Assembly (NCBI RefSeq): GCF_020099395.1
Contig: NZ_CP083590.1
Location: 1,240,001-1,304,000, forward strand
Direction: 5' to 3'
DNA length: 64,000 bases
Origin: Streptomyces mobaraensis
GTDB lineage: Bacteria > Actinomycetota > Actinomycetes > Streptomycetales > Streptomycetaceae
Made by a program: the position numbers and the translations under genes. Numbering within the stretch: position 1 is the stretch's first letter; each line of letters opens with the position of its first letter. The notes beneath the pieces were generated by a model. It searched no databases. It worked only from the letters and a program-made list of their open reading frames with translations, and was not told where the DNA came from. Below are positions 1-64,000 of this stretch, in pieces.

Positions 1-630
1 CAGGTGCTCGTCGCGGTCGAGGACGACGAGACCGTTGCGGTCGCGAACCGGGACGACGGAGCGGTCGAAGCGGCCCTCCTTCCAGGCCCGGGCGGCGTTC
101 TCCTGGGAGCGGGCGGCGAAGGCGTCGACGTCGTGGCGGGTGTAGCCGCCGAGGGTGGCGATGAGGTCGGCGCTGACGCCCTGGGGGACGAAGCCGGTGG
201 CGAAGTTGGTCATCGGGTCGCCGAACCAGGCACCGCCGTCGGAGGCCATGGGCACCCGGGACATGGACTCGACGCCGCCCGCGAGGACCAGGTCCTCCCA
301 CCCCGAACGTACCTTTGCGGCGGCCGTGTTGACGGCTTCGAGGCCGGAGGCACAGAAGCGGTTCTGCTGGACGCCGGCGACGGTCTCGGGCAGCCCCGCG
401 GCGACGGCGGCGATCCGCGCGATGTCCGAGCCCTGCTCGCCGACCGGGCTGACCACGCCGAGCACGATGTCGTCGATCGCGGCCGGGTCGAGGTCCGGGA
501 AGCGGCGCCGCAGCTCGTGGAGGAGTCCGACGACGAGGTCGATGGGCTTGGTGCCGTGCAGGGAGCCGTTCGCCTTGCCGCGGCCCCTGGGGGTGCGGAT
601 GGCGTCGTAGACGTACGCTTCGGTGCTCAA
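1..630 (-). CDS. acetyl-CoA C-acyltransferase (thiolase), N-terminal 210 residues
   Basis: Degradative-type thiolase that cleaves 3-ketoacyl-CoA with CoA (or condenses two acyl-CoAs). The C-terminal half lies outside the window. The N-terminus reads [19 protein letters not shown], followed by the nucleophile motif [13 protein letters not shown] with Cys93, and [11 protein letters not shown], all typical of the family. The start is a TTG with a strong AGGAAGG ribosome site just upstream; there is no better ATG. It follows the acyl-CoA dehydrogenase by about 40 nt on the same strand, so the three genes from 2971 down form a likely acyl-CoA catabolic operon. The family assignment is sure; the substrate cannot be told. 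Confidence 0.93.
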
Positions 631-671
631 GTTCGGCAACCTTCCTGGGTGCGTGGGAGGGGTGGGGACGG

Positions 672-1823
672 TCAGGCCAGCAGCGAACGGCCGATGATCT
701 CCTTCATGATCTCGGTCGTGCCGCCGTAGATCGTCTGGATCCGGCCGTCGGTGAAGGCCCGGGCGACCGGGTACTCGGCCATATAGCCGTACCCGCCGTG
801 CAGTTGGAGGCACCGGTCGGCGACGCGCTTCTGCAGCTCGGTCGCCCACCACTTGGCCATCGAGGCGTGCTCGGCATCCAGCCGCCCGTCGGTGTGCTCC
901 GCCACGCAGCGGTCGACGAAGGCCCGGGTGACGGCGCACTCGGTGGCCATCTCCGCGAGCTCGAAGCGGATGTGCTGGAACCGGGCGAGCGGCCGGCCGA
1001 ACGCCTCGCGCTCCTTGACGTACCGCGTGGTGATCTCCACGAGGTGTTCGGCGACGGCCGCGGCGGAGACGGCGATCTGCAGCCGCTCCTGCGGGAGGTT
1101 GGCCATGAGGTGGCCGAACGCGCCGTGCAGGTCTCCGAGCAGGTTCTCCTTGGGGACGCGGACGTCGTCGAAGAAGAGTTCGGCGGTGTCCTGCGCCTTC
1201 TGCCCGATCTTGGCGAGGTTCCGGCCGCGCTCGAACCCTTCCATGCCGCGCTCGACGACGAGCAGGCTGAGCCCCCTGGCCCCGCCCTCGGGGGTGGTCC
1301 GGGCCACGACGATCACCAGGTCGGCGAGGATCCCGTTGGAGATGAACGTCTTGGAGCCGTTGAGCAGCCAGTGGTCGCCCGCGTCCACGGCCGTCGTACG
1401 GATCCCCTGCAGGTCGGAGCCGGCCCCGGGCTCGGTCATGGCGATGGCGGTGACGATCTCGCCACTGCAGAAGCCGGGCAGCCAGCGCCGCTTCTGCTCC
1501 TCGGTGGCGAGGCCGGTGAGGTACGGCCCGATGATGTCGTTGTGCAGCCCGGCGGCGAACCCGGCCACGCCCGCGCGGGCGAACTCCTCGGCGAGGACGA
1601 CGCCGAACCGGAAGTCCGGGGTGCCCCCGCCGCCGTACTCCTCGGGCACGGCGAGCCCGAGCAGCCCCTGCTTGCCGGCCGCCCGCCAGACGTCGCGGGA
1701 GACCACGCCGTCCTCCTCCCACCGCTCGTAGTGCGGCGCGACCTCCCGGTCGAGGAAGGTCCGGACGGTGGCCCGGAAGGCGTCGTGCCGGTCGTCGAAA
1801 AGCCGGCGCTCCATCGCTCGCAT
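672..1823 (-). CDS. acyl-CoA dehydrogenase
   Basis: FAD-dependent acyl-CoA dehydrogenase of 383 residues, the usual family length. Visible landmarks are the flavin/substrate motif [26 protein letters not shown] in the beta domain, and the C-terminal [18 protein letters not shown] signature. The ATG overlaps the TGA of the upstream CoA transferase by one base (TGATG), with a GAAGGGG ribosome site inside the preceding gene, so translation is probably coupled. In-frame extension upstream is arginine-rich shadow sequence and was rejected. It probably oxidises the acyl-CoA made or racemised by its upstream neighbour before thiolysis. Specificity is unknown. Confidence 0.93.
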
Positions 1824-2971
1824 CACTGCGGCCCCTTCTGTAGAAGTCCGGTCTGTAGAAGTCCGGGAACGTCCCAGTCGCGGGCGACCTCCTCGGTGTG
1901 CGCGCCGGGCGGCGCGGGCGGCCGGCGGAGGGAGCCGGGGGTGGCGGAGAAGCGGGGCGCGGGGGCGGGCTGGACGACGCCGTCGCGGTCGGCGAAGGTG
2001 CCGCGGGCGGCGAGGTGCGGGTGCCCGGGGGCCTCGCGCAGCGAGAGGACGGGCGCGACGCAGGCGTCCGTCCCTTCGAACACCGCCGTCCACTCGGCCC
2101 GGGTACGCCCCCGGAACCGCTCGGCGACGAGGTCCCGCAACTCCCCCCACCGTCCCGGATCGTCCCGCCCGGCGGCCTCCGCGCCCTCGATCCCCAGCAA
2201 CCGTACGAACTCACCGTAGAACCGCGGTTCGAGCGCCCCGACGGCCATGTGCCCGCCGTCGGACGTCTCGTAGACGCCGTAGAAGGGCGCGCCGCCGTCG
2301 AGCAGGTTGCCGCCGCGCCGGTCCTGCCAGGCGCCGGCGGCGAGCATGCCGTGGAGCATGGCGGTCAGGTGGGCGGTGCCGTCGACGATGGCGGCGTCGA
2401 CGACCTGCCCGGTGCCGGTGGCGCGGGCGTGCAGCAGCGCGGAGAGGACGCCGACGACGAGGTACAGCGAGCCGCCGGCGTAGTCGCCGAGCAGGTTGGC
2501 GGGCGGGTACGGCGGCCCGCCGGCCGGCCCGGTCAGCCCGAGCGCGCCGGTGACGGCGATGTACCCGATGTCGTGCCCGGCGGCCCGTGCGAGCGGCCCG
2601 TCCTGCCCCCATCCGGTCATCCGCCCGTACACCAGCCGGGGGTTGCGCGCGAGGCACGGCCCGGGCCCGACGCCGAGCCGCTCGGCGACCCCGGGCCGGT
2701 ACCCCTCCAGCAGCACGTCGGCCCGCCCGACGAGGTCGAGCACGGCCTCCACCCCGCCGTCCGCCTTCAGATCGACGGTCACGGAGCGCTTGTTGCGGTG
2801 GGTGACGTCCCGCCGCGGATCGATGCCCAGCCCGGGTCCTCCCGGCCGGTCGACCCGGACCACATCGGCCCCCAGGTCCCCCAGCAGCATCCCCGCGAAC
2901 GGCCCGGGCCCGATCCCGGCCAGCTCGACGACCCGCACCCCGGCGAGCGGCCCACCCGCTGCATCTGCCAT
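1823..2971 (-). CDS. CoA transferase family III, alpha-methylacyl-CoA racemase type
   Basis: CaiB/BaiF-family protein of 382 residues. The motifs [13 protein letters not shown] and [13 protein letters not shown] match the alpha-methylacyl-CoA racemase branch, where the His of the first and the Asp of the second act as the acid/base pair. The N-terminus ([36 protein letters not shown] split over two strands of the Rossmann-like fold) is also typical. First gene of a three-gene acyl-CoA operon, which suggests it epimerises 2-methyl-branched acyl-CoAs so that the dehydrogenase can act. A true CoA transferase role remains possible. Confidence 0.88.
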
Positions 2972-3146
2972 CCGGCTCGCTCCCCGTGACCGTCGCCCCT
3001 GCCGACGACGTCTCTCCGACGGACTCTCCAGGACGAATCTCTATGACAAGACCGCTGTAACACTCGTGATGTTAAGAACGTGTTCCACTCTCCACAAGCC
3101 CCGGGCGCCGGACGCCACTTGACGGGGGCGATCGGGAGCCCGTACG

Positions 3147-3524
3147 TCACCCGTCGAGCCGCGCCACCAACCGCTTCGGCGCGATGGTGCGGTAGCTCTC
3201 CTCCACCCAGTCGCAGAGCAGCTCCACGGGCGCACCCCCGCCGGCGAGCGGCACGGACACCCAGCCGGACCGCCCCAGCCCGTACCCCGAGGGCGCGGCA
3301 CCGGGCACGGCGAGGGCATGGCCGTGCGCCTCCTCGTCCCGCAGCTTGACGCTGATCCCGGGCGCCTCCGCGCCCTCGGCGCCCAGGAAGACGAAGATCT
3401 TCTTGTTGACCTTGACGACGGCACTCTCGTCCCAGGGGAACTCCTCGACGGCCTCGGGGAGGGAGAGGGCGAACTCGCGGATCCTGGCGCGGGTGCTGCG
3501 GGTGCTGCGGGGCGCGGACGGCAT
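3147..3524 (-). CDS. MmcQ/YjbR family protein
   Basis: Small protein of about 125 residues of the MmcQ/YjbR family, a CyaY-like fold sometimes described as DNA-binding. Key stretches are ALSLPEAVEEFPWDESAVVKVNKKIFVFLG near the N-terminus (seen in pieces) and GWVSVPL, LLCDWVEESYRTIAPKRLVARL at the end, all family-typical. I chose the ATG giving MPSAPRSTRS, preceded by GGAG at good distance, over a longer frame whose extra residues are low-complexity proline/glycine. It stands alone between two unrelated genes. Biological role not known. Confidence 0.8.
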   Translation of the reverse strand: MPSAPRSTRSTRARIREFALSLPEAVEEFPWDESAVVKVNKKIFVFLGAEGAEAPGISVKLRDEEAHGHALAVPGAAPSGYGLGRSGWVSVPLAGGGAPVELLCDWVEESYRTIAPKRLVARLDG

Positions 3525-3651
3525 GGGGGCTCCGGTGGTGGGTGGCGGCGGTGGGTGGCGGTGATCGTTCACGTCCACGCTAGGGGCTGACGCCGCCGCA
3601 CTCCCGCCGCCCCCGTTCACAGGGCTGGCCGCGCCGGGCGGGAGCGCCCGT

Positions 3652-4590
3652 TCACAGCAGTCCGCCGTCCTTCAGCAGGCGTTCCACCTCCCGCACCGCG
3701 TCCTCCGGCAGCGGCCGCAGCGGTGCTGCCGTGGCCCGGCAGGTGATCACTCCGAGGAGTTCGAGCGCCGCCTTGAAGGCCCCCACGGCCGCCGCCGTGC
3801 CGCTCATGTCCGTCGTGTCGCCCGCGCGGATCAGGGTCTGGAGGGTGGTGAGGCGGTTCTGTTCGGCGACCGCTTCCGGCCAGCGGCCGGCTCTGGCGTG
3901 GGTGTGGAGGCGGGTGTAGGCGGCCGGGTCGACGTTGCCGAGGCCGGCGACGACGCCGTCGGCGCCGATCAGGAGGGCGGCGTCGGCGGTGAGTTCGGAG
4001 CCGGTGAGGACGGTGAAGTGGCGGTCCAGGCCGCGGCGGCGGAGGGCCACCAGGAGGTGGCGCAGGGTGTCGAGGTCGCCGCTGCTGTCCTTGAGGCCGA
4101 CGAGGGTGCGGTCCTCGGCGAGGTCCAGGAGGACGGCGGGCGGCAGCTTGGTGTGGACGCGGGAGGGGATGTCGTAGGCGAGCAGGGGCAGGCCCGTCTC
4201 GGCGCGGACGCGGCGGAAGTGGTCGGCGGTCTCGGCCGGGTGGGTGTCCGTGTAGAACGGCGCGGTGGCCACGAGGGCGTCGGCGCCCAGGCCGGCCGCC
4301 TCCCGCGCGCGCTCCAGCACGCGCGGGGTGGTCGTGTCGATGACGCCGGCGAGGACGGGGACGCGTCCGCCGGCCGCCTCGACGGTGGTCCGCACGACGG
4401 TACGGCGCTGCTCGTCGGTGAGGAAGACGGCCTCGCCGCAGGTGCCGAGCGCGAACAGTGCCGAGGCGCCGCCGTCCAGCACGTGCTCGACGAGCCGGCG
4501 CAGCGAGCCGGTGTCGACGGCACCTTCGAGGGTGAGGGGGGTGCAGAGGGGCGGGATGAATCCGGTCGGTCGTACGGTGGTCGGTCGCAC
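3652..4590 (-). CDS. dihydrodipicolinate synthase (DapA) family aldolase
   Basis: Class I pyruvate-type aldolase of 312 residues. It shows GTCGEAVFLTDEQR near residue 50, the YDIPSR motif containing the conserved Tyr, and the Schiff-base lysine in LVGLKDSSGD. The GTG start has a GGAGG ribosome site five bases away; an in-frame extension upstream is compositionally shadow-like. Because it is isolated from lysine-pathway genes and has the two-Thr/Glu pocket of the wider family only loosely, it may be a sugar-acid or N-acetylneuraminate-type lyase rather than the biosynthetic DapA. The family is sure; the reaction is not. Confidence 0.87.
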   Translation of the reverse strand: MRPTTVRPTGFIPPLCTPLTLEGAVDTGSLRRLVEHVLDGGASALFALGTCGEAVFLTDEQRRTVVRTTVEAAGGRVPVLAGVIDTTTPRVLERAREAAGLGADALVATAPFYTDTHPAETADHFRRVRAETGLPLLAYDIPSRVHTKLPPAVLLDLAEDRTLVGLKDSSGDLDTLRHLLVALRRRGLDRHFTVLTGSELTADAALLIGADGVVAGLGNVDPAAYTRLHTHARAGRWPEAVAEQNRLTTLQTLIRAGDTTDMSGTAAAVGAFKAALELLGVITCRATAAPLRPLPEDAVREVERLLKDGGLL

Positions 4591-4822
4591 GGGGTCCTCC
4601 GGGTGGTCGGGGCGGCCTGCCGGGGCCGGGCGGGGCGGGCGGCCTGCTGGGGCCTGCCTACCCAGGCGGCGGCAGGCGTCCACGCGGCCGGCTCCCACAG
4701 GTCTCGCGTCCGCCCGCCGGCAGTCCGTCGGTCAGCACGGCCCCAGGCTCTCAGCCGCCACTGACAACCGGAACGCCGTTCCTCCGTTTCGCCCTCGGCG
4801 CCCGTCCCTCGGCGCTCGCCCC

Positions 4823-5530
4823 TCAGCGCGCCTCCGCCAGCGCCCGCCGGCACAGCGCGTCCGCCGCGCGGGTCGTCTCGGGGAGGCGGTAGGTGCGGGC
4901 CAGGCCGAGGGTGTGGGCGCAGGCGCGGTCCAGGTTCACGCGGTGGCCGACGGAGACGTACACCGGTTTGACGCCCTCCCGGGTGCGCAGCGCGCGGCCG
5001 ACCTCCTCGTCCCCGTCCAGCAGGGGCGCCGTGTCGCCGCGGGCCGGTCCGGGCGGCGCGTGGCGGAAGGTGAACGGGTTCTTCGCGACCCCGATCGTCG
5101 GCAGTCCCGTCAGTACGCCCAGGTGCGCGGCGAGGCCGAAGCGGCGCGGGTGGGCGAGGCCGTAGCCGTCGCAGACGACGAGGTCGGGGGTGGCGGGCAA
5201 CCGGCCGAGCGCCGCCAGGACCGTCGGTATCTCGCGGAAGGCGAGCAGCCCGGGGACGTAGGGGAACGCCACCCGGCCGACGGCCGTGGCCTCCGCCACG
5301 ACGCGCAGGGTGCGGGTGTCGAGGGCGACGGCCGCGGCGGCGACGAGGTCGCGCTCGTCGTCGTACGCGACGTCGACGCCCACGGCGGTCAGTTCGGCGC
5401 CGGGCACGGGGCCGGGTTCGTCGAGCACCACGCGGTCCCGGAGCGCGTCCTGGACGGCGAGCGCCTCCGCTTCGGTGGTGGGCCAGCCGGGGGGCGGTTC
5501 ACCGGTCGGGTCATCAGTCGTGTGGTTCAT
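4823..5530 (-). CDS. nfi: endonuclease V (deoxyinosine 3' endonuclease)
   Basis: DNA repair nuclease that nicks the second phosphodiester bond 3' of deoxyinosine. The 235 residues contain the metal ligands Asp53 (GVDVAY), Glu100 (in LLAFRE) and Asp121 (VVCDGYG), plus the PYVPG wedge loop at residues 90-94 that reads deaminated bases, and the GVAKNPF motif. Length and motif order match bacterial Nfi. It is a single-gene unit; its start is 47 bases from the divergent YciI-like gene, so they share a promoter region. Confidence 0.95.
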   Translation of the reverse strand: MNHTTDDPTGEPPPGWPTTEAEALAVQDALRDRVVLDEPGPVPGAELTAVGVDVAYDDERDLVAAAAVALDTRTLRVVAEATAVGRVAFPYVPGLLAFREIPTVLAALGRLPATPDLVVCDGYGLAHPRRFGLAAHLGVLTGLPTIGVAKNPFTFRHAPPGPARGDTAPLLDGDEEVGRALRTREGVKPVYVSVGHRVNLDRACAHTLGLARTYRLPETTRAADALCRRALAEAR

Positions 5531-5577
5531 GGCGAGGACACCGTACGGGACGGCCGCCCGGGCCGTAGCCTGTGATC

Positions 5578-5880
5578 ATGTTCGTACTGGAGCTGACCTA
5601 CATCGCGCCGCTCGACCGCGTGGAAGCCGCGCACGCCGAACACCTCGCCTGGCTGGACGCGCACTACGCGTCGGGGGTGTTCCTCGCCTCCGGGCGCAAG
5701 GTGCCCCGGGACGGCGGGGTCATCCTCGCGGTCGGCGAGGACCGGGCGAAGATGGAGGAGATCACGCGGAGCGATCCCTTCTCGGTGGCGGGGGTGTGCG
5801 AGTACACGATCACCGAGTTCGTCCCGACGAAGACCGCGCCGGCGCTGGAGGCGTACCGGGAGCAGCGGCCCCCGTCCTGA
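5578..5880 (+). CDS. YciI family protein
   Basis: One-domain ferredoxin-like YciI protein of 100 residues. It begins MFVLELTYIAPL, then AEHLAWLDAHYASGVFLASGRKVPRDGGVILAVG, which is the family core (shown here in order, conserved His and Asp as in the proposed active site), and ends in VCEYTITEFVPTK. An alternative GTG lies two codons upstream. Members are suspected small-molecule dehydrochlorinases or cyclases; none of that can be concluded here. Confidence 0.88.
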   Translation: MFVLELTYIAPLDRVEAAHAEHLAWLDAHYASGVFLASGRKVPRDGGVILAVGEDRAKMEEITRSDPFSVAGVCEYTITEFVPTKTAPALEAYREQRPPS

Positions 5881-6225
5881 GCCGGGAGCCGCGGGGGGGG
5901 ACAGGAACACAGGGACACAGGGACACAGGGGCCAATTCGCCTTTTTCGCCGTTCGGTTGTCCGCTTCGCGGCCGCCGCCGTGACCACTGCGACGGCAGGG
6001 ACGCCAGGCAACGGAAGCCTGTTACGCGTGAACCCTCACTCTTGGCGGAAGTGCTTGCCTTCGTAGGTATTCGTAGGCAGAGGCGTGAAATGCCCTGTTC
6101 ATTCAAGGGTCGTGACGCATCTCACGCTCGAATCAAGCACTGAGTCCCGCGATCCGCCGTCTCACCCTGCGGAGTGCCACGGCCCCCACCATCGGGAAGA
6201 CCAACCAACCGCAAGGGAGAAGGCG
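5881..6225. other. intergenic region upstream of the ssgA-like gene
   Basis: No gene is visible. The stretch holds three perfect head-to-tail copies of ACACAGGG (5907-5930) and an imperfect direct repeat TTCGTAGGTA/TTCGTAGGCA around 6059-6078. The 3' part must contain the promoter of the sporulation gene that starts at 6226, and the ribosome site GGGAGAAGG sits at 6215-6223. Confidence 0.6.
5907..5930. repeat. 8-nt tandem repeat, three copies
   Basis: Three exact tandem copies of ACACAGGG just after the YciI stop codon. Function unknown; most likely a simple slippage repeat. Confidence 0.85.
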
Positions 6226-6639
6226 TTGCCCACCGTCATCGACCAGGCCGTCCAGGCCCGACTCATCGCGTCCTCCCCGCAGACCCGTTCCGTCCCCGCC
6301 CAGCTCCGGTACCGGCGCGCCGATCCCTTCGCGGTGCGCATCTCCTTCCCGCCGGCCGCCTCGCTCGACGGCGCCGAGGTCGAGTGGGCGTTCGCGCGCG
6401 AACTGCTGGCCGGCGGATTGCTGTCCCCGTCGGGCGGCGGCGACGTCCGGGTCTGGCCGTGCGGGCCGGAGCGGACGGTCCTGGAGTTCCACGCGCCGGA
6501 GGGCGTGGCCATGGTGCAGATCGACACCGCCGAACTGCGCGGGTTCCTGGCACGCTCGTACGCGCTGGTGCCGGTGGGCGGCGAGGCCGGGTGCCTCGAC
6601 GTCGACGGGGGTGTCGAGGCGCTGCTGCGTCAGCTCTGA
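6226..6639 (+). CDS. SsgA-like protein (SALP), sporulation/cell division regulator
   Basis: A 137-residue member of the actinomycete SsgA-like family, whose members steer septum placement and spore-wall synthesis through FtsZ and penicillin-binding proteins. Typical features are the PAQLRYRRADPFAVRISFPP core, VEWAFARELLAGG, and DVRVWPCGPERTVLEFHAPEG followed by FLARSYALVPVG. The start is TTG with a GGGAGAAGG ribosome site 3-4 bases away; the family commonly starts near this point. It is a strong taxonomic marker for streptomycetes. Which paralogue (SsgC-SsgG or other) cannot be settled by eye. Confidence 0.92.
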   Translation: MPTVIDQAVQARLIASSPQTRSVPAQLRYRRADPFAVRISFPPAASLDGAEVEWAFARELLAGGLLSPSGGGDVRVWPCGPERTVLEFHAPEGVAMVQIDTAELRGFLARSYALVPVGGEAGCLDVDGGVEALLRQL

Positions 6640-6765
6640 ATACCGACCGGTCGGATTGGCGTGGGGAGCGGTGCGGGGAAGGGGGCTTCGACCGCCGGTC
6701 GTTCGGTGGGTCGGTGGTTTGGTGGTCCGATGGTCCGGAGCGACCGGCGGCGCGAGCCGTGACCG

Positions 6766-7266
6766 CTACCGGGTCGGCCCCTCCGACGTGTTCCCGGCAC
6801 GGGCGCGGGAGGCGAGGATCTCCGCCTCGGCCGCCGCGCGGTCGGCCCAGCAGGCGTTGTCGACGGACTTGCCCGGTTCCAGTTCCTTGTAGACCTCGAA
6901 GAAGTGCTGGATCTCCAGCCGGTCGTACTCGGGGAGGTGGCGCAGGTCGCGCAGGTGCTCGTGGCGGGGGTCGGCGGCCGGCACGCAGAGCACCTTGTCG
7001 TCCTCGCCCTGTTCGTCCCGCATCCGGAACATGCCGATCGCCCGGCAGCGGACCACCACCCCGGGGAACGTGGGGTCCCCGGCCAGGACGAGGGCGTCCA
7101 GCGGCTGCCCGTCGGCGCCCAGGGTGCCGTCCACATAGCCGTAGTCGGCGGGGTACCGGGTGGACGTGAAGAGCAGCCGGTCCAGCCGGATGCGCCCGAG
7201 CCGGTGGTCCATCTCGTACTTGTTGCGGCTGCCTTGCGGGATCTCCACGACGACGTCGAAGTCCAC
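6766..7266 (-). CDS. ppa: inorganic pyrophosphatase, family I, with Asp-to-Gln change in the active site
   Basis: Soluble Mg-dependent pyrophosphatase of 166 residues (VDFDVVVEIPQGSRNKYEMDH at the start, YPADYGYVDGTLG, CRAIGMFRMRDE, LEIQHFFEVYKELEPGKSV). The signature that normally reads DGDPLDAL reads DGQPLDAL, confirmed from the bases at 7105-7115. The replaced residue corresponds to Asp67 of the E. coli enzyme, considered the general base. This could be a diverged second copy with reduced or altered activity, the main enzyme being elsewhere. Start is GTG at 7266; an upstream frame extension adds only shadow sequence. Confidence 0.9.
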   Translation of the reverse strand: MDFDVVVEIPQGSRNKYEMDHRLGRIRLDRLLFTSTRYPADYGYVDGTLGADGQPLDALVLAGDPTFPGVVVRCRAIGMFRMRDEQGEDDKVLCVPAADPRHEHLRDLRHLPEYDRLEIQHFFEVYKELEPGKSVDNACWADRAAAEAEILASRARAGNTSEGPTR

Positions 7267-7474
7267 GGGCGCTCCTCGGTAGACGGCGGCGCGTCGGCTC
7301 TGACGCGGCCGGCACCCATGGTGGCGCCGCGGGCGCACGGGCACCACGGTGCGGTTCCGGCCCGGAGGGCCGGCTTCCGTGGTGGCGCTCCAACGGGGGC
7401 GCCCGGCTTGCCCGTTACATCACTCCCCCCCCGCGCGGTGGCGGACCGCGAAGGGTGCCGGCTCCCGTCAGCCG

Positions 7475-8566
7475 TCAGCCCGTCCGGGACCGCTGCCGCG
7501 CCGGCGACGAGACCAGGCACCGCCGGCCGGAGCGGGTGACGGGCCTCCGGGCCGGCGGGCCGGGAGGCGGCCCGGCGAGCGGCGTGGACGGACCGTACGC
7601 GCCGGGGCCGTCGAGCGGTGACGCTGCCCCCGGCACCCGTCCCTCCCCCTGTACCTGCCCCTCCCGCCGCGGGCCGACGAGACGGGCCGGCGGCGCCTCC
7701 GCCGTCCCCGATTCCTCCGCCACCCCCGATCCCTCCGACGCCCCCGCCGCGCCCCGGAACGTCAGGATGACCACCCCCGCCGCCGCGGCGGCGCCCGCCA
7801 GCCCGGCGAGCACCCCGCCCGTCAGGCCGTAGCGGAACGCCTCGCCCAGGCAGCAGACGCCCACGGCGGCGGCCACGACGGGGTTGGCGACGGTGACGGT
7901 GGCCAGCGGGGCCGCGAGGCCCGCGCCGCGGTAGGACGCCTGGGAGAGCAGCATGCCCGCCGAGGCCAGGACCGCCGTGATGACGAGTGTGGGGAGGAGC
8001 GCTCCCGTCCGGTGCCCGGTGACGTCCTCGGCCGCGGCCTTGGTGAAGACCGAGCCCATGCCGAAGGCGACGCCCGCCGCCGTGGCCAGGAGGACGCCGC
8101 GGACGACGGGCCGTCGCACCCGGCGGGCGACGAGGGCCGTCAGGGCCACGGCGGCGCCCATTCCCGCGGCGAGCAGCGGCCGTTCGGCGGCGGGAAGGGA
8201 TTCGGTGCCGGGCGGTCCGGTGAGCGCGAGCAGGCCGGCGAGGCCGCCGGTGGCCAGCAGCGCCCCGCGGTAGCCGGCGGCGCCGACCGGCCGGTGCGCG
8301 AAGACGGCGGCCATGGGCAGCGCGAAGACGATCGTGAGCGCCCCCATCGGCTGCACCAGGCTCAGCGGCCCCCAGGCGAGCGCCAGCACGTGCAGCCCGG
8401 CGCCCAGGCCGGTCAGGGCCACGGCGCCCCACCAGGCTCCGCTGCGCAGCGTCCCGCGGATGCCGCCGCCGGCCGTCGCGGCGACCCGCTCCTGCACGAT
8501 GGCCGCCGCCGCGTAGCAGACGGCGGACACCAGGCAGAGCAGGACCGAGAGCGCCAGGAGGCTCAC
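7475..8566 (-). CDS. DMT-superfamily (EamA-like) transporter
   Basis: Integral membrane protein of 363 residues with about nine or ten hydrophobic helices between residues 1 and 275, including a starting helix MSLLALSVLLCLVSAVCYAAAA and the paired five-helix layout of drug/metabolite transporters (WGPLSLVQPMGALTIVFALP in the first half, PLATVTVANPVVAAAVGV in the second). The last 85 residues are a polar, proline-rich tail that should be disordered in the cytoplasm and is unusual for the family. Substrate unknown. It is divergent from the oxidase at 8949 and need not belong to that cluster. Confidence 0.82.
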   Translation of the reverse strand: MSLLALSVLLCLVSAVCYAAAAIVQERVAATAGGGIRGTLRSGAWWGAVALTGLGAGLHVLALAWGPLSLVQPMGALTIVFALPMAAVFAHRPVGAAGYRGALLATGGLAGLLALTGPPGTESLPAAERPLLAAGMGAAVALTALVARRVRRPVVRGVLLATAAGVAFGMGSVFTKAAAEDVTGHRTGALLPTLVITAVLASAGMLLSQASYRGAGLAAPLATVTVANPVVAAAVGVCCLGEAFRYGLTGGVLAGLAGAAAAAGVVILTFRGAAGASEGSGVAEESGTAEAPPARLVGPRREGQVQGEGRVPGAASPLDGPGAYGPSTPLAGPPPGPPARRPVTRSGRRCLVSSPARQRSRTG

Positions 8567-8948
8567 GGGGTGCCCCTGTGGTCCGTACCGTCGTCCTTCA
8601 TACCTTCCACGATGCCGCGCCCCGCGCGCTGCGTCCTCGTCCCTGGGAACGGGGTTCTCCGTACTCCCGATGGAGTACGACCCGGAGGTGGCCCTCAGCG
8701 CGGGTCGCAGCAGGTCGGGCGGTCCTTCCGTCGCGCGGCGGGCGAGCGCCCCGCGTGATCCGCGGTCCGCAGCGGCCCGGGGTCCCGCTTATCCCGTACG
8801 CGTAATTCCTCTACGCCTCCCGTCAGCCGACCTGCCGGAACACCCGCAAGTCCGCCCTGTCCGGAAAAACCGTTGTGCGACTTCCGATCCCGTGACGTCT
8901 TTAGGAACCACAAAATGGAAATAGGTCACATTTGCGGGGGGAACCACG
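8567..8948. other. divergent promoter region between transporter and bisindole-type operon
   Basis: No gene seen. AT content rises near 8870-8935 (around TAGGAACCACAAAATGG), the likely promoter of the plus-strand operon, and a GGGGGG ribosome site precedes its ATG. I see no TTGAG pairs here, unlike the polyketide promoters, so the operon may be outside SARP control. Confidence 0.5.
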
Positions 8949-10514
8949 ATGTCCGGCACGTCTGAAGTCTGGCATGTGCACACATTCGACGAGAGTTTCG
9001 GCGGAAGCGGACGGGAACGGCCGCGCGTCCTGGTACTGGGGGCCGGGGTGGCCGGGCTCACCACCGCCTACGAGCTGGAACGCCGCGGCTTCCACGTCGA
9101 GGTGATCGAGGGCGACACCCGTATCGGCGGACGCGTTTTCACCCACCGCTTCGGCACCGGACCGGACGCGCCGGCGGTGGAGCTGGGCGCCATGCGCATT
9201 CCGGCGCACCACCGCCTCACCCTCGAATACATCGACCGGATGGGGCTCACGGGAAAACTGCGCCGGTTCACCACGCTCCTCTCCGAGGAGAACGCCTTCC
9301 TGCGCGTTCCCTCGGGTTTCGTCCGGGTCAGGGACGCCTCCGGGCCGCTGTGCGCGACCTTCCGCGCCGAGCTCGCGCTGCGCGGCGCCGACCGCCGGTA
9401 CGCCGCCCCGACCATCGCCTTCGGCGCCTGGCTGACCGCCGTCGTCGACGCCACCGCCCCGCCCGAGCTGCGCGCGGCGCTCCGCGACGACCTGCACCGC
9501 CAGCTCCTCGACCTCGTCGCCCGCCTCGACCCGGCCCCCCACCTGCGCGGCCCCGCCCGCGACCGGATCGACCTGCACTCCCTGTTCTCCGCCCACCCGG
9601 AGATCCGCACCGGGTGCAGCGGGCGACTCAACAGCTTCCTGGACGACATCCTCACCGAGACCAGCCCGGCACTGCTCCGCCTGCACGGCGGCATGGACCA
9701 GCTGCCGCGCCGGCTCGCCGGCCGGCTCAAGGGCCGCCTCTCCTGCGGGCGGCGGGTCGTCGGCATCGACGTCCGGGACGACGGCGTGCTCGTGCGCGTC
9801 CGCGCCGGGGCGCGCACCACGGTGGAGCACGCCGACTTCGTCGTCTGCACCCTGCCCTTCCCGGCGCTCCGGCGGCTCGACCTGCGCGGCGTCGACGACG
9901 ACAAGCGCGCCGTGCTGGAGGACGTCGTCTACTGCCCGGCGACCAAGGTGGCCCTCCACTGCCGGGAGCCCTTCTGGCGGGAGGAGGGCATCCGGGGCGG
10001 CGCGTCGTTCACCGGGGGGCTGATACGGCAGACCTACTACCCGGCGGTGGACGACGCCGAGGAGGACACGGCGGACGGCCCGGCCGCGGGCAACGGCGCG
10101 GCGCTGCTCGCCAGTTACACGATCGGCGACGAGGCGGAGCGGCTCGGCCGGCTGCCGGCCCGCCGGCGGCACCGGCTCGTCCTCGACGAGCTCGCCGCCG
10201 CCCACCCCCGGCTGCGGCGGCCCGGCATGGTGCTGGGCTCGGCGAGCGCCGTCTGGGGGCTGTCGCGGTGGAGCGGCGGCTGCGCGACCCGCTGGGGCAG
10301 GTCGGCGGCCGAGTGCGAGATGGAACGGCTGCGCGCGGCCCGGCCGGCCGGCCGGCTGTTCTTCGCGGGCGAGCACTGCTCGACGGCGCCCGCCTGGATC
10401 GAGGGCGCCATCGAGTCCGCGCTGCACGCCGTCCACCAGGTCGTCCACTACGCGCCGCCGGTGCGCGTCCTGGGCGTCAACGGCCGCCGGGGGCGCGCGG
10501 GGGCCCTGCGGTGA
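8949..10514 (+). CDS. FAD-dependent L-amino-acid oxidase, RebO/StaO/VioA-like
   Basis: Flavin amine oxidase of 521 residues. In the rebeccamycin, staurosporine and violacein pathways the homologues oxidise L-tryptophan (or its chloro form) to the indole-3-pyruvate imine. Seen here: the dinucleotide-binding motif VLVLGAGVAGLTTAYELERRG near residue 28, RIGGRVFT, ELGAMRIP, and the C-terminal FAD motif LFFAGEHCSTAPAWIEGAIESAL. A GGGGGGAACC site precedes the ATG. Its TGA overlaps the GTG of the RebD-like gene (GTGA), so the two are coupled as in known bisindole clusters. The amine substrate is inferred from the partner gene; another aromatic amino acid is possible. Confidence 0.88.
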   Translation: MSGTSEVWHVHTFDESFGGSGRERPRVLVLGAGVAGLTTAYELERRGFHVEVIEGDTRIGGRVFTHRFGTGPDAPAVELGAMRIPAHHRLTLEYIDRMGLTGKLRRFTTLLSEENAFLRVPSGFVRVRDASGPLCATFRAELALRGADRRYAAPTIAFGAWLTAVVDATAPPELRAALRDDLHRQLLDLVARLDPAPHLRGPARDRIDLHSLFSAHPEIRTGCSGRLNSFLDDILTETSPALLRLHGGMDQLPRRLAGRLKGRLSCGRRVVGIDVRDDGVLVRVRAGARTTVEHADFVVCTLPFPALRRLDLRGVDDDKRAVLEDVVYCPATKVALHCREPFWREEGIRGGASFTGGLIRQTYYPAVDDAEEDTADGPAAGNGAALLASYTIGDEAERLGRLPARRRHRLVLDELAAAHPRLRRPGMVLGSASAVWGLSRWSGGCATRWGRSAAECEMERLRAARPAGRLFFAGEHCSTAPAWIEGAIESALHAVHQVVHYAPPVRVLGVNGRRGRAGALR

Positions 10515-13500
10515 GCGTCTTCGACCTGCCCCGGCTGCACTTCGCCGGCGTCGCCACCACCCGGCTGCCCACCGGGCCGCGCAACGGCCTGGTGGACGTG
10601 ACGGGTCCGCGCGCCCTCGTCGACGACGGGCCGGAGCCCGTTCCGTTCCCCGCCGACCGGCCGGCCGGCGAGTACCACGCCTGGCTGCGCCGCCGCGGCC
10701 CCCGCTACGACCGGCGCGGACGCCCCTGCCCGGACGGCGAGTTCAGCGTGGCCACGGGCTGGAACCTCGACGGGAACGGGCATTTCCTCTTCGACGCGCG
10801 CGTCACCGCCGTCCAAGGCCCGGACAGGCGGACGGCCACCGACGACCCGCTCGTCGGGCGCGCCGTGGACGTCTGGGGCCACTACAACCCGTACCTGCGC
10901 ACCACCGTCAACCGGGCCCGCGTCTTCGACCTCGATCCCGCGTCGCGGTGGACGACGGCCCTGATGACCGGCCGGTTCGGCGTCGGCCGGCTGGGGCGCT
11001 CGCACGATGACGGCTATCTGTTCACCGGGGGCGTCACCGGTTTCCAGCCGCCCCGCTGGGTGCAGTTCGGGCGGATCCTGGACGTCGGCGAGCACCTCCT
11101 CGGCGAGCAGTTGCGGTACGCCGCCGTGCACCAGTTCGTGGTCGTCCGCGAGGAGGCGGAGTGGCTGCCCGGCGCGGTCCGCTCCCCCGTCGCGGAGGCG
11201 CTGCGGGCGGCGGTCGCGGACGGCGGTGCGGACGGCCTCGTCGTCCGGTTCGCCCTGGACGGCATGAGCTCCCCCGTCGTCCCCGACGCCCCCAGCCACT
11301 GGCGCGTCCGGGGCACGGTAGCCCCTTGGTACGCCGACGAATTGCGCACCTATCCGGCGGGGCGGCTGCTGGAGCCGGTCGCCGGGAGCCCGTTGCACCA
11401 TCTCTCGGTGCGGCTGACGGACGACCTGGTGGTCCTGGACATGATCACCGCGGTGCCGGTCACGCACCGGGCGGCGGAGGCGGGCCCAGGCCCCCTGCAC
11501 GCGCTCGGGCCGGCTCTAGACCTGGGCGATCTGGAGCTGCGGACGGCGTCGGGGGCGCTCGTCGCCCGGGTGCCCGCCGGCGCGTACCCCTCGGACGAGA
11601 CGTCGGGGCTCGTCACCGTGGCCCGGGCCGCCGGCGCTCCGGACGCGGCGGACGAGCGGCTGTTCCTGACCCGGACGGGGCCCGGCGGGCGGCGGCGGAC
11701 GCTGCTGGCCGAGCGGGAGGCCGTCGTGCAGTCGGACGACGCGCTCGTGGTCCTCCACCACCGCGACCGCGCGCGCGGCGCCGACCACGCCGTCCGGGTG
11801 CGCCTGCGCTCGTTCGTCCGCGGGCGCCCGGCGCCCGTGGAGGTGCGCGTACGTCAGTACTACAACCCGCGTGCGCTGCCAGCCGACCGCGTGGCGGGCA
11901 CGCCGGGGGCGCGCTGCGCGGATGCTGTGGTGCTGGGGTTGCGGGCGGGGCGGGGCGAGGGGGCGGGCGCGGAACCGGGCGGGGAATCGGATGCCGGTCC
12001 GGGGGGCGGGTCGGGTGGCGCCCCGGGTGCCGGGTCAGGTGCCGGGCCCGGCAGAACGGACGGCAGCGCGGGCAGCGCGGGCAGCGCGGGCAGCGCGGGC
12101 AGCGCGGGCAGCGCGGGCAGCGCGGGCAGCGCGGGCAGCGCGGGCAGCGCGGGCAGCGCGCCGAACGACCCGGTGGGCGGAACGGACAGCGGACCGGACC
12201 GCCGGACCGGCAGAACGGTCGGCGCACCGAGCGCCGTACCGCACAGCCCCGTGGGCGGCGCGCCCCCGCCGGCCGGCCGAGCGCGCGGCGCGAGCCCCGC
12301 ACCGGCGTCCGCACCCGCACCTGCACCTGCACCCGCACCCGCACCCGCACCCGCACCCACGCCGTACGCCCCGGAGTGCACCCTCACCACCGACGCCCGA
12401 GGCCATGCCCACCTCCTCCTCCGCGGCGACCGCGCCGGCACCTGCCGCGTCCTGCTCTCGACCGGCCCCGCCGACGCCCCGGGCACCGACCCCCGCGCCC
12501 CCGGCTCCGCCTGGACCGCCTACGACGACGCGGACGCGCTCCGCTTCTGGGCGGGCGCCGGTTCGCTGGCCGTCCGCGTCCTGCCGGACGACTGGCACCT
12601 GGACGCGATCCCGCGCGAGGACGTGGACTTCGCCCTGCTCCACCGGGAGGTCTTCGCCTACTACGAGCAGGTCTCCACCTTCATGAAGTCCGAGGTCTTC
12701 AGCCTCGCCGACCGCTGCAAGGTCGAGACCTACGCCGAGCTCGCGTGGCAGATGTGCGACCCGCGCAACAAGGACCGCACGTACTACATGCCGCCCACCC
12801 GTGACCTCACCGACCCGAAGGCGCGGCTGCTCCTCGCCTACCTCCGCAACCAGCAGGCCAGGATCCGCCCGCCGCTCGCCGTCCCCGCGCCGCCGCCCGC
12901 GCCGCCGGCGATCACCACCCGGGGCCGGCTGTGGGCCGTCCTCAAGCAGGCGGCCACGCTCGAACTGGCGGTGATGCTCCAGTACTTGTACGCCGCGTTC
13001 TCCCTGCCCACGCACGGCGCGGGCCGCGTCCTCGTGCGGCGCGGGCTGTGGACCCCGCGCCAGTTGGAGCTCGTCTGCGGGCAGGGCGGGGCGACGCTCG
13101 ACGACGGTATCCGCGGCGCCCTGCTGACCGTCGCCCGCGAGGAGATGATCCACTTCCTGCTGGTCAACAACATCATCACGGCCATCGGCGAACCGTTCCA
13201 CGTTCCGGTGATCGACTTCGGCACGCTCAACGGCCGGCTCCCCGTCCCCCTGGACTTCGCCCTGGAAGGGCTGAGCATCGGCAGCGTCCAGCGGTACATC
13301 GCCGTCGAGCAGCCCGCCGGCCTCACGCCCGAACTGCGGCGGGAGGGCACCGGGACCGTCCCGCCCGTGCCGCGGGCCGCGTCCTGGGGGTCGATCAGCG
13401 AGCTGTACGCGGCCATCCGGGAGGGGCTGCGGCGCGTCCCGGACCTGTTCCTGGTGGAGAAGGGCCGCGGCGGCGGCGAACACCACCTCTTCCTCCGCGC

Positions 13501-14206
13501 GTCCGTCAACACCGCGCACCCGGACTACCAGCTGGAGGTCGACGACCTCGCGAGCGCGCTGTTCGCCGTCGACCTCATCACCGAGCAGGGCGAGGGCGGT
13601 TCCGGCGCCGCGCCCCCGCCGGAGACCTCGCACTTCGAGACGTTCCTGCGGATCGGCGAACTCCTCACCACCGAACGCACCCCCGGACCGCACGGCCGGC
13701 TGCTCCCCTGGGACCCCGCCTATCCCGTGCTGCGCAACCCCACCCTCGGCACCGGCGACGCGGCCAAGGATCCCGTCACCGACCCCGAGGCGCGGGCGGT
13801 CGCCCGGCTGTTCAACCAGGCGTACGAGCTGATGCTGCGGCTGATGGTCCAGCACTTCGGCGAGAGCGCCGACGGCAGCCTGCGCCGCTCCAAACTCATG
13901 AACGCCTCCATCGACGTGATGACGGGCATGATGCGCCCGCTGGCGGAACTGCTGGTCACCATGGACTCGGGCCGCCGCGGCCGGACGGCGGGGCCGACGT
14001 TCGAGCTGGAGGCCGCGCCCGAGCCCGTACCCCGTCCCGACGTCGCCCGCCGCGCCCTCGCCCTGCGCTTCGCCCACCTGGCCGCCGCGGCACGCGCCTG
14101 CCCCCGCATGCCGGAGCAGGTCGGCGACATGGCGGCGTTCTACGCCGACTTCTTCCGGGGCTTCCCAGGAGCGACGGATCCGAAGGGGAGGGATCGCGAA
14201 GGATGA
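10511..14206 (+). CDS. RebD/StaD/VioB-like imine-coupling enzyme (chromopyrrolic acid synthase family)
   Basis: Very large protein of 1231 residues; the starting MSVFDLPRLHFAGVATTRLPTGPRNG is characteristic of RebD/StaD. These enzymes couple two molecules of oxidised tryptophan into a bisindole (chromopyrrolic acid for RebD/StaD, the IPA imine dimer for VioB). The C-terminal third has a ferritin-like domain (LWAVLKQAATLELAVMLQYLYA, EEMIHFLLVNNIITAIGEPFH). RebD is about 1000 residues; the excess is mostly a linker at residues 480-620 with eleven GSA repeats and an alanine-proline run. Translationally coupled on both sides (GTGA, then ATGA). Confident family call; the exact product is open because the RebC partner is broken. 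Confidence 0.9.
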   Translation: MSVFDLPRLHFAGVATTRLPTGPRNGLVDVTGPRALVDDGPEPVPFPADRPAGEYHAWLRRRGPRYDRRGRPCPDGEFSVATGWNLDGNGHFLFDARVTAVQGPDRRTATDDPLVGRAVDVWGHYNPYLRTTVNRARVFDLDPASRWTTALMTGRFGVGRLGRSHDDGYLFTGGVTGFQPPRWVQFGRILDVGEHLLGEQLRYAAVHQFVVVREEAEWLPGAVRSPVAEALRAAVADGGADGLVVRFALDGMSSPVVPDAPSHWRVRGTVAPWYADELRTYPAGRLLEPVAGSPLHHLSVRLTDDLVVLDMITAVPVTHRAAEAGPGPLHALGPALDLGDLELRTASGALVARVPAGAYPSDETSGLVTVARAAGAPDAADERLFLTRTGPGGRRRTLLAEREAVVQSDDALVVLHHRDRARGADHAVRVRLRSFVRGRPAPVEVRVRQYYNPRALPADRVAGTPGARCADAVVLGLRAGRGEGAGAEPGGESDAGPGGGSGGAPGAGSGAGPGRTDGSAGSAGSAGSAGSAGSAGSAGSAGSAGSAGSAPNDPVGGTDSGPDRRTGRTVGAPSAVPHSPVGGAPPPAGRARGASPAPASAPAPAPAPAPAPAPAPTPYAPECTLTTDARGHAHLLLRGDRAGTCRVLLSTGPADAPGTDPRAPGSAWTAYDDADALRFWAGAGSLAVRVLPDDWHLDAIPREDVDFALLHREVFAYYEQVSTFMKSEVFSLADRCKVETYAELAWQMCDPRNKDRTYYMPPTRDLTDPKARLLLAYLRNQQARIRPPLAVPAPPPAPPAITTRGRLWAVLKQAATLELAVMLQYLYAAFSLPTHGAGRVLVRRGLWTPRQLELVCGQGGATLDDGIRGALLTVAREEMIHFLLVNNIITAIGEPFHVPVIDFGTLNGRLPVPLDFALEGLSIGSVQRYIAVEQPAGLTPELRREGTGTVPPVPRAASWGSISELYAAIREGLRRVPDLFLVEKGRGGGEHHLFLRASVNTAHPDYQLEVDDLASALFAVDLITEQGEGGSGAAPPPETSHFETFLRIGELLTTERTPGPHGRLLPWDPAYPVLRNPTLGTGDAAKDPVTDPEARAVARLFNQAYELMLRLMVQHFGESADGSLRRSKLMNASIDVMTGMMRPLAELLVTMDSGRRGRTAGPTFELEAAPEPVPRPDVARRALALRFAHLAAAARACPRMPEQVGDMAAFYADFFRGFPGATDPKGRDREG
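12062..12160 (+). repeat. 9-nt tandem repeat, eleven copies, encoding (GSA)n
   Basis: Eleven uninterrupted copies of GGCAGCGCG inside the RebD-like gene, giving residues about 518-550 as Gly-Ser-Ala repeats. The unit is a multiple of three, so the frame is kept. A second low-complexity run, codons for Ala-Pro, follows at about 12304-12360. Confidence 0.95.
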
Positions 14207-14568
14207 GCATCACACCCACCGACGGCGACGCGGACGAGGGCCGGGGCGCGCCTTTCGGCACCGACGTCCTGATCGTCGGAGCCGGCCCGGTCGGGCCGGC
14301 GCCGGCCCTGGATCTGGGACACCGGGGCGTCCGCTTCCTGCTCCTGGGCGCCTCCGACGGGCGGGTGGAGCACCCCAAGGTCGGTACGGTCGGGCCGCGT
14401 TCGATGGAGCTGTTCCGGCGCTGGGGCCTCGCGCACGCCATCCGGACGGCAGGCCGGCCCGGCGACCACCCGCTGGACGTGGCGTGGGTCACCCACCTGC
14501 CCCGCACCCAGAAGACCCCACCCGTATCCACCGGATCCACCGGACCCGCACCTCGGAGGCACCCATGA
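14203..14568 (+). pseudogene. RebC/StaC-like FAD monooxygenase, N-terminal remnant
   Basis: A 121-codon frame whose residues 20-95 read like the first 90 of the 530-residue RebC/StaC flavoprotein: DVLIVGAGPVG, HPKVGTVGPRSMELFRRWG, TAGRPGDHPLDVAWVT. After that it ends in an unrelated 25-residue proline/threonine tail. Two prolines (GPAPAL where GMALAL is usual) sit right after the FAD-binding glycines. The rest of the FAD domain, the GD motif and the C-terminal domain are absent. ATGA overlaps with both neighbours are intact, so the remnant may still be translated to couple the P450. It cannot work as a RebC; I read it as a gene with a large internal deletion. Confidence 0.85.
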
Positions 14569-15794
14569 CACCCCTCGGCCCCTTCCGCCTCTCCGATGTG
14601 CACATCCCCGATCCGTATCCGCTCTACGAGCGCTACCGCGAGGACGACCCCGTCCACCGGTCCGAGGAGGGCTGGTACCTCTTCCGGCACGCCGACGTCA
14701 CCGCCGTCCTGTCCGACCGCCGGTACGGGCGCGGCGGCCTGCCCGCGCCGCTGCCGGCCGGGTGCCCGCATCTGCGGCGGACGGCGTCCGACTGGATGGT
14801 GTTCATGGACCCGCCGCGGCACACCCGCGTCCGCGCGCTGGTCGCGAGGAGTTTCACGCCCCGCGTGGTCGAGCGGCTGCGCCCCCGCGTGGACGAGCTG
14901 GCGGGCCGGCTCGTCGCCGACCTGGCCGAGACGCTGGCCGAGGACGGGCGGGCCGATCTGGTGGACCGGTTCGCCGCGCCCTTCCCGATCCTGGTGATCA
15001 GCGAGCTGCTGGGGGTGCCGGCGGACGACCGGCCCTGGTTCCGGGCGCGCGCGGTCGGCCTCCAGCAGGCCACCAGCGCCCGCGCCGCCCGGCGGAGCGA
15101 CGCCTACCGGGTGGCGGACGCGGCGGCCCGCGAACTCGACGCGTACTTCCGCGCCGAGCTGTCCCGGCGCCGCGCCGCCGGGCCGACGGGACAAGGCGAC
15201 GAGGGGGACCTGATAGCGGCCATGCTGCGGGCGGCCGAGGAGGAGCCGCTGGGCGACGACGTCCTCGTCGGCACCTGCGTCCATCTGCTCACGGCCGGCC
15301 ACGAGACCACCACCAACCTCCTCTGCAAGGGCCTGCTCGCCCTACTCGACCACCCCTACCAGCTCGGACTGCTCGGCGAGCGGCCGGAGTTGCTGCCGGG
15401 GGCGGTGGAAGAGCTGGTCCGCTACGACGGCCCGGTGCAGCTCATCAGCCGCCGCGCGCACGAGGACGCCGAGATCGGCGGGCACCCCGTCCGGCGAGGC
15501 GACAAGGTGACCCTGGTCCTGGGCTCGGCCAACCGCGACCCCCGCCGCTTCCCGCACCCCGACCGGCTGGACATCCGCCGCGACGCCCGCCGCCACTGCG
15601 GCTTCGGGCTGGGCGCCCACTACTGCCTGGGCGCCCCGCTGGCGCGCGTGGAGGCGGAGACCGGTCTCCGCCGGCTGCTGACCGGACTGCCGGGGCTGCG
15701 GCTCGCGGTGGACGAGCCGGACGGCCCGGTGCGGTACGCGGACGACCTGGTGTTCCACGGGCCGTCGAGGATGGTGGTGCGCGGGGACCGCTGA
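14565..15794 (+). CDS. cytochrome P450, RebP/StaP-like candidate
   Basis: Bacterial class I P450 of 409 residues. Landmarks: HTRVRALVARSFTPR (C helix), LLTAGHETTTNLL (I helix oxygen-binding groove with the Thr), the ExxR in the K helix (AVEELVRYDG region gives the preceding acid), and the haem loop FGLGAHYCLGAPLAR with Cys354. Its position directly after RebO-, RebD- and RebC-like genes, in one coupled operon, makes the StaP/RebP role (aryl coupling and oxidative decarboxylation of chromopyrrolic acid) likely. A GGAGG ribosome site precedes the ATG, which overlaps the remnant's TGA. No ferredoxin gene is adjacent. Confidence 0.88.
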   Translation: MTPLGPFRLSDVHIPDPYPLYERYREDDPVHRSEEGWYLFRHADVTAVLSDRRYGRGGLPAPLPAGCPHLRRTASDWMVFMDPPRHTRVRALVARSFTPRVVERLRPRVDELAGRLVADLAETLAEDGRADLVDRFAAPFPILVISELLGVPADDRPWFRARAVGLQQATSARAARRSDAYRVADAAARELDAYFRAELSRRRAAGPTGQGDEGDLIAAMLRAAEEEPLGDDVLVGTCVHLLTAGHETTTNLLCKGLLALLDHPYQLGLLGERPELLPGAVEELVRYDGPVQLISRRAHEDAEIGGHPVRRGDKVTLVLGSANRDPRRFPHPDRLDIRRDARRHCGFGLGAHYCLGAPLARVEAETGLRRLLTGLPGLRLAVDEPDGPVRYADDLVFHGPSRMVVRGDR

Positions 15795-15916
15795 GGCACG
15801 TGTGCGAACGGACGCCACCGCTGAGGCACTTGCGTGAACCACCGTCACCGCTGAGGCACTCACACGTACCACGCCACCGCTGAGGCTCTTGGACGAACCA
15901 CGGTCACCGCGGATGC
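15788..15916. repeat. about 30-nt tandem repeat between convergent genes
   Basis: The core CCGCTGAGGC recurs at 15788, 15818, 15848 and 15877, with a degenerate copy at 15907 (period 29-30 nt). Each unit also contains a variant of CACTTGCGTGAACCACCGT. The first copy contains the P450 stop codon and the array fills the whole gap to the convergent hydroxylase gene. Confidence 0.85.
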
Positions 15917-15917
15917 C

Positions 15918-17462
15918 TCACACGAACCACCGGTCCAGATAGGCCGCCGCCGCGCGCCGGTCGCCGGCGGCCGCGCGGAGGCCCACGTACCCGTCGGGGC
16001 GGACGAGGAGGAGCGTCCCGGCGGGCACCGCACCGGCCGCGTCGGCCTCGGAGCGGACCCGGAACACCTCGACGTCCGCGCCGTACCGCTCCGGCAGCCC
16101 CGCGGGCTGCCCGCCGCTCCCGCCGCCCTCGAAGACCAGCAGCGTCCACCTCCGGTAGGAGAGCAGCTCGTGGAGGCGCCGCCGGCCGCCGCCGTGGACA
16201 CGGACGGGAAGGTCCGGCAGCCGGTCGCCGGCGCGCAGCGGCCCCCGGCCGCCGGTGTCGGCGGAGAGGGCGCTGGGCCGGTGGTGCCGGGTGAAGTCGC
16301 TCATCATCAGCCGCGTCCGCCGTTCGGCCCACCGGCTGCCGATGACCACCGGCGCGGCGAGGCTCAGGGCCGCGAACGTCAGGGGGCCGGGCGGGAGTTC
16401 CGTGACGTTGTGGCGCATGTCGCGCATCACGCCGGCGGCCGTGCGGCGCTGTTCGGCGGAGTACGTGTCGAGCAACTCCTCGCGGCAGCGCCCCCGGTGG
16501 ACGGCCGCGAGCTTCCAGCCCAGGTTGTGGGCCGCGCACAGCCCGATGTTGAGGCCGTGACCGCCGATGGGCGCCCACAGGTGGGCGCTGTCGCCGGCGA
16601 GCAGGGCGGCGCCGTGGCGGAGCCGCGTGGCGAGGCGGTCGTGGAAGCGGGCCCGGTTGATCCACGGCGGATCCGTCGGCACCAGCCGGACGTCGGGGTC
16701 GCCGGTGGCCCGGGCGACGAGCGTCCGCATCTCCTCGACGTCGGGCGGTTCCTCGCTGTGCGGCTCGGGGTCGTCGCGAAAGGCGAAAAACCGGTGGATT
16801 CCACCGGGCAGCGGGCTGGCGATGAGCGAGACGCCCCGCTGGACGAAGACCTGGGTGAGGTCGTGGTCCCGCGGAAAGCGCCAGTCGGGCTTGGCGTTGA
16901 TCTGCACGGCCTGGAGGCCGGCGCGGCGTTCGCCCTCGAAGGGAATGCCCAGGGTCTTGCGCACGATGCTGTGCGCCCCTTCGCACCCCACGATCCACCG
17001 GCACGCGACCGTACGCCCCCGCCCGTCCGGCCCCCGCAGATCGGCCTCGGCCCCGTCCGCCCCGACCCGCACCGCCACGGCCTCGGTGCCCCAACGGACA
17101 TCGTCCCCCAGAACCCGCAGCCGACCGCGGAGCAGCCGCTCGGTGGCGTCCTGCTCGATGTCGAGCGGACAGGGGAAGGCCGTCCCCGGTACGGCCATGT
17201 CGTACTCCCCGCGCAGCCGCCCCCGCACCCGGAACGCCGCGCGCCGCACCACCACCCCCGCCCCGACCAGGTCCTCGGCACACCCGAGGTCCCGCAGCGC
17301 CTCAAGGGCCCGCTGCCAGATGACACATGCCCGGGCCTCGTTCTTCGTGCTCGGTTCCTTCTCGACGACGAGCACGTCCAGCCCGTACTGCCGCAGCGCG
17401 ATCGCCAGGGCCAGCCCGGTGGGCCCGGCACCGACGACCACGACGTCCCGAACCTCCACCAC
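15918..17462 (-). CDS. FAD-dependent aromatic hydroxylase (group A flavoprotein monooxygenase)
   Basis: NAD(P)H-dependent FAD monooxygenase of about 514 residues of the type that hydroxylates aromatic polyketides. It has the N-terminal DVVVVGAGPTGLALAIALRQYG, CEGAHSIVRKTLGI in the place of the DGxxSxVR motif, and GDSAHLWAPIGGHGLNIG, followed by a thioredoxin-like C-terminal domain. I preferred the GTG at 17462 with GGGAGGG upstream; an ATG at 17501 would add 13 residues. It is not a replacement for the truncated RebC by sequence motifs I can see, but it is the nearest intact flavin hydroxylase and could serve either the bisindole or the polyketide pathway. Confidence 0.87.
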   Translation of the reverse strand: MVEVRDVVVVGAGPTGLALAIALRQYGLDVLVVEKEPSTKNEARACVIWQRALEALRDLGCAEDLVGAGVVVRRAAFRVRGRLRGEYDMAVPGTAFPCPLDIEQDATERLLRGRLRVLGDDVRWGTEAVAVRVGADGAEADLRGPDGRGRTVACRWIVGCEGAHSIVRKTLGIPFEGERRAGLQAVQINAKPDWRFPRDHDLTQVFVQRGVSLIASPLPGGIHRFFAFRDDPEPHSEEPPDVEEMRTLVARATGDPDVRLVPTDPPWINRARFHDRLATRLRHGAALLAGDSAHLWAPIGGHGLNIGLCAAHNLGWKLAAVHRGRCREELLDTYSAEQRRTAAGVMRDMRHNVTELPPGPLTFAALSLAAPVVIGSRWAERRTRLMMSDFTRHHRPSALSADTGGRGPLRAGDRLPDLPVRVHGGGRRRLHELLSYRRWTLLVFEGGGSGGQPAGLPERYGADVEVFRVRSEADAAGAVPAGTLLLVRPDGYVGLRAAAGDRRAAAAYLDRWFV

Positions 17463-17679
17463 GCAGCCCGCCCTCCCCGACGCCACCGCTTTGCCCCCCA
17501 TCGTGCGGGAGCCCCCACCCCGCCTTCAATGGCGCCTCTCTCCCGATTCTCCCGTTCCTCCCGAAAAATCCTCCCGGAACATCCGGAACCGTCCCCATCC
17601 GTCGGGGCGACGCGACAGCGCAAAGGCCCCGCCCGCCCTCCGCGGGAGGGCGAACGGGGCCTCGGTCGTCGGACGGCGG

Positions 17680-18006
17680 TCAGCCGCGCGGGGTGAGCTC
17701 CGCCATGGCCGACCAGCCCTCGGACGGGACCTCGACGTTGACGATCTCGGGCGTCTTGGCGATCAGGTCGGGCATCCAGGCCATCGCCTTCTTGAAGTGC
17801 TCCGAGTTCACGTGCACCTCGCCGGCCGCGCCGTCCTTGAACGCCTCGACCAGCACGAACTGGTTCGGGTCCTCGACGCTCCGCGACCACTCGAAGAACA
17901 GGTTGCCCGGCTCCCGCCGGGTGCTCTGGGTGAAGTCCTCGACGAGGCCGAGCCACTCGTCGCTGCGCTCCGGACGGATCGTGAACTTGACGACGATGAA
18001 GATCAT
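17680..18006 (-). CDS. putative quinol monooxygenase (ABM domain)
   Basis: Antibiotic-biosynthesis-monooxygenase (YgiN-type) protein of 108 residues, a small ferredoxin-like fold. MIFIVVKFTIRPERSDEWL, EPGNLFFEWSRS and FVLVEAFKDGAAGEVHVNSEHFKKA are the family landmarks. A GGAGCAG site precedes the ATG at 18006; an in-frame start eight codons upstream lacks one. Homologues of this exact type are widespread in streptomycetes outside clusters, so it may be housekeeping rather than a polyketide anthrone oxygenase. Confidence 0.85.
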   Translation of the reverse strand: MIFIVVKFTIRPERSDEWLGLVEDFTQSTRREPGNLFFEWSRSVEDPNQFVLVEAFKDGAAGEVHVNSEHFKKAMAWMPDLIAKTPEIVNVEVPSEGWSAMAELTPRG

Positions 18007-18109
18007 GGACTGCTCCTGCGTGTGCGGCATCGGATCAGGGCTTTCACCCCGGATGTCCGATTATGCCGCGCGGCCGTCGGGGGACGATCTTCGGGGGGTG
18101 CCCGGCGGT

Positions 18110-18961
18110 TCACACGGCGGGCGGCAGCGCGCCGAGCCGGGTGCGCTGGAGGAGGTCCTGCACGGTCCGCGGGCCACCGCCGGCGGCCGTGCCCTGGCCG
18201 AGGATCTCCCGCTGGAGCCGCTGGAGGTCCGGCGAGGGCTCCAGGCCCAGGTCGTCGGCCATGGACCGGCGCAGCCGGTGGAAGACCTCCAGGGCCTGCG
18301 GGCGGCAGCCCGAGCGCTGCAGGGCGATCATGTAGTACGCGTGCAGGTGCTCGTCGAAGGGGTGCTGGAGCACCAGGGCCGCCAGTTCACTGAGCACCTC
18401 CTCGTGGCGGCCGATCCGCAGCAGGGTCTCGATCCGCAGCCCCCGCGCGGCCTGCCGCGACTGCTCCAGCCTCGACACCTCCGCCTGGAGCGGCAGCCCG
18501 CACTCCACGTCGACGAGCGCCGTGCCCTGCCAGAGGTCGTCGGCCCGCTGCAGATGGCGGACGGCGGCGTCCTGGTCGCCGGCGCGCAGGGCGAGCCGGC
18601 CGGCCGCCTCCAGGCGCCGGAACTCGGCGAGGTCGAAGAAGCACGACTCCGTGTGGAAGACGTACCCCATGTTGCCGGTCCTCAGCAGCTCGCGGCTCAC
18701 GACGGTCTGCGGCAGGGAGAAGTTGACCGAAATGCTGCGCCGGATGTTGAGGATGTACGTCTGGAGGGCGGTGAGCGCGGTCTTGGGCGGGCTGTCGTGC
18801 CAGAGCTCCTCGACCAGCCGGGAGACCGGGACGACGCGCGAGTGGTTCATCAGCAGGAGCGCCAGGACCTTGCGTTCCTTGGGGGCCGTCGGGGTCGCGT
18901 ACGCGCGGTCGGCGTACAGCGATAACGAGCCGAGAACGTCGATCCCTATCTGGACTCCCAT
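18110..18961 (-). CDS. SARP family transcriptional activator (first copy)
   Basis: Streptomyces antibiotic regulatory protein of 283 residues: an N-terminal OmpR-type winged helix (IDVLGSLSLYADRA, PKERKVLALLLMNHSRVVPVSRLVEELW, QTYILNIRRSI) followed by a bacterial transcriptional activation domain (DLAEFRRLEAAGRLALRAGD, HPFDEHLHAYYMIALQRSGCRPQALEVFHRLR). It lacks the ATPase and TPR parts of AfsR, as small pathway-specific SARPs do. It lies between the bisindole-type operon and the polyketide genes; the TTGAG repeats of the latter are its plausible targets together with the second SARP at 28534. Confidence 0.93.
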   Translation of the reverse strand: MGVQIGIDVLGSLSLYADRAYATPTAPKERKVLALLLMNHSRVVPVSRLVEELWHDSPPKTALTALQTYILNIRRSISVNFSLPQTVVSRELLRTGNMGYVFHTESCFFDLAEFRRLEAAGRLALRAGDQDAAVRHLQRADDLWQGTALVDVECGLPLQAEVSRLEQSRQAARGLRIETLLRIGRHEEVLSELAALVLQHPFDEHLHAYYMIALQRSGCRPQALEVFHRLRRSMADDLGLEPSPDLQRLQREILGQGTAAGGGPRTVQDLLQRTRLGALPPAV

Positions 18962-19030
18962 GGGCTCCCCCCGTGGTGTCGTACCCGGCGATCACCCCAG
19001 GACCGGCGAAAGCGCCTCTGACCGGCGGGG

Positions 19031-19098
19031 GTTGAGAAACAACTGTCAGTTGAATGGAGTCTGCATGGATCGAAGGATCATTGTCAACTACAGGTTGA
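19031..19098. promoter_or_regulatory. cluster of GTTG/CAAC inverted repeats, candidate operator
   Basis: Three inverted repeats with five-base spacers lie in the divergent gap: GTTG-N5-CAAC at 19031-19043, CAAC-N5-GTTG at 19040-19052 (inside the 13-base palindrome CAACTGTCAGTTG) and TCAAC-N5-GTTGA at 19084-19098. They lie between a SARP and an XRE gene and would suit a dimeric repressor such as the latter. Confidence 0.5.
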
Positions 19099-19197
19099 TG
19101 AGGGAGGATTGGTTTCAACGGTCGGTCCCATGACACCGGTCCGGCGTGCCGTGAGCGGACGACCGTGGACGACTGTGGAAGGTGACGGGGGACGATC

Positions 19198-19662
19198 GTG
19201 GACGACGCCGTGGAGAGTGCCGTGGAGGGTGAGGACGTGCCGGACGGCGACGGCGGGACGCTGCTCGCGCGGAGGCTCAACCACCTGTTCCGTACCAGCC
19301 GCCCGCAGGGCCGGAACTGGACCAACCGCGAGGTGGCCGACGAGGTGAAGCGCGTCAGCCCCGGCCTCAAGGTGAGCGGCGCCTACCTCTCCGCGCTGCG
19401 GACGGGCAAGCGCACCAACCCCTCCGCCGACCTGCTGAACGCGCTGGCGAAGTTCTTCGGCGTCTCCCCGGCCTACTTCGTCGACTCCGGCCACGCCGAG
19501 CGCGTCGACGCCCAGTTGGCGGCGCTCAACGCGCTGAGCCAGTCCGGAGTGCGCGGGGTCGCCCTGCGGGCGGTGGGGCTGCCGCCGGAGAGCCTCGCCG
19601 CCATCACCGCCGTGATCGACCAGGTCCGTCAACTGCAGGGTTTGCCGCCCGTGGAGGAGTAG
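19198..19662 (+). CDS. XRE-family helix-turn-helix regulator
   Basis: Regulator of 154 residues. The DNA-binding part is residues 22-85 (NWTNREVADEVKRVSPGLKVSGAYLSALRTGKRTNPSADLL read in sections, then KFFGVSPAYFVD), the kind found in front of ImmA-like proteases in Streptomyces. GTG start with GGGGGA six bases upstream. Nine bases separate it from the ImmA-like gene, and a membrane protein follows, a trio often inherited as a unit. The inverted repeats upstream are candidate autoregulatory sites. Confidence 0.88.
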   Translation: MDDAVESAVEGEDVPDGDGGTLLARRLNHLFRTSRPQGRNWTNREVADEVKRVSPGLKVSGAYLSALRTGKRTNPSADLLNALAKFFGVSPAYFVDSGHAERVDAQLAALNALSQSGVRGVALRAVGLPPESLAAITAVIDQVRQLQGLPPVEE

Positions 19663-19671
19663 ACCGGAGCA

Positions 19672-20226
19672 GTGTCCTCTGTACAGAGACCGCGACGGAT
19701 GCGGTGGAGGAGGGGCGGGCGCCGGCTGCGCCGGGCCTGCGAGGCCCGCCTGGCGTCACTGGGGGAGCCGGGGAAGGGGGACCTCGCCGCCCTGTGCGCC
19801 CACGTCAGCGCCATGCGCGGCCGCCCGGTGGTCACCGCCGCGCTGAGCCTCAAGGCGCCGCACCCGTGCGGCATGTGGATCGCCCTGCGGGACGTCGACG
19901 TCATCGTCTACGAGGCGGACACCAGCCCGGCGCACCAGGACCACATCATCGTCCACGAACTCGCCCACATGCTGTGCGGGCACCGCACGGCCGACGACCC
20001 CCTCGGCCCGGGGGCGAGCACGCTCTTCCCCGACCTGGACCCCGCGCTGGTGCGGGACGCGCTCTACCGGACGGCGTACAGCGATCCGCAGGAGCGCGAG
20101 GCCGAGATGATCGCGTCGCTCTTCCTGAAACGTGCCGCCACCGACCCACCGGAGCTCCCGGGGGACGTCCCCTGCGCGGACGCGGACGTCATCGCGCGGA
20201 TCGAGGCCACCCTTGGCCCGCACTGA
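19672..20226 (+). CDS. ImmA/IrrE family metallo-endopeptidase
   Basis: Zinc protease-like protein of 184 residues with the HExxH motif in IIVHELAHMLCGH near residue 102, and a downstream acidic stretch EREAEMIASLFLKRA that supplies the third ligand in this family. In ICEBs1 and Deinococcus such proteases cut XRE-type repressors; adjacency to an XRE gene fits that logic. GTG start with GGAG upstream. Whether it cleaves its neighbour is inference. Confidence 0.88.
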   Translation: MSSVQRPRRMRWRRGGRRLRRACEARLASLGEPGKGDLAALCAHVSAMRGRPVVTAALSLKAPHPCGMWIALRDVDVIVYEADTSPAHQDHIIVHELAHMLCGHRTADDPLGPGASTLFPDLDPALVRDALYRTAYSDPQEREAEMIASLFLKRAATDPPELPGDVPCADADVIARIEATLGPH

Positions 20227-20288
20227 GCGTCCTCGTCCGGCCCGCACCGGGAGTCCCCCCTCGGCCCGCACGGAAAGACGAGGACCGC

Positions 20289-21488
20289 TTGCCGGCCGTT
20301 CACCCCAGCCACCTGACCGCCTGGTGCTGCGCCACGGCCGCGCTGGCCGCCCTCCTGTACAACGTGCCGGTCCTGCTGCGCAGTCGCGGGAACCCGGCCG
20401 TGCTGGCCCTCAGTGTGCACTTCCTCTGCTCCTTCCTCGGCTTCTTCGAGCAGCTCACCGGCCTGAACACGGCCGTCGCCCTGCTGCCCGGCCGGCCGCA
20501 CCCCGGCCCGCTGGTCACCGAGCTGGCCGTGGTCGGGCTCACCGGCACCCAGACGGTCTTCCTCACCTACTGGTCGCACCCGCCCGAGGCGGCGCGTCCC
20601 CGGGTGCGCCGCCGGGTCGCCGTGTTCGCGGGCATGGCCGTGGCGCTGGTTGTGCTCGACTTCGCGCTCGGGCTGGGCGACCGCAGGGCCGTCGCCGACC
20701 GGCTCACGCTGGCCGACATGAGCGACCCGGCGTACGCGGCCTACCTGTACTTCTTCTTCACGGTCTGCGCGGCCGGGCAGTGCGAGACGGTACGGCTGTC
20801 CTGGCGCTACATGGGGATCGCCCAGCGTTCGTGGCTGCGCCGGGGCATGGGCGCGGCGATGCTCGGCGCCACGCTCTCCCTCGTCCACTGCGCGCTGCGC
20901 TGCACGGAGATCACCGGGACGCTCTCCGGCTGGGACATGACCCCGCTGGACACGGCCAACTGGCTCACCGGGGACATCGGTTCCGCCCTCAAGGTGTTCG
21001 GCTGGACGGTCCCCGCGTGGGGCCCCAGCCTGAGCCGGGCCGTCCGGTGGGGCACGCGGTACCGGGCGTACCGGCGGCTGCGGCCGCTGTGGATCGCGCT
21101 GTACCGGACGGTTCCCGACATCGTCCTCGATCCCCCGGTGCTGTGCCGGATCGGTGATCTGCTGGCGTGGCGGGACCTGGACTACCGGCTGTACCGCCGC
21201 GTCATCGAGATCCGCGACGGCCAGCGGGCACTGCGCCCCTACATGCCCGAGCCCGCGCCCGGGGACGGGGACGGGGACGGCGGCGCCGGACCGGGGGCCC
21301 GGTCCGGCGCCGAGCGGGAGGCGTACGCCCTGTGGGTCGCGATCCGGGACAAGTGCGCGTCCCGGGCGCCCCGGGGCGCGGCCGCCGAGGCGGCGGAGGC
21401 GTCCGACGGGCGGCGGGAGGCGTCCGGGCTCACCGACGACATCGCGTGGCTGGTGCGGGTGTCGGACGCGTTCGTCCGGCTGCGCTGA
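20289..21488 (+). CDS. MAB_1171c family putative membrane protein (DUF6545)
   Basis: About 399 residues starting from a TTG. The N-terminal 220 residues hold seven hydrophobic segments (for example AWCCATAALAALLYNVPVLL, VLALSVHFLCSFLGFFEQL, VAVFAGMAVALVVLDFAL, AYLYFFFTVCAAGQ) and the C-terminal 180 are a soluble helical part with YRRLRPLWIALYRTVPDIVL and DLDYRLYRRVIEIRDG, landmarks of MAB_1171c proteins. It completes the XRE/ImmA/membrane trio. Known members have no proven function; a sensory role that releases the repressor through the protease is a guess. Confidence 0.82.
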   Translation: MPAVHPSHLTAWCCATAALAALLYNVPVLLRSRGNPAVLALSVHFLCSFLGFFEQLTGLNTAVALLPGRPHPGPLVTELAVVGLTGTQTVFLTYWSHPPEAARPRVRRRVAVFAGMAVALVVLDFALGLGDRRAVADRLTLADMSDPAYAAYLYFFFTVCAAGQCETVRLSWRYMGIAQRSWLRRGMGAAMLGATLSLVHCALRCTEITGTLSGWDMTPLDTANWLTGDIGSALKVFGWTVPAWGPSLSRAVRWGTRYRAYRRLRPLWIALYRTVPDIVLDPPVLCRIGDLLAWRDLDYRLYRRVIEIRDGQRALRPYMPEPAPGDGDGDGGAGPGARSGAEREAYALWVAIRDKCASRAPRGAAAEAAEASDGRREASGLTDDIAWLVRVSDAFVRLR

Positions 21489-21561
21489 GGACCGCTGCGC
21501 TGAGGGCCGTGCCGCGGCCGGGCCCCGCCCGCGGCCGGGTCAGCCGGACCTCGCCACCGTG

Positions 21562-21819
21562 TCAGCCAAGCCTCGCGGGCGTGCCGTTGACGGCCGCCAG
21601 GAGCGCCCGCGGGGTCTCGGTCGCGGTCGCCGCGTCGTCGTCGAGGACCACGCCGTACTCCTGCTGGATGCGCGCCGCGGTCTCCAGCAGGGCGAGCGAG
21701 TCGCAGCCGAGTTCGGCGAAGGTGAGGTCCAGGGCCTCCTCGGGGCGGCCGGTGAAGTCGAGTTCGCCGGCGCTCTCGGTGAGCAGCCGGACGAGGTCGC
21801 GGGCGGTGATGTCGTTCAT
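21562..21819 (-). CDS. acyl carrier protein of type II PKS
   Basis: ACP of 85 residues. Ser41 in ELGCDSLALLET is the 4'-phosphopantetheine site. It carries the growing poly-beta-ketone chain between KS/CLF and the cyclases. It follows CLF by 62 bases in the classical KS-CLF-ACP order. There is a purine-rich ribosome site (GGAGACC) upstream of the ATG. Confidence 0.95.
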   Translation of the reverse strand: MNDITARDLVRLLTESAGELDFTGRPEEALDLTFAELGCDSLALLETAARIQQEYGVVLDDDAATATETPRALLAAVNGTPARLG

Positions 21820-21881
21820 GCCGATGGTCTCCTTGTGCTTCCGGATGGGGTTCCGCGTGCCGGGTGTTCGGGGGCCGGCGG

Positions 21882-23111
21882 TCAGCCGGCGTCCGCCTCC
21901 GCGCGGCGTACCACGACGGCCGCGTTGAAGCCGCCCTTGCCGCGCGCGAGCACGAGCGCGGCGTCCACCGGGCGGTGCCGGGGCTGCCCGAGGACGAGGT
22001 CGATGCCGTACGCCGGGGGGACGTCGGCGGTGTGCGCGGTGGCCGGGACGACGCCGTCGCGGATCGCCAGGAGGGCGGCCACCAGGTCGAGCGGGCCGCC
22101 GCCGGCGAAGAGGCGGCCGGTGAGCGCCTTGGGGGCGGTCACGGGGACGGCTCCCGGCCCGAAGACCTCCCGGATGGCGGCGGCCTCGGCGGCGTCGTCC
22201 GCCGGCAGGCCGGCCGCGTCGGCGAAGACGGCTCCGATGGCGGAGGGCTCCAGTCCCGCGTCGGCGAGGGCGAGTTCGGCCGCCCGGCGCAGCCCCGGCG
22301 GCCGGTCCAGGCCGGGTGCCGGGTCGAAGGTCGCGGCGTAGCCGGCGATCTCGCCGTACGCGCGGCGGCCGCGCGTCCGTGCCGCGTCGGCGTTCTCGGC
22401 GATGAGGATCGCGCCGCCCTCGCCGGGCACGTACCCGGCCGCATCGGCGTCGAACGGCAGGTAGGCGCGGCGCGGGTCGGCCGTCCGGCTGACCCTGCCG
22501 GAGGACAGGTGGGAGGCCCACCCCCAGGGGTCGAAGGCGGAGTCGACGCCACCGCACACCACGAGCGGGGTGCCGCGCCGGACCGCCCCGCGGGCGTTGC
22601 CGACGGCGTCCAGACCGCCGGCCTGTTCCCCGACGACGACGCTGCCGGGCCCGCGCATGCCGTGCCGGATGGAGATCTGGCCGGTGTTGACGGCGTAGAA
22701 CCAGGCGAAGGACTCGTAGACGCTGACCGACGACGGGCCCTCGGACCACAGTTTGCGGAACTCCCGGTGGGTGAACTCGAAGCCTCCGGTGGCGTTCGAG
22801 GTCATGACGCCCATGTCGAACTCGGGGAGTTCCGCGGGGTCCGCGCCGGCGTCGGCCAGGGCGCTCGCGGCGGCGGCCAGCGCGAACCGCGTGGAGACGT
22901 CGGTCTGCGGCAGGAGCCGCTTCGGCAGGTGCTCCAGCGGATCGAAATCGCCGATCAGGCCGGCGAGCCGGGAAGGGTACCGGTCCGCGTCGAAGCGCCG
23001 GATCTCGCCGATGCCGGAGCGTCCCTCCAGGACCGCCGCCCAGTAGTCGTCGACGGTCGTCCCGTTGGGGGCCATCACGCCGATTCCGGTGATCACGACG
23101 TTGTCGGTCAC
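21882..23111 (-). CDS. ketosynthase chain-length factor (KS-beta, CLF)
   Basis: Thiolase-fold partner of KS, 409 residues. The active-site Cys is replaced by Gln163 ([13 protein letters not shown]), the defining CLF feature, and it forms the heterodimer that sets chain length. The GTG start overlaps the KS stop (GTGA), as in most aromatic clusters, which keeps the subunits in equal amounts. The chain length cannot be inferred by eye; residues lining the tunnel would need a structure-based alignment. Confidence 0.95.
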
Positions 23112-24376
23112 GCGCGCGCTCCTTCCGTACGGCGCAGCACCATCGCGCTCTGGAACCCGCCGAATCCGCTGCCGACGCTCAGCACCGTGTCCACGCGGAG
23201 TTCGCGCGCGGTCAGTGGCACGTAGTCGAGGTCGCATTCGGGGTCGGGTTCGTGGAGGTTGGCGGTCGGCGGCACCACGCCCTGGTCGATGGCGAGGGCG
23301 CAGGCGGCGATCTCGATGGAGCCGATGGCGCCGAGCGAGTGGCCGACCATGGATTTGATGGAGCTGATCGGCACGCGGTGGGCGTGTGCGCCGAGGCTCC
23401 GCTTGAACGCGGCGGTCTCGTGCCGGTCGTTCTGTTTCGTTCCCGAGCCGTGGGCGTTGACGTAGTCGACCGCGGACGGGTCGATCCGGGACTCGTCGAG
23501 GGCCACCCTGATCGCCTCGGCCATCTCCCGGCCGTCGGCCTTGAGACCGGTCATGTGGTAGGCGTTGAGCCGGGTCGCGTACCCCGTGATCTCGCCGTAG
23601 ACGTGCGCGTGCCGGCGGCGCGCGTGCTCGTACTCCTCCAGGACGAACACGGCCGCGCCCTCGGCGAGCACGAAGCCGTTGCGGGTGCGGTCGAAGGGGC
23701 GGGACGCCTGCTCGGGACGGTCGTTCCGGGGCGTCGTGGCCTTGATCGCGTCGAAGCAGGCGACGACGATGGGGGTGACGGGGGTGTCGGAGGCCCCGGC
23801 GACCATCACGTCCGCGCTGCCGTCCTGGATGAGCCGGCAGGCGTGGCCGAGCGCGTCGAGCCCCGAGGTGCAGCCGTCGGAGACCATCGCCACGGGCCCC
23901 TCGGCCCCCACCTCCCAGGCCACTTCGGCGGCCGCCGCGCCCGGGGTGAGGTAGTCGAACATGTGCGGTGAGAGGTAGGAGGGGTCCACGTGCCAGTCCC
24001 GGCCGCCGTCGGAGAGCACGAGGTACTCGCGCTCCAGGCTGGTCGCGGCGGCGACGGCGCTGCCCAGGCTGACGCCGGTGCGGTGCGGGTCCAGTTCCTC
24101 GAACTCGACACCGCTGTCGGCGACCGCCTCCCGCGCGCAGACCACGGCGAACTGCGCGGACCGGTCCATGCGCCGGATCTGCCGGGGCGTCAGCCCTTCG
24201 GCCCGCGGGTCGAAGTCGCACTCACCGGCCACCTGTGAGCGGTAGGGGCTCGGGTCGAAGAACGAGATGCGGCGGGTCGCGGTACGGCCGGAGGTCAGCA
24301 GTTCCCAGAACTGCTTCTTCCCCGTGCCACCGGGCGCCCTTACCCCGATTCCCGTGATGACGACGCGTCGTGTCAT
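23108..24376 (-). CDS. type II polyketide ketosynthase alpha (KS)
   Basis: Condensing subunit of 422 residues with the full catalytic set: Cys169 in [11 protein letters not shown], His in [14 protein letters not shown] and His in [14 protein letters not shown]. With CLF and ACP it makes the minimal PKS. The start ATG is preceded by GGGGTAGGGG. No ketoreductase gene is found anywhere in the cluster, so the chain is probably not C9-reduced. Confidence 0.96.
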
Positions 24377-24497
24377 TGGACAACCCCTACCCCTGACGGC
24401 GAAGTGACGATGGACGTGTGGTGCCGGGCCTCCGGCGGACGGTCCGGCCCGGCGGGTGTGCGGGACCGGGCGCTGCCGGCCCGGGTTGGCGGAGGGC

Positions 24498-25997
24498 TCA
24501 TGGCCGCATCGCCTCCTCCGTGGCGTGCGCGAACGACTCGACGTCGCCGAACGCCCGGAAGCGCGCGTACCGTTCGGCGACGAGCACCGGCGCGGGCGTA
24601 CGGCGGAGCCCGTCCAGGACGGTGGTCAGCGCCGCGTGGACGTGGGCGGCGGCGCGCGCCGGATCGGTGTGGGCGCCGCCCTCGGGTTCCGGTACGACGG
24701 CGTCGGCGACGCCCAGCCGCAGCAGGGCCTCGGCGTCGACGCGCAGGGCCTCGCCGGGCGGCGGGTCCGTCGCGGGGTCCGGCCGGAGGATCGCCGCGCA
24801 GCCCTCCGGGCTGATGACGGAGTAGACGGAGTGGGCGCAGACGAGGACCCGGTCGGCGACGGCCAGCGCCAGCGCGCCGCCGCTGCCGCCCTCGCCCGTG
24901 ACCAGGGTGACCAGGGGCACGGGCAGCTCCGCCATCAGCCGGATGACCTCGGCGACGACGACCGGCCGCCCCCGCTCCCCCGCCCCGGCCTCCAGGCCGG
25001 GGAAGGCGCCCGGTGTGTCGATGAACGCGACGACGGGCAGGCCGAGTTTGCCCGCCAGGCGCAGCAGCCGGGCGAACTTGCGGTACCCGGCGGGCGTCGC
25101 CCGGCCGTAGTTGCGTGCCCTGAGCTCCTCGGCCGTGTGCCCCTTCTGGGTGCCGACCACCATGACCGGCGTGCCGTCCAGGCACGCGGGTCCGCCGACG
25201 ATCGACGGGCAGTCGCCGCCCGCCCGGTCGCCGTGCAGCTCCTGGAAGCCGGCGAACAGCCGCCGGAGGTAGTCCAGGGTGGTGGGCCGGCCGACGTGCC
25301 GGGCCCGCCGGAGCGTCTCGCGGACCGGGACGCGGGGCAGCTCCGCCGGGTCCTCGATCAGCACGCGCGGGGCGGGCGCGGGCGGCGGCGCGGCGGTGGC
25401 CCGGGCGTCCGGCGGACCGGCGGCGGCCAGCAGCCGGGCCAGGGTCTCCCGCAGCCCGTCCCGCGGCCGGACGGCGTCCACGAACCCCTGGGCGAGCAGC
25501 CGTTCGGCGGCAGTCGATGCCGGGCCCGGCCGTCCGCCGGACTCCGCGACGACCACGTCGCAGAGCCTGGCCGGCGAGACAGCCACGCCCTCGTGGGGTG
25601 GTCCGGCGGCCAGCCAGACGGTCAGGATCCCCGCGTCGTCCAGGCGGGCCAGCGCCTCCGCCGCGCCCGGCGTCGTCCCTGCCTTGGAGCGTTCCCGGTC
25701 CGGCGCGTGGCCGGGCCCGGGCGCGGTGACGACGAGCAGCGGGAGCCCTTCCCGCAGCGCCCGGGCGGCCGCGAGCGCGACCAGTTCGTCCAGGGCGGGC
25801 CCGGAGCCGTTCCCGGCCAGGCGGAGGTCCGCCGCCGCCGCGATCAGCGGGTGTCCGCCGACGGCGCCCCTGACCGGGAGGTCCGGCCCGGAGGCGCCCG
25901 TCTGGGCCGGCGCTTCGGTGCTCCCCCCGTCGAGCAGGCGGCGGAGCCATTCCGACGGGGTCTCCCCAGGGGGTGAGTCCCCTGCTTCTACCATCAC
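24498..25997 (-). CDS. fused acetyl-CoA carboxylase carboxyltransferase (AccD-AccA type)
   Basis: Carboxyltransferase of 499 residues that should supply malonyl-CoA for chain extension. The second half (about 225-499) is a good AccA-like domain: [81 protein letters not shown]. The first half is a reduced AccD-like domain; the four-Cys zinc ribbon of AccD is missing, with no Cys pair in the first 60 residues. The biotin carrier and biotin carboxylase must come from elsewhere. Start is GTG at 25997 or ATG one codon later. Confidence 0.88.
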
Positions 25998-26060
25998 GTG
26001 CCTTCTGCCTTCTCTGTCCGGCCCGACCGCCCGGCGAGGATCCGGGGGCCGGGGAGGGGG

Positions 26061-26777
26061 TCAGGCGGTGCTGACGACGTCGTGGAACGGGAGCCGGGGC
26101 AGCCGGGGATGGCGCGGCTCCCCGCGCGGGCGGCCGATGGCGACGGCGGTGACGACCTCCCGCCGCCCGTCGCCGAAGAACGCCTTGTTGACGCCGTCGG
26201 CGTCGTAGCCCACGATCGGGCCGGCGGCCAGCCCGGCGGCCCGGACGCCGATGATGAAGTACGCCACCTGTAAAGCGGTGTTGAACAGGGCGGACTCCCG
26301 GCGGACGGCGGGGTCGGCGAACAGCTCCCCGGCCCGCGGGCGGTGCGGGAAGAGGTACGGGAGCGTCTCGGGGAAGTCGAGGTCGGCGGCGAGCAGGGCG
26401 ACCAGCGGCGCCGAGGCCGCCTTCGGGCGGTTGCCCGGGTGCAGATGGACCGCCAGCTCCCGGCGGGCCTCGGGCGACCGCAGCAGGACGACGCGCATCG
26501 GCTGCTGGTTCATCGAGGTGGGCGCGTACTTGACCAGGTCGTGGATGGCCCGTACCTGGTCGTCGCCGACGGGTTCGGACGTGAACTCCGTACAGGTGCG
26601 CGCCTCGCGGAAGAGCAGGTCCTGGGCGGCGGGGTCCAGCCGCAGGAGGGGGGCCGGCCCGCCGGCCTCCGCGCGGACCGTCCCGGTACCCTCCGCGCGG
26701 AACGTCCCGGTACCCTCCGCGCGGAACGTCCCGGCCCCCTCTGTACGGACCGTCCCGGCCCGCTCCGCGCGGGTCAC
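26061..26777 (-). CDS. nitroreductase family (malonic semialdehyde reductase-like) flavoprotein
   Basis: FMN-dependent nitroreductase-fold protein of 238 residues. The core from about residue 45 has LLFREARTCTEFTSEPV, KYAPTSMNQQPMRVVLL, FNTALQVAYFIIGVRAAGLAAGPIVGYD and VVTAVAIGRP, like RutE/HadB-type enzymes. The first 40 residues are four near-repeats of EGTGTFRA made by a 24-nt DNA repeat. The GTG overlaps the cyclase stop codon. It might reduce an intermediate or supply reduced flavin to the hydroxylase at 33031; neither is shown. Confidence 0.85.
   Translation of the reverse strand: MTRAERAGTVRTEGAGTFRAEGTGTFRAEGTGTVRAEAGGPAPLLRLDPAAQDLLFREARTCTEFTSEPVGDDQVRAIHDLVKYAPTSMNQQPMRVVLLRSPEARRELAVHLHPGNRPKAASAPLVALLAADLDFPETLPYLFPHRPRAGELFADPAVRRESALFNTALQVAYFIIGVRAAGLAAGPIVGYDADGVNKAFFGDGRREVVTAVAIGRPRGEPRHPRLPRLPFHDVVSTA
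26666..26777 (-). repeat. 24-nt tandem repeat, about 4.6 copies
   Basis: Units start at 26666, 26690, 26714, 26738 and 26762 with the core CCTCCGCGCGGAACGTCCCG. They encode eight-residue repeats at the N-terminus of the nitroreductase and reach its start codon. Confidence 0.92.
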
Positions 26778-27526
26778 GCGTCCTCGACGAGCGCGACCAC
26801 CCGGGTCCAGCCCGCTCCCGCGCCCTCGACCGCCACGGGGAAGCACGAGACGGTGAACCCGGTGGCGCCCGGCAGGTCGCCGAGGTGGGCGAGCTTCTCC
26901 AGCTGGAGGTACTCGGCCGTGCGGCCGTGGATGTGCGCCGGCCACAGGTGGGCGTTGTCCCCGGTGCGGCGGTAGTCCTCGATCATGCGGTGCATGGGCC
27001 GGTCGAGGCCCCACGCGTCGATGCCGATGACACGTACCCCGCGCCCGACAAGGAACGCGGTGGCCTCGCCGGTCAGCCCCGGGTACTCCCGCAGGTAGTC
27101 GGCCGAGCCCCACAGCCGGTCGGCGCCCGTCCACAGCAACGCGATGTCGCCGGGGGCGAGTTCGTGGCCGGCCTCCTTCAGCGCGGCCTCCACGTGGGCG
27201 GTCGTGATGCCCTCGCCCGCCGGCACGTGGCGGACGTCCAGCCGTACGCCCGGTCCGAGGCACCACTCCAGCGGCACCCGGTCGATGCTCTTGGCCGGGA
27301 CGCCCCCGCTGAGCGGGCCGTAGTGCAGCGGGGCGTCCATGTGGGTGCCGGTGTGCGTGGTCAGCGTGACGGTCTCGTTGGAGATGGCCATGCCGTCGGG
27401 GAAGTCCTCGGGCGACAGGCCGAGGACCGTGGCCCCGGTCGCGTGGTCGAGCGTGTCGACGGTGACCGGGGTGGCCTCGCTGGGGGTGGACCGCGTGGTC
27501 ACGCTCAGGTCGACGAGGCGCGTCAT
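26774..27526 (-). CDS. cyclase family protein (kynurenine formamidase-like metal hydrolase fold)
   Basis: Protein of 250 residues from the cyclase family named after aromatic polyketide gene products, structurally related to KynB. The metal-binding motif HTGTHMDAPLHYG is intact (residues about 57-69), followed by ALLWTGADRLWG and GIDAWGLDRP. Likely takes part in ring closure or hydrolytic release of the polyketide. ATG overlaps the stop of the Dabb-START gene (ATGA), so the two cyclase-type proteins are made together. Confidence 0.9.
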   Translation of the reverse strand: MTRLVDLSVTTRSTPSEATPVTVDTLDHATGATVLGLSPEDFPDGMAISNETVTLTTHTGTHMDAPLHYGPLSGGVPAKSIDRVPLEWCLGPGVRLDVRHVPAGEGITTAHVEAALKEAGHELAPGDIALLWTGADRLWGSADYLREYPGLTGEATAFLVGRGVRVIGIDAWGLDRPMHRMIEDYRRTGDNAHLWPAHIHGRTAEYLQLEKLAHLGDLPGATGFTVSCFPVAVEGAGAGWTRVVALVEDA

Positions 27527-28347
27527 GCCGCGGCCGCCCCGGCCACGCGGCGCTCGGCCTCGTCCCGCACCGCGCCGAGGTCGTCGACGCTGTTGCGCTC
27601 GACGCCGCCGCACAGCAGCGCGTCGGCCTCCTCGTAGGTGAACTTGCCGGCGACCTTGCCGCCGACGGGCTCCTTGGGCTTGAAGTCGTGGGTGATGACG
27701 AGCTGCGTCCGGGTCTCCGTGAGCGGGAACGCCCGCCACTCGCCGCCCATGTGGCCGATGAGCGGGGCGAGTTCGAGCTGACGGTAGGCGATCACGTGCC
27801 GCTTGTGGTCGATGTCGCGGCGCGAGACCCACGACTGGAGCTCGCCGTTGACGTCCACGACGAGCCGGACGATCTGGTGCTCCGGCGACTCCTCGACGAT
27901 CTTCGCCTCCCGGGTGGGCGGGAAGATACGGGCGTAGCCCTCGACGTCGACCAGGACGTCCCAGACCACGTCGACGGGGGCGTCGACCGTGACGGTGTGC
28001 TCGGTGTGTCGCATCGGATGCCTTCCGGTGAGTGTCAGCGGGCGGTGGTTGGCGTAGGCGGCCTCGTACGAGATCCTCGACCGCCAGCCGGCCAGGAACT
28101 CGGCCACGTGCGGGAGTTCGGAGAACGTCCGCAGGGTTTCGAGGTCCCGGGCGGCGTACTGCGCGATGGCGGTGCCCGTCATCCCGCGCGAACGGGCGTC
28201 CACGGGGAGCCACTGGTGCGGTTCCCAGCCGAATCCCTCGATGTGGCCGGAATCCAGCAGCAATTCACCGAGTCCGTCGAAGAATTCCCGCTGCTCGGAT
28301 TCGGTGACCGAGTCGGCGAACCGGTAGATCAGGGTATGCAGAATCAA
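27523..28347 (-). CDS. fused Dabb-START polyketide aromatase/cyclase
   Basis: Two-domain protein of 274 residues. Residues 1-100 form a Dabb (dimeric alpha-beta barrel) domain, beginning LILHTLIYRFADSVTESEQ and ending YEAAYANHRPLT, the fold of olivetolic acid cyclase. Residues 105-250 are a START/Bet v 1-like polyketide aromatase/cyclase (HTEHTVTVDAPVDVVWDVLVDVEGYARIFPP in pieces, GGEWRAFPLTETRTQLVITHDF). A TTG start is chosen because GAGGGAG lies six bases before it and it aligns with the start of the free Dabb protein at 35948. The fusion suggests two successive ring closures on one polypeptide. First gene of the minus operon, with a candidate SARP box upstream. Confidence 0.88.
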   Translation of the reverse strand: MILHTLIYRFADSVTESEQREFFDGLGELLLDSGHIEGFGWEPHQWLPVDARSRGMTGTAIAQYAARDLETLRTFSELPHVAEFLAGWRSRISYEAAYANHRPLTLTGRHPMRHTEHTVTVDAPVDVVWDVLVDVEGYARIFPPTREAKIVEESPEHQIVRLVVDVNGELQSWVSRRDIDHKRHVIAYRQLELAPLIGHMGGEWRAFPLTETRTQLVITHDFKPKEPVGGKVAGKFTYEEADALLCGGVERNSVDDLGAVRDEAERRVAGAAAA

Positions 28348-28430
28348 CGGTGACTCCCTCTGCGGCGAACGGGCCGGAAGCGCCCGGGACGGGCCGGCGG
28401 AACCATGCACGGCCATCGTGGGAAGCGGGG

Positions 28431-28446
28431 CTCAAGCGCTTCTCAA
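28431..28446 (-). promoter_or_regulatory. candidate SARP box for the minus-strand PKS operon
   Basis: Two TTGAG motifs on the minus strand (CTCAA at 28431 and 28442) exactly 11 bp apart, the one-helix-turn spacing of known SARP sites. They lie about 85 bp upstream of the TTG at 28347. Confidence 0.65.
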
Positions 28447-28467
28447 GGGGCACTCCTGGCCCTTGCC

Positions 28468-28483
28468 TTGAGCGGGGCTTGAG
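28468..28483 (+). promoter_or_regulatory. candidate SARP box for the plus-strand operon
   Basis: TTGAGCGG at 28468 and TTGAGCGG at 28479, 11 bp apart and identical over eight bases, about 50 bp upstream of the second SARP gene. Forms a divergent pair with the site at 28431. Confidence 0.7.
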
Positions 28484-28533
28484 CGGGTCGGCCGAGCCTG
28501 GCGATCAGCTACGGATCGGTGAATGGGGGATCG

Positions 28534-29409
28534 ATGACGCGTACCCTGGACATCGGAGTTCTCGGCCCGCTGCGCCTGCGTTCGGGCGATGCGGTACCCA
28601 CCCCGACCGCGCCCAAGGAAAAGAAGCTCCTGGCGCTGCTCCTGATGGAATCCGGCCATGTCGTCCCGGTCGGTGCCATCGTCGACGAATTATGGCCGGA
28701 CCGGCCACCGAGGACCGCCATGGCGGTCGCGCAGACCTACGTCCTGAACATCCGGCGGAATCTCGCCGTCGCCCTCGGGATGGCGGCCTCCGAGGTCCGG
28801 AATGAACTGCTGCTGACGAAGAACAAGGGATACGTCTTCCGCACCGACGGCTGCGACTTCGACCTGGCCCGCTACCGCGCCCTGGTGGCCGCGGGGCGGC
28901 AGGCGCTGCGGACCGGCCACGAGGAGCCGGGGGCGCGGCTGCTCCGGCAGGCGGACGAGGTGTGGCAGGGGCCGCCGCTGGCCGACGTCGACCAGGGCCT
29001 GAAGCTCCGGGCGGCCACGGCGCGGCTGGAGCAGTCCCGGGCCACGGACCGCGCGCTGCGCATCGGGGCGGAACTCCGGCTGGGCCGGCACCACGGCCTG
29101 CTCGGGGAATTGTCCGCACTCGTGGAACAGCACCCCCTGGACGAGCGGCTGCGCGGTTTCTACATGCTCGCCCTGCACCGCAGCGGATTCCGTCCGAAGG
29201 CGCTCGACGTCTTCCAGGATCTGCGCCGGGCGATGACCGCCCGGCTCGGCCTGGAGCCCTGCCAGGAATTGCAGTCGCTGCGGCACGACATTCTGGCGTC
29301 GCACGCGGGCGTGGGGCCGGTGACGGCACCGGGAGCGCATCCGCCCGACGGCGCCGGAATGCCCGTCGGAGCCGCCTGCGCGGAACCCGCCGCGCCCTCG
29401 TGCCGATGA
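28534..29409 (+). CDS. SARP family transcriptional activator (second copy)
   Basis: SARP of 291 residues with the same two-domain plan as the protein at 18110 and clear similarity in both halves: PTAPKEKKLLALLLMESGHVVPV, TYVLNIRRNLAVALG, NKGYVFRTDGCDFDLARYRALV, LDERLRGFYMLALHRSGFRPKALDVFQDLRRAM. ATG at 28534 with GGGGGA upstream; a GTG five codons earlier is possible. It opens the ring-cleavage gene set and has its own TTGAG pair, so it may be autoregulated and co-ordinate both divergent operons. Confidence 0.93.
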   Translation: MTRTLDIGVLGPLRLRSGDAVPTPTAPKEKKLLALLLMESGHVVPVGAIVDELWPDRPPRTAMAVAQTYVLNIRRNLAVALGMAASEVRNELLLTKNKGYVFRTDGCDFDLARYRALVAAGRQALRTGHEEPGARLLRQADEVWQGPPLADVDQGLKLRAATARLEQSRATDRALRIGAELRLGRHHGLLGELSALVEQHPLDERLRGFYMLALHRSGFRPKALDVFQDLRRAMTARLGLEPCQELQSLRHDILASHAGVGPVTAPGAHPPDGAGMPVGAACAEPAAPSCR

Positions 29410-29486
29410 GCGCGGAATCGCGGCGGATGCATGAGCGATCAAGACGGTGACGGCGAATCACGACGGATGACGACCTGGAGTGTGTG

Positions 29487-30392
29487 ATGCGGGTTTCCAG
29501 CCTCCTCCATTACGGCCTGCAGGTTCCGGACCTGGGCCGGGGGAAGGATTTCTACACGGATTTCGGGCTCACGGTGGACGAACGCGGTTCCTCCCTGGCC
29601 GTGCGCTGCGCGGAGCGGCCGGTGGACCGGACGCTGCTGACGGAGGGGCCCGAGAAGCGGCTGCACCACGTCGCGTTCGGCGTCCCCGCCGGAGCGCTGC
29701 CCGCGATGCAGCGGCACCTGGAGGGAGCGGGCGTCCGGCTGGAGGACGCGCCCTCGTCCGGCGTGGAAGGCGGCCTGTGGTTCCGGGACCCGGACGGCAC
29801 CCTGGTCGCCGTCCTGGAGGAGCCCTCGCTCCCGGCCGCGCCGGCCGGAGCGCCGCCGATGAACCTGCCGGGCGACTACCGCCGGAAGGACGAGGCGCGG
29901 TGGCCGGCCGCCGGCGCGCCGGCGCGGCCCCGCCGCCTCGGCCACGTCCTGGTGTTCTCCCCGGACCCGGCCCGCACGGAGGCGTTCTACACCCGGATCC
30001 TCGGGCTGGGCGTGTCCGACCGCGTCCCCGGCGTGGTGACGTTCCTCAACACCGGCCCCGGGGACCACCATGTGTTCGGCCTGGTCAAGAGCACCCACCC
30101 CGGACTGCACCATTCGAGCTGGGAGGTCGGCAGCGTCGACGAGATGGTGATCGGCGCCCGGAACCTCGCCGAGCGCGGCAGCGGTCTCGGCTGGGGCCTC
30201 GGCCGGCACACCTTCGGCTCCAACCTGTTCCACTACATCCGTGATCCGTGGGGCAGTTGGATCGAGTACTTCCTCGACATGGACCAGATCACCGAGAACT
30301 GGCGGCCGCGCGACTGGCAGGACGTCCCGTCCGCCGTCTGGTGCCCCCTGCGCCCGGCCGAGTTCACCGAGAACCTCGAACCCCGGAAGTAG
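29487..30392 (+). CDS. type I extradiol (VOC fold) ring-cleaving dioxygenase-like protein
   Basis: Two VOC domains in 301 residues, the length and plan of type I extradiol dioxygenases such as HsaC or biphenyl-diol dioxygenase. The C-terminal domain keeps the 2-His-1-Glu Fe(II) set: His in RRLGHVLVFSPD, His in LHHSSWEVGS and Glu in SWIEYFLD. It should therefore open a catechol-type ring next to its hydroxyls. It is followed within 25 bases by a FAH-family hydrolase gene, a usual partner in meta-cleavage pathways. ATG chosen over a GTG one codon before. Substrate not known; an aromatic polyketide intermediate is the inference. Confidence 0.87.
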   Translation: MRVSSLLHYGLQVPDLGRGKDFYTDFGLTVDERGSSLAVRCAERPVDRTLLTEGPEKRLHHVAFGVPAGALPAMQRHLEGAGVRLEDAPSSGVEGGLWFRDPDGTLVAVLEEPSLPAAPAGAPPMNLPGDYRRKDEARWPAAGAPARPRRLGHVLVFSPDPARTEAFYTRILGLGVSDRVPGVVTFLNTGPGDHHVFGLVKSTHPGLHHSSWEVGSVDEMVIGARNLAERGSGLGWGLGRHTFGSNLFHYIRDPWGSWIEYFLDMDQITENWRPRDWQDVPSAVWCPLRPAEFTENLEPRK

Positions 30393-30416
30393 TCCGGGAT
30401 GAAGGAGAGAGCAGCC

Positions 30417-31325
30417 GTGTCCGCCGCCCCCTGGTCCCTGGTGACCTATCTGTCCCCCGGCCGCCCCGGTCCGCGCACCGGCGTCCTCACCGCCGCCGGC
30501 ACCGTCCACCCCGCGCCGGGCCCCCTCGCGGACACCCCGCTCACCGACCTCCTCGCCCGGTGGGAGCGGGTGAGCGGGACGCTGCGCGACTGGCGGCCGG
30601 AGGACGCGGAGCCGGTGCCCGGCGCGGAGCTGCTGGCCCCGCTGCGCTACCCGGGCACCGTGCTGTGCTCCGGCGCCAACTACTACGGCCACCTGGACGA
30701 GATGCACGTCGAGCGGCGGGACCCGCCCGCCGAGGCGTACTTCTTCCTCAAGACGCCGCGGACCACCGTCATCGGCCCCGGCGCGGAGATCCCCTACCCG
30801 GCCGGCCCCGGCCGGCTGCTCGACTGGGAGGCCGAACTCGCCGTCGTCGTCGGCCGGTCCGGCAAGGGCTTCTCCCCCGACGAGGCCCTCGGCCACGTCG
30901 CCGGGTACACCATCGCCAACGACGTGTCGGCGCGCGACGCCCTGCGGCGCGACGACGCGGTGGGCCCGCCCTTCCAGTACGACTGGCTGCGCGCCAAGTC
31001 GCTGGACGGCTTCTGCCCGCTGGGCCCCGGCATCGTCCCGGCCTGGTTCGTCGACGACCCTCAGGAGCTGGGCATCCGGCTGTCGGTCAACGGCGAGGTG
31101 AAGCAGGACTCTTCCACCAAGGACATGATCCGGCCGGTGTGCGAGCTGCTCTCGATCGCGGCCCGGGACATGACGCTGCTGCCGGGTGACGTCGTCCTGA
31201 CCGGTTCGCCGGCCGGAGTGGGCCTGGCGCGGGGCGAGTTCCTGGCCCCCGGCGACGAGATCGTCATCGAGATCGAGCGGCTCGGGAGGCTCCACAACAC
31301 CGTCGGCCCCGCGCCGGCGGAGTGA
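30417..31325 (+). CDS. fumarylacetoacetate hydrolase family protein
   Basis: FAH-fold C-C bond hydrolase, decarboxylase or isomerase of about 302 residues. Metal and active-site motifs are present: LCSGANYYGHLDEM, DWEAELAVVVGR (Glu ligands), TIANDVSARD, KSLDGFCPLGP and LTGSPAGVG. In homoprotocatechuate-type pathways HpaG, of this family, acts after the extradiol dioxygenase HpaD, matching the gene order here. The GTG at 30417 has a GGAGAG site; an ATG six codons upstream does not. Probably co-transcribed with the dioxygenase. Confidence 0.9.
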   Translation: MSAAPWSLVTYLSPGRPGPRTGVLTAAGTVHPAPGPLADTPLTDLLARWERVSGTLRDWRPEDAEPVPGAELLAPLRYPGTVLCSGANYYGHLDEMHVERRDPPAEAYFFLKTPRTTVIGPGAEIPYPAGPGRLLDWEAELAVVVGRSGKGFSPDEALGHVAGYTIANDVSARDALRRDDAVGPPFQYDWLRAKSLDGFCPLGPGIVPAWFVDDPQELGIRLSVNGEVKQDSSTKDMIRPVCELLSIAARDMTLLPGDVVLTGSPAGVGLARGEFLAPGDEIVIEIERLGRLHNTVGPAPAE

Positions 31326-31373
31326 GGGAGTGCCGCGCGGGCGGCCGGGGGGAGCCGGCCGCCCGCGCGGGGT

Positions 31374-32984
31374 TCAGACGGGATCCCCCGGCCCGTTGGG
31401 CACCGTGGGGAGGACCGGCAGCCGCACGTCCCGCGGGTCCCTCATCAGCGTGCCGGGGTCGATGCCCAGGTCCTCCAGGACCGCCCGGGCGGCGTTGCGC
31501 CCGGGCCAGCCGCTCACCCCGCCGCCGGTGTGGGTGCACGACCCGGTCTGGTACAGCGCGGGGACGGGCATCCGGTAGGCGCTCCAGCCGGGGACGGGCC
31601 GGTCCGTGCCGAGCTGTCCCAGGCTCATCTCGCCGCCCATGTAACCGCCCTCGGCGAAGTGCCTGTTCAGGGCGGCGAGGTCCACGGGGGTGTGAACGGA
31701 GCGCGCCAGCTCGTCGCCCGGCGCGTATCCCTCGACGTGGCGCGCGTACACGGCGAGCAGCCGTTCCGCGTACCGTTCCTTCTCCGCCTCCCACCGCGCC
31801 GGGTCCCCGTTCAGGCGGTAGGGGGCGTAGGTGAACAGCCGGACGGAGGCGAGCCCCGGGGGCGTCCGGCCGGGGTCGACGAGCGACGGCGCGAGGGCGA
31901 CCATCATGCGCTCGTCCCCGGACAGGGTGCCCGCCGCGATGTCCGCCCACTGGGCGGCGAGCCCGCTCGCGCTGCCGAAGGTCGCGGTGACGGCGCGCAG
32001 CGGTCCGTCCCCGGAGACCAGCGCCGGTGCCCGGCGGAGGGCGAGGTGCACCTGGAACACCGATCCGCCGTTGCGCCAGTGGCGCAGCGCGTCGAACGCG
32101 GCCGGGAGGCGGACGTCCGGCCCGAGCAGGCCGGCCAGCTGAGTGATGTGCGCTCCCGACACCACGGCCCGGCCGGCCTGGAAGCGTTCGCCGTCGGCCG
32201 TGGTCACCGCCGTGGCCCGGCCGTTCTCCACGGCGATCCGCTCCACCCGGCGTCCGCACAGGACCCGGCCGCCGTGGGCCTGGACGGTCGCGGCCAGGGC
32301 GCGGGGCAGGGCGGCGGATCCGCCGAGGGGGACGGCTCCGGTCATCCGGGTCAGCAGGTACGCGAACTCGGCCGGGACGAAGCCCGTTCCCGGGCGGCTC
32401 AGGTCGCCGATGGCCGAGGCGAAGCCGAGGAGCAGGGCGCGGGTGCGGTCGTCCTGGAAGCTCTCGCGGACCACGCCGTACCCGTCGCGGGCCGCGAGGG
32501 CGTCCAGCCGGGCGGCGGCCGGGGAGTTCCCGCGCACGGTGCCGGGCGGCGCCGCGGACCGCCGCAGGCGTTCGGCGAGGAGTGGTTCGTAGTCGGCGAG
32601 CAGCCGCCGGAAGGCGTCGGCGTCCGCCGGGCTGTACCGCCCGATGGCCTCGGCCGTGGCCTCGGCGTCCCGTCCGACGGCCAGCGTGCCGGTGCCGTCG
32701 CAGGACACCAGGGCGGGGGACGGGGTGACGTACCGCAGCCCGTGTTCCTCCAGGCCCAGTTCACCGCCGCCGACGGCCGGGTTGAGCTGGGCGTACATAT
32801 GGAAGGTGGACGCGATGTCGTCGTGGAAGCCGGGCAGGGTCAGCTCGTGGGTGGCGGTACCGCCGCCGGGTTCCGGCCGTTCCTCCAGCACGGTCACGGA
32901 GAGGCCGGCGCGGGTCAGATAGGCGGCGGTGATCAGGGTGTTGTGGCCGGCGCCGATCACCACGGCGTCGCTGCGTACGGTCAT
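31374..32984 (-). CDS. FAD-dependent oxidoreductase of the CrtI/PYROXD2 type
   Basis: Phytoene-desaturase-like flavoprotein of 536 residues. N-terminal FAD site DAVVIGAGHNTLITAAYLTRAGLSVTVLEE, long middle substrate domain, and a C-terminal FAD motif GSCTHTGGGVSGWPGRNAARAVLEDLG. The family covers carotenoid desaturases and many uncharacterised dehydrogenases; no carotenoid genes are nearby, so a dehydrogenation of a polyketide intermediate is more plausible. It is the last gene of a minus-strand operon starting at 34565. Confidence 0.85.
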   Translation of the reverse strand: MTVRSDAVVIGAGHNTLITAAYLTRAGLSVTVLEERPEPGGGTATHELTLPGFHDDIASTFHMYAQLNPAVGGGELGLEEHGLRYVTPSPALVSCDGTGTLAVGRDAEATAEAIGRYSPADADAFRRLLADYEPLLAERLRRSAAPPGTVRGNSPAAARLDALAARDGYGVVRESFQDDRTRALLLGFASAIGDLSRPGTGFVPAEFAYLLTRMTGAVPLGGSAALPRALAATVQAHGGRVLCGRRVERIAVENGRATAVTTADGERFQAGRAVVSGAHITQLAGLLGPDVRLPAAFDALRHWRNGGSVFQVHLALRRAPALVSGDGPLRAVTATFGSASGLAAQWADIAAGTLSGDERMMVALAPSLVDPGRTPPGLASVRLFTYAPYRLNGDPARWEAEKERYAERLLAVYARHVEGYAPGDELARSVHTPVDLAALNRHFAEGGYMGGEMSLGQLGTDRPVPGWSAYRMPVPALYQTGSCTHTGGGVSGWPGRNAARAVLEDLGIDPGTLMRDPRDVRLPVLPTVPNGPGDPV

Positions 32985-33030
32985 GCCGGCGCCTCCTCGC
33001 GGCCGGTGCGGGCCCGGCCCGCGCGGCCGT

Positions 33031-34161
33031 TCACGGTTCCCAGCCCCAGGCGTCGCGGGCGTACTGGGCGCTGTTGCGGTCGAGGTCGAGCGCGCCGTGG
33101 GCGGTCGCGGTGCGTACGTCGCGCCAGGCGCGTTGCAGGGGGTCGGTCTCGGTGAGCAGGGCGGAGCCGGAGAGGTCGACGATCCGGTCGAGGGCGTCGC
33201 GGACCAGCCGGGCGGCGACGGCGGCGTCCCGCAGGGTCCGGGCCACGGACCCGGGCTCCGCCTCGACCGCGTCGGCGGCGGCGACGGACCGGTCGAGGAG
33301 CAGCCGGGCGATGTCGAGTTCCGCCGTCCCCCGGGCGAGGGCGAGCCGCGCGGTGGCGTCCCGCTTGGCGCGGCCGCGGGCCCACGCGGTCAGGGCCCGG
33401 TCGGCGGCGCCCAGGGCGGGGGCGACGAACAGCGGCGGGCTGCACGCCTGGAGGGGGGTGCGGTGGCAGGCGGCGGCGTCCGGGTCGGCGCTGCCGGACA
33501 GCAGCGCCGTGTGGAGGAAGGTCCGGGCGGCGGGCACCCGTACCCCGTCGGCGCGCAGCGAGTCGCTGGCCGTGGCCCGCATCCCGCTGGGGCACCAGGT
33601 CTCCTCGACCGCGCACGCGCGCCGGGGCACGGCGAAGTACCGCGTCTCCCCCGGCCGTCCGCCCTCGCAGCGCTCGCCAGCGACGCAGAGCAGCGACCAG
33701 TCGGAGGAGGCGACGCCGCTGAGGAAGTCCCAGCGCCCGGAGACCACCCAGTCGTCGCCGGCGCGGGTCGCCTCGCCGGCGGGGCGGAGGGCGCTGGAGA
33801 CCGGGACGTCGGGGCCGTCGGCCCACACCTCGTCCCGCCCGGCGGCCGGCAGGAACGCGGCCATGCGGGCCGAGGAGGCGTGGATCAGCGCGACCCAGGC
33901 GGCCGACACACAGCCGCCGCCGACGGTGGTGAGGGCGTGGGCCAGTTCCGTGAACGTGCCCTGGGTTCCGCCGTGGGCGGCGGGCACGAAGTGCCGTGCG
34001 AACCCCGCGGTGACCAGCGCGTCGAGCACCTCGGGCGGCAGTCGGCGGGCGGCGTCCGCCGCCTCCGCGTGGCGGGCCGCGACGGCGGCCGCCCGTTCGG
34101 CCCCGGCCGCCAGGCCCGCCGCCCGCGGCGACGCGGACGGTGCCGCGGTGGACAGGCTCAT
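33031..34161 (-). CDS. acyl-CoA dehydrogenase-fold flavin monooxygenase (HsaA/ActVA-Orf5 type)
   Basis: Protein of 376 residues with an acyl-CoA dehydrogenase fold but without the acyl-CoA dehydrogenase catalytic signature: LPPEVLDALVTAGFARHFVPAAHGGTQGTF, VSGRWDFLSGVASSDWSLLCV, ADGVRVPAARTF, and a C-terminal helical domain. This is the pattern of group D two-component hydroxylases such as HsaA, HpaB-like proteins and ActVA-Orf5, which hydroxylate phenols using FMNH2 or FADH2. ATG overlaps the upstream lipocalin stop (ATGA). A dedicated flavin reductase is not seen next to it. Would supply the catechol for the dioxygenase at 29487. Confidence 0.83.
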   Translation of the reverse strand: MSLSTAAPSASPRAAGLAAGAERAAAVAARHAEAADAARRLPPEVLDALVTAGFARHFVPAAHGGTQGTFTELAHALTTVGGGCVSAAWVALIHASSARMAAFLPAAGRDEVWADGPDVPVSSALRPAGEATRAGDDWVVSGRWDFLSGVASSDWSLLCVAGERCEGGRPGETRYFAVPRRACAVEETWCPSGMRATASDSLRADGVRVPAARTFLHTALLSGSADPDAAACHRTPLQACSPPLFVAPALGAADRALTAWARGRAKRDATARLALARGTAELDIARLLLDRSVAAADAVEAEPGSVARTLRDAAVAARLVRDALDRIVDLSGSALLTETDPLQRAWRDVRTATAHGALDLDRNSAQYARDAWGWEP

Positions 34162-34565
34162 CGCCACTCCCCCGTCCGGTCCCACTCCAGGACGCGCCGC
34201 ACGGTCCGGCCGCCGGCGGTCACCGTTCCGTAGAGGCTCAGCCGGCCGTCGCCGAAGCGGACCTCCCGGGTCTCGTCGGTGTCCCGCAGCCGGGGGGTGT
34301 GGGTGATGGCGACCGAGTGGATCACCCGGTCGCCGTCCAGCCTCCACCGGCCCGCGTAGCCCATGAAGTCGAGGGGCACCGGGGTGGACGGCGGGCGGGT
34401 GGAGGGCGCCGTCCGCATGATGCTGACGGACATGTGCCCGTCGTCGCTGTACAGCAGCAGCCCTCGGGGGCCGGGCCCCAACGGGCCTTCCAGTCGCTCG
34501 TCGTCCGGCCCCAGGTCGTGGAAGGCGCTCAGGTGCCACACGCCGGAAAGATCACTTCGCTCCAT
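34158..34565 (-). CDS. lipocalin-like domain protein
   Basis: Small beta-barrel protein of 135 residues of the lipocalin-like (Lipocalin_5) family: LSGVWHLSAFHDL at the N-terminus, GPRGLLLYSDDGHMSVSIM and YAGRWRLDGDRVIHSV. Family members occur in polyketide clusters, where binding or isomerase roles have been suggested. First gene of the operon that continues with the hydroxylase; GGGAGC precedes its ATG. Function here unknown. Confidence 0.82.
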   Translation of the reverse strand: MERSDLSGVWHLSAFHDLGPDDERLEGPLGPGPRGLLLYSDDGHMSVSIMRTAPSTRPPSTPVPLDFMGYAGRWRLDGDRVIHSVAITHTPRLRDTDETREVRFGDGRLSLYGTVTAGGRTVRRVLEWDRTGEWR

Positions 34566-34588
34566 GCTCCCGACGGTCCCGCCGGCCG

Positions 34589-34604
34589 CTCAAGGCCATG
34601 TCAA
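34589..34604 (-). promoter_or_regulatory. candidate SARP box upstream of the lipocalin/hydroxylase operon
   Basis: On the minus strand TTGAC at 34604-34600 is followed 11 bp later by TTGAG at 34593-34589, only 24 bp before the lipocalin ATG, so any transcript leader would be very short. Confidence 0.5.
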
Positions 34605-34625
34605 GCGCCGCCTGTGGAGCGAGCC

Positions 34626-34641
34626 TTGAGCGTCGTCTGAG
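34626..34641 (+). promoter_or_regulatory. candidate SARP box upstream of the methyltransferase gene
   Basis: TTGAG at 34626 and CTGAG at 34637, 11 bp apart, about 115 bp upstream of the methyltransferase ATG and back to back with the minus-strand pair at 34589. Confidence 0.5.
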
Positions 34642-34755
34642 GCCCGGTGGCCAGGGTGATCCCGGTGGCGGACGCCGCCCGGCGGTGCGCCCGGAGCGAC
34701 CGCTTTCCCGACCCTGACTGCGTTCCTGACCGCATGGCCGACTTCGGAGGCGTGG

Positions 34756-35832
34756 ATGAGCATCATCAGAACCGACCGTGGCACCCCGGATGCGGGCGGC
34801 GAGGAGGCGGGCCCGCTGCCCATGACCGTCCTGCGGGAGCTCTCGCTCGCCTCCGCGGGCTCGGCGGCGCTGCGGGTGGCCGCCCGGCTCGGCATCGCCG
34901 ACCGGCTGGACGACGAACCGGTTCCGGTCGACGTGCTGGCCCGCGACCTGGAGGTCGACGCGGACGTCCTGGAACGGCTGCTGCGGACGCTCAGGCAGTA
35001 CGGGGTCTTCACCGAGACGGAGCGGGGCCACGTCCACACGCCGGCGTCCCGGCTGCTGCGCGAGGACCACCCCCGGGGCCTCAAGTTCTGGGTGCTGTGG
35101 GTGACCGAGCCGTGGACGTGGGAGCTGTGGCCCCGGTTGGAGAAGGCCGTCCGGACCGGCAAGGGCGACTTCGAGGAGCGGTACGGCGCGGACTTCTTCA
35201 CCCATCTGCACCGCGAGTGGCCGGAGTCGACGGAGGTGTTCAACAAGTCCCAGACCGAACTGAGCCGGCTGAGCTCGGAGGCGGTCGCGGAGCGCCTCGA
35301 CCTCGACGGGGTACGGACGCTGGCGGACATCGGCGGCGGCCGCGGTTACACCCTGGCGACGCTGCTGGAGCGGAACCCGGAGCTGGAGGGCATCCTGGTC
35401 GACCTCCCGGCGGCCGTGGCCCAGCCCGACCCGCGGCTGCGCCCGGGCGGGGCGCTGGCCTCACGGGCCCGGGTGACGGCCGGCGACTGCCTGCGGGAGA
35501 TCCCCGTGGAGGCCGACGTCTACCTCTTCAAGAGCATCCTCGAATGGGGGGACGACCAGACGGTGACGGCCCTGCGCAACGCGGCGCGCGCCGGCCGCCC
35601 CGACAGCCGCATCGTGGTGATCACCAACCTCGTGGACGACAGTCCCGAGATCCGCTACGCCACCGGCATCGACCTGCTGTTCCTGCTGAACACCAACGGC
35701 AAGCGGCACACGCGGAAGGGCGTGACCGCGCTGGTGGAACGGGCCGGGCTGCGGCTGGAGGGCGTGGGCCCGATCAACTCGCACCTGCACGCGATCGAGG
35801 CGTCGATCCCGCCGGGCGGCGTCCGGGACTGA
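34756..35832 (+). CDS. O-methyltransferase-like protein of the DnrK/RdmB group
   Basis: SAM-dependent methyltransferase family protein of 358 residues with the N-terminal dimerisation winged helix (VAARLGIADRLDDEPVPVDVLA, DADVLERLLRTLRQYGVF) and the SAM motif LADIGGGRGYTLATLLERNP at about residue 190. The segment that normally reads RHVLHDW with the general-base His reads FKSILEWGDDQ, so that His is absent. The DnrK/TcmO/RdmB group also lacks it; DnrK still methylates but RdmB became a hydroxylase. So this may methylate or catalyse something else. Presumed tailoring enzyme under SARP control. Confidence 0.85.
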   Translation: MSIIRTDRGTPDAGGEEAGPLPMTVLRELSLASAGSAALRVAARLGIADRLDDEPVPVDVLARDLEVDADVLERLLRTLRQYGVFTETERGHVHTPASRLLREDHPRGLKFWVLWVTEPWTWELWPRLEKAVRTGKGDFEERYGADFFTHLHREWPESTEVFNKSQTELSRLSSEAVAERLDLDGVRTLADIGGGRGYTLATLLERNPELEGILVDLPAAVAQPDPRLRPGGALASRARVTAGDCLREIPVEADVYLFKSILEWGDDQTVTALRNAARAGRPDSRIVVITNLVDDSPEIRYATGIDLLFLLNTNGKRHTRKGVTALVERAGLRLEGVGPINSHLHAIEASIPPGGVRD

Positions 35833-35857
35833 CGCCGCGGCCCCTGATGCCCGGCCC

Positions 35858-35881
35858 TTGAGCTCTTGAGCGCTCCTTGAG
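35858..35881 (+). promoter_or_regulatory. candidate SARP box, three TTGAG repeats
   Basis: TTGAG at 35858, 35866 and 35877; the last two are 11 bp apart. Nine bases after the final repeat is GAATCA (35891-35896), a possible -10 at the spacing SARP promoters use. Upstream of the two Dabb genes. Confidence 0.68.
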
Positions 35882-35947
35882 CCCGACACCGAATCATGAA
35901 GAGGCAAGCGGATCCACGGATCCGACCCCAGCAGCCCAGAGGCGAGA

Positions 35948-36268
35948 ATGATCATTCACACCCTGGTTTTCTCCTTCTCCGACTCGATGCCCGAAGCGGA
36001 GCGGAACCAGTTCTTCGCCGAGATGGACGACGTCATCCTGAAGTCCGGTCTCGCCGAGAAGATCGACCACAAGCCGCACCTCCGCCTGCCGGACGACGAC
36101 TACGCCCCCGTCTTCGTCTCCAGCGCCATCGCGGAGATCAGCGTCCAGGACCTGCCCACGCTGCAGAAGCTCACCGTGTGGCCGCAGCTCAACGAGTTCC
36201 GTGAGAAGTGGCAGGCCAAGTACCCGTACAAGGTGATCTGGACGAACCACGAACGGCTGACGGTCTGA
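35948..36268 (+). CDS. Dabb (stress-responsive alpha-beta barrel) protein, cytoplasmic
   Basis: Single-domain Dabb protein of 106 residues (MIIHTLVFSFSDSMPEAER ... WQAKYPYKVIWTNHERLTV). The fold is shared with plant olivetolic acid cyclase and small bacterial polyketide cyclases. Clearly related to the N-terminal domain of the fused cyclase at 27523 and nearly the same as the exported copy that follows. A GAGGCGAG ribosome site precedes the ATG. Likely a second- or third-ring cyclase; catalytic residues cannot be assigned with certainty. Confidence 0.85.
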   Translation: MIIHTLVFSFSDSMPEAERNQFFAEMDDVILKSGLAEKIDHKPHLRLPDDDYAPVFVSSAIAEISVQDLPTLQKLTVWPQLNEFREKWQAKYPYKVIWTNHERLTV

Positions 36269-36397
36269 GGCCACGGCCCCAGGTTCCGTTCCGAGGCGTC
36301 CCCGCCTCCATGTGCCCGGCGGTCCGCACCCCGCCGGCCGTGGATCCGGGGGCGCCTCCGCTCTTGCCCCCGACTCCCCCACCACCGTGGAGACCCG

Positions 36398-36916
36398 ATG
36401 CCCACCCCGCCCCCTCCGCACCCCGGCCGGCCCGCCGGAACCCTCGCCCGCCGCTCGTTCCTCATGGCCGGCGGCGCGACGGCCGTGGCCCTGGCCACCG
36501 GCCTGACCACCGCCCCGGAGGCCCGCGCGACGGACGCCTCCGCCGGTCCCGTCATCCACACGCTGGTCTTCTCGTTCTCCGACACGATGCCCGCGGACCA
36601 GCGCGACGCGTTCTTCGCCGAGATGAAGACCGTGGTGATGGGCTCGAAACTCGCCGAGAGCATCGACCACAAGCCGCACCTCCGCCTGCCGGACGACGAC
36701 CACGCCCCCGTCTTCGTCTCCAGCGCCATCGCCGAGATCCGCTGCAAGGACCTCCCCACCCTGCGGCGCCTCACGGCCTACGGCCCCCTGAACGACTTCC
36801 GCACCCGATGGCAGGCCCGGTACCCGTACAAGGTCGTGTGGACGAACCACGCTCCGCTGTCCGTCCGTCCCGCCGGCCACGCGCTGAGCACGCCGGGGTC
36901 CGAGGCGGCCCGGTAA
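36398..36916 (+). CDS. Dabb protein with Tat signal peptide
   Basis: 172 residues. The N-terminus has a twin-arginine signal: ARRSFLMAGG at residues 17-26, a hydrophobic stretch ATAVALATGLTTA and an A-x-A cleavage region near PEARATDA. Residues 53-160 are a Dabb domain close to the preceding gene product: IHTLVFSFSDTMP, HKPHLRLPDDD, APVFVSSAIAEI, RYPYKVVWTNHAPL. A 78-base stretch (36662-36739) matches 36062-36139 at all but two positions, exactly 600 bases apart, so this is a recent tandem duplication that gained an export signal. Tat export implies it folds before secretion. An extracellular cyclase, binding or immunity role would be new; ATG has GGAG upstream. Confidence 0.85.
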   Translation: MPTPPPPHPGRPAGTLARRSFLMAGGATAVALATGLTTAPEARATDASAGPVIHTLVFSFSDTMPADQRDAFFAEMKTVVMGSKLAESIDHKPHLRLPDDDHAPVFVSSAIAEIRCKDLPTLRRLTAYGPLNDFRTRWQARYPYKVVWTNHAPLSVRPAGHALSTPGSEAAR

Positions 36917-37067
36917 AACAGAAGTGCCGGGGGGCCGGCTGAGGCAGCCGGAGACCTGTTTATGCAAGGACACGCATAGTCGCGTTCACACATAGACGCG
37001 TAGCACCACCCCCTTCTACTGTCGGTGGGCAGGCGGCCCAAACGGGGCCAGAGCAAGGGGGTTTGGC

Positions 37068-37277
37068 GTGTCCGAACGTTCGGCACTCACCCGGCTCACG
37101 GGCAACGGCAACGGCGAGTGCGGAGAGAAGGACTGCCCGAACGTGTACCGCACGGCCACGGGATCGTTCGTCGTGCAGGGCGACGTGTCCAACGCCTTCA
37201 CCCCGCCCTCTGGGGAAGGGCTCGTGGAAATCCCGGAGGCGGTTCTCAGGGAGGCATTCCGTGCACTTGGATGGTGA
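37068..37277 (+). CDS. hypothetical 69-residue protein
   Basis: Small acidic protein (MSERSALTRLTGNGNGECG..., CPNVYRTATGSFVVQGDVS, EIPEAVLREAF) of a kind often found just before DUF6879 genes in streptomycetes. Contains two Cys (ECGEKDCPNVY). Its end overlaps the GTG of the next gene by 17 bases. Function unknown. A GTG start at 37068 follows GGGGG. Confidence 0.72.
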   Translation: MSERSALTRLTGNGNGECGEKDCPNVYRTATGSFVVQGDVSNAFTPPSGEGLVEIPEAVLREAFRALGW

Positions 37278-37773
37278 CGCGTGGAATGACTGCTTCGATT
37301 CCATGGAGCGTGAGGCGTGGCGACTGGAAACGCTGCCCGTCTACACCATGCCCCAGGAAGCGGAGAAGCTGAAGCGCTTCCTCGCCGGGGAGAAATCCCC
37401 GGACGATTACACGTCGCCCTGGATGGACGAGGTTCGGCAATGGGCCTCAGAAGGGAAGAGCGTCGGCAGGGTGCACGTCGTGACCCGCCCGCTCTCGGAC
37501 TACCTTCGGTTCGAGTTCGAGTATTACTACCGGCACCACGTGAAGGCGGGCGAGGATATCCGAATTCTCGACCTCACCGAGCGGGAGAATCCGGGGCTTC
37601 CGGATCAGGATTTCTGGATGTTCGATGAGTCCAAGGTGATCCTGATGAACTACCGGGCGGACGGGACGCAGATAAACCGGGAACTGTACGAGGGTGATCC
37701 TGAGCCGTATCGGCAGTGGAAGCGGATTGCCGTTGCCGAGTCGGTTCCATTCCTGGAGTACGTGAGCGGGTGA
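37261..37773 (+). CDS. DUF6879 family protein
   Basis: 170-residue protein with DAWNDCFDSMEREAWRLETLPVY, VGRVHVVTRPLSDYLRFEFEYYYRHHVKAGEDIRI in sections, DFWMFDESKVILMNY and a C-terminal REL...PEPYRQWKRIAVAESVPF, the features of DUF6879. Codon use is less GC-biased than in the polyketide genes. GTG start with GGGAGG upstream; its TGA overlaps the GTG of the XRE gene. Such pairs are common in actinomycetes and of unknown role. Confidence 0.83.
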   Translation: MHLDGDAWNDCFDSMEREAWRLETLPVYTMPQEAEKLKRFLAGEKSPDDYTSPWMDEVRQWASEGKSVGRVHVVTRPLSDYLRFEFEYYYRHHVKAGEDIRILDLTERENPGLPDQDFWMFDESKVILMNYRADGTQINRELYEGDPEPYRQWKRIAVAESVPFLEYVSG

Positions 37774-38603
37774 CGTTCGACCCTGAGCAGATGGGCCAGC
37801 CGAAACAGGAACTGGCGGCCCTGCTGAAAGAACTACGCAAGCGAGCCGGCCTCACTGGGGACCGGCTCGCTCGGCGTTGCAACATGTCCCAATCGAAGAT
37901 CAGTCGGATCGAGAACGGGAAAGCGCAACCGAGCCTGCTCGACCTGGAGAGAATCCTCCGGGCTGTCGTTGCTCCGCCCGAGGTCATCGAGGAGGTCATT
38001 GCCCTCGCGAGGCTGGCCAATACCGAGTGGCAAGACCTGCGCTCGCTGCGGCGAAGGGGGCTGGAGAAGAAGCAGACCGAACTTGCCGCGCTCGAATCCT
38101 CCTCTACCGAGTTCCGTTTCTTCCTGCTCTCGATGATTACGGGACTGCTGTCGACCCCTGAGTACATCCGGGCCAGCCTCGCTAATTCACCGGCTGATGT
38201 CACTAAGACGATCGCGAGGAAGCTGGAGCGGCAGGAGGTTCTTTACGACACGAAGAAGCGGTTCACCTTCATCCTCACCGAACAGGCCGTGAGGTGGCCA
38301 CTCCTGCCCCCTGCCGCGATGGCGATGCAGATTGACCGGCTGGCCTCATTGACCCATCTGCCGAATGTGAAGCTAGGTGTCATCCCAATCGCGGGATGCA
38401 AGCCCATGGCTCCGATGGACACCTTCACTGTCTACGACAACACCCTGGCCACTGTGGAGAACACCACCGGAGTAGTGATCCTGAGAGATCCACGCGACAT
38501 CGAAATGCATTTGGAACTGTTCTCGACACTGGAGGGGTACGCGCTGTTCGGGGCCGAAGCACGAGCCTTGTTGACGGAGTGGGCTGCCGCCTGCCGTTCG
38601 TGA
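37770..38603 (+). CDS. XRE helix-turn-helix protein with DUF5753 domain
   Basis: 277-residue regulator. HTH at residues 12-66 (ELRKRAGLTGDRLARRCNMSQSKISRIENGKAQPS), then a DUF5753 ligand-type domain (LLSTPEYIRASL, RKLERQEVLYDTKKRFTFILTEQAV, NVKLGVIPIAGC, DTFTVYDNTLATVEN). Such proteins include regulators of development and secondary metabolism in Streptomyces. GTG start coupled to the DUF6879 gene by GTGA. May control the adjacent small-peptide operon. Confidence 0.9.
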   Translation: MTFDPEQMGQPKQELAALLKELRKRAGLTGDRLARRCNMSQSKISRIENGKAQPSLLDLERILRAVVAPPEVIEEVIALARLANTEWQDLRSLRRRGLEKKQTELAALESSSTEFRFFLLSMITGLLSTPEYIRASLANSPADVTKTIARKLERQEVLYDTKKRFTFILTEQAVRWPLLPPAAMAMQIDRLASLTHLPNVKLGVIPIAGCKPMAPMDTFTVYDNTLATVENTTGVVILRDPRDIEMHLELFSTLEGYALFGAEARALLTEWAAACRS

Positions 38604-38665
38604 TCTTTAGTCCATGACGGGAAAGAACTACACAGCCGCCGTTTTCTGGGCCAATGATTTCCCCC

Positions 38666-38767
38666 ATGACAGCGACCGAGCGAAACGAAGAGCGGGTGCG
38701 TTACGGCGTAGGTCGGGGGCGGGAGTACCGGCGGACGTTCGGCCCTGATGGTGGTGTGCGCTCATGA
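38666..38767 (+). CDS. possible 33-residue ORF, coupled
   Basis: Short frame MTATERNEERVRYGVGRG... ending PDGGVRS. Very basic. Its TGA overlaps the ATG of the following gene (ATGA), which is the main reason to consider it real. No clear ribosome site, so low confidence. Confidence 0.35.
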   Translation: MTATERNEERVRYGVGRGREYRRTFGPDGGVRS

Positions 38768-38970
38768 CGGGGCGCATGACTCTGCGGGTGTCGTACGACG
38801 GCGGCCGGACGTACGGCCCGGTTCGTGAGGTGCAGGTGGAGCCGCGCAATGCGGTGATCCTGGGTTCGCCGACCAAGTACCCGCCGTGCGGGTGCCCTCG
38901 GTGCACGGGTCGCAGTTCGTTGCCTGCCAGTGCTCTCCGCCCCGTGGCGGTGGAGCCGAAGGCGACGTGA
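38764..38970 (+). CDS. hypothetical 68-residue protein with Cys motif
   Basis: MTGRMTLRVSYDGGRTYGPVREVQ..., with a CGCPRC cluster at about residues 42-47 that could bind a metal. Codon pattern looks coding. It overlaps the next tiny gene at TGATG. Unknown function; small proteins of this kind often accompany XRE-DUF5753 loci. Confidence 0.6.
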   Translation: MTGRMTLRVSYDGGRTYGPVREVQVEPRNAVILGSPTKYPPCGCPRCTGRSSLPASALRPVAVEPKAT

Positions 38971-39083
38971 TGCGTCGCTTGGGCCACTGGGTGCTGCGCC
39001 ACCTTGGCCGGTACGCGGGGCCGCTCTACCTGGCCGCGATCCTCGGCGGCTGTGCCCTGGTTCTCGCCGTGGCTCTTTGGTAA
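38970..39083 (+). CDS. hypothetical 37-residue membrane peptide
   Basis: Frame MRRLGHWVLRHLGRYAG followed by one hydrophobic segment of about 20 residues (PLYLAAILGGCALVLAVALW). Positive N-terminus and one helix give an inside-N membrane topology. Starts in the stop of the previous gene (TGATG). Could be a small membrane protein of the island; function unknown. Confidence 0.5.
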   Translation: MRRLGHWVLRHLGRYAGPLYLAAILGGCALVLAVALW

Positions 39084-39155
39084 CCGCATTGGCCGCTGTC
39101 TCTGATGCTTCCCGCCGGATTCCCGGTGGGAGTTCCCGAGAAGAGAGGTAGTCCG

Positions 39156-39293
39156 ATGGTGGAAGAGAACACCACTTCGGTGGCCCCCGAGGGGGGTGGC
39201 CTGCTCGTCGCGAAGCGGAAGATCGTGGCCACACGCACGCGTGCCGAGCAGGAGTCTGACGTCAGCAGTGGCCGTTCCGACGGCAACGACTGA
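39156..39293 (+). CDS. 45-residue peptide, candidate substrate of the downstream enzymes
   Basis: MVEENTTSVAPEGGGLLVAK then RKIVATRTRAEQE and a hydrophilic Ser/Asp/Gly tail. It has a good ribosome site (GAGAGG), contains no Cys, and lies only 14 bases before the JmjC oxygenase gene. The layout (acidic leader, Gly-Gly-Gly, basic middle) resembles a ribosomally made precursor peptide, with Lys/Arg residues a hydroxylase could target. That role is inference; it could also be an ordinary small regulatory protein. Confidence 0.6.
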   Translation: MVEENTTSVAPEGGGLLVAKRKIVATRTRAEQESDVSSGRSDGND

Positions 39294-39307
39294 CGGGAGC
39301 GCCCACG

Positions 39308-40495
39308 GTGCTTGATGCAGCCTCGTGGGCGGGGCGTCTGGGCGGGGACACGTTCCTCGCCCAGACGTACCACCGCTCTTACGCGCACTTCCCCGGAGCC
39401 GCCGACACGGCGGGCCTGTTCTCCTGGGATGACCTGAACCGGATCATCGCCACGCAGCGGCTGGAGCCGCCCCGGCTGCGCCTGTCGGTCGACGGCGAGA
39501 TGGTCCCGCTGTACCGCTACGCGATCCCTACGACGAACCGCCGAGCGGTCACCTGGTCCCGCATCCAGCCGTCCGACTTCCACGCCCAGCTCAGGGACGG
39601 GGCGTCGCTAGTCCTGGACGCGGTGGAGAAGATCCACCCCTCCGTGGGGGCGGCTGCGGAGGGACTGGAACGCTTCCTTGGGACTTCCGTGCAGGCCAAC
39701 GTGTACGCCTCGTGGACCGAGCGGGAGGGCTTCGGCCGGCACTGGGACGACCACGATGTGGTCGTGGTCCAACTGCACGGCTCGAAGCGGTGGCGCCTTT
39801 GGGGGATGACCCGTGAAGCGCCCACCTTCCGGGACGTGGAGTCGCCGGAGGAGCCGGAGGGCGACCCGGTGGCGGACCTCGTTCTGTCCCCGGGTGACGT
39901 GCTCTACCTGCCGCGCGGCTGGTGGCACTCGGTCACCGCTGACCAGGGGACAGAATCCCTTCACCTCACGTTCGGGATGGTCCCGCACACGGGCGCTGAC
40001 CTGATGCTCTGGGTCGTCGACCAGCTTCGGGCATCCCTCGCGCTCCGCAGGGACATCCCGCGCTTCGGCTCGCTGGCGGAACAGTCGGACTTCACCGACG
40101 CCGTACGCCGTGAAGTGGCCGACATGATGGCGGACCCCCGCCTCGTGGAGCGGTGGGCGGAGTCGATCGACACGACGGACCTGGGCCACGCGATTCCGTC
40201 CCTGCCCTACGTGGACGGCCTCCCCGCGCGGGGGGAGATCACGGTCAAGCTCACCACTCCGAGGGGCCGCCTGACGGCGAACCGCGAACAGGGCACGGTC
40301 ACCTTCTCGGCGGCCGGTACCGCATGGGACTTCGCCGAGTCCGCCGCGCCCGCGCTGGGCACGCTGCTGACCAACCAGCCGACCACGCTCGGCGGACTCG
40401 CCGACTCCGCCGGACTGGAGGTCAAGGAGGTGGCCGAACTGGTCTCCGTCCTCATCGACGGCCACGCCGTCGCAGTCGTGGGGACGGCGCTGTGA
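39308..40495 (+). CDS. JmjC/cupin Fe(II)/2-oxoglutarate oxygenase (ROX-like)
   Basis: 395-residue protein of the family that includes ribosomal oxygenase YcfD and human MINA53/NO66. Facial triad: His145 and Asp147 in GFGRHWDDHDVVVVQLHG, and His207 in LPRGWWHSV; the KRWRLWG that follows is also typical. The C-terminal 120 residues fit the winged-helix part of that family. These enzymes beta-hydroxylate Arg, His or other residues in proteins, so a peptide substrate is expected. GTG start with GGGAGCG. Coupled to the aldo/keto reductase (GTGA). Confidence 0.88.
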   Translation: MLDAASWAGRLGGDTFLAQTYHRSYAHFPGAADTAGLFSWDDLNRIIATQRLEPPRLRLSVDGEMVPLYRYAIPTTNRRAVTWSRIQPSDFHAQLRDGASLVLDAVEKIHPSVGAAAEGLERFLGTSVQANVYASWTEREGFGRHWDDHDVVVVQLHGSKRWRLWGMTREAPTFRDVESPEEPEGDPVADLVLSPGDVLYLPRGWWHSVTADQGTESLHLTFGMVPHTGADLMLWVVDQLRASLALRRDIPRFGSLAEQSDFTDAVRREVADMMADPRLVERWAESIDTTDLGHAIPSLPYVDGLPARGEITVKLTTPRGRLTANREQGTVTFSAAGTAWDFAESAAPALGTLLTNQPTTLGGLADSAGLEVKEVAELVSVLIDGHAVAVVGTAL

Positions 40496-41397
40496 CCGCC
40501 GCTCTCTGCCTGGGGACATACCGCGTGCGTGCCGTCAGTCAGGCGGCACGCACCGCCCTGGCCGCCGGTAGCCTCTGGGTGGACACGGCACCCAACTACG
40601 CCCGTGGTCGGGCACATGAGGAACTGCGCCCGGTTCTCGGGGAGTACCCGACCGTGCGGGTAGCCACGAAGACGGGGTTCTTCACGGAGAAGCAAGGCGG
40701 CATCGCCCTGGCCGAGGGCGTGCTCACCCGGGAAGAGGCGGCCGGTAGGCACAGCCTTGAGCGACGCTTCGTCCGCTGGCAGACGGAGCGGTCGTTGGCC
40801 GCGCTCGGGCGCGTGGATCTGGTGTTCGTCCACAACCCCGAGCACCACGGGCACAGCATTGACCATGCCGCTCTGCACGGGCGTGTGCGGGAAGCCTTCA
40901 CGGCGCTGGAGGAGTTCGCTCATGCGGGCAGGATCGGCGGGTACGGCGTCGCCACCTGGTCGGGCCTGACCTCCGGAGCGCTCAGCGTCCCTGAGTTGCT
41001 CGCGCTCGCCCGGCAAGCGGTTGGTTCCGCCGAGCACCACTTCACCGGCTTGCAGATCCCCGTCAGCCTGATCATGGATGCCCCGATCACACAAGCCCTG
41101 AACGGCGGCGGACCACTGGTACAGGCGAAGGACGCCGGGCTGATCACGTTCGGATCAGCGCCCCTGCACGGCGGCGAACTCCTCGACGCCATGACACCCG
41201 AACTGGTGAACCTCATCCGCCCCGGCCTGTCGGCCGCAGCCGCTGCCCTGCTGGCCGCTGGCTCGTGCCCCGGCCTCGATGTCGTCCTCACCTCCGCGAG
41301 CACCCGCGAACACTGGGACGATGTGGCCAAGGCTCTGGCTGCGCCGCTGACGGCCCAGGAACTCAGGAGGGTGACGGATGAACTCGCCGGTGAATGA
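40492..41397 (+). CDS. aldo/keto reductase
   Basis: NADPH-dependent TIM-barrel reductase of 301 residues. Tetrad residues can be placed: Asp and Tyr in WVDTAPNYARG, Lys in VATKTGFF and His in LVFVHNPEHHG. The cofactor-end motif is loose (LDVVLTSASTREHWDD). GTG start overlaps the oxygenase stop, and its 3' end overlaps the kinase gene by 20 bases, so the three are one transcript. It might reduce a carbonyl made by the oxygenase. Confidence 0.88.
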   Translation: MTAALCLGTYRVRAVSQAARTALAAGSLWVDTAPNYARGRAHEELRPVLGEYPTVRVATKTGFFTEKQGGIALAEGVLTREEAAGRHSLERRFVRWQTERSLAALGRVDLVFVHNPEHHGHSIDHAALHGRVREAFTALEEFAHAGRIGGYGVATWSGLTSGALSVPELLALARQAVGSAEHHFTGLQIPVSLIMDAPITQALNGGGPLVQAKDAGLITFGSAPLHGGELLDAMTPELVNLIRPGLSAAAAALLAAGSCPGLDVVLTSASTREHWDDVAKALAAPLTAQELRRVTDELAGE

Positions 41398-42232
41398 GGA
41401 GGTACAGGCCCTGATGGAGGCAGCCCACGAGCGGGCGGCCAAGGCACTGGGTCTCACCTGCACGGGGCCACTGGCGTGGGGCTTCCTCGGTGTCACCCTC
41501 GGACGCCGACCGGGGGACCGGTGGCTACGGGTCAGCCGGACGGCGAAGAGGAACGCGGGCAGGAAGGCGGGGGAAGGCATCGTCGGCGCCTCGGAGCTGG
41601 TGCCTGACGGCGTGCCCCGCCCCCACCTGTACGCGGTGCATGACTGGACTGACGGCGAGTGGGCCTTCGAGTCGGAAGTCCTGGACTACCTCACGCAACC
41701 CATCGTGTCCCCCGACCGGGCCGACATCGACCACGACCCTGGGTTGCCTGACGAGTGGTGGGCGGACCTTCGCCAAGCCCTTGCCCTCCTCGCTGAAGCG
41801 GAAGGTGTGAAGACGACCGTCCGGGACGGATGGATCGAACGGGCCTTCCCCCAGTTCCTCGGCATCCCTGCCCCCGCCACGGTGGAGCGGGTGACCGGCC
41901 ACGGTGACCTGCACTGGGGCAACCTCACCGCCGCGCCCCTGTGCCTGCTGGACTGGGAGCGGTGGGGACGGGTGCCCTTCGGCTATGACGCGGGGCTCCT
42001 GCACGCCAACAGCCTGCTTGTGCCCGACGTAGCCGCCCGCATCCGCAAGGAGTTCGCGGAGGTCCTCGACACTCCCGCCGGCCGAATCGGGGAACTGGCA
42101 GCCCTGGCCGAGATGCTGCAAGCCGTAGCCCGTGGCTGGTACCCCGACCTTGCACCCCACCTCGTGGCCCGTGCAGAGGCGCTCACCGGAGTGCGCCCGC
42201 CCGTCCCGGCGCACTCTAAGGTCAGCGCCTAG
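41378..42232 (+). CDS. APH-fold phosphotransferase
   Basis: Kinase-like protein of 284 residues with the aminoglycoside-phosphotransferase catalytic loop VTGHGDLHWGNL (Asp base, Asn) and the metal-binding Asp in LLDWERWG. The N-lobe is short, starting near TGPLAWGFLGVTLGR. Family members phosphorylate antibiotics, sugars or, in some RiPP pathways, peptide Ser/Thr. Perfect AGGAGGG ribosome site. Target unknown; operon context suggests the 45-residue peptide or a metabolite derived from it. Confidence 0.85.
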   Translation: MNSPVNEEVQALMEAAHERAAKALGLTCTGPLAWGFLGVTLGRRPGDRWLRVSRTAKRNAGRKAGEGIVGASELVPDGVPRPHLYAVHDWTDGEWAFESEVLDYLTQPIVSPDRADIDHDPGLPDEWWADLRQALALLAEAEGVKTTVRDGWIERAFPQFLGIPAPATVERVTGHGDLHWGNLTAAPLCLLDWERWGRVPFGYDAGLLHANSLLVPDVAARIRKEFAEVLDTPAGRIGELAALAEMLQAVARGWYPDLAPHLVARAEALTGVRPPVPAHSKVSA

Positions 42233-42273
42233 CTCTACGCTCCCCCACCGAGTCGAGGCGGTGAAGATGTGGT

Positions 42274-42408
42274 GAGAGCGTCCACCACATCCACAACATC
42301 ATCTCGGCGGCGCTGGACTCGGTGACCGGACCGCGAAAGCTCCTCTCGGCCCACACTCGGCACCACTCGCCGGACTGCACACGGCGCGTACGGCAAGCGC
42401 CGCGCTGA
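42274..42408 (+). pseudogene. possible tyrosine-integrase remnant
   Basis: A 45-codon open stretch contains ESVHHIHNIISAALDSVTG, reminiscent of the core-binding helix of actinomycete phage-type integrases, and then degenerates to a stop. It has no start codon and no catalytic domain. Position next to tRNA-Leu fits the remains of an integrated element. Weak evidence by itself. Confidence 0.3.
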
Positions 42409-42515
42409 GGGAGCAAAGAAGCTGGCCGCTTCCAGCGCCAGCTGGCTCGGCTTGTCAGTCCTGGCCTGACCAGGAAGCTCCCTCGGCTGTTGGTCACGCC
42501 ACAGCCGGAGAAACA

Positions 42516-42539
42516 GAAAAACCCCAGATCAACTGGGGT
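42516..42539 (-). terminator. rho-independent terminator of tRNA-Leu
   Basis: Perfect 7-bp stem (ACCCCAG 42521-42527, CTGGGGT 42533-42539) with a five-base loop, and on the minus strand a T-run directly after (42517-42520). It starts about 7 bases beyond the tRNA CCA end. Confidence 0.88.
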
Positions 42540-42548
42540 CTCTGCTGG

Positions 42549-42633
42549 TGTCCGAGGGGGGACTTGAACCCCCACGCCCGATAAAGGGCACTAGCACCTC
42601 AAGCTAGCGCGTCTGCCATTCCGCCACCCGGAC
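42549..42633 (-). tRNA. tRNA-Leu (anticodon GAG)
   Basis: 85-base class II tRNA. On the minus strand the acceptor GTCCGGG pairs with CTCGGAC (one G-U), the anticodon stem CTAGC/GCTAG carries the loop TTGAGGT with anticodon GAG (reads CUC), there is a long variable arm (TGCCC...GGGCG) and the T-loop GTTCAAGTC. Discriminator A and an encoded CCA (42546-42548) follow. Confidence 0.97.
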
Positions 42634-42955
42634 TAGGTGTTGTCTCCTCGGGGTGTTCCCCCGCGGCGACATGGATAACTCTATCAAGGTTTCGGAGCGC
42701 CTTTGACCAGGGCTTTTGGGTCGCCCATAAAGGGTGTTTATGGGCATATCAGGCGCCTTCGGCGTCGCTCGAAGGGAGATCGGGGAGAGGTGGCCCCCGG
42801 TCGGCGGGGTGTCCGCCGTCTGGGGGGCGTCAGGGCCGGGCGGTGGGCGAGGTGCCGCCGGGGCGCCCGGGGTGCGCGGGGGGTACGGGCGCGTGGAGCG
42901 TGTGCGTCTCACGGGTCGCGTGAGGCGTGTGGCCACGGCGGTCCCGTCGGCCGCG
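42634..42955. other. intergenic region upstream of tRNA-Leu
   Basis: No gene seen. AT-rich part at 42670-42760 should hold the tRNA promoter. A perfect 8-bp inverted repeat, CCCATAAA (42724-42731) and TTTATGGG (42737-42744), separated by five bases, stands out; it may be an operator or a weak hairpin. Frames here on both strands are GC shadow. Confidence 0.5.
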
Positions 42956-44509
42956 TCAGGGCATCAGGTGGTAGTCCGGGAAGTTGCCCGGCAGCCGCTC
43001 CTCCGCCGACGGGCCCTGCGTCACCGCCTTGACCAGCAGGTCCCCGCCCACGAAGGCACCCCGCCAGGACGCGCCGAAGCCGCCGAACAGCTCGTCGCGG
43101 TCGCCGCGCGAGCGCGGCTTGCCGTGGCCGACCTTGAAGGCCCTGATCTGCGGGGCGAGGCGGGCGAAGGTCCCGGGGTCGTCGCAGGAGAGGGTGGCGA
43201 CCAAGGCGCCGTTGCTGGCGTTCATGGCGGCGAGCAGTTCCGCTTCGGTGTCCACGAGGACGATGGTGTCCACGGGACCGAAGGGTTCCGCGTGATGCAG
43301 GGGTGACGAGGGCGGCGGATTGAGCAGGGTGACCGGTGGCACGTACGCGCTCCGGTCCTGGCCGGGCAGGAAGTGCCCGTCCGCCAGGGAGCCCTGGTGC
43401 AGCGGGACGGCGCCCCGGTCGATCGCCTCGGCGACCTGGTCGGTGAGCTCCTTCGCCTTGGCCGCGTTGATCAGTGGCCCGAAGTCCAGGTCCGGGAGGT
43501 CGTCCGCCGGCCATTCCGCGGCCAGCGGATGCCCAAAGCGCACGGACCGCACCGCCGGCAGGTACACGGCGAGGAAGTCCGCGAACGCCGAGCGCTGCAC
43601 CACGAAGCGGGGATAGGCCGTGCACCGCTGCTTGCCGTAGTCGAAAGACTTGCGGATCTGCGGGGCGAAGGCGTCCCAGTCGGTGAAGTTCCAGATGCCC
43701 CAGGTGTTGAGGCCCTCCTGCTCCAGGATGTGGCGTTTGCCCAGGTCAGCGACGGCGGTCGCGACCCGCGCGCCGGTGTCCCGGCCGCCGACGAACGAGA
43801 CGCAGCCGATCTCGGGCGCCCGGACGAGCGCCTCGGACAGCTCGCCACCGCTGCCGCTGACGAGGGTCAGGGGCAGGCCCTCGCGCACGGCGAGGGCGCA
43901 GGCCAGCGTCAGACAGGACAGGCCGCCGTCGGTCGGGGTCTTGGCGATCACCGCGTTGCCCGCCAGCGCCTGGACGAGCATGGCGTGGACGAGCACGCTC
44001 ATCGGGTAGTTCCAGCTGGCGATGTTCGACACCGGGCCGGCGAGCGGGACACGGCCCGCCGTCATCCCGGCGATGCCGTCCACGTACCAGCGGACCCCGT
44101 CGATCGCCCGGTCCACATCGGCGCGCGCGAGCCGCCAGGGCTTGCCGATCTCCCAGACCAGCAGCATGGCGAGGAGATCCCGGTGCTCCTCCAACGCGTC
44201 CAGAGCGGCGCTCACCCTGGCCCTGCGGTCGGCGAGCGGCACGTCGCGCCAGGTGCGGTGCTGGTCGAGCGCGGCGCGGACGGCCCGGTGGGCGGCCTCG
44301 GCGTCGAGGCGCGGGGGCCCGGCGACGGGCGTGCCGTCGACCGGGGAGACGGCGGGCAGCGGACGGCCGTCCGCGTGCCAGGCGCCGTTCCAGAGGTTGA
44401 GGACGCGGTCGTCCCGGAACGCCTCGGGGGCCACGTCGAGGCAGCGCCGCCAGGCGGTGTCCCATTCGGCGCCGGGGCGCAGGACGAGGGTGTTGAGGGT
44501 CGGTGCCAT
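42956..44509 (-). CDS. aldehyde dehydrogenase family protein
   Basis: NAD(P)-dependent aldehyde dehydrogenase superfamily, 517 residues. Landmarks: ASWNYPMSVLVHAMLVQALAGNAVIAKTP (cofactor domain), VSFVGGRDTG, the nucleophile Cys in KQRCTAYPRF and GHGKPRSRGDRDELFGGFGAS near the end. The usual ELGGK glutamate loop reads LEQEGLNTWG, placing it in a divergent branch. ATG with no strong site; a TetR-type palindrome lies about 50 bp upstream. Substrate unknown. Confidence 0.87.
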   Translation of the reverse strand: MAPTLNTLVLRPGAEWDTAWRRCLDVAPEAFRDDRVLNLWNGAWHADGRPLPAVSPVDGTPVAGPPRLDAEAAHRAVRAALDQHRTWRDVPLADRRARVSAALDALEEHRDLLAMLLVWEIGKPWRLARADVDRAIDGVRWYVDGIAGMTAGRVPLAGPVSNIASWNYPMSVLVHAMLVQALAGNAVIAKTPTDGGLSCLTLACALAVREGLPLTLVSGSGGELSEALVRAPEIGCVSFVGGRDTGARVATAVADLGKRHILEQEGLNTWGIWNFTDWDAFAPQIRKSFDYGKQRCTAYPRFVVQRSAFADFLAVYLPAVRSVRFGHPLAAEWPADDLPDLDFGPLINAAKAKELTDQVAEAIDRGAVPLHQGSLADGHFLPGQDRSAYVPPVTLLNPPPSSPLHHAEPFGPVDTIVLVDTEAELLAAMNASNGALVATLSCDDPGTFARLAPQIRAFKVGHGKPRSRGDRDELFGGFGASWRGAFVGGDLLVKAVTQGPSAEERLPGNFPDYHLMP

Positions 44510-44863
44510 GAGGTTTCTCCGCTCTCGGTGCACAGTCGGGGCGGGGAACAGCACGTTGCCTACCGAACGGTAGCCTCCCGTCCGGCCCTGCGGCAGGGTG
44601 CCTGGTACGCGATGAGGCCCATGTCACGTGCGACCGCGGGTAAGGGGTAGGGAAGGTGCGGGAGGGGTTGCCCTCCTCCGTCCGGTCCTCCTCGTCTGCG
44701 TCAACGGGACGCACTCGTGGCGGTGTTCGGCGCAGCCGGCGTCATCTCTCACGGTGGCCACCGGTGGCCGCCGCCCGCCCGTACGGCCCCGGCTCCCCCG
44801 CCGTCGCCGGCTCCGGCGAGAATGGGCCGTCCACCGCCGCCGACAGCAACGGAACCGATCAGC
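44510..44863. other. intergenic region between aldehyde dehydrogenase and fdhD
   Basis: No gene seen. Apart from the palindrome at 44560 the rest is GC-rich with an in-frame but non-conserved leader before fdhD. The promoters of the two divergent genes must lie here. Confidence 0.5.
44560..44573. promoter_or_regulatory. palindrome CTACCGAACGGTAG, TetR-type operator candidate
   Basis: Perfect 14-base inverted repeat 51 bp upstream of the aldehyde dehydrogenase start. TACCGnnCGGTA palindromes are a common TetR-family operator form in actinomycetes. No TetR gene is in the vicinity. Confidence 0.6.
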
Positions 44864-45697
44864 ATGGGACGGGTCACCGCACGCCGCCGCGTCATCCGCA
44901 TCCGGGACGGGGCGGTGACCACGCGCCCCGACACCCTGGTGGCGGAGGAGCCGCTGGAAATCCGGCTGAACGGCAAGCCGCTGGCGATCACCATGCGCAC
45001 GCCGGGCAACGACTTCGCGCTGGCGGCCGGGTTCCTGGTCAGCGAGGGGGTGCTCGGACGGGCCGAGGAGGTGGCGAACATCGCCTACTGCGCGGGGGCC
45101 AAGGACGACGGCTCCAACACCTACAACGTCGTCGACGTCCGGCTCGCTCCCGGTGTGCCCGTCCCCGAGGTGAGCCTGGAGCGCAACGTCTACACCACGT
45201 CGTCGTGCGGGCTGTGCGGCAAGGCGAGCCTGGACGCGGTGCGGACCACGGCCCGTTGGCCGGTCGCGGACGGCCCGGACCCGGTCCGCCTCTCGCCCGC
45301 CCTGCTGGCCGCCCTCCCCGACCGGCTGCGTGCGTCCCAGACGGTCTTCGACCGTACGGGCGGCCTGCACGGGGCGGCGCTCTTCACCGCGGAGGGCGAA
45401 CTCCTGGACGTGCGCGAGGACGTGGGGCGGCACAACGCGGTCGACAAGCTCGTCGGCAGGGCGCTGCGCGACGGGTCCCTGCCGCTGTCGGGCACGGTCC
45501 TGCTGGTCTCCGGGCGGGCCTCCTTCGAGCTGGCGCAGAAGGCGGTCATGGCGGGGATCCCCGTTCTGGCCGCCGTGTCGGCGCCGTCGTCCCTGGCCGT
45601 CGACCTGGCGGTGGAGAGCGGGATGACCCTGGTGGGGTTCCTGCGCGGCTCGTCGATGAACGTCTACGCGGGCGAGGAGCGCATCCTGCTGCCGTGA
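44864..45697 (+). CDS. fdhD: formate dehydrogenase accessory sulfurtransferase FdhD
   Basis: 277-residue FdhD, which passes sulfur from a cysteine desulfurase to the molybdenum cofactor so that formate dehydrogenase becomes active. Seen: [39 protein letters not shown] with the redox/sulfur Cys pair, [27 protein letters not shown] and [34 protein letters not shown] (in order). The ATG at 44864 matches family N-termini; longer frames upstream are not conserved. No formate dehydrogenase gene is in the window. Confidence 0.95.
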
Positions 45698-45737
45698 CGG
45701 AGGCCCTGGGCGGCCGGCTGCCGGCGGTCCGGCCCGC

Positions 45738-48182
45738 TCAGTCCGGCCGCGCCCTCGCCCCCGCCGTCCGGCACAGGGATCCGAGTCTGCCGAGCACTCC
45801 GGGGCGTCTGTTCCAGTCGAGGAACATCTCGCCCCAGGCGCCGTCCTGTTCACTCAGGAACCACTGGACCTCGTCCAGCTCCTCCCGGGTCATCCGGCGG
45901 ACGGCGGGCCGCAGCACGGTGACCAGCAGCTCGTTCCGGAGGTCGTCCCAGAGGTCGCTCTCGCCCGCGTCGGCGTTCCAGGCCATGAAGCAGACGCCCG
46001 CGAACTCGGGCGAGCGGCGGAGGACGAGGTCCGCGAGTCCGCTGCGGGCCATGCGGGCATAGGCGGTGAGCAGTTCCTCGTCGCCGGAGCGGACGAGCGC
46101 GGACAGCTCGTCGTGGCAGGGCTCGCCGGAGAGCAGTCTGCGGAGGAGGGCGCCGCGGACGCGCTCGTCGATGGCCGGTTCCAGCGGCGCCGCCTGCTCG
46201 CGGAGGGCGAGGACCCGGGCGGCGAATCCCGGCTGCTCCTCTCCGTCGGCGAGGGCTCCCGCCTGGTCGAGGAGGAGGAGCGCCGCGCGCCGGCGGGGGT
46301 CGAGCCGCTGGCCGCACCGCAGGATCAGGGTGCGGGCGACGGCGGGCGCGTGCTCGTCGTCCGAGCCGCTCTCCAGCGCGGACCGGACGAGCGCGTCGTC
46401 GAGGCCGGCGGCGCGGTGCCGCTCGGCGGGCAGCCGGGCCAGCAGGGCGGCGGCCTCGGCCGGGGTGGGCCGGGCGCTGCCCCAGATCAGCCGGTAGGCG
46501 GTGCGCAGGACGGCGGGGTCGGAGCCGTGGCGGCGGCCGGCCGCGCGGGTGAGTGCGGTGAGGAGGTCGGTGCGGTCCTGGTCGGGCGGGAGGGGCCGGC
46601 CCGCGACGGCCGCCGCCATGCGCAGGTGGGGGTGGTCCACCAGCTGGTCCTTCGGGAAGCCGGTGGTGAGGAGGCGGACGACGGACGACGGGTCGCCGGT
46701 GGCCGCGGTGCGTTCCAGGGCGTCGAGGACCGCCGCCGTCAGCCCCGGGCGGCCGGTGACCGCCGCCCACACCCGTTCCCGGTCCTGCTTGGCCTCCCCC
46801 AGCAGCGCGGCGCTCAGGCGGGCGGTGAGGACGGGGGTGTGGTCGACGCGCAGGGCTTCCGCGAGGCGGAGGAGGGAGAGCACCTGTTCGAGGGGTTCGC
46901 CGGGGGTGGCGCGGTCGAGCTCCGTGCGCAGGTCGCGTCTGAGCCGTTCGCCGGCGGGGTGGTCCGTCAACGGTCCGAAGTGCTCGGCGAGTTCGGCTAG
47001 GGCGGCCCACTCCGCCGGGGTGCGGGGGGTGCCGCCCCGGGCCAGGGCGGCGATCACCGCGCCGGGCACCGCTCCGTCCGCCCGGTCCGTGCGGTCGCCC
47101 AGGGGGAGCTGTCCGTGCTGGCGGGCCCAGCGGGCGGCGGCCGCCCGTCCCGCCGAGTCCAGGGCGATCCCTTCGCGGAGGGCGACGGCGGCGAGCCGGC
47201 CGGCGTCGTGGGTGGTGTCGCGGTCACCGGCCGTGCGGAGCCGGGCGGCCTCCGTGAACAGCGCGGGCTTGCCCGCCAGGAGCACCCGGGCGGCCACGAC
47301 GGCCCAGGGGTCGGGTTCGTCCCGGACGGGGCTGGACTGGCCGCCCGCGCAGTCGTGGACGCGGTAGCGCCGGTCGGCCGCCACATGGGCGTAGTCGAAG
47401 TCGGATCCGGGGAGGGCGCCGACGATCTGGTGCCGGGCGAGCAGGGGCCGACGGGTGTAGGTGGTGAAGGTGAGCCGGTGGGCGTGCTCACGGGGGAGGA
47501 CGGCGCTGGCGACGGCGATCCAGTGCGCGATGCGGGTCGTGTCCCGCTCGATCACCAGAAGTTGGGGCGAGTCGGGGCTGCGGAACAGGGCGCGGACGTC
47601 CGTGAGGAACGGCTCCAGCCGCTCGGCGCGGGCGGTGACGAACTCCAGCAGCCCCTCCTTGCCGATGCGGCGGGCCGGGGCGAAGGCCGCCAGGGGGATG
47701 GGGACTCCGTCGTCCGGGGTGGTGTCGGCCCAGGAGGGGGACTCCCACGCCTCGATGGGCAGCAGGCCACCGGGCAGGGGCCCGTCCTGCGTCAGCCGGA
47801 CGGCGTGGGCGTGGAAGGCGTGGCGCCGGCCGCGGAGGTAGGTGCCGGTGCACACGGCGCGGCAGAGCAGCCGGGTGCCGTCGGAGAGGCGGTTGTGGCT
47901 GAAGACGACGGGGAGGTCGGCGAGTTCACCGGTGACCGCGTCCGGGCCGGAGATGCCGGGGGTCCCGGAGACGGCGGTGGGACCGGCGACGACGGCGGGA
48001 TCGGCGACGACGGCGGCGGACCCATGGGCCGGGGCGGACGCGGGAGCGGCGTCCGGTGGCTCGTAGGCGAGCAGGGGCTCGGTCTCCCCGAGCAGGAGGG
48101 CGGGCAGGTCGGGGCTGGCGGCGGTGAAGCGGGGGCCCGAGGCCGCGGACGAGCAGGAGTAGTGCAGTTGCTGCAGGGTCAC
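45738..48182 (-). CDS. GTPase-associated protein 1 (GAP1)-like protein, orphan
   Basis: 814-residue soluble protein. The start (LQQLHYSCSSAASGPRFTAASPDLPALL) and blocks such as PVVFSHNRLSDGTRLLCRAVCTGTYLRGRRHAFHAHA and FTTYTRRPLLARHQIVGALPGSDFDYAH resemble the GAP1 N-terminal and middle domains described in predicted NTP-dependent conflict systems. Residues 48-85 are a degenerate VADPAVVAGP repeat. The C-terminal 400 residues are helical and Ala/Leu/Arg rich, ending in WFLSEQDGAWGEMFLDWN. The GTPase and vWA/MoxR partners usual for such systems are not adjacent. The family call is from memory of motifs and moderately sure. Confidence 0.68.
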   Translation of the reverse strand: MTLQQLHYSCSSAASGPRFTAASPDLPALLLGETEPLLAYEPPDAAPASAPAHGSAAVVADPAVVAGPTAVSGTPGISGPDAVTGELADLPVVFSHNRLSDGTRLLCRAVCTGTYLRGRRHAFHAHAVRLTQDGPLPGGLLPIEAWESPSWADTTPDDGVPIPLAAFAPARRIGKEGLLEFVTARAERLEPFLTDVRALFRSPDSPQLLVIERDTTRIAHWIAVASAVLPREHAHRLTFTTYTRRPLLARHQIVGALPGSDFDYAHVAADRRYRVHDCAGGQSSPVRDEPDPWAVVAARVLLAGKPALFTEAARLRTAGDRDTTHDAGRLAAVALREGIALDSAGRAAAARWARQHGQLPLGDRTDRADGAVPGAVIAALARGGTPRTPAEWAALAELAEHFGPLTDHPAGERLRRDLRTELDRATPGEPLEQVLSLLRLAEALRVDHTPVLTARLSAALLGEAKQDRERVWAAVTGRPGLTAAVLDALERTAATGDPSSVVRLLTTGFPKDQLVDHPHLRMAAAVAGRPLPPDQDRTDLLTALTRAAGRRHGSDPAVLRTAYRLIWGSARPTPAEAAALLARLPAERHRAAGLDDALVRSALESGSDDEHAPAVARTLILRCGQRLDPRRRAALLLLDQAGALADGEEQPGFAARVLALREQAAPLEPAIDERVRGALLRRLLSGEPCHDELSALVRSGDEELLTAYARMARSGLADLVLRRSPEFAGVCFMAWNADAGESDLWDDLRNELLVTVLRPAVRRMTREELDEVQWFLSEQDGAWGEMFLDWNRRPGVLGRLGSLCRTAGARARPD

Positions 48183-48434
48183 TCGGGCTCCTTTCGCGGT
48201 GCTGGGTCACGGCACGTCGTACGCCGATGGCGGCGCGCGGGGCGGGAGTTTCGGCGCGAGGCCATCCCACCAGATCCGAGGGGAGGCCGTCCGGGATTTG
48301 GCCGAATATCAGGGCCGGACCAGGGTCGTCTCAGGGTTGCCCCCACCCCGGCCCCCGAATCCCCCCAGTGGCCCCCGGACCCCGCCCCTCACACCCTCCC
48401 CGGCGGCGGCCCGGGGATCGGGCCCCGGAGCGGG

Positions 48435-48896
48435 TCAGCCCTGGTCGACGACCCGGGCGAGCAGGGCGAGGAACAGTTCGCGCTCGACGGGCGAAAGGGC
48501 GGACAGCAGCTCCTCGTTGGCCGCGTCCCCCAGCTCGGTGAGGCGGCTGAGGCGCTTGCGGCCCTCGTCGGTGAGCGTGATGGCGTTCTTGCGGCGGTCG
48601 GACGGGTCGGGGGCGCGGGTGATCAGCGCCTGCGCCTGGAGGTCGTTGAGGATGCCGACCATGTCCTTCGGATCGAACCCCGTCGTCCGGCCGAGCTCCG
48701 CCTGGGCGACCGGGCCGAGGTCGGCCACGGCGGAGAGCACGGCGTGGTGGGGCATGCGCATGCCGTCCTGCGCGAGCGCGTCGGCGACGAGGCGGCGGCC
48801 GCGCGCGGAGGCGCGGTTGAGCAGCCAGCTCGGGAGGGACTGGATGTGGCCGAGGGCGGGTTCGCGGGCGCCGGGATCCGTACGGGTGTGTGCCAT
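48435..48896 (-). CDS. MarR family transcriptional regulator
   Basis: 153-residue winged-helix repressor: ALGHIQSLPSWLLNRASARG, MRMPHHAVLSAVADLGPVAQAELGRTTGFDPKDMVGILNDLQAQALITRAPDPSDRRKNAITLTDEG in sections (the wing DPSDRRKN is diagnostic). Divergent from the oxidoreductase gene at 49031, with palindromes in between, the standard arrangement for a MarR protein that represses itself and its neighbour until a phenolic or oxidant ligand binds. Confidence 0.93.
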   Translation of the reverse strand: MAHTRTDPGAREPALGHIQSLPSWLLNRASARGRRLVADALAQDGMRMPHHAVLSAVADLGPVAQAELGRTTGFDPKDMVGILNDLQAQALITRAPDPSDRRKNAITLTDEGRKRLSRLTELGDAANEELLSALSPVERELFLALLARVVDQG

Positions 48897-48920
48897 GCGT
48901 CGAGGGTAGCCCGGACTCGT

Positions 48921-48985
48921 TGGGAATTCCCACGAAAAACCATGGGAATCCCCAACGGCATCCGCTACAGTCATAACCGTTGGGG
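48921..48985. promoter_or_regulatory. MarR operator region with palindromes
   Basis: Perfect palindrome TGGGAATTCCCA at 48921-48932, a near copy (TGGGAATCCCCA) at 48942-48953, and a long inverted repeat CCCCAACGG (48950-48958) / CCGTTGGGG (48977-48985) around a possible -10 (TACAGT, 48966). It lies between MarR and the oxidoreductase starts. Confidence 0.7.
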
Positions 48986-49030
48986 CGCCCAATGAAGGTG
49001 TCCGGCGACCGACGGCTGTGGAGGTGCACC

Positions 49031-49963
49031 ATGCGACGTGTCCGCTACTACGAGAACGGCGGCCCCGAGGTCCTGCGGGTCGAGGAGGCGGAGGTCCCCC
49101 GCCCCGGCCCGGGTGAACTGCTCGTGCGCGTCGAGGCGATCGGCGTCACCCTGCCCGTGACGCGGAAGGTCCGGGAGGGCGGGCAGCCCCTCCCGGCGGG
49201 GCTGGGCGGTGACGTGGCGGGAGAGGTCGTCGCGGTGGGCCCGGACGTGACCGGGTTCCGGCCGGGCGAGCGGGTCACCGGCCTCTGCTTCGGCGACGGG
49301 TACGCGGACCACGCCGTGCTGAACACCTCGATGGCCTCCCGGATCCCCGACGGCGCGACCGCCACCGACGCGGTCGCTCTGGTCCGCTGCGGACTCGTCG
49401 CGCGAGGCGCCTACGAGGCGGCACGCCCCGCCGGGGGCGAGTCGGTGCTGGTCACCGGGGCGGCGGGCGGCGCCGGGCATCTGGCCGTGCAGATCGCCCG
49501 GGCCCATGGGGCGGGCCGGGTGGTGGCGGCGGTCGGCTCGCGGGAAAAGCTCGGGTTCGTCACGTCCCTGGGCGCCGACGAGGCCGTCACCTACGAGGAG
49601 GAGTCCTGGGGAGACCCGGTGGACGTCGTGCTGGACGCGGTCGGCGGCGACCTCCTCTCCCCCGCCGTCCGCGCGCTCGCGCCCGGTGGGCGGTTGGTGG
49701 CCTACAGCTCCGGCGGAGGCACTCTCCGGGCGTACGACCTGCTGGTCGGCGCGAAATCGGCGATCGGCTTCCAGATGGCCCTGATAGCCCGTCACCGTCC
49801 CGATCTGATGGAGCGGTGGCGGCAGGACCTCTGGGCGCTGTACGCCGAGGGCCGGCTGCGGCCCCACGTCCATGCCGAACTGCCCCTGGAGGACGCCGCC
49901 AAGGCCCACGAGATCATGGAATCGCGCGCCAACCAGGGAAAGGTGGTGCTGCGGCCGGTATAA
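49031..49963 (+). CDS. zinc-type alcohol dehydrogenase-like / quinone oxidoreductase
   Basis: MDR-superfamily NADPH oxidoreductase, 310 residues, without zinc-binding Cys residues, thus quinone-reductase-like. Contains GLGGDVAGEVVAVGPDVTGFRPGERV, the cofactor motif VLVTGAAGGAGHLAVQIARAHGA and the C-terminal KVVLRP. GAGGTG ribosome site. Regulated together with the divergent MarR by the palindromes between them. May reduce quinones or enones as a stress response. Confidence 0.92.
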   Translation: MRRVRYYENGGPEVLRVEEAEVPRPGPGELLVRVEAIGVTLPVTRKVREGGQPLPAGLGGDVAGEVVAVGPDVTGFRPGERVTGLCFGDGYADHAVLNTSMASRIPDGATATDAVALVRCGLVARGAYEAARPAGGESVLVTGAAGGAGHLAVQIARAHGAGRVVAAVGSREKLGFVTSLGADEAVTYEEESWGDPVDVVLDAVGGDLLSPAVRALAPGGRLVAYSSGGGTLRAYDLLVGAKSAIGFQMALIARHRPDLMERWRQDLWALYAEGRLRPHVHAELPLEDAAKAHEIMESRANQGKVVLRPV

Positions 49964-49984
49964 ACCGGCGGCGCGGCTGCCTGG

Positions 49985-51040
49985 CTACCGCACCGGGCCG
50001 GTGGCGACCTCGGCACGGCCCGGTGCCGCCGCGGCCGGCGCGGGCTCCGGGGCGTCGGTGTCCGGTCGGCGGGCGAAGCGCTTGGCGAGGACGGCGCAGA
50101 CCATCAGCTGGAGCTGGTGGAAGAGCATCAGGGGCAGCACCGCGAGGCTGGACTCGGCCCCGAAGAGGACGGTGGCCATGGGCAGTCCGGCCGCGAGGCC
50201 CTTCTTCGAGCCCGCGAAGACGATGGCGATACGGTCCGCGCGGGAGAAGCCGAGCCGGCGCGTGCCGTAGCCGGTGAGGAGGAGCATGACCGCCAGCAGG
50301 ACGGCCTCCACACCCAGCAGGGCCAGCAGCCGCCACGGCGTCACCTGGCTCCACACGCCGCGCACCATGCCCGCGCTGAAGGCCACATAGACGACCATCA
50401 GCACCGACGTGCGGTCGACGCGGCCCAGGACGGTGCGGTGGCGGCCGAGGAAGCCGCCGATCCAGGGGCGCAGCACCTGGCCGGCGAGGAAGGGCACGAG
50501 CAGTTGCAGGACGATCGACAGCAGTGAGTCGAGGGAGAACCCGGCGCCGCTGTTGCCGAGCAGCGCCGCCGCGAGGAGGGGGGTGAGGACGATGCCCACG
50601 AGGCTGGAGAAGGAGCCCGCGCAGATGGCCGCCGCCACGTTGCCGCGAGCGATGGAGGTGAAGGCGATGGCCGACTGGATGGTGGAGGGCACCAGGCACA
50701 GGAAGAGGAAGCCGTCGTAGAGGCTCGGGGTCAGGACGTAGGGGACGAGGCCGCGGGCGGCGAGCCCGAGCAGGGGGAAGACGACGAAGGTGCAGCAGAG
50801 GACCGCCGTGTGCAGCCGCCAGTGGCGCAGCCCCTCGACGGTTTCCCGGGTGGAGAGCCGGGCGCCGTAGAGGAAGAAGAGCAGGCCCACCAGGATCTTG
50901 GCGGCGATGCCGGCCACCGTCGCCGCCGGGCCGCGGGCCGGCAGCAGCACCGCGAGCAGGACCGTGCCGAGCAGCGCGGCGACGTAGGGATCGACGGGTA
51001 CGCGGGAGAGGAAGGAGGTCGGAAAGGCTGGTCGGCGCAT
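49985..51040 (-). CDS. BASS family (bile acid:sodium symporter-like) transporter
   Basis: About 351 residues with nine to ten hydrophobic helices, SBF-like type: VAALLGTVLLAVLLP, ILVGLLFFLYGARLS, FLCLVPSTIQSAIAFTSIARGN (conserved polar crossover), CAGSFSSLVGIVLTPLLAA and ADRIAIVFAGSKKGLAAGLPMATVLF, the family's second unwound region. The C-terminal tail is Ala/Pro rich. The start at 51040 (AGCAGG upstream) is preferred; an ATG at 51070 would leave only 55 bp to the divergent LysR gene. Substrate unknown, probably an organic anion; likely controlled by LysR. Confidence 0.86.
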   Translation of the reverse strand: MRRPAFPTSFLSRVPVDPYVAALLGTVLLAVLLPARGPAATVAGIAAKILVGLLFFLYGARLSTRETVEGLRHWRLHTAVLCCTFVVFPLLGLAARGLVPYVLTPSLYDGFLFLCLVPSTIQSAIAFTSIARGNVAAAICAGSFSSLVGIVLTPLLAAALLGNSGAGFSLDSLLSIVLQLLVPFLAGQVLRPWIGGFLGRHRTVLGRVDRTSVLMVVYVAFSAGMVRGVWSQVTPWRLLALLGVEAVLLAVMLLLTGYGTRRLGFSRADRIAIVFAGSKKGLAAGLPMATVLFGAESSLAVLPLMLFHQLQLMVCAVLAKRFARRPDTDAPEPAPAAAAPGRAEVATGPVR

Positions 51041-51125
51041 GAGTGCCAGCCTGCTCGGGGGCATCGTCATCGGGAACCCCGTTCACCGTGCTGACTGTCA
51101 TCACGAGCGGCGATAGGCTTGGGGC

Positions 51126-52370
51126 ATGTTCGATCCGGTGCAGTTGCGGACCTTCCTCGCCGTCTCGCAGACGCTCAGCTTCACCCAGGCCGCCCACCGC
51201 CTGGGGGTGCGCCAGTCGACCGTCAGCCAGCAGGTGCGCAGGCTGGAGGAGGCGGCCGGCCGGCAGCTGTTCGCGCGGGACACGCACAGCGTCGAGCTGA
51301 CCGAGGACGGGGAGGCCATGCTCGGCTTCGCCCGCACGATCCTGGAGGCGAACGAGCGGGCCGCCCACTGGTTCGCGGGGACGCGGTTGCGCGGGAGGCT
51401 GCGCTTCGGGGCCTCCGAGGACTTCGTCCTCACCCGGCTGCCCGAGGTTCTGGAGCACTTCCGGCGTGAGCACCCGGAGGTGGACCTGGAGCTCACCGTG
51501 GACCTCTCGGACACGCTGCACGAACAGATGGCGGCCGGCCGCTTCGACCTGGTGCTGGTCAAACGGCACCCCCGGCAGCCGCAGAACGGCCGGCTCGTCT
51601 GGCGTGACCGCCTGGTGTGGATCGGCAGCGAGCGGCTGCGCCTGGACGCCCGCCGGCCCCTGCCCCTGGTCGTCTTCCCGGCCCCGGCGATCACGCGGGC
51701 CCGGGCCCTGGACGTCCTGGAGCGCGACGGCCGGGCCTGGCGGGTGACGTGCACCAGCCGCAGCCTCAACGGCCTGGTCGCGGCGGCCCGGGCCGGGCTG
51801 GGGGTGATGGCCCATACGCGCGGCATGATCCCGCCGGGACTGGCGCCCGTCCCGGCCCGCGCCGGGCTGCCGGAGCTCGGCGCCATCGACGTCGTCCTGC
51901 TGCAGGGGCCCGGCCCCGAGCGGGACAGCGCGGTGCGGGGCAGCGCCGAGGCGCTGTCCCAGGCGATCCTCGCGGCCGGCGACCGGCTGCACACGCCGGC
52001 CGGACCGAACGAGCTGACGGAGCGGGCGGGTTCGGGCGGACAGGCGGGTCTGGGCGGCCCGACCGGGCAGGCGGGTCCGGGCGGGTGGACGGATCCGGGC
52101 GAGCCGGCGGATCTGGGCGGGCAGGCGGATCCGGGCGGGCAGGCGGATCCGGCCGGGCCGACCGGGCTGGCGGGACCGATCGGGCAGGCCGGCCAGGCGG
52201 GTCCGACCGGGCAGGCGGGTCCGACCGGGCGGACGGATCCGGGTGATCCGGCGGGTCCAGCTCGGCAGGCGGGTCCGGCGTATCCCGGCGAGCCTGCGTA
52301 TCCGGGCGAGCCGGCGGATGCGGGTGAGTCGGCCCCTCCAGGGGCCGGCGGAGTCACCGGCCGCCCCTGA
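51126..52370 (+). CDS. LysR family regulator with collagen-like C-terminal tail
   Basis: 414 residues, about 110 more than usual. Residues 1-60 are the winged helix (QLRTFLAVSQTLSFTQAAHRLGVRQSTVSQQVRRLEEAAG), 90-290 the effector domain (RGRLRFGASEDFVLTRLPEVLEHF, AARAGLGVMAHTRGMIPP). From about residue 298 the sequence turns to Gly-x-y units rich in Gln, Ala, Pro and Thr (GGQADPGG, GQAGPTGQAGPTG), then PAYPGEPAYPGEP. Probably regulates the divergent transporter. The tail could be a flexible appendage from repeat expansion. Confidence 0.9.
   Translation: MFDPVQLRTFLAVSQTLSFTQAAHRLGVRQSTVSQQVRRLEEAAGRQLFARDTHSVELTEDGEAMLGFARTILEANERAAHWFAGTRLRGRLRFGASEDFVLTRLPEVLEHFRREHPEVDLELTVDLSDTLHEQMAAGRFDLVLVKRHPRQPQNGRLVWRDRLVWIGSERLRLDARRPLPLVVFPAPAITRARALDVLERDGRAWRVTCTSRSLNGLVAAARAGLGVMAHTRGMIPPGLAPVPARAGLPELGAIDVVLLQGPGPERDSAVRGSAEALSQAILAAGDRLHTPAGPNELTERAGSGGQAGLGGPTGQAGPGGWTDPGEPADLGGQADPGGQADPAGPTGLAGPIGQAGQAGPTGQAGPTGRTDPGDPAGPARQAGPAYPGEPAYPGEPADAGESAPPGAGGVTGRP
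52026..52345 (+). repeat. degenerate 15-nt tandem repeats coding for Gly-x-y tail
   Basis: Variants of GGGCAGGCGGGTCCG/GGGCGGGCAGGCGGATCC recur over about 320 bases inside the LysR gene, then become GGCGAGCCTGCGTATCC-like. The reading frame is preserved throughout. Confidence 0.85.
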
Positions 52371-52407
52371 AACGGTCGGGACCAGTCACCGAATCAGTCG
52401 GGAAGTG

Positions 52408-52449
52408 ATCGAGCCAGGTCAGGGAGATATCGAGCCAGGTCAGGGAGAT
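52408..52449. repeat. perfect 21-bp tandem duplication upstream of acyl-CoA ligase
   Basis: ATCGAGCCAGGTCAGGGAGA(T) occurs at 52408-52428 and again at 52429-52449. The 21-bp unit equals two helical turns, so a regulator could bind both copies on the same DNA face. The acyl-CoA ligase start is about 110 bp downstream. Confidence 0.8.
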
Positions 52450-52558
52450 TTCGTGCAGATACCGTGAGCCCCGTCCGTCCACCCGAACCTCAGGGTTCAC
52501 CGTTGGGGGATCGGGTACGGTCACCCGCGCTGTGCGGAGCGTGGCGAGGAGCGAGGTT

Positions 52559-54415
52559 GTGCGCGAGATCACCGTCCCACCCCTGGTACCGGTGCCGCCC
52601 TCCGGCGGTCTGGCGGACGTCGTGTTCGCGCACGCGGCCGCCACCCCGGACCGGGTGACGTTCGGCCGCAGGACGGCCGGCGGCTGGCGGGATGTGACGG
52701 CGGCGGGCTTCCGGGACGAGGTGACGGCCCTGGCCAGGGGCCTGCTGGCCGAGGGCGTCCGCGCGGGCGACCGGGTCGCGATCGTCTCCCGGACGCGCTA
52801 CGAGTGGACCCTGTTCGACTTCGCCCTGTGGTCCGTCGGCGCCCAGTCGGTGCCGCTGTACCCGGGGGCGTCCGTGGAGCAGGTCTTCTGGACGCTGCAC
52901 GACGCGGAGGTCTCCGCGTGCGTCGTCGAGCACGGCGACCACGCCATGACCGTCGGCTCCGTCATCGACCGGCTGCCCGGCCTGCGCCGGCTGTGGCAGC
53001 TCGACGCGGGCGCCGTCGAGGAGTTGACCGCGGCCGGCGCCGGGGTCGCGGAGGAGGAGGTCCACCGCCGGCGCGCGGCCGTCACCCCGGACACTCCGGC
53101 CACCGTCCTCTACACCCCGGGCACCACCGGGCGCCCCAAGGCGTGCGTCCTCACCCACGCCAACTTCATGGCGGAGACCGACAACGTCGTCGGCCGCTTC
53201 GGCCCGGTCTTCCGTCCCGGCTCCGGCCCGGGCTCCGGCTCCGGCCCTGGGGAGCAGGCGTCCACCCTGCTCGTCCTGCCGCTCGCCCATGTCCTGGGCC
53301 GGATGGTGCAGGTCGCCGCCGTACGGGCCGGGGTGCGGGTGGGGCACCAGTCCAGGATGTCGGGGCCGGTGTTCCTGTCCGAGCTGCGGAGTTTCCGCCC
53401 GACGTTCCTCGCCGCGGTGCCCTACGTGTTCGAGCGGGTCTTCAGTGCCGCCCGGCACGAGGCCGAACGCACCGGCCGTGGGCGGACGTTCGAGCGGGCG
53501 GTGGAGGTGGCCGTCCGCCACTCCGGCGCCCTGGAGGAGCGGGCGTTCGGCGTCGGCCCGGGTCCGAGCACGGCCCTGCGCGTCCGGCGCCGGGCCTTCG
53601 ACCGGCTCGTCTACTCCGGGCTCCGGGAGAGCCTGGGCGGCCGGCTGCGGTTCGGGCTGTCGGGCGGTGCCGTCCTCGACCGCCGGCTCGGCCTCTTCTT
53701 CGCCGGCGCCGGTATCACCCTCGTCGAGGGCTACGGCCTGACGGAGACCACGGGCGCCGTGACCGCCAATCCGCCGGAGCGCCCGCGCTTCGGCACGGTC
53801 GGCACGCCCGTCCCCGGCACGGGCGTGCGCATAGCGGACGACGGCGAGGTGTGGCTGAGGGGCCCGCAGGTCTTCGCCGGCTACCTGGGCGACCCGCGCG
53901 GCAGCGAGACGGTCCTCCGCGACGGCTGGCTGGCCACCGGGGATCTGGGCGCGCTCGACGACCACGGTTATCTGACGATCAAGGGCCGCAAGGCGGAGTC
54001 TCTGGCGACCTCCGACGGGACGGGTGTGCTGCCCGCGGCGCTGGAGGAACGCGTCCGGGCGCACCCCCTGGTGGACCGCTGCCTGGTCGTCGGCAACGGC
54101 CGCCCGTTCCTCGCCGCGCTGGTCACCCTGGACCGCCCGGCGGTCGCGCACTGGTGCGCGATGCGCGGCCGGCCCGTCCCGCCCCCGGGCGAGCTGGTGC
54201 GGGACCGCGAGCTGGAGGCCGAGATCCGGCGGGCCGTGGTGGCCGCCAACGCGCAGGCGCCGCCGGCCGAGTCGATCCGCACGTTCCGTATCCTCGCCGG
54301 CCAGTTCACCGAGGAGCAGGGGCTGCTGACGCCCACCATGAAGCTGAAACGGCGGGCGATAGAGAAGGCGTACGCGACGGACGTCGACGCGCTCTACCGG
54401 CTGACCGTGTCCTGA
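52559..54415 (+). CDS. AMP-dependent long-chain acyl-CoA synthetase
   Basis: Adenylate-forming ligase of about 618 residues. P-loop-like motif TVLYTPGTTGRPKACVLTHAN, A5-type motif VEGYGLTETTGAVTANPP, and DGWLATGDLGALDDHGYLTIKGRKAESL. The GRKKELI segment common in long-chain ligases is here GRKAESLATSDGTG. The catalytic Lys near the end is represented by TPTMKLKRRAIEK. GTG at 52559 has GGAG upstream; a GTG nine codons earlier is possible. Substrate likely a long-chain acid. A perfect 21-bp duplication sits in its promoter region. Confidence 0.9.
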   Translation: MREITVPPLVPVPPSGGLADVVFAHAAATPDRVTFGRRTAGGWRDVTAAGFRDEVTALARGLLAEGVRAGDRVAIVSRTRYEWTLFDFALWSVGAQSVPLYPGASVEQVFWTLHDAEVSACVVEHGDHAMTVGSVIDRLPGLRRLWQLDAGAVEELTAAGAGVAEEEVHRRRAAVTPDTPATVLYTPGTTGRPKACVLTHANFMAETDNVVGRFGPVFRPGSGPGSGSGPGEQASTLLVLPLAHVLGRMVQVAAVRAGVRVGHQSRMSGPVFLSELRSFRPTFLAAVPYVFERVFSAARHEAERTGRGRTFERAVEVAVRHSGALEERAFGVGPGPSTALRVRRRAFDRLVYSGLRESLGGRLRFGLSGGAVLDRRLGLFFAGAGITLVEGYGLTETTGAVTANPPERPRFGTVGTPVPGTGVRIADDGEVWLRGPQVFAGYLGDPRGSETVLRDGWLATGDLGALDDHGYLTIKGRKAESLATSDGTGVLPAALEERVRAHPLVDRCLVVGNGRPFLAALVTLDRPAVAHWCAMRGRPVPPPGELVRDRELEAEIRRAVVAANAQAPPAESIRTFRILAGQFTEEQGLLTPTMKLKRRAIEKAYATDVDALYRLTVS

Positions 54416-54551
54416 AAGCCGAACGTGTCCTGAAAGCCGATCGTGTCCGGAAAGCCGGCCGTCTCGCGAGAGCGGCCGGCACCCCGCGGCCCGACGGCCC
54501 GCTCGGTCAGGCGGCCCGCTCGGTCAGGCGGCCCACAGCCAGGCACCGCGG

Positions 54552-54863
54552 TCAGGCGGCCCGCGCCCCGTGCCCGGCGGCCACCGCCTCGATCCTGCGC
54601 GCGAGTTCGATGTCCAGGCCGGTCACCTTGCCGCCCACGCTGTGCGTGTTCACCGCGACGCCGACCCGGTCGTAGCCGAGTGTGACCTCGGCGTGGTGCC
54701 CCAACTCGTCCTGGATGACCGCGATGTGCAGCACCAGCGCCGCCGCCGGGAGGTGCCCGGCGAAGGTGTAGGTACGGCGCAGCAGCAGCCCGTCCGTCGT
54801 CCAGCCGGGAAGCTCCCGGAGGCGCTCCTCGACGTCCTGCTGCGACAGCGGTTCGACCGTCAT
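54552..54863 (-). CDS. phhB: pterin-4a-carbinolamine dehydratase
   Basis: 103-residue enzyme (PCD/DCoH family) that dehydrates 4a-hydroxytetrahydrobiopterin after aromatic amino-acid hydroxylation. Motifs: LPGWTTDGLLLRRTYTF, DELGHHAEVTLGYDRVGVAVNTHSVGG (the His-His and the later His are the active-site set) and TGLDIELARRIEA. Convergent to the ligase. No hydroxylase neighbour. Confidence 0.93.
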   Translation of the reverse strand: MTVEPLSQQDVEERLRELPGWTTDGLLLRRTYTFAGHLPAAALVLHIAVIQDELGHHAEVTLGYDRVGVAVNTHSVGGKVTGLDIELARRIEAVAAGHGARAA

Positions 54864-54916
54864 GACAGCTCCTCCTCGTCGCACCGTGCTCCGTCTTCGG
54901 CGCACCGCGCACCGCC

Positions 54917-55002
54917 GGGTGCCCCGGGGCCGGTGCCCCGGGGCCGGTGCCCCGGGGCCGGTGCCCCGGGGCCGGTGCCCCGGGGCCGGTGCCCCGGGGC
55001 CC
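54917..55002. repeat. 14-15 nt GC-palindromic tandem repeat, about six copies
   Basis: The unit GGTGCCCCGGGGCC repeats about six times between the two divergent genes phhB and the XRE regulator. Each unit contains the self-complementary CCCCGGGG, so strong hairpins are possible in either strand. Confidence 0.88.
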
Positions 55003-55075
55003 GTACCCCCAGCCTCCCACGGGGCGGGGGTTGTTTCCCGTCGGCCCGAGGGGGCGGCGGGTTACGGTCGCACGC

Positions 55076-55882
55076 ATGACGATTACTGCGACCCCGACGG
55101 TCCCGCAAGTGGGCGAGCTGCTGCGCTCCTGGCGGAACCGCCGTCGGATCAGCCAGCTGGAACTGGCCCTGCGCGCCGACTCCTCGGCCCGGCACATCAG
55201 CTTCATCGAGACGGGCCGGTCGCGGCCGAGCGAGGAGATGGTGCTGCGCCTCGCCGACCACCTGGACATACCCGTCCGGGAGCGGAACACCCTGCTGATG
55301 GCGGCGGGTTACGCCCCGCGCTACCCCGAGCGGTCGCTGGACGACCCGGCGCTGAGCGACATGCGCGCGAACCTCGACGTCCTGCTGCGCGGCTACGAGC
55401 CGTTCCCCGCGCTCGTCGTCGACGGCACGTACCAGGTGCTGGCGGCCAACCGGGGCGTCGCCATGCTGCTGGAGGGCGTCGCGGAGGAGCTGCTCGCCCC
55501 TCCGCTGAACGCCATGCGCCTGACCCTGCACCCCCGTGGCATGGCCCCGCGCATCCGCAACTTCCCCGAGTGGCGATGTCATCTGCTGCATCAGATGGAC
55601 CGCCAGCTCTCCCTGATGCGGTCCGCGCCGCTGCGCGCCCTGTACGACGAGGTGGTGGCCTACCCGCTGCCGGACCCCTGCGGCGAGGAGCGGGCGAGCG
55701 ACCGGTGCGCGCCCTACGCGCTGCCGATGCTGATCGACCATGACGGCCGGACGCTGTCGTTCGTCTCCGCCATCGCCACCTTCAACACTCCGCTGGACGT
55801 GACCGTCTCCGAGCTGGCGCTGGAGACCTTCCTCCCCGCCGACGCGGAGACGGCCGCGTACCTGCGGGGGCTCACACCGTAG
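55076..55882 (+). CDS. XRE regulator with MmyB-like ligand-binding domain
   Basis: 268 residues: HTH at 10-65 (ELLRSWRNRRRISQLELALRADSSARHISFIETGRSRPSEEMVLRLADHL in sections) followed by the MmyB-like PAS-type domain (YEPFPALVVDGTYQVLAANRGVAMLL, NAMRLTLHPRGMAPRI, FNTPLDVTVSELALETFLPAD). Such regulators in actinomycetes often sit next to the enzyme they control; here the convergent NTF2-like protein overlaps its 3' end by 11 bp. Confidence 0.92.
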   Translation: MTITATPTVPQVGELLRSWRNRRRISQLELALRADSSARHISFIETGRSRPSEEMVLRLADHLDIPVRERNTLLMAAGYAPRYPERSLDDPALSDMRANLDVLLRGYEPFPALVVDGTYQVLAANRGVAMLLEGVAEELLAPPLNAMRLTLHPRGMAPRIRNFPEWRCHLLHQMDRQLSLMRSAPLRALYDEVVAYPLPDPCGEERASDRCAPYALPMLIDHDGRTLSFVSAIATFNTPLDVTVSELALETFLPADAETAAYLRGLTP

Positions 55883-56240
55883 CCGGGACCCGGTCGAGGA
55901 AGCCGAGGACGCCGCTGATGCGGCCGTCCTCGGTGAGCACGGCCACGTCGAAGCCGGCGACGGGCGCGGACCCGTCGGCGGTGGAGACCAGCTCCCAGCC
56001 GAACCGGACGGTGTTGTGGTGCCCGTCCACGGCACCGGCCGGCCGGAACTCGAAGCCGGGGAACCGCTCGTGCGCGGCGGTGATCACGGCGGCGATCCCG
56101 TCGTGCCCGGTGACGTCGGCCAGCGGGTCGGTGTAGGAGCCGTCCTCGGTCCAGGCGGCGGCGACGGCCGCGGCGCGGGACTCCGCGTCGGCGTTCCAGG
56201 CGGCGAGGTAGCGGGCGACGGCGGTCTCGTACACGGACAT
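55872..56240 (-). CDS. NTF2-like/SnoaL-like protein
   Basis: 122-residue cone-shaped alpha/beta protein of the nuclear transport factor 2-like fold: VARYLAAWNADAESRAAAVAAAWTEDGSYTDPLADVTGHDGIAAVI and FGWELVSTADGSAPVAGFDVAVLTEDGRI. Some members are isomerases or cyclases (SnoaL), others bind ligands. Regulator next door suggests it responds to a small molecule. Confidence 0.87.
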   Translation of the reverse strand: MSVYETAVARYLAAWNADAESRAAAVAAAWTEDGSYTDPLADVTGHDGIAAVITAAHERFPGFEFRPAGAVDGHHNTVRFGWELVSTADGSAPVAGFDVAVLTEDGRISGVLGFLDRVPATV

Positions 56241-56415
56241 GGCGAACTCTCTTCCTGCGGAAGGGGCTTGGGGGCCTCCGAACCCGAGCGCCCGGGTCCG
56301 GAGGCATGCCCACAGCCTGCCGTGCGCGCGCACGGACCGCGATTACCTCCCAGGTAGCGGCTGCCTCCCGGCACGTCCCACGTACCGGCACCTCCCAGAC
56401 AGCGTCCCGCGCCGC

Positions 56416-56471
56416 CCGTCCCCGCGCGCGGCCCGTCCCCGTGCGCGGCCCGTCCCCGTGCGCGGCCCGTC
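56416..56471. repeat. 17-nt tandem repeat, about 3.3 copies
   Basis: Unit CCGTCCCCGTGCGCGGC, repeated immediately after the stop codon of the response-regulator fragment. Confidence 0.88.
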
Positions 56472-56473
56472 CG

Positions 56474-57082
56474 TCAGCCGGTCCCGATCCCGGCGTCCCG
56501 CGCGCACAGCGCGGCCTGCACCCGGTTGTCCACCTCCAGCGCCGCCAGGATCCGGCTGACGTGCGCCTTCACCGTGCTCTCCCGCATCCCCAGCGCGGCG
56601 GCGATCCCAGCGTTGGACGCGCCGCCGGCGAGCAGCGCGAGGACGTCGGTCTCGCGGGGCGTGAGCCGCTCCACGCGGGCCCGGGCGGCGCGGCCGGAGG
56701 GGCGGGCCGTGTCGTGGTAGCGGTCGATGAGGCGGCGGGCCGCGTGCGGGTGGAGCATGGCCTGGCCCGCGGCGACGACCCGTACGGCGCGGACGATCTC
56801 GTCGGGTTCGGTGTCCTTGAGCAGGAACCCGGACGCGCCGGCGGCCAGCGCGTCGTACACGTACCGGTCGAGGTCGAAGGTGGTGAACACGACGACCTGC
56901 GGCGGGTCCGGCAGGGCGCGGAGCCGCCGGGTGGCCTCGATGCCGTCCACGCGGGGCATCCGCACGTCCATGAGGGCCACGTCGATCCGGTGGGCACGGG
57001 CCCGTTCGAGGGCTTCCGCACCGTCGGCGGCCTCGGCGGCGACGGTGATGCCGGGGGTGTCGTCGAGGATGTCGGATCGGGA
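56474..57082 (-). pseudogene. NarL/LuxR-type response regulator, 5' end missing
   Basis: Homology starts abruptly at DILDDTPGITVAAEAADGAEALE and continues through the phospho-acceptor region VALMDVRMPRVDGIEATRRL, the receiver end GFLLKDTEPDEIVRAVR and the GerE-type HTH (LTPRETDVLALLAGGASNAGIAAALGMRESTVKAHVSRIL). The first strand with the acidic pair and roughly 20-25 residues are gone, and there is no start codon before Met at 56980. No sensor kinase follows. The break lies within a few bases of the break in the methyltransferase fragment, so this is likely a deletion scar. Confidence 0.8.
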
Positions 57083-57083
57083 G

Positions 57084-57341
57084 ACGGTCGCGGCGATCCT
57101 TGGGCAGTACCTGTGCGCCCTCGCCCCCGGCGGGCACCTGACCTTCTTCGCCTACCTCGGCACCCGGCCGCTGCGCGCGCTGACCGGCGGCCGGGCCGAG
57201 GCGCGCCGGCACCGGGCGGTGGCCGCGCTGCTGGACGCGTTCACGGCCCGGTACGGCGTCGGGCGGCACGTCGTCTGGGACAACGTGCCGCCCGCTCGCG
57301 TACACCACCTGCTCGCCCCTGCCGAGGCGCTCAGCTCCTGA
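57084..57341 (+). pseudogene. SAM-dependent methyltransferase, C-terminal fragment
   Basis: About 86 codons resembling the end of a phospholipid/phosphatidylethanolamine N-methyltransferase-like protein: TVAAILGQYLCALAPGGHLTFFAYLG, RHRAVAALLDAF, WDNVPPARVHHL. The SAM-binding N-terminal half is missing. It begins at the same point where the response-regulator fragment ends on the other strand and overlaps the convergent permease gene end by 11 bp. Confidence 0.7.
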
Positions 57342-58782
57342 AGGCCGCCTCCGGCGCGGGCTCCGCGGCAACAGCGGACTCCGCGACGACGGCGGGCTCC
57401 GCGGCGGCCGCAGGCTCCCCGGCCCCGGCGTCAGCGGCCGTGGATCCGGCGTCACCGGCCGCGGCCCCGGTCCGGCGGGCCGCCATCCACACATAGACGA
57501 GGACACCCGCGAAGAGGAACAGCACCCCCTGGTAGACCGCCTTGTAGCCGGCGCCCGCGACCAGCCAGAAGGAGAAGGCGAACGCGCCGAGCGCCAGCAC
57601 CAGGTCGCGGGTCAGCCGGCCCAGGCGCACCCGGTCGCGCCGGCCGGTGAGCAGGAAGTACACCTGGGCGGCGGCGGCCAGCAGGTAGGGCACGGTCGCG
57701 GAGAACGTGGTGACCAGCACCAGGATCTCGAAGACCCCGCCCGCCCCCGACACGTAGTTGATCACTGTCAGCAGGGTGGCCAGGACCGACGCGGCGAGCA
57801 CGCCCGCCGTCGGCACCCCGCGCCGCTTGCGCGCGAACACGGCCGGGAACAGGCCGTCCTTGGCCGCCGCGTACGGGGCCTGGGCGCTCATCAGCGTCCA
57901 GCCGTTGAGCGCGCCCACGATGGAGATCACGGCGGCGGCGGCGATCAGGGTGCCGCCCCACTCCCCGCCGAACATCGCGTTGACGGCGTCGGAGAACGGC
58001 GCCGTGGAGCCGACCAGCTTGCCGTGCGGCACGGTGCCGAAGACCGCGAGGGTGCCGAGCAGGTACACCAGGGCCGCGCCGATGGTGCCGAGCACGCTGG
58101 CCCGGCCGACGTTGCGCTCCGGGTCGCGGACCTCGCCCGCGCTCATCGCCGCCGACTCGACGCCGACGTAGCTGTAGAGCAGGATCGCCGCGGACGCGGT
58201 CAGGCCGCCGGCCCAGTTCCCGCCGCCCTCGGTGAAGGAGCCCAGGTTGTGCGGGTCGAAGTAGAACAGCCCGACGACCGCCACGAACAGCAGCGGGATG
58301 AACTTGAGCACCGTGGAGACCAGTTGCACCGCCCCCACCCAGCGGGTGCCGGCGAGGTTGGCCAGGGCCGGCAGCCAGAGCATCAGCAGGGCCACGGCCA
58401 GGTCGGTGCCCATCGAGCCCTTGCCGCCCGTCAGCGCGTGGAAGTAGCCGACGCCGGCCACCGCCAGCGCGGCGTTGCTGACCCACGTCATGGTCCAGTA
58501 CGACCACGCGGAGAGGAAGCCGGCGAAGTCGCCGAACGCCTCGCGCGCGTATACGTACGGCCCGCCGGTCCGCGGATGCCGCTCCGCGAGCCGGCCGAAG
58601 ACCAGGGCGAGCGCGATGGCCCCGACCGTCAGCACGCCGAAGGCGAGCAGGCTGACGGTGCCATACGGGGCGACGGAGGCGGGCAGCAGGAAGATGCCGC
58701 CGCCGATGATGTTCCCCATGACGAGCGCTATCGCCGTGGGGAGGCCGAAACGGCGCGCGGGGGTGCCGTCGGTTTCGTGCAT
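57331..58782 (-). CDS. APC family amino acid/polyamine permease
   Basis: 483-residue transporter with twelve predicted helices. The first helix has the unwound APC signature GNIIGGGIFLLPASVAPYG, then GPYVYAREAFGDFAGFLSAWSYW (TM3), and YVGVESAAMSAGEVRDPERNVGRA (TM6 region), as in AdiC/PotE-like arginine, agmatine or putrescine exchangers. The C-terminal 45 residues are Ala/Glu-rich and disordered. Substrate not determinable. A hairpin-type operator sits about 40 bp upstream. Confidence 0.9.
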   Translation of the reverse strand: MHETDGTPARRFGLPTAIALVMGNIIGGGIFLLPASVAPYGTVSLLAFGVLTVGAIALALVFGRLAERHPRTGGPYVYAREAFGDFAGFLSAWSYWTMTWVSNAALAVAGVGYFHALTGGKGSMGTDLAVALLMLWLPALANLAGTRWVGAVQLVSTVLKFIPLLFVAVVGLFYFDPHNLGSFTEGGGNWAGGLTASAAILLYSYVGVESAAMSAGEVRDPERNVGRASVLGTIGAALVYLLGTLAVFGTVPHGKLVGSTAPFSDAVNAMFGGEWGGTLIAAAAVISIVGALNGWTLMSAQAPYAAAKDGLFPAVFARKRRGVPTAGVLAASVLATLLTVINYVSGAGGVFEILVLVTTFSATVPYLLAAAAQVYFLLTGRRDRVRLGRLTRDLVLALGAFAFSFWLVAGAGYKAVYQGVLFLFAGVLVYVWMAARRTGAAAGDAGSTAADAGAGEPAAAAEPAVVAESAVAAEPAPEAAFRS

Positions 58783-59163
58783 GGGGTGGTGCGCCTCTCA
58801 TCCTGCGGGCAGGTCGCAGATATGTGCGACAGAAGCACATGGTGACCAGTGGAGGGCGCGGCGCAAAATCGCTCTTTTTTGTCCCGCGGAGGGCTGCCTT
58901 CCGCCGCAAAAGGTCCAGCTCGGCGGGGCACCTGCCGTGATTCGTCCACCCGCTCCCGAACGGAGATACGGAGGGTTCCGGCCGGTCGGCCGCGGCTTCC
59001 GTCCCGTTTCGCCGGACGCGTCCCGCCGCACGCGGCCGGGGCCGGGGGCAACGTTCGGGAGATCGTCCGCGTCTCCGCGGGCGACGCTCGCCGATCAGGC
59101 CGCGCTCGCCGAGGCCGGTCGACCGGCCCGTTCCCGTTCCCTTCCCCGCAGGAGGAACCCGCC
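58783..59163. other. divergent intergenic region, permease / methyltransferase
   Basis: No gene seen. It contains the inverted repeat at 58822-58840, a T-run (CTCTTTTTTG, about 58873) and an imperfect hairpin GCGGAGGG/CCTTCCGC (about 58886-58904). Weakly coding-like frames are not conserved in appearance. Confidence 0.5.
58822..58840. promoter_or_regulatory. inverted repeat ATGTGC-N7-GCACAT, candidate operator
   Basis: Perfect six-base arms with a seven-base spacer, 40 bp upstream of the permease start; suits a dimeric repressor. Confidence 0.5.
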
Positions 59164-60033
59164 ATGATCAGTGGTTTCCGGGACGTCACCCCCCAGGCCA
59201 TCGCGGAACTCTACGACCGCCACAGCGAACGGACCGCCGCGCTGCTCGGCGGCAGCATCCACTTCGGCCACTGGCCCGATCCGGCGGAGGGCACCCCCGC
59301 CGCGCCCGCCCTCTCCGTCACCACGGCGTCCGCCCGCATGACCCGGCTGATGACCGACGCCCTCGGGGTCGGGCCGGGAGAGCACGTCCTGGACGCCGGC
59401 TGCGGCACCGGCCGTCCCGCCCTCCAGCTCGCCCGCACCACCGGCGCCGCCGTCACCGGCATCACCCTCAGCGGGGAGCAGGTCCGCCTGGCGACCGCCG
59501 CCGCGGTGGCCGAGGGCCTGTCCGACCGGGTCTCCTTCCGGCTCGCCGACGCGGCCGAGCCGCCCTTCCCCGCCGGTTCCTTCGACGGGGCCTGGCTCTT
59601 CGAGTCCCTCCTCCACATGCCCGACCCCGGGCACGTACTGCGCCGGATCCACGACGTGCTCCGGCCGGGCGCCCGCCTCGCCATCGCCAACCTGGTAGAA
59701 CGCGCCCCCCTGCCGGCCGCGAGCCGCACGGCCCTCGACACCTTCTGCGCACTCAACCGGATCGCCGCGATCCTGCCCCTCGCCGACTACCCCTCCCTGC
59801 TCGCCGACGCCGGACTGGCCGTCGAGAGCGTCGCGGACGTCTCGGAGCACAGCGTCCCGCAGACCCTCCGCGCCCTCTGCGCGGCCCTCCGGGCGGACGC
59901 GATGGACGTCCCCCCGGAGGAACGCGAGGAACGAGAGGAGCGCGAGGCCCTGCTCGGCGCGATGGACCGGCTCGCGGCCACGCCCGAGCTGGGCTACGCG
60001 ATCGTGGTCGCCTCGAAACCCCGGCGGCCGTGA
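59164..60033 (+). CDS. SAM-dependent methyltransferase, RebM-like
   Basis: 289-residue class I methyltransferase. SAM motif I HVLDAGCGTGRPALQLA, then GITLSGEQVRLATAAA, motif II-like FPAGSFDGAWLFESLLHMPDPG and VLRPGARLAIANLVE. The blocks resemble RebM (sugar O-methyltransferase of rebeccamycin) and related geranyl-diphosphate or sugar methyltransferases. It lies 44 kb from the bisindole genes, has no sugar genes nearby, and could be unrelated. AGGAGG ribosome site before the ATG. Confidence 0.85.
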   Translation: MISGFRDVTPQAIAELYDRHSERTAALLGGSIHFGHWPDPAEGTPAAPALSVTTASARMTRLMTDALGVGPGEHVLDAGCGTGRPALQLARTTGAAVTGITLSGEQVRLATAAAVAEGLSDRVSFRLADAAEPPFPAGSFDGAWLFESLLHMPDPGHVLRRIHDVLRPGARLAIANLVERAPLPAASRTALDTFCALNRIAAILPLADYPSLLADAGLAVESVADVSEHSVPQTLRALCAALRADAMDVPPEEREEREEREALLGAMDRLAATPELGYAIVVASKPRRP

Positions 60034-60049
60034 ACCCCGCCGCCCCCGC

Positions 60050-60841
60050 TCAGAGTCCGCGCGACAGCAGCCTGAAATACCCGCGCTGACCTTCACCGTT
60101 GGGGTGGTACGACTCCCAGAACAGCGGTCCGGCCGGGTGGATCCACGGCGCGCCGGAGCAGGCCCCGTGCCCGGCGAAGGTCCGCCGCGCGTCGAGGTAG
60201 GTGAACCGCGCGGCCCGGGCGCGGTCGGCGATCACCGCGTCCAGGTGGTCGAGCGCGGCGTCCATCCGCCGGGCGTTCGGCGGGGAGGGGACCAGGCAGC
60301 CGGGCCCGCCGAAGAGGTACGGGTACCCCAGCACCACCACCCGTGCGCGCGGCGCCCGTTGGGCGATCGCGTGGTACGCGGCGTCCAGCCGGTGGGGCAG
60401 GGAGCGGTCCATCTCGGCCTCGGCCCGGTCCACCTCCGCGTCGCACGCGCCGGGCAGTCCGACGCTGCAGGCGAGCATGACGCGGGAGTAGTCCACGTCG
60501 TTGCCGCCGAGGGTGAGGGTGACGAGGCGGATGCCCGGGTCCAGCGCGCCGGCCTGCTTCCGCAGTACGTCGTCGCTGGTGGCGCCGGCGCAGGCGGGGA
60601 ACCGGAAGTCCCGCACCCCATGGGCGGCGGCCCACAGCGGCCCGTAGGCGCGCGGGCTTCTCAGGCAGAGCCCGCTCGCCGGGTCGTAGGGCCCGGCACC
60701 GACGCCGGACGAGAACGAGTCGCCGAGCGCGGCGTAGGAGACGGGCGGTCCGGCGGCGGCGGGCGGCGGCGCGGACCAGAGCAGGGACGAGGCGGCGGCG
60801 AGGACGGCGGCGAAACGGGCGGCGCGGAAAGTCGGACGCAC
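60050..60841 (-). CDS. secreted SGNH/GDSL hydrolase
   Basis: 263 residues. Signal peptide: RAARFAAVLAAASSLLWSAPPPAAAG. Catalytic blocks: YAALGDSFSSGVGAGPY (Ser), TLTLGGNDVDYSR (block III Gly, Asn) and ESYHPNGEGQRGY (Asp/His). Pairs of Cys along the chain suggest disulfides, as in Streptomyces esterases of this family. GTG at 60841 with GGGAG; an upstream frame start lacks a good site. Likely an extracellular esterase/lipase. Confidence 0.92.
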   Translation of the reverse strand: MRPTFRAARFAAVLAAASSLLWSAPPPAAAGPPVSYAALGDSFSSGVGAGPYDPASGLCLRSPRAYGPLWAAAHGVRDFRFPACAGATSDDVLRKQAGALDPGIRLVTLTLGGNDVDYSRVMLACSVGLPGACDAEVDRAEAEMDRSLPHRLDAAYHAIAQRAPRARVVVLGYPYLFGGPGCLVPSPPNARRMDAALDHLDAVIADRARAARFTYLDARRTFAGHGACSGAPWIHPAGPLFWESYHPNGEGQRGYFRLLSRGL

Positions 60842-60957
60842 AGGATCTCCCTGGGTCGTGGACGGTGCGCCGTTCCTACCATCCACACATGCCCCAAGAG
60901 CGGCCGATCGTGGCCCGATTCACCTCTAGGAGGCGCTGGAATGGGCAGGATGCCCCC

Positions 60958-61485
60958 ATGACGATCACCCTGCGCACCCCGCGACTGACGCTGCGCCGCT
61001 GGCGCGAGGACGACCTCGAACCGATGGCGGCCATCAACGGCGATCCGGACGTGATGCGGTGGATCAGGGACGGCTCGGTGCAGGACCGCGCCCAGACGGC
61101 CGCGAGCATCGCCGCCTGGGAACGGGAGTGGGAGGAGCACGGCATCGGCCTCTTCGCGGCCGAACTCCGCGAGGAGCGGCGGCTGGCCGGCTTCATCGGC
61201 CTGTCCGTTCCCCACTACTTGCCCGAGATCCTGCCCGCCGTCGAGATCGGCTGGCGGCTCGGCCGCCCCTTCTGGGGCCGCGGCCTGGCCACCGAAGGCG
61301 CCCGCGCCGTCCTGGACTTCGCCCTCCGCGACCGCGGCCTGGCCCGGATCGTCAGCGTGCACGCGGTGGGGAACGATGCGTCGGAGCGGGTGATGCGGAA
61401 GCTTGGGATGCGGTTCGATCGGGAGACGAGACATCCGCTGTCGGGGGCTCCTGTGCGTGTGCACGTGCTGGAGGCGAAGCCGTAG
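60958..61485 (+). CDS. GNAT family N-acetyltransferase (RimJ/RimL type)
   Basis: 175 residues: TLRTPRLTLRRWREDDLEPMAAINGDPDVM at the N-terminus, EIGWRLGRPFWGRGLATEGARAVLDFAL (acetyl-CoA pyrophosphate loop R/Q-x-x-G-x-G/A) and NDASERVMRKLGMRF. The ATG at 60958 fits the family start; longer frames are not supported. Acceptor unknown. Confidence 0.92.
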   Translation: MTITLRTPRLTLRRWREDDLEPMAAINGDPDVMRWIRDGSVQDRAQTAASIAAWEREWEEHGIGLFAAELREERRLAGFIGLSVPHYLPEILPAVEIGWRLGRPFWGRGLATEGARAVLDFALRDRGLARIVSVHAVGNDASERVMRKLGMRFDRETRHPLSGAPVRVHVLEAKP

Positions 61486-61591
61486 GGGTGGGACCGGGGC
61501 ACCCCCCCCAACCCCCCGCTTGCGACCACTTGCCCACGGTGCCTACCGTGAAAAGAACTCCCCTCCCCACCCCTCCGGGAGGAGACGCCGC

Positions 61592-64000
61592 ATGACGCAG
61601 GTCGTCCGTCACCCACCCGGCAAATCCCGCCCCCGCCCCGCCCCCGTCGCGACGCTCCCCCTCCGCCGGGCGGCGGCCGCCCTGCACTGGGCCGTTCTCT
61701 CCCGCCGGCACCGCCGCACGGTGCGCCGCGAGGCGCGGCACGGTGCGCCCCGCCCGGGCAAGTGGCGCCGGTGGAACTCGTACACGGCCGTCTCCCGCGC
61801 CTGCTGCCTGCTGATCGCGCTGGTGGTGGCCGCGTGGTGCGCGGAGGGGGTGTACATCGTCGTCACGGGGCAGACGACGCCGTTCGAGACCTGGCGCAAG
61901 GGGAACGCGGGCTTCGACGCGCTGATCCGCTTCGTCGGCCCGGTGCTGACCGCCGGGATCGCCTCCGCCGCGTTCCTGTTCTGCTGGTACGGCTGGACGA
62001 AGCGGCGGTATCTGGCCAAGGCCCGGCGCAGCCCGCATGAGCTGGTGCCGACGGCCGGGCCGGACACCGCCGAGATCGTCGGGCGTCAGGAGGTGGCACA
62101 GGTGATCGCGGAGCGGCTGCGGGACCGGGCCACCCGGCGGCCGTACCTGCTGGTCGGCGGCCTGGGGACGGGCAAGACGGCGGTTCTGGTGCGGCTCACG
62201 GAGATGCTGGCGCGGCAGGGTGCCGTGCCCGTGCCCGTCCGGCTGCGGGACACCGCGGACCAGGGGGAGCTGAACTTCGAGCAGCTGGCCCGGCGCCGGT
62301 TCGCGGAGGAGGCGCCGCAGGGCATCCTGGCGCGCAGCAAGAACGAGCGCGTCTGGCAGCAACTGCTGGCGGACGACAAGCCGGTGGTGATCGCGGACGG
62401 GCTGGAGGAGGCCGTGCTGGACGAGCGGTTCCAGGACGACCGGGACAACATCATCCGCCGCGCCGTCGAACGCGCCCACGAGGAGCGCCTCCCGCTGGTC
62501 ATCGCGTCCCGTCCGCACACGCCGCTGGAGGGGACGCACGCCGCGATCATCGAGCTGGAGCCGCTCAGCGAGGAGGAGGCGCTGCACTTCGTGGAGGACC
62601 GGGCCGCCGAGTCGGACGAGCGCCGTCTCGACTGGATCGTGGAGACGGCGGAGGCCACCGAGTCGCCGCTCTACCTGCAGATCGCCCGCGAGCTGCACCG
62701 CCACCACAGCCTGGAGCGCGACCGGCCGCGCAACGACTCGCACCGGCTGGACACCCGCAGCTGGGACCGGTCCACGCTGCGGCTGTGGCTGCTGGAGACC
62801 TGGTACCACGCGCTGGTCGAGGGCCGGCTGCGGGAGGACGTCGGGCTGGCGGCGGCGGAGCGCCGGGACACCCTGACGGCCGTCTCCGCGCTGGCCTGCG
62901 CCGGACTGCTCCAGGACAAGCTGGAGGTCGGCTTCGGCGACCTGCTGGGCGCGGACGTCCATCCGGGCCCGGCCCGGCGGGCCGGGGCGGCGGCCGGGCG
63001 CCTGTGGGCCGGTCACCGCTTCGACCGGTACGGCAAGCGTGCCGACGCGTTCTCCGAGTGGCACCGCGAACGGCTCTGGGACGCCCTCCGCGAGCGGCTC
63101 GGGGACGAGGAGAAGCGGCAGTTGACGGTCGGCAACACGGGCCAGTGCCAGGCCGCGCTGGCCCGGGCGGCCTCCCGCGCGGACGCCCTGGGCCTGGTCG
63201 AGGGGTTCGAGCGGAAGGTCCGCTTCCCGCACAGCGTCATCCAGGCGTACCTCGGCTTCCGGATGCTCGCCCACCTCGGGGAGCGCCGCGCCGCCGCCCT
63301 CGTGCAACAGGCTCTGTCGCCGCCCGGCCCCAGCCGGGAGCTGCTCATCGCGCTGGTGCTGCTCTCCCGGGCGCGCGCGGCCGAACTCGCGGGCACCGGC
63401 GGCGGTCTGGCGGCGGACGTCCGCCGTGATCTGCACGAGCTGTGGCGGCGGTCGCCGCTGGGCGGCAGGTCGCTGGCCCGGCAGCTCGCCGCCGCGGCCG
63501 ACCGCCGTACGGACCCCAAGGCGCTGGATCTGTACGCCGCCGCGCTGGAGATGGACGCGGTGGAGGAGGAACCGCGGCTGCTGGCCGCCGTCACCACCAC
63601 GCTGACCAGGCGGTGGGGGGACGTCAAGGGCAACGGCCGGACCCTGGAGGAGGCCAAGCTCGGCCTCGTCAAGCAGCTCGGCGCGGCCCTGCGCGCGGCG
63701 GACGGGAGGACCGACACCACCACGCTGTACGAGCGGCTCTTCGAGCTGGCCCGGCAGGAGCCGTCGCACATCGTCCGGCTGGCGGCGGCCCAGGAGTTCG
63801 GCAACGGCGGGGACGCGGCGTTCGCCGTGATCCGCCGGCGCGTCGGCGTCGACTCCGACCCGGTGGAGGAGTACCGGGCGCGGGTGAGCGCGCTCAAGGA
63901 CGAGCGCCGGCGGGCGTACGACGCGTGGGCCGCCGAGCGGGGGACGCCGGCCGGCCGGGGCTCCGCGTCCGGCGCGCCGGACCCGCGCGACGGGGAGCGG
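61592..64000 (+). CDS. membrane-anchored NACHT/STAND-like P-loop NTPase, partial
   Basis: Open frame of 803 codons running off the window. Residues 65-100 and 110-140 contain two hydrophobic segments (AVSRACCLLIALVVAAWCAEG and FVGPVLTAGIASAAFLFCWYGW). The NTPase follows: Walker A LLVGGLGTGKTAVLVRL near 188, Walker B VVIADGLEEAVLDE near 263 with the NACHT-type small residue/acid pattern, then IASRPHTPLEG (sensor-like Arg). A long helical region continues to about 800. Start has GGAGGAG. It may be an NTP-driven signalling or defence protein; the missing C-terminus should show effector repeats. Confidence 0.82.
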   Translation, partial: MTQVVRHPPGKSRPRPAPVATLPLRRAAAALHWAVLSRRHRRTVRREARHGAPRPGKWRRWNSYTAVSRACCLLIALVVAAWCAEGVYIVVTGQTTPFETWRKGNAGFDALIRFVGPVLTAGIASAAFLFCWYGWTKRRYLAKARRSPHELVPTAGPDTAEIVGRQEVAQVIAERLRDRATRRPYLLVGGLGTGKTAVLVRLTEMLARQGAVPVPVRLRDTADQGELNFEQLARRRFAEEAPQGILARSKNERVWQQLLADDKPVVIADGLEEAVLDERFQDDRDNIIRRAVERAHEERLPLVIASRPHTPLEGTHAAIIELEPLSEEEALHFVEDRAAESDERRLDWIVETAEATESPLYLQIARELHRHHSLERDRPRNDSHRLDTRSWDRSTLRLWLLETWYHALVEGRLREDVGLAAAERRDTLTAVSALACAGLLQDKLEVGFGDLLGADVHPGPARRAGAAAGRLWAGHRFDRYGKRADAFSEWHRERLWDALRERLGDEEKRQLTVGNTGQCQAALARAASRADALGLVEGFERKVRFPHSVIQAYLGFRMLAHLGERRAAALVQQALSPPGPSRELLIALVLLSRARAAELAGTGGGLAADVRRDLHELWRRSPLGGRSLARQLAAAADRRTDPKALDLYAAALEMDAVEEEPRLLAAVTTTLTRRWGDVKGNGRTLEEAKLGLVKQLGAALRAADGRTDTTTLYERLFELARQEPSHIVRLAAAQEFGNGGDAAFAVIRRRVGVDSDPVEEYRARVSALKDERRRAYDAWAAERGTPAGRGSASGAPDPRDGER

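Follow-up and report, generated by a model that had tools for sequence, protein, structure and literature searches.

A RebC/StaC-like gene reduced to a 5′ remnant in a bisindole cluster of Streptomyces mobaraensis

The window, a stretch of 64,000 nucleotides from Streptomyces mobaraensis, carries a compact bisindole operon with an adjacent hydroxylase gene (Table 1). We abbreviate the RebO-like, RebD-like and RebC/StaC-like genes as O, D and C, the StaP/RebP-like P450 as P and the EspX-like hydroxylase as X. The original prediction held O, D and P to be intact and coupled by overlaps, and both points stand: the coordinates hold, with GTGA joining O to D, and ATGA joining D to the rebC remnant and the remnant to the P450 gene. 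The O product scores 179 bits with the Pfam family Amino_oxidase, and its best PDB matches are L-amino acid oxidases; a preference for tryptophan is predicted. The D product resembles the VioB/RebD family over its length, has O and P as neighbours and includes a Ferritin-like domain. Since its 792 bits with the VioB model fall under that equivalog's own cut-off of 1250, it is, judged by its sequence, a member of the VioB/RebD family but not VioB itself, and a PDB search found no relative of it among solved structures. Its linker is expanded by an in-frame Gly-Ser-Ala (GSA) repeat, encoded at 12062-12160 by a 9-bp unit (GGCAGCGCG) that recurs eleven times without a mismatch. The P450 is assigned as StaP/RebP-like by its intact heme-cysteine loop and by its closest structure, 2z3t ('Cytochrome P450', 374 bits; next match 241 bits), which we take to be that of StaP.

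Table 1. Features of the bisindole locus and of the region that follows it in the window
Feature	Coordinates	Strand	Remarks
RebO-like flavin L-amino-acid (tryptophan) oxidase (O)	8949..10514	+	521 aa, intact
RebD/StaD/VioB-like chromopyrrolic acid synthase (D)	10511..14206	+	1231 aa, GTG start, intact
rebC/staC-like 5′ remnant	14203..14493	+	97 codons; L32P, L34P, W85R relative to sister L015
Remnant-frame tail	14494..14568	+	from repeat-rich rebC-rebP spacer; GGAGG 14555-14559; TGA overlaps rebP start
StaP/RebP-like cytochrome P450 (P)	14565..15794	+	409 aa, intact, heme loop FGLGAHYCLG
Tandem repeats, about 30 bp, between P450 and X	15787..15935	.	GC-rich
EspX-like FAD aromatic hydroxylase (X)	15918..17501	-	527 aa, intact; FAD_binding_3 241 bits
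SARP-type regulator	18110-18961	-	family match
Ketosynthase	23108-24376	-	family match
Nitroreductase	26061-27266	-	family match
Cyclase	27523-28416	-	family match
Amine oxidase	31374-32984	-	family match
O-methyltransferase	34756-35832	+	family match
Aldo/keto reductase	40153-41397	+	family match

Between D and P, the remnant frame (14203-14568) comprises 121 codons, which encode 97 RebC-homologous residues and a 24-residue tail derived from the spacer. In the PDB it is matched best by 4eip ('Putative FAD-monooxygenase', E 2.9e-33), with 2r0c (RebC, E 5.7e-33) next; these matches span residues 15-119, but are good just over about 15-98. RebC/StaC proteins of full length run to about 530-560 aa and include a C-terminal domain; this product has 121 aa, and its homology to RebC ends at residue 97. 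The FAD motif GAGPVG is kept, but two prolines come after it at positions that in relatives hold L or M (the first) and L (the second), the site reading GAGPVGPAPALDLG in the window and GAGPVGLALALDLR in the sister cluster L015. The earlier description of about 90 recognisable RebC residues, with two prolines past the FAD motif, is thus borne out by the PDB matches and by the sister comparison.

The sister cluster is itself, as judged from near-identical proteins of that name, from S. mobaraensis: its RebC is 99% identical to P0149 and its X almost identical to P0029, both S. mobaraensis-named proteins. At the same site, L015 has a full 542-aa RebC, then a spacer (L015 5989-6399) rich in 15-, 17-, 45- and 90-bp repeats, then rebP. 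DNA identity between the window and L015 is 92% up to 14493, breaks there and resumes at 14537, and window positions 14494-14568 align locally, with small gaps, with the end of the L015 spacer. The distance from rebC start to rebP start is 362 bp in the window versus 2,085 bp in L015, hence 1,723 bp fewer, and both the GGAGG 5′ of rebP and the rebP start are unchanged. With the gene complete at this position in the sister, and DNA identity at 92% to the break, the remnant is not a chance match, and it is close to certain that the window's rebC lost most of its length through one deletion of about 1.7 kb. The same comparison revises the reading of the final ATGA as an intact link into the P450. 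The overlap is real, but rebC of L015 stops about 0.45 kb 5′ of rebP, and the TGA of the window's overlap is present in L015 in another frame; we therefore dropped the idea of an old rebC-rebP coupling and regard the ATGA at 14565 as a by-product of a fused frame that happens to end there. Short GC-rich tandem repeats are found after the P450 gene in the window (15787-15935) and before it in the sister (L015 5989-6399); such repeats around the P450 are possible deletion hot spots.

Between the window and L015, dN/dS is 0.80 for the 97 codons of the remnant, and 0.23, 0.24, 0.21 and 0.51 for O, D, P and X, respectively. Over residues 19-97, 49 positions are invariant in the 12 intact RebCs of the clade defined below. 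The window has two private changes at these positions, L34P and W85R; when each intact RebC was left out in turn (49-50 positions), eight showed no private change and four showed one. W85R is unique among 49 sequences (the window, L015 and loci with a RebC match more than 50% identical and longer than 480 residues), W85 being invariant in the other 48. Substitutions were also polarised by branch, with S. huiliensis and I05A-00742 as references (p values are one-sided Fisher, not corrected). The remnant has 10 nonsynonymous and 7 synonymous changes on the window branch, against 56 and 99 in O+D+P (p 0.06), and the same stretch has 5 and 1 on the sister branch (p 0.05); as the sister branch leans the same way here, this test is weak alone. 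For X, we counted 32 nonsynonymous and 20 synonymous changes on the window branch, against the same 56 and 99 (p 0.0012), and 24 and 22 on the sister branch (p 0.11). The excess of amino-acid change in X on the window branch, together with its dN/dS of 0.51, fits relaxed constraint, and so decay. Since the window branch is short, the intactness of O, D and P says little on selection since the deletion.

Of 295 genomes of the genus, 14 (the window's own counted) gave a close P450 in a first search, and a scan with a RebD alignment (A1, 13 members) kept 80 loci out of 91 confirmed. The cluster summary omitted RebO and RebP matches below 38% identity and any match below 90 bits; twelve proteobacterial or myxobacterial loci (L095-L106), which had RebD alone in that summary, were not used further. 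In a tree of O+D+P with 29 rows (20 clade rows and 9 chosen outgroup rows from other loci), 20 clusters formed one clade, consisting of the window, L015, L027-L042, L044 and L050; the supports come from a quick tree, with some forks open. Two further loci look near the clade in RebD identity but are incomplete: the contig of L043 stops directly behind RebD, and in L088 RebD is truncated and RebO fragmented. Neither entered the count or the tree. The window's relatives are, we assume, largely verticillate Streptomyces. All 20 clusters have a RebO match directly 5′ of RebD, partial in L050. RebC, in turn, lies within the operon of 12 clusters, the sister among them, survives as a remnant in the window, and is missing between D and P from the other seven (L029, L030, L040, L041, L042, L044 and L050).

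We then consider the genomes of these seven. A whole-genome search, made on drafts of unstated completeness and not taking in L053 (a locus outside the clade), found no RebC in five; four have no match at E 1e-60, and the sole match in the L029 genome is 39% identical, hardly a RebC. The genomes of L041 and L042 have a RebC elsewhere, 65% and 68% identical to S. mobaraensis RebC, beside another X. This split arrangement, with RebC and X far from O-D-P, is that of S. griseocarneus 132 and S. olivoreticuli (L112 10845-14399, L113 3561-7062). Mapped on the tree, the 20 clusters require a minimum of four switches between presence and absence of in-operon RebC. This count cannot separate gain from loss, but loss or relocation is what the remnant and the RebCs seen in other clusters suggest. 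RebC thus appears to have been lost or moved several times in the clade, a pattern not noticed earlier. X was found in six of seven draft genomes searched for it. For S. flavidovirens (L040), the searches, at their thresholds, recovered no RebC and no X, and in S. lilacinus (L050) X is a shortened, or broken, frame. Short RebCs with an apparent frameshift just past AAGWPG occur in S. griseocarneus and Streptomyces sp. UNOC14_S4 (P0009 and P0014), and may be further RebC lesions or sequencing errors.

One pair of clusters without RebC bears signs of function. L029 and L030 have no RebC, their RebD genes end in an ATGA that starts rebP, and their genomes contain no RebC-like match above 39% identity. 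For this pair, dN/dS is 0.27 in O, 0.20 in D (600 C-terminal codons), 0.19 in P and 0.19 in X, within or near the range of 0.16-0.36 given by the same genes in three RebC-containing pairs. The L050/L030 comparison, again without in-operon RebC, gives 0.31, 0.22, 0.31 and 0.36 for O, D, P and X, and L040/L041 gives 0.36, 0.21 and 0.27 for O, D and P, L040 having no X. The L029/L030 pair therefore looks functional by dN/dS and, because its values in the P450 and X are about 0.2, suggests that the pathway can persist without RebC. A working RebC-less pathway at the window is likely but unproven.

With the L015 RebC as query, no second RebC was found in the window's own genome, which is 99.9% complete. 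The search returned 15 matches at E up to 1e-10, remnant included; besides the remnant, the top match by E-value has 39% identity, and the others fall at 34-43%, apart from a piece of 78 residues at 59%. By comparison, the in-operon RebCs of the clade are at least 62% identical to this query. The suggestion that the oxidase at 15918 (X) may replace RebC did not survive: X is closer to polyketide hydroxylases (173 bits) than to RebC (81 bits), which rules it out by homology, and an X homologue is present within the fetched stretch beside an intact RebC in 10 of the 12 RebC-containing clade clusters, and elsewhere in the genome in the other two. X is 46% and 42% identical to two EspX-like-named proteins and is accordingly named here as a predicted hydroxylase. 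An attempt to link X copy number to RebC loss failed, RebC-containing clusters having 0, 1 or 2 X genes in the fetched stretch.

PMC10851217 counts O, D and P as genes preserved in every indolocarbazole cluster, and describes StaP alone as giving K252c, 7-hydroxy-K252c and arcyriaflavin A, and RebC/StaC as funnelling the reactive product to arcyriaflavin A or K252c. S. cinnamoneus NBRC 13823 is a described producer of BE-13793C together with arcyriaflavins E and A (PMC9113425, PMC12159101); L035, from S. cinnamoneus JCM 4633 (identity with NBRC 13823 not assumed), has O-D-C-P and two X genes. BE-13793C, an arcyriaflavin with two hydroxyl groups, was originally discovered in a Streptoverticillium; its clusters, including bec of Streptomyces sp. 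MA37, are reported with O-D-C-P genes, no sugar or halogenase gene and, for bec, no tryptophan hydroxylase gene within or near the cluster (PMC7024260). The window differs from this type in having no RebC, and most of the clade has X at or near the P450. None of the 12 window flanking genes tested matches a glycosyltransferase, halogenase or methyltransferase family. The erdasporine (esp) cluster, reportedly O-D-P-X without RebC, has the enzyme set left in the window once RebC is lost, and an X of the kind compared above; by contrast, RebC loss at the window is recent and on another branch. The two EspX-like-named proteins share 60-68% identity with the X proteins of L048, L051, L073, L079, L087 and L089, none of which has RebC at the locus. 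Since the L073 and L089 genomes have RebC elsewhere, and RebC-containing clusters such as L054 also carry an X 49-56% identical to EspX-like proteins, X does not mark RebC loss. The reductasporine cluster (redODPEMT) also lacks RebC, but there the imine reductase RedE captures the P450 product (PMC10784701). Like the rebeccamycin and staurosporine clusters, the window has homologues of O, D and P, and it keeps RebC up to residue 97, but RebC/StaC is otherwise gone and no sugar gene is among the flanking genes tested. We also considered the cladoniamide type, whose ClaX1, a flavin oxygenase of 553 aa, is presumed to work on a scaffold resembling arcyriaflavin (PMC3158105). RebC-less bisindole clusters are thus already known; in the literature covered, which took in little subscription material, we found no report of RebC loss in this clade.

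We favour, at a probability of roughly 0.6, recent loss of RebC from a hydroxy-arcyriaflavin cluster of the BE-13793C type, whose products would now be mixed or altered in oxidation state. The ancestor would have been a compact RebO-RebD-RebC-RebP cluster with an EspX-like hydroxylase, probably making hydroxylated arcyriaflavins such as BE-13793C. The deletion of about 1.7 kb, from rebC codon 97 into the minisatellite spacer 5′ of rebP, would have removed most of RebC and retained the last spacer bases, with the likely rebP ribosome site. RebO and RebD would still make chromopyrrolic acid and RebP the indolocarbazole core, which, reactive and without RebC, would fall into K252c, 7-hydroxy-K252c and arcyriaflavin A; X, which we infer to be a ring hydroxylase, would hydroxylate part of the product. 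The strain would thereby have arrived at the O-D-P-X gene set also found in other lineages. Of the original prediction, the loss of RebC from an otherwise intact bisindole operon stands, a changed product or early decay stay options, and the substitute at 15918 falls away. That the EspX-like hydroxylase takes the raw P450 product directly, making RebC dispensable in the clade, is possible, although we lean against it. If that were true, losing RebC would be a recurrent way of shifting the oxidation state of the product, one that is tolerated or even favoured; the window would be a step just past the deletion, and the S. abikoensis-type arrangement, with RebD and RebP joined by ATGA, X kept and no RebC found, would be the end state.

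The main rival is early decay: the whole pathway would be decaying, with the rebC deletion its earliest lesion to become fixed, and the survival of O, D, P and X would reflect only how little time has elapsed. The raised nonsynonymous share of X on the window branch and the little sign of constraint in the remnant (dN/dS 0.80) agree with this, as do S. flavidovirens and S. lilacinus, which indicate that erosion happens in the clade. However, O, D, P and X are without stop or frameshift, the likely rebP ribosome site is retained, and O+D+P is no more nonsynonymous on the window branch (56 nonsynonymous, 99 synonymous) than on the sister branch (80 and 115), so that we hold decay to be unlikely. 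An assembly or sequencing artefact, in which a full-length rebC collapsed at GC-rich repeats, could draw on the repeat-rich sister spacer and on the truncated P0009 and P0014, frameshifted at nearly one site and maybe sequencing errors, but is very improbable: L34P and W85R are private changes at positions invariant in the 12 intact clade members, no long homology or long repeat spans the junction, the identical remnant protein is found on four contigs (which may be copies of one assembly), and the locus is inside a 7.64-Mb contig. The least probable account is a RebC encoded elsewhere and acting in trans. The split arrangement of S. olivoreticuli and S. griseocarneus 132, which keep RebC and a second X together far from the operon, offers a precedent, but the low identities of the non-remnant matches in a genome 99.9% complete led us to reject it here.

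RebC and StaC decide between imide and lactam outcomes for indolocarbazoles, and a clade with repeated RebC loss or relocation, one scar still visible, would be a natural series for pathway life without a quality-control enzyme. The locus would be a natural example of product change in a drug-like pathway, not a new kind of system. The adjacent X is also a candidate for the ring hydroxylation left unassigned in the bec study (PMC7024260). The genes 5′ of the cluster are conserved at many clade loci and are ordinary (pyrophosphatase, SsgA, endonuclease V). On the other side, about 24.5 kb (window 18070-42500) is not present between the same flanks in S. mobaraensis L015, and this region carries an aromatic-polyketide-like gene set (Table 1).
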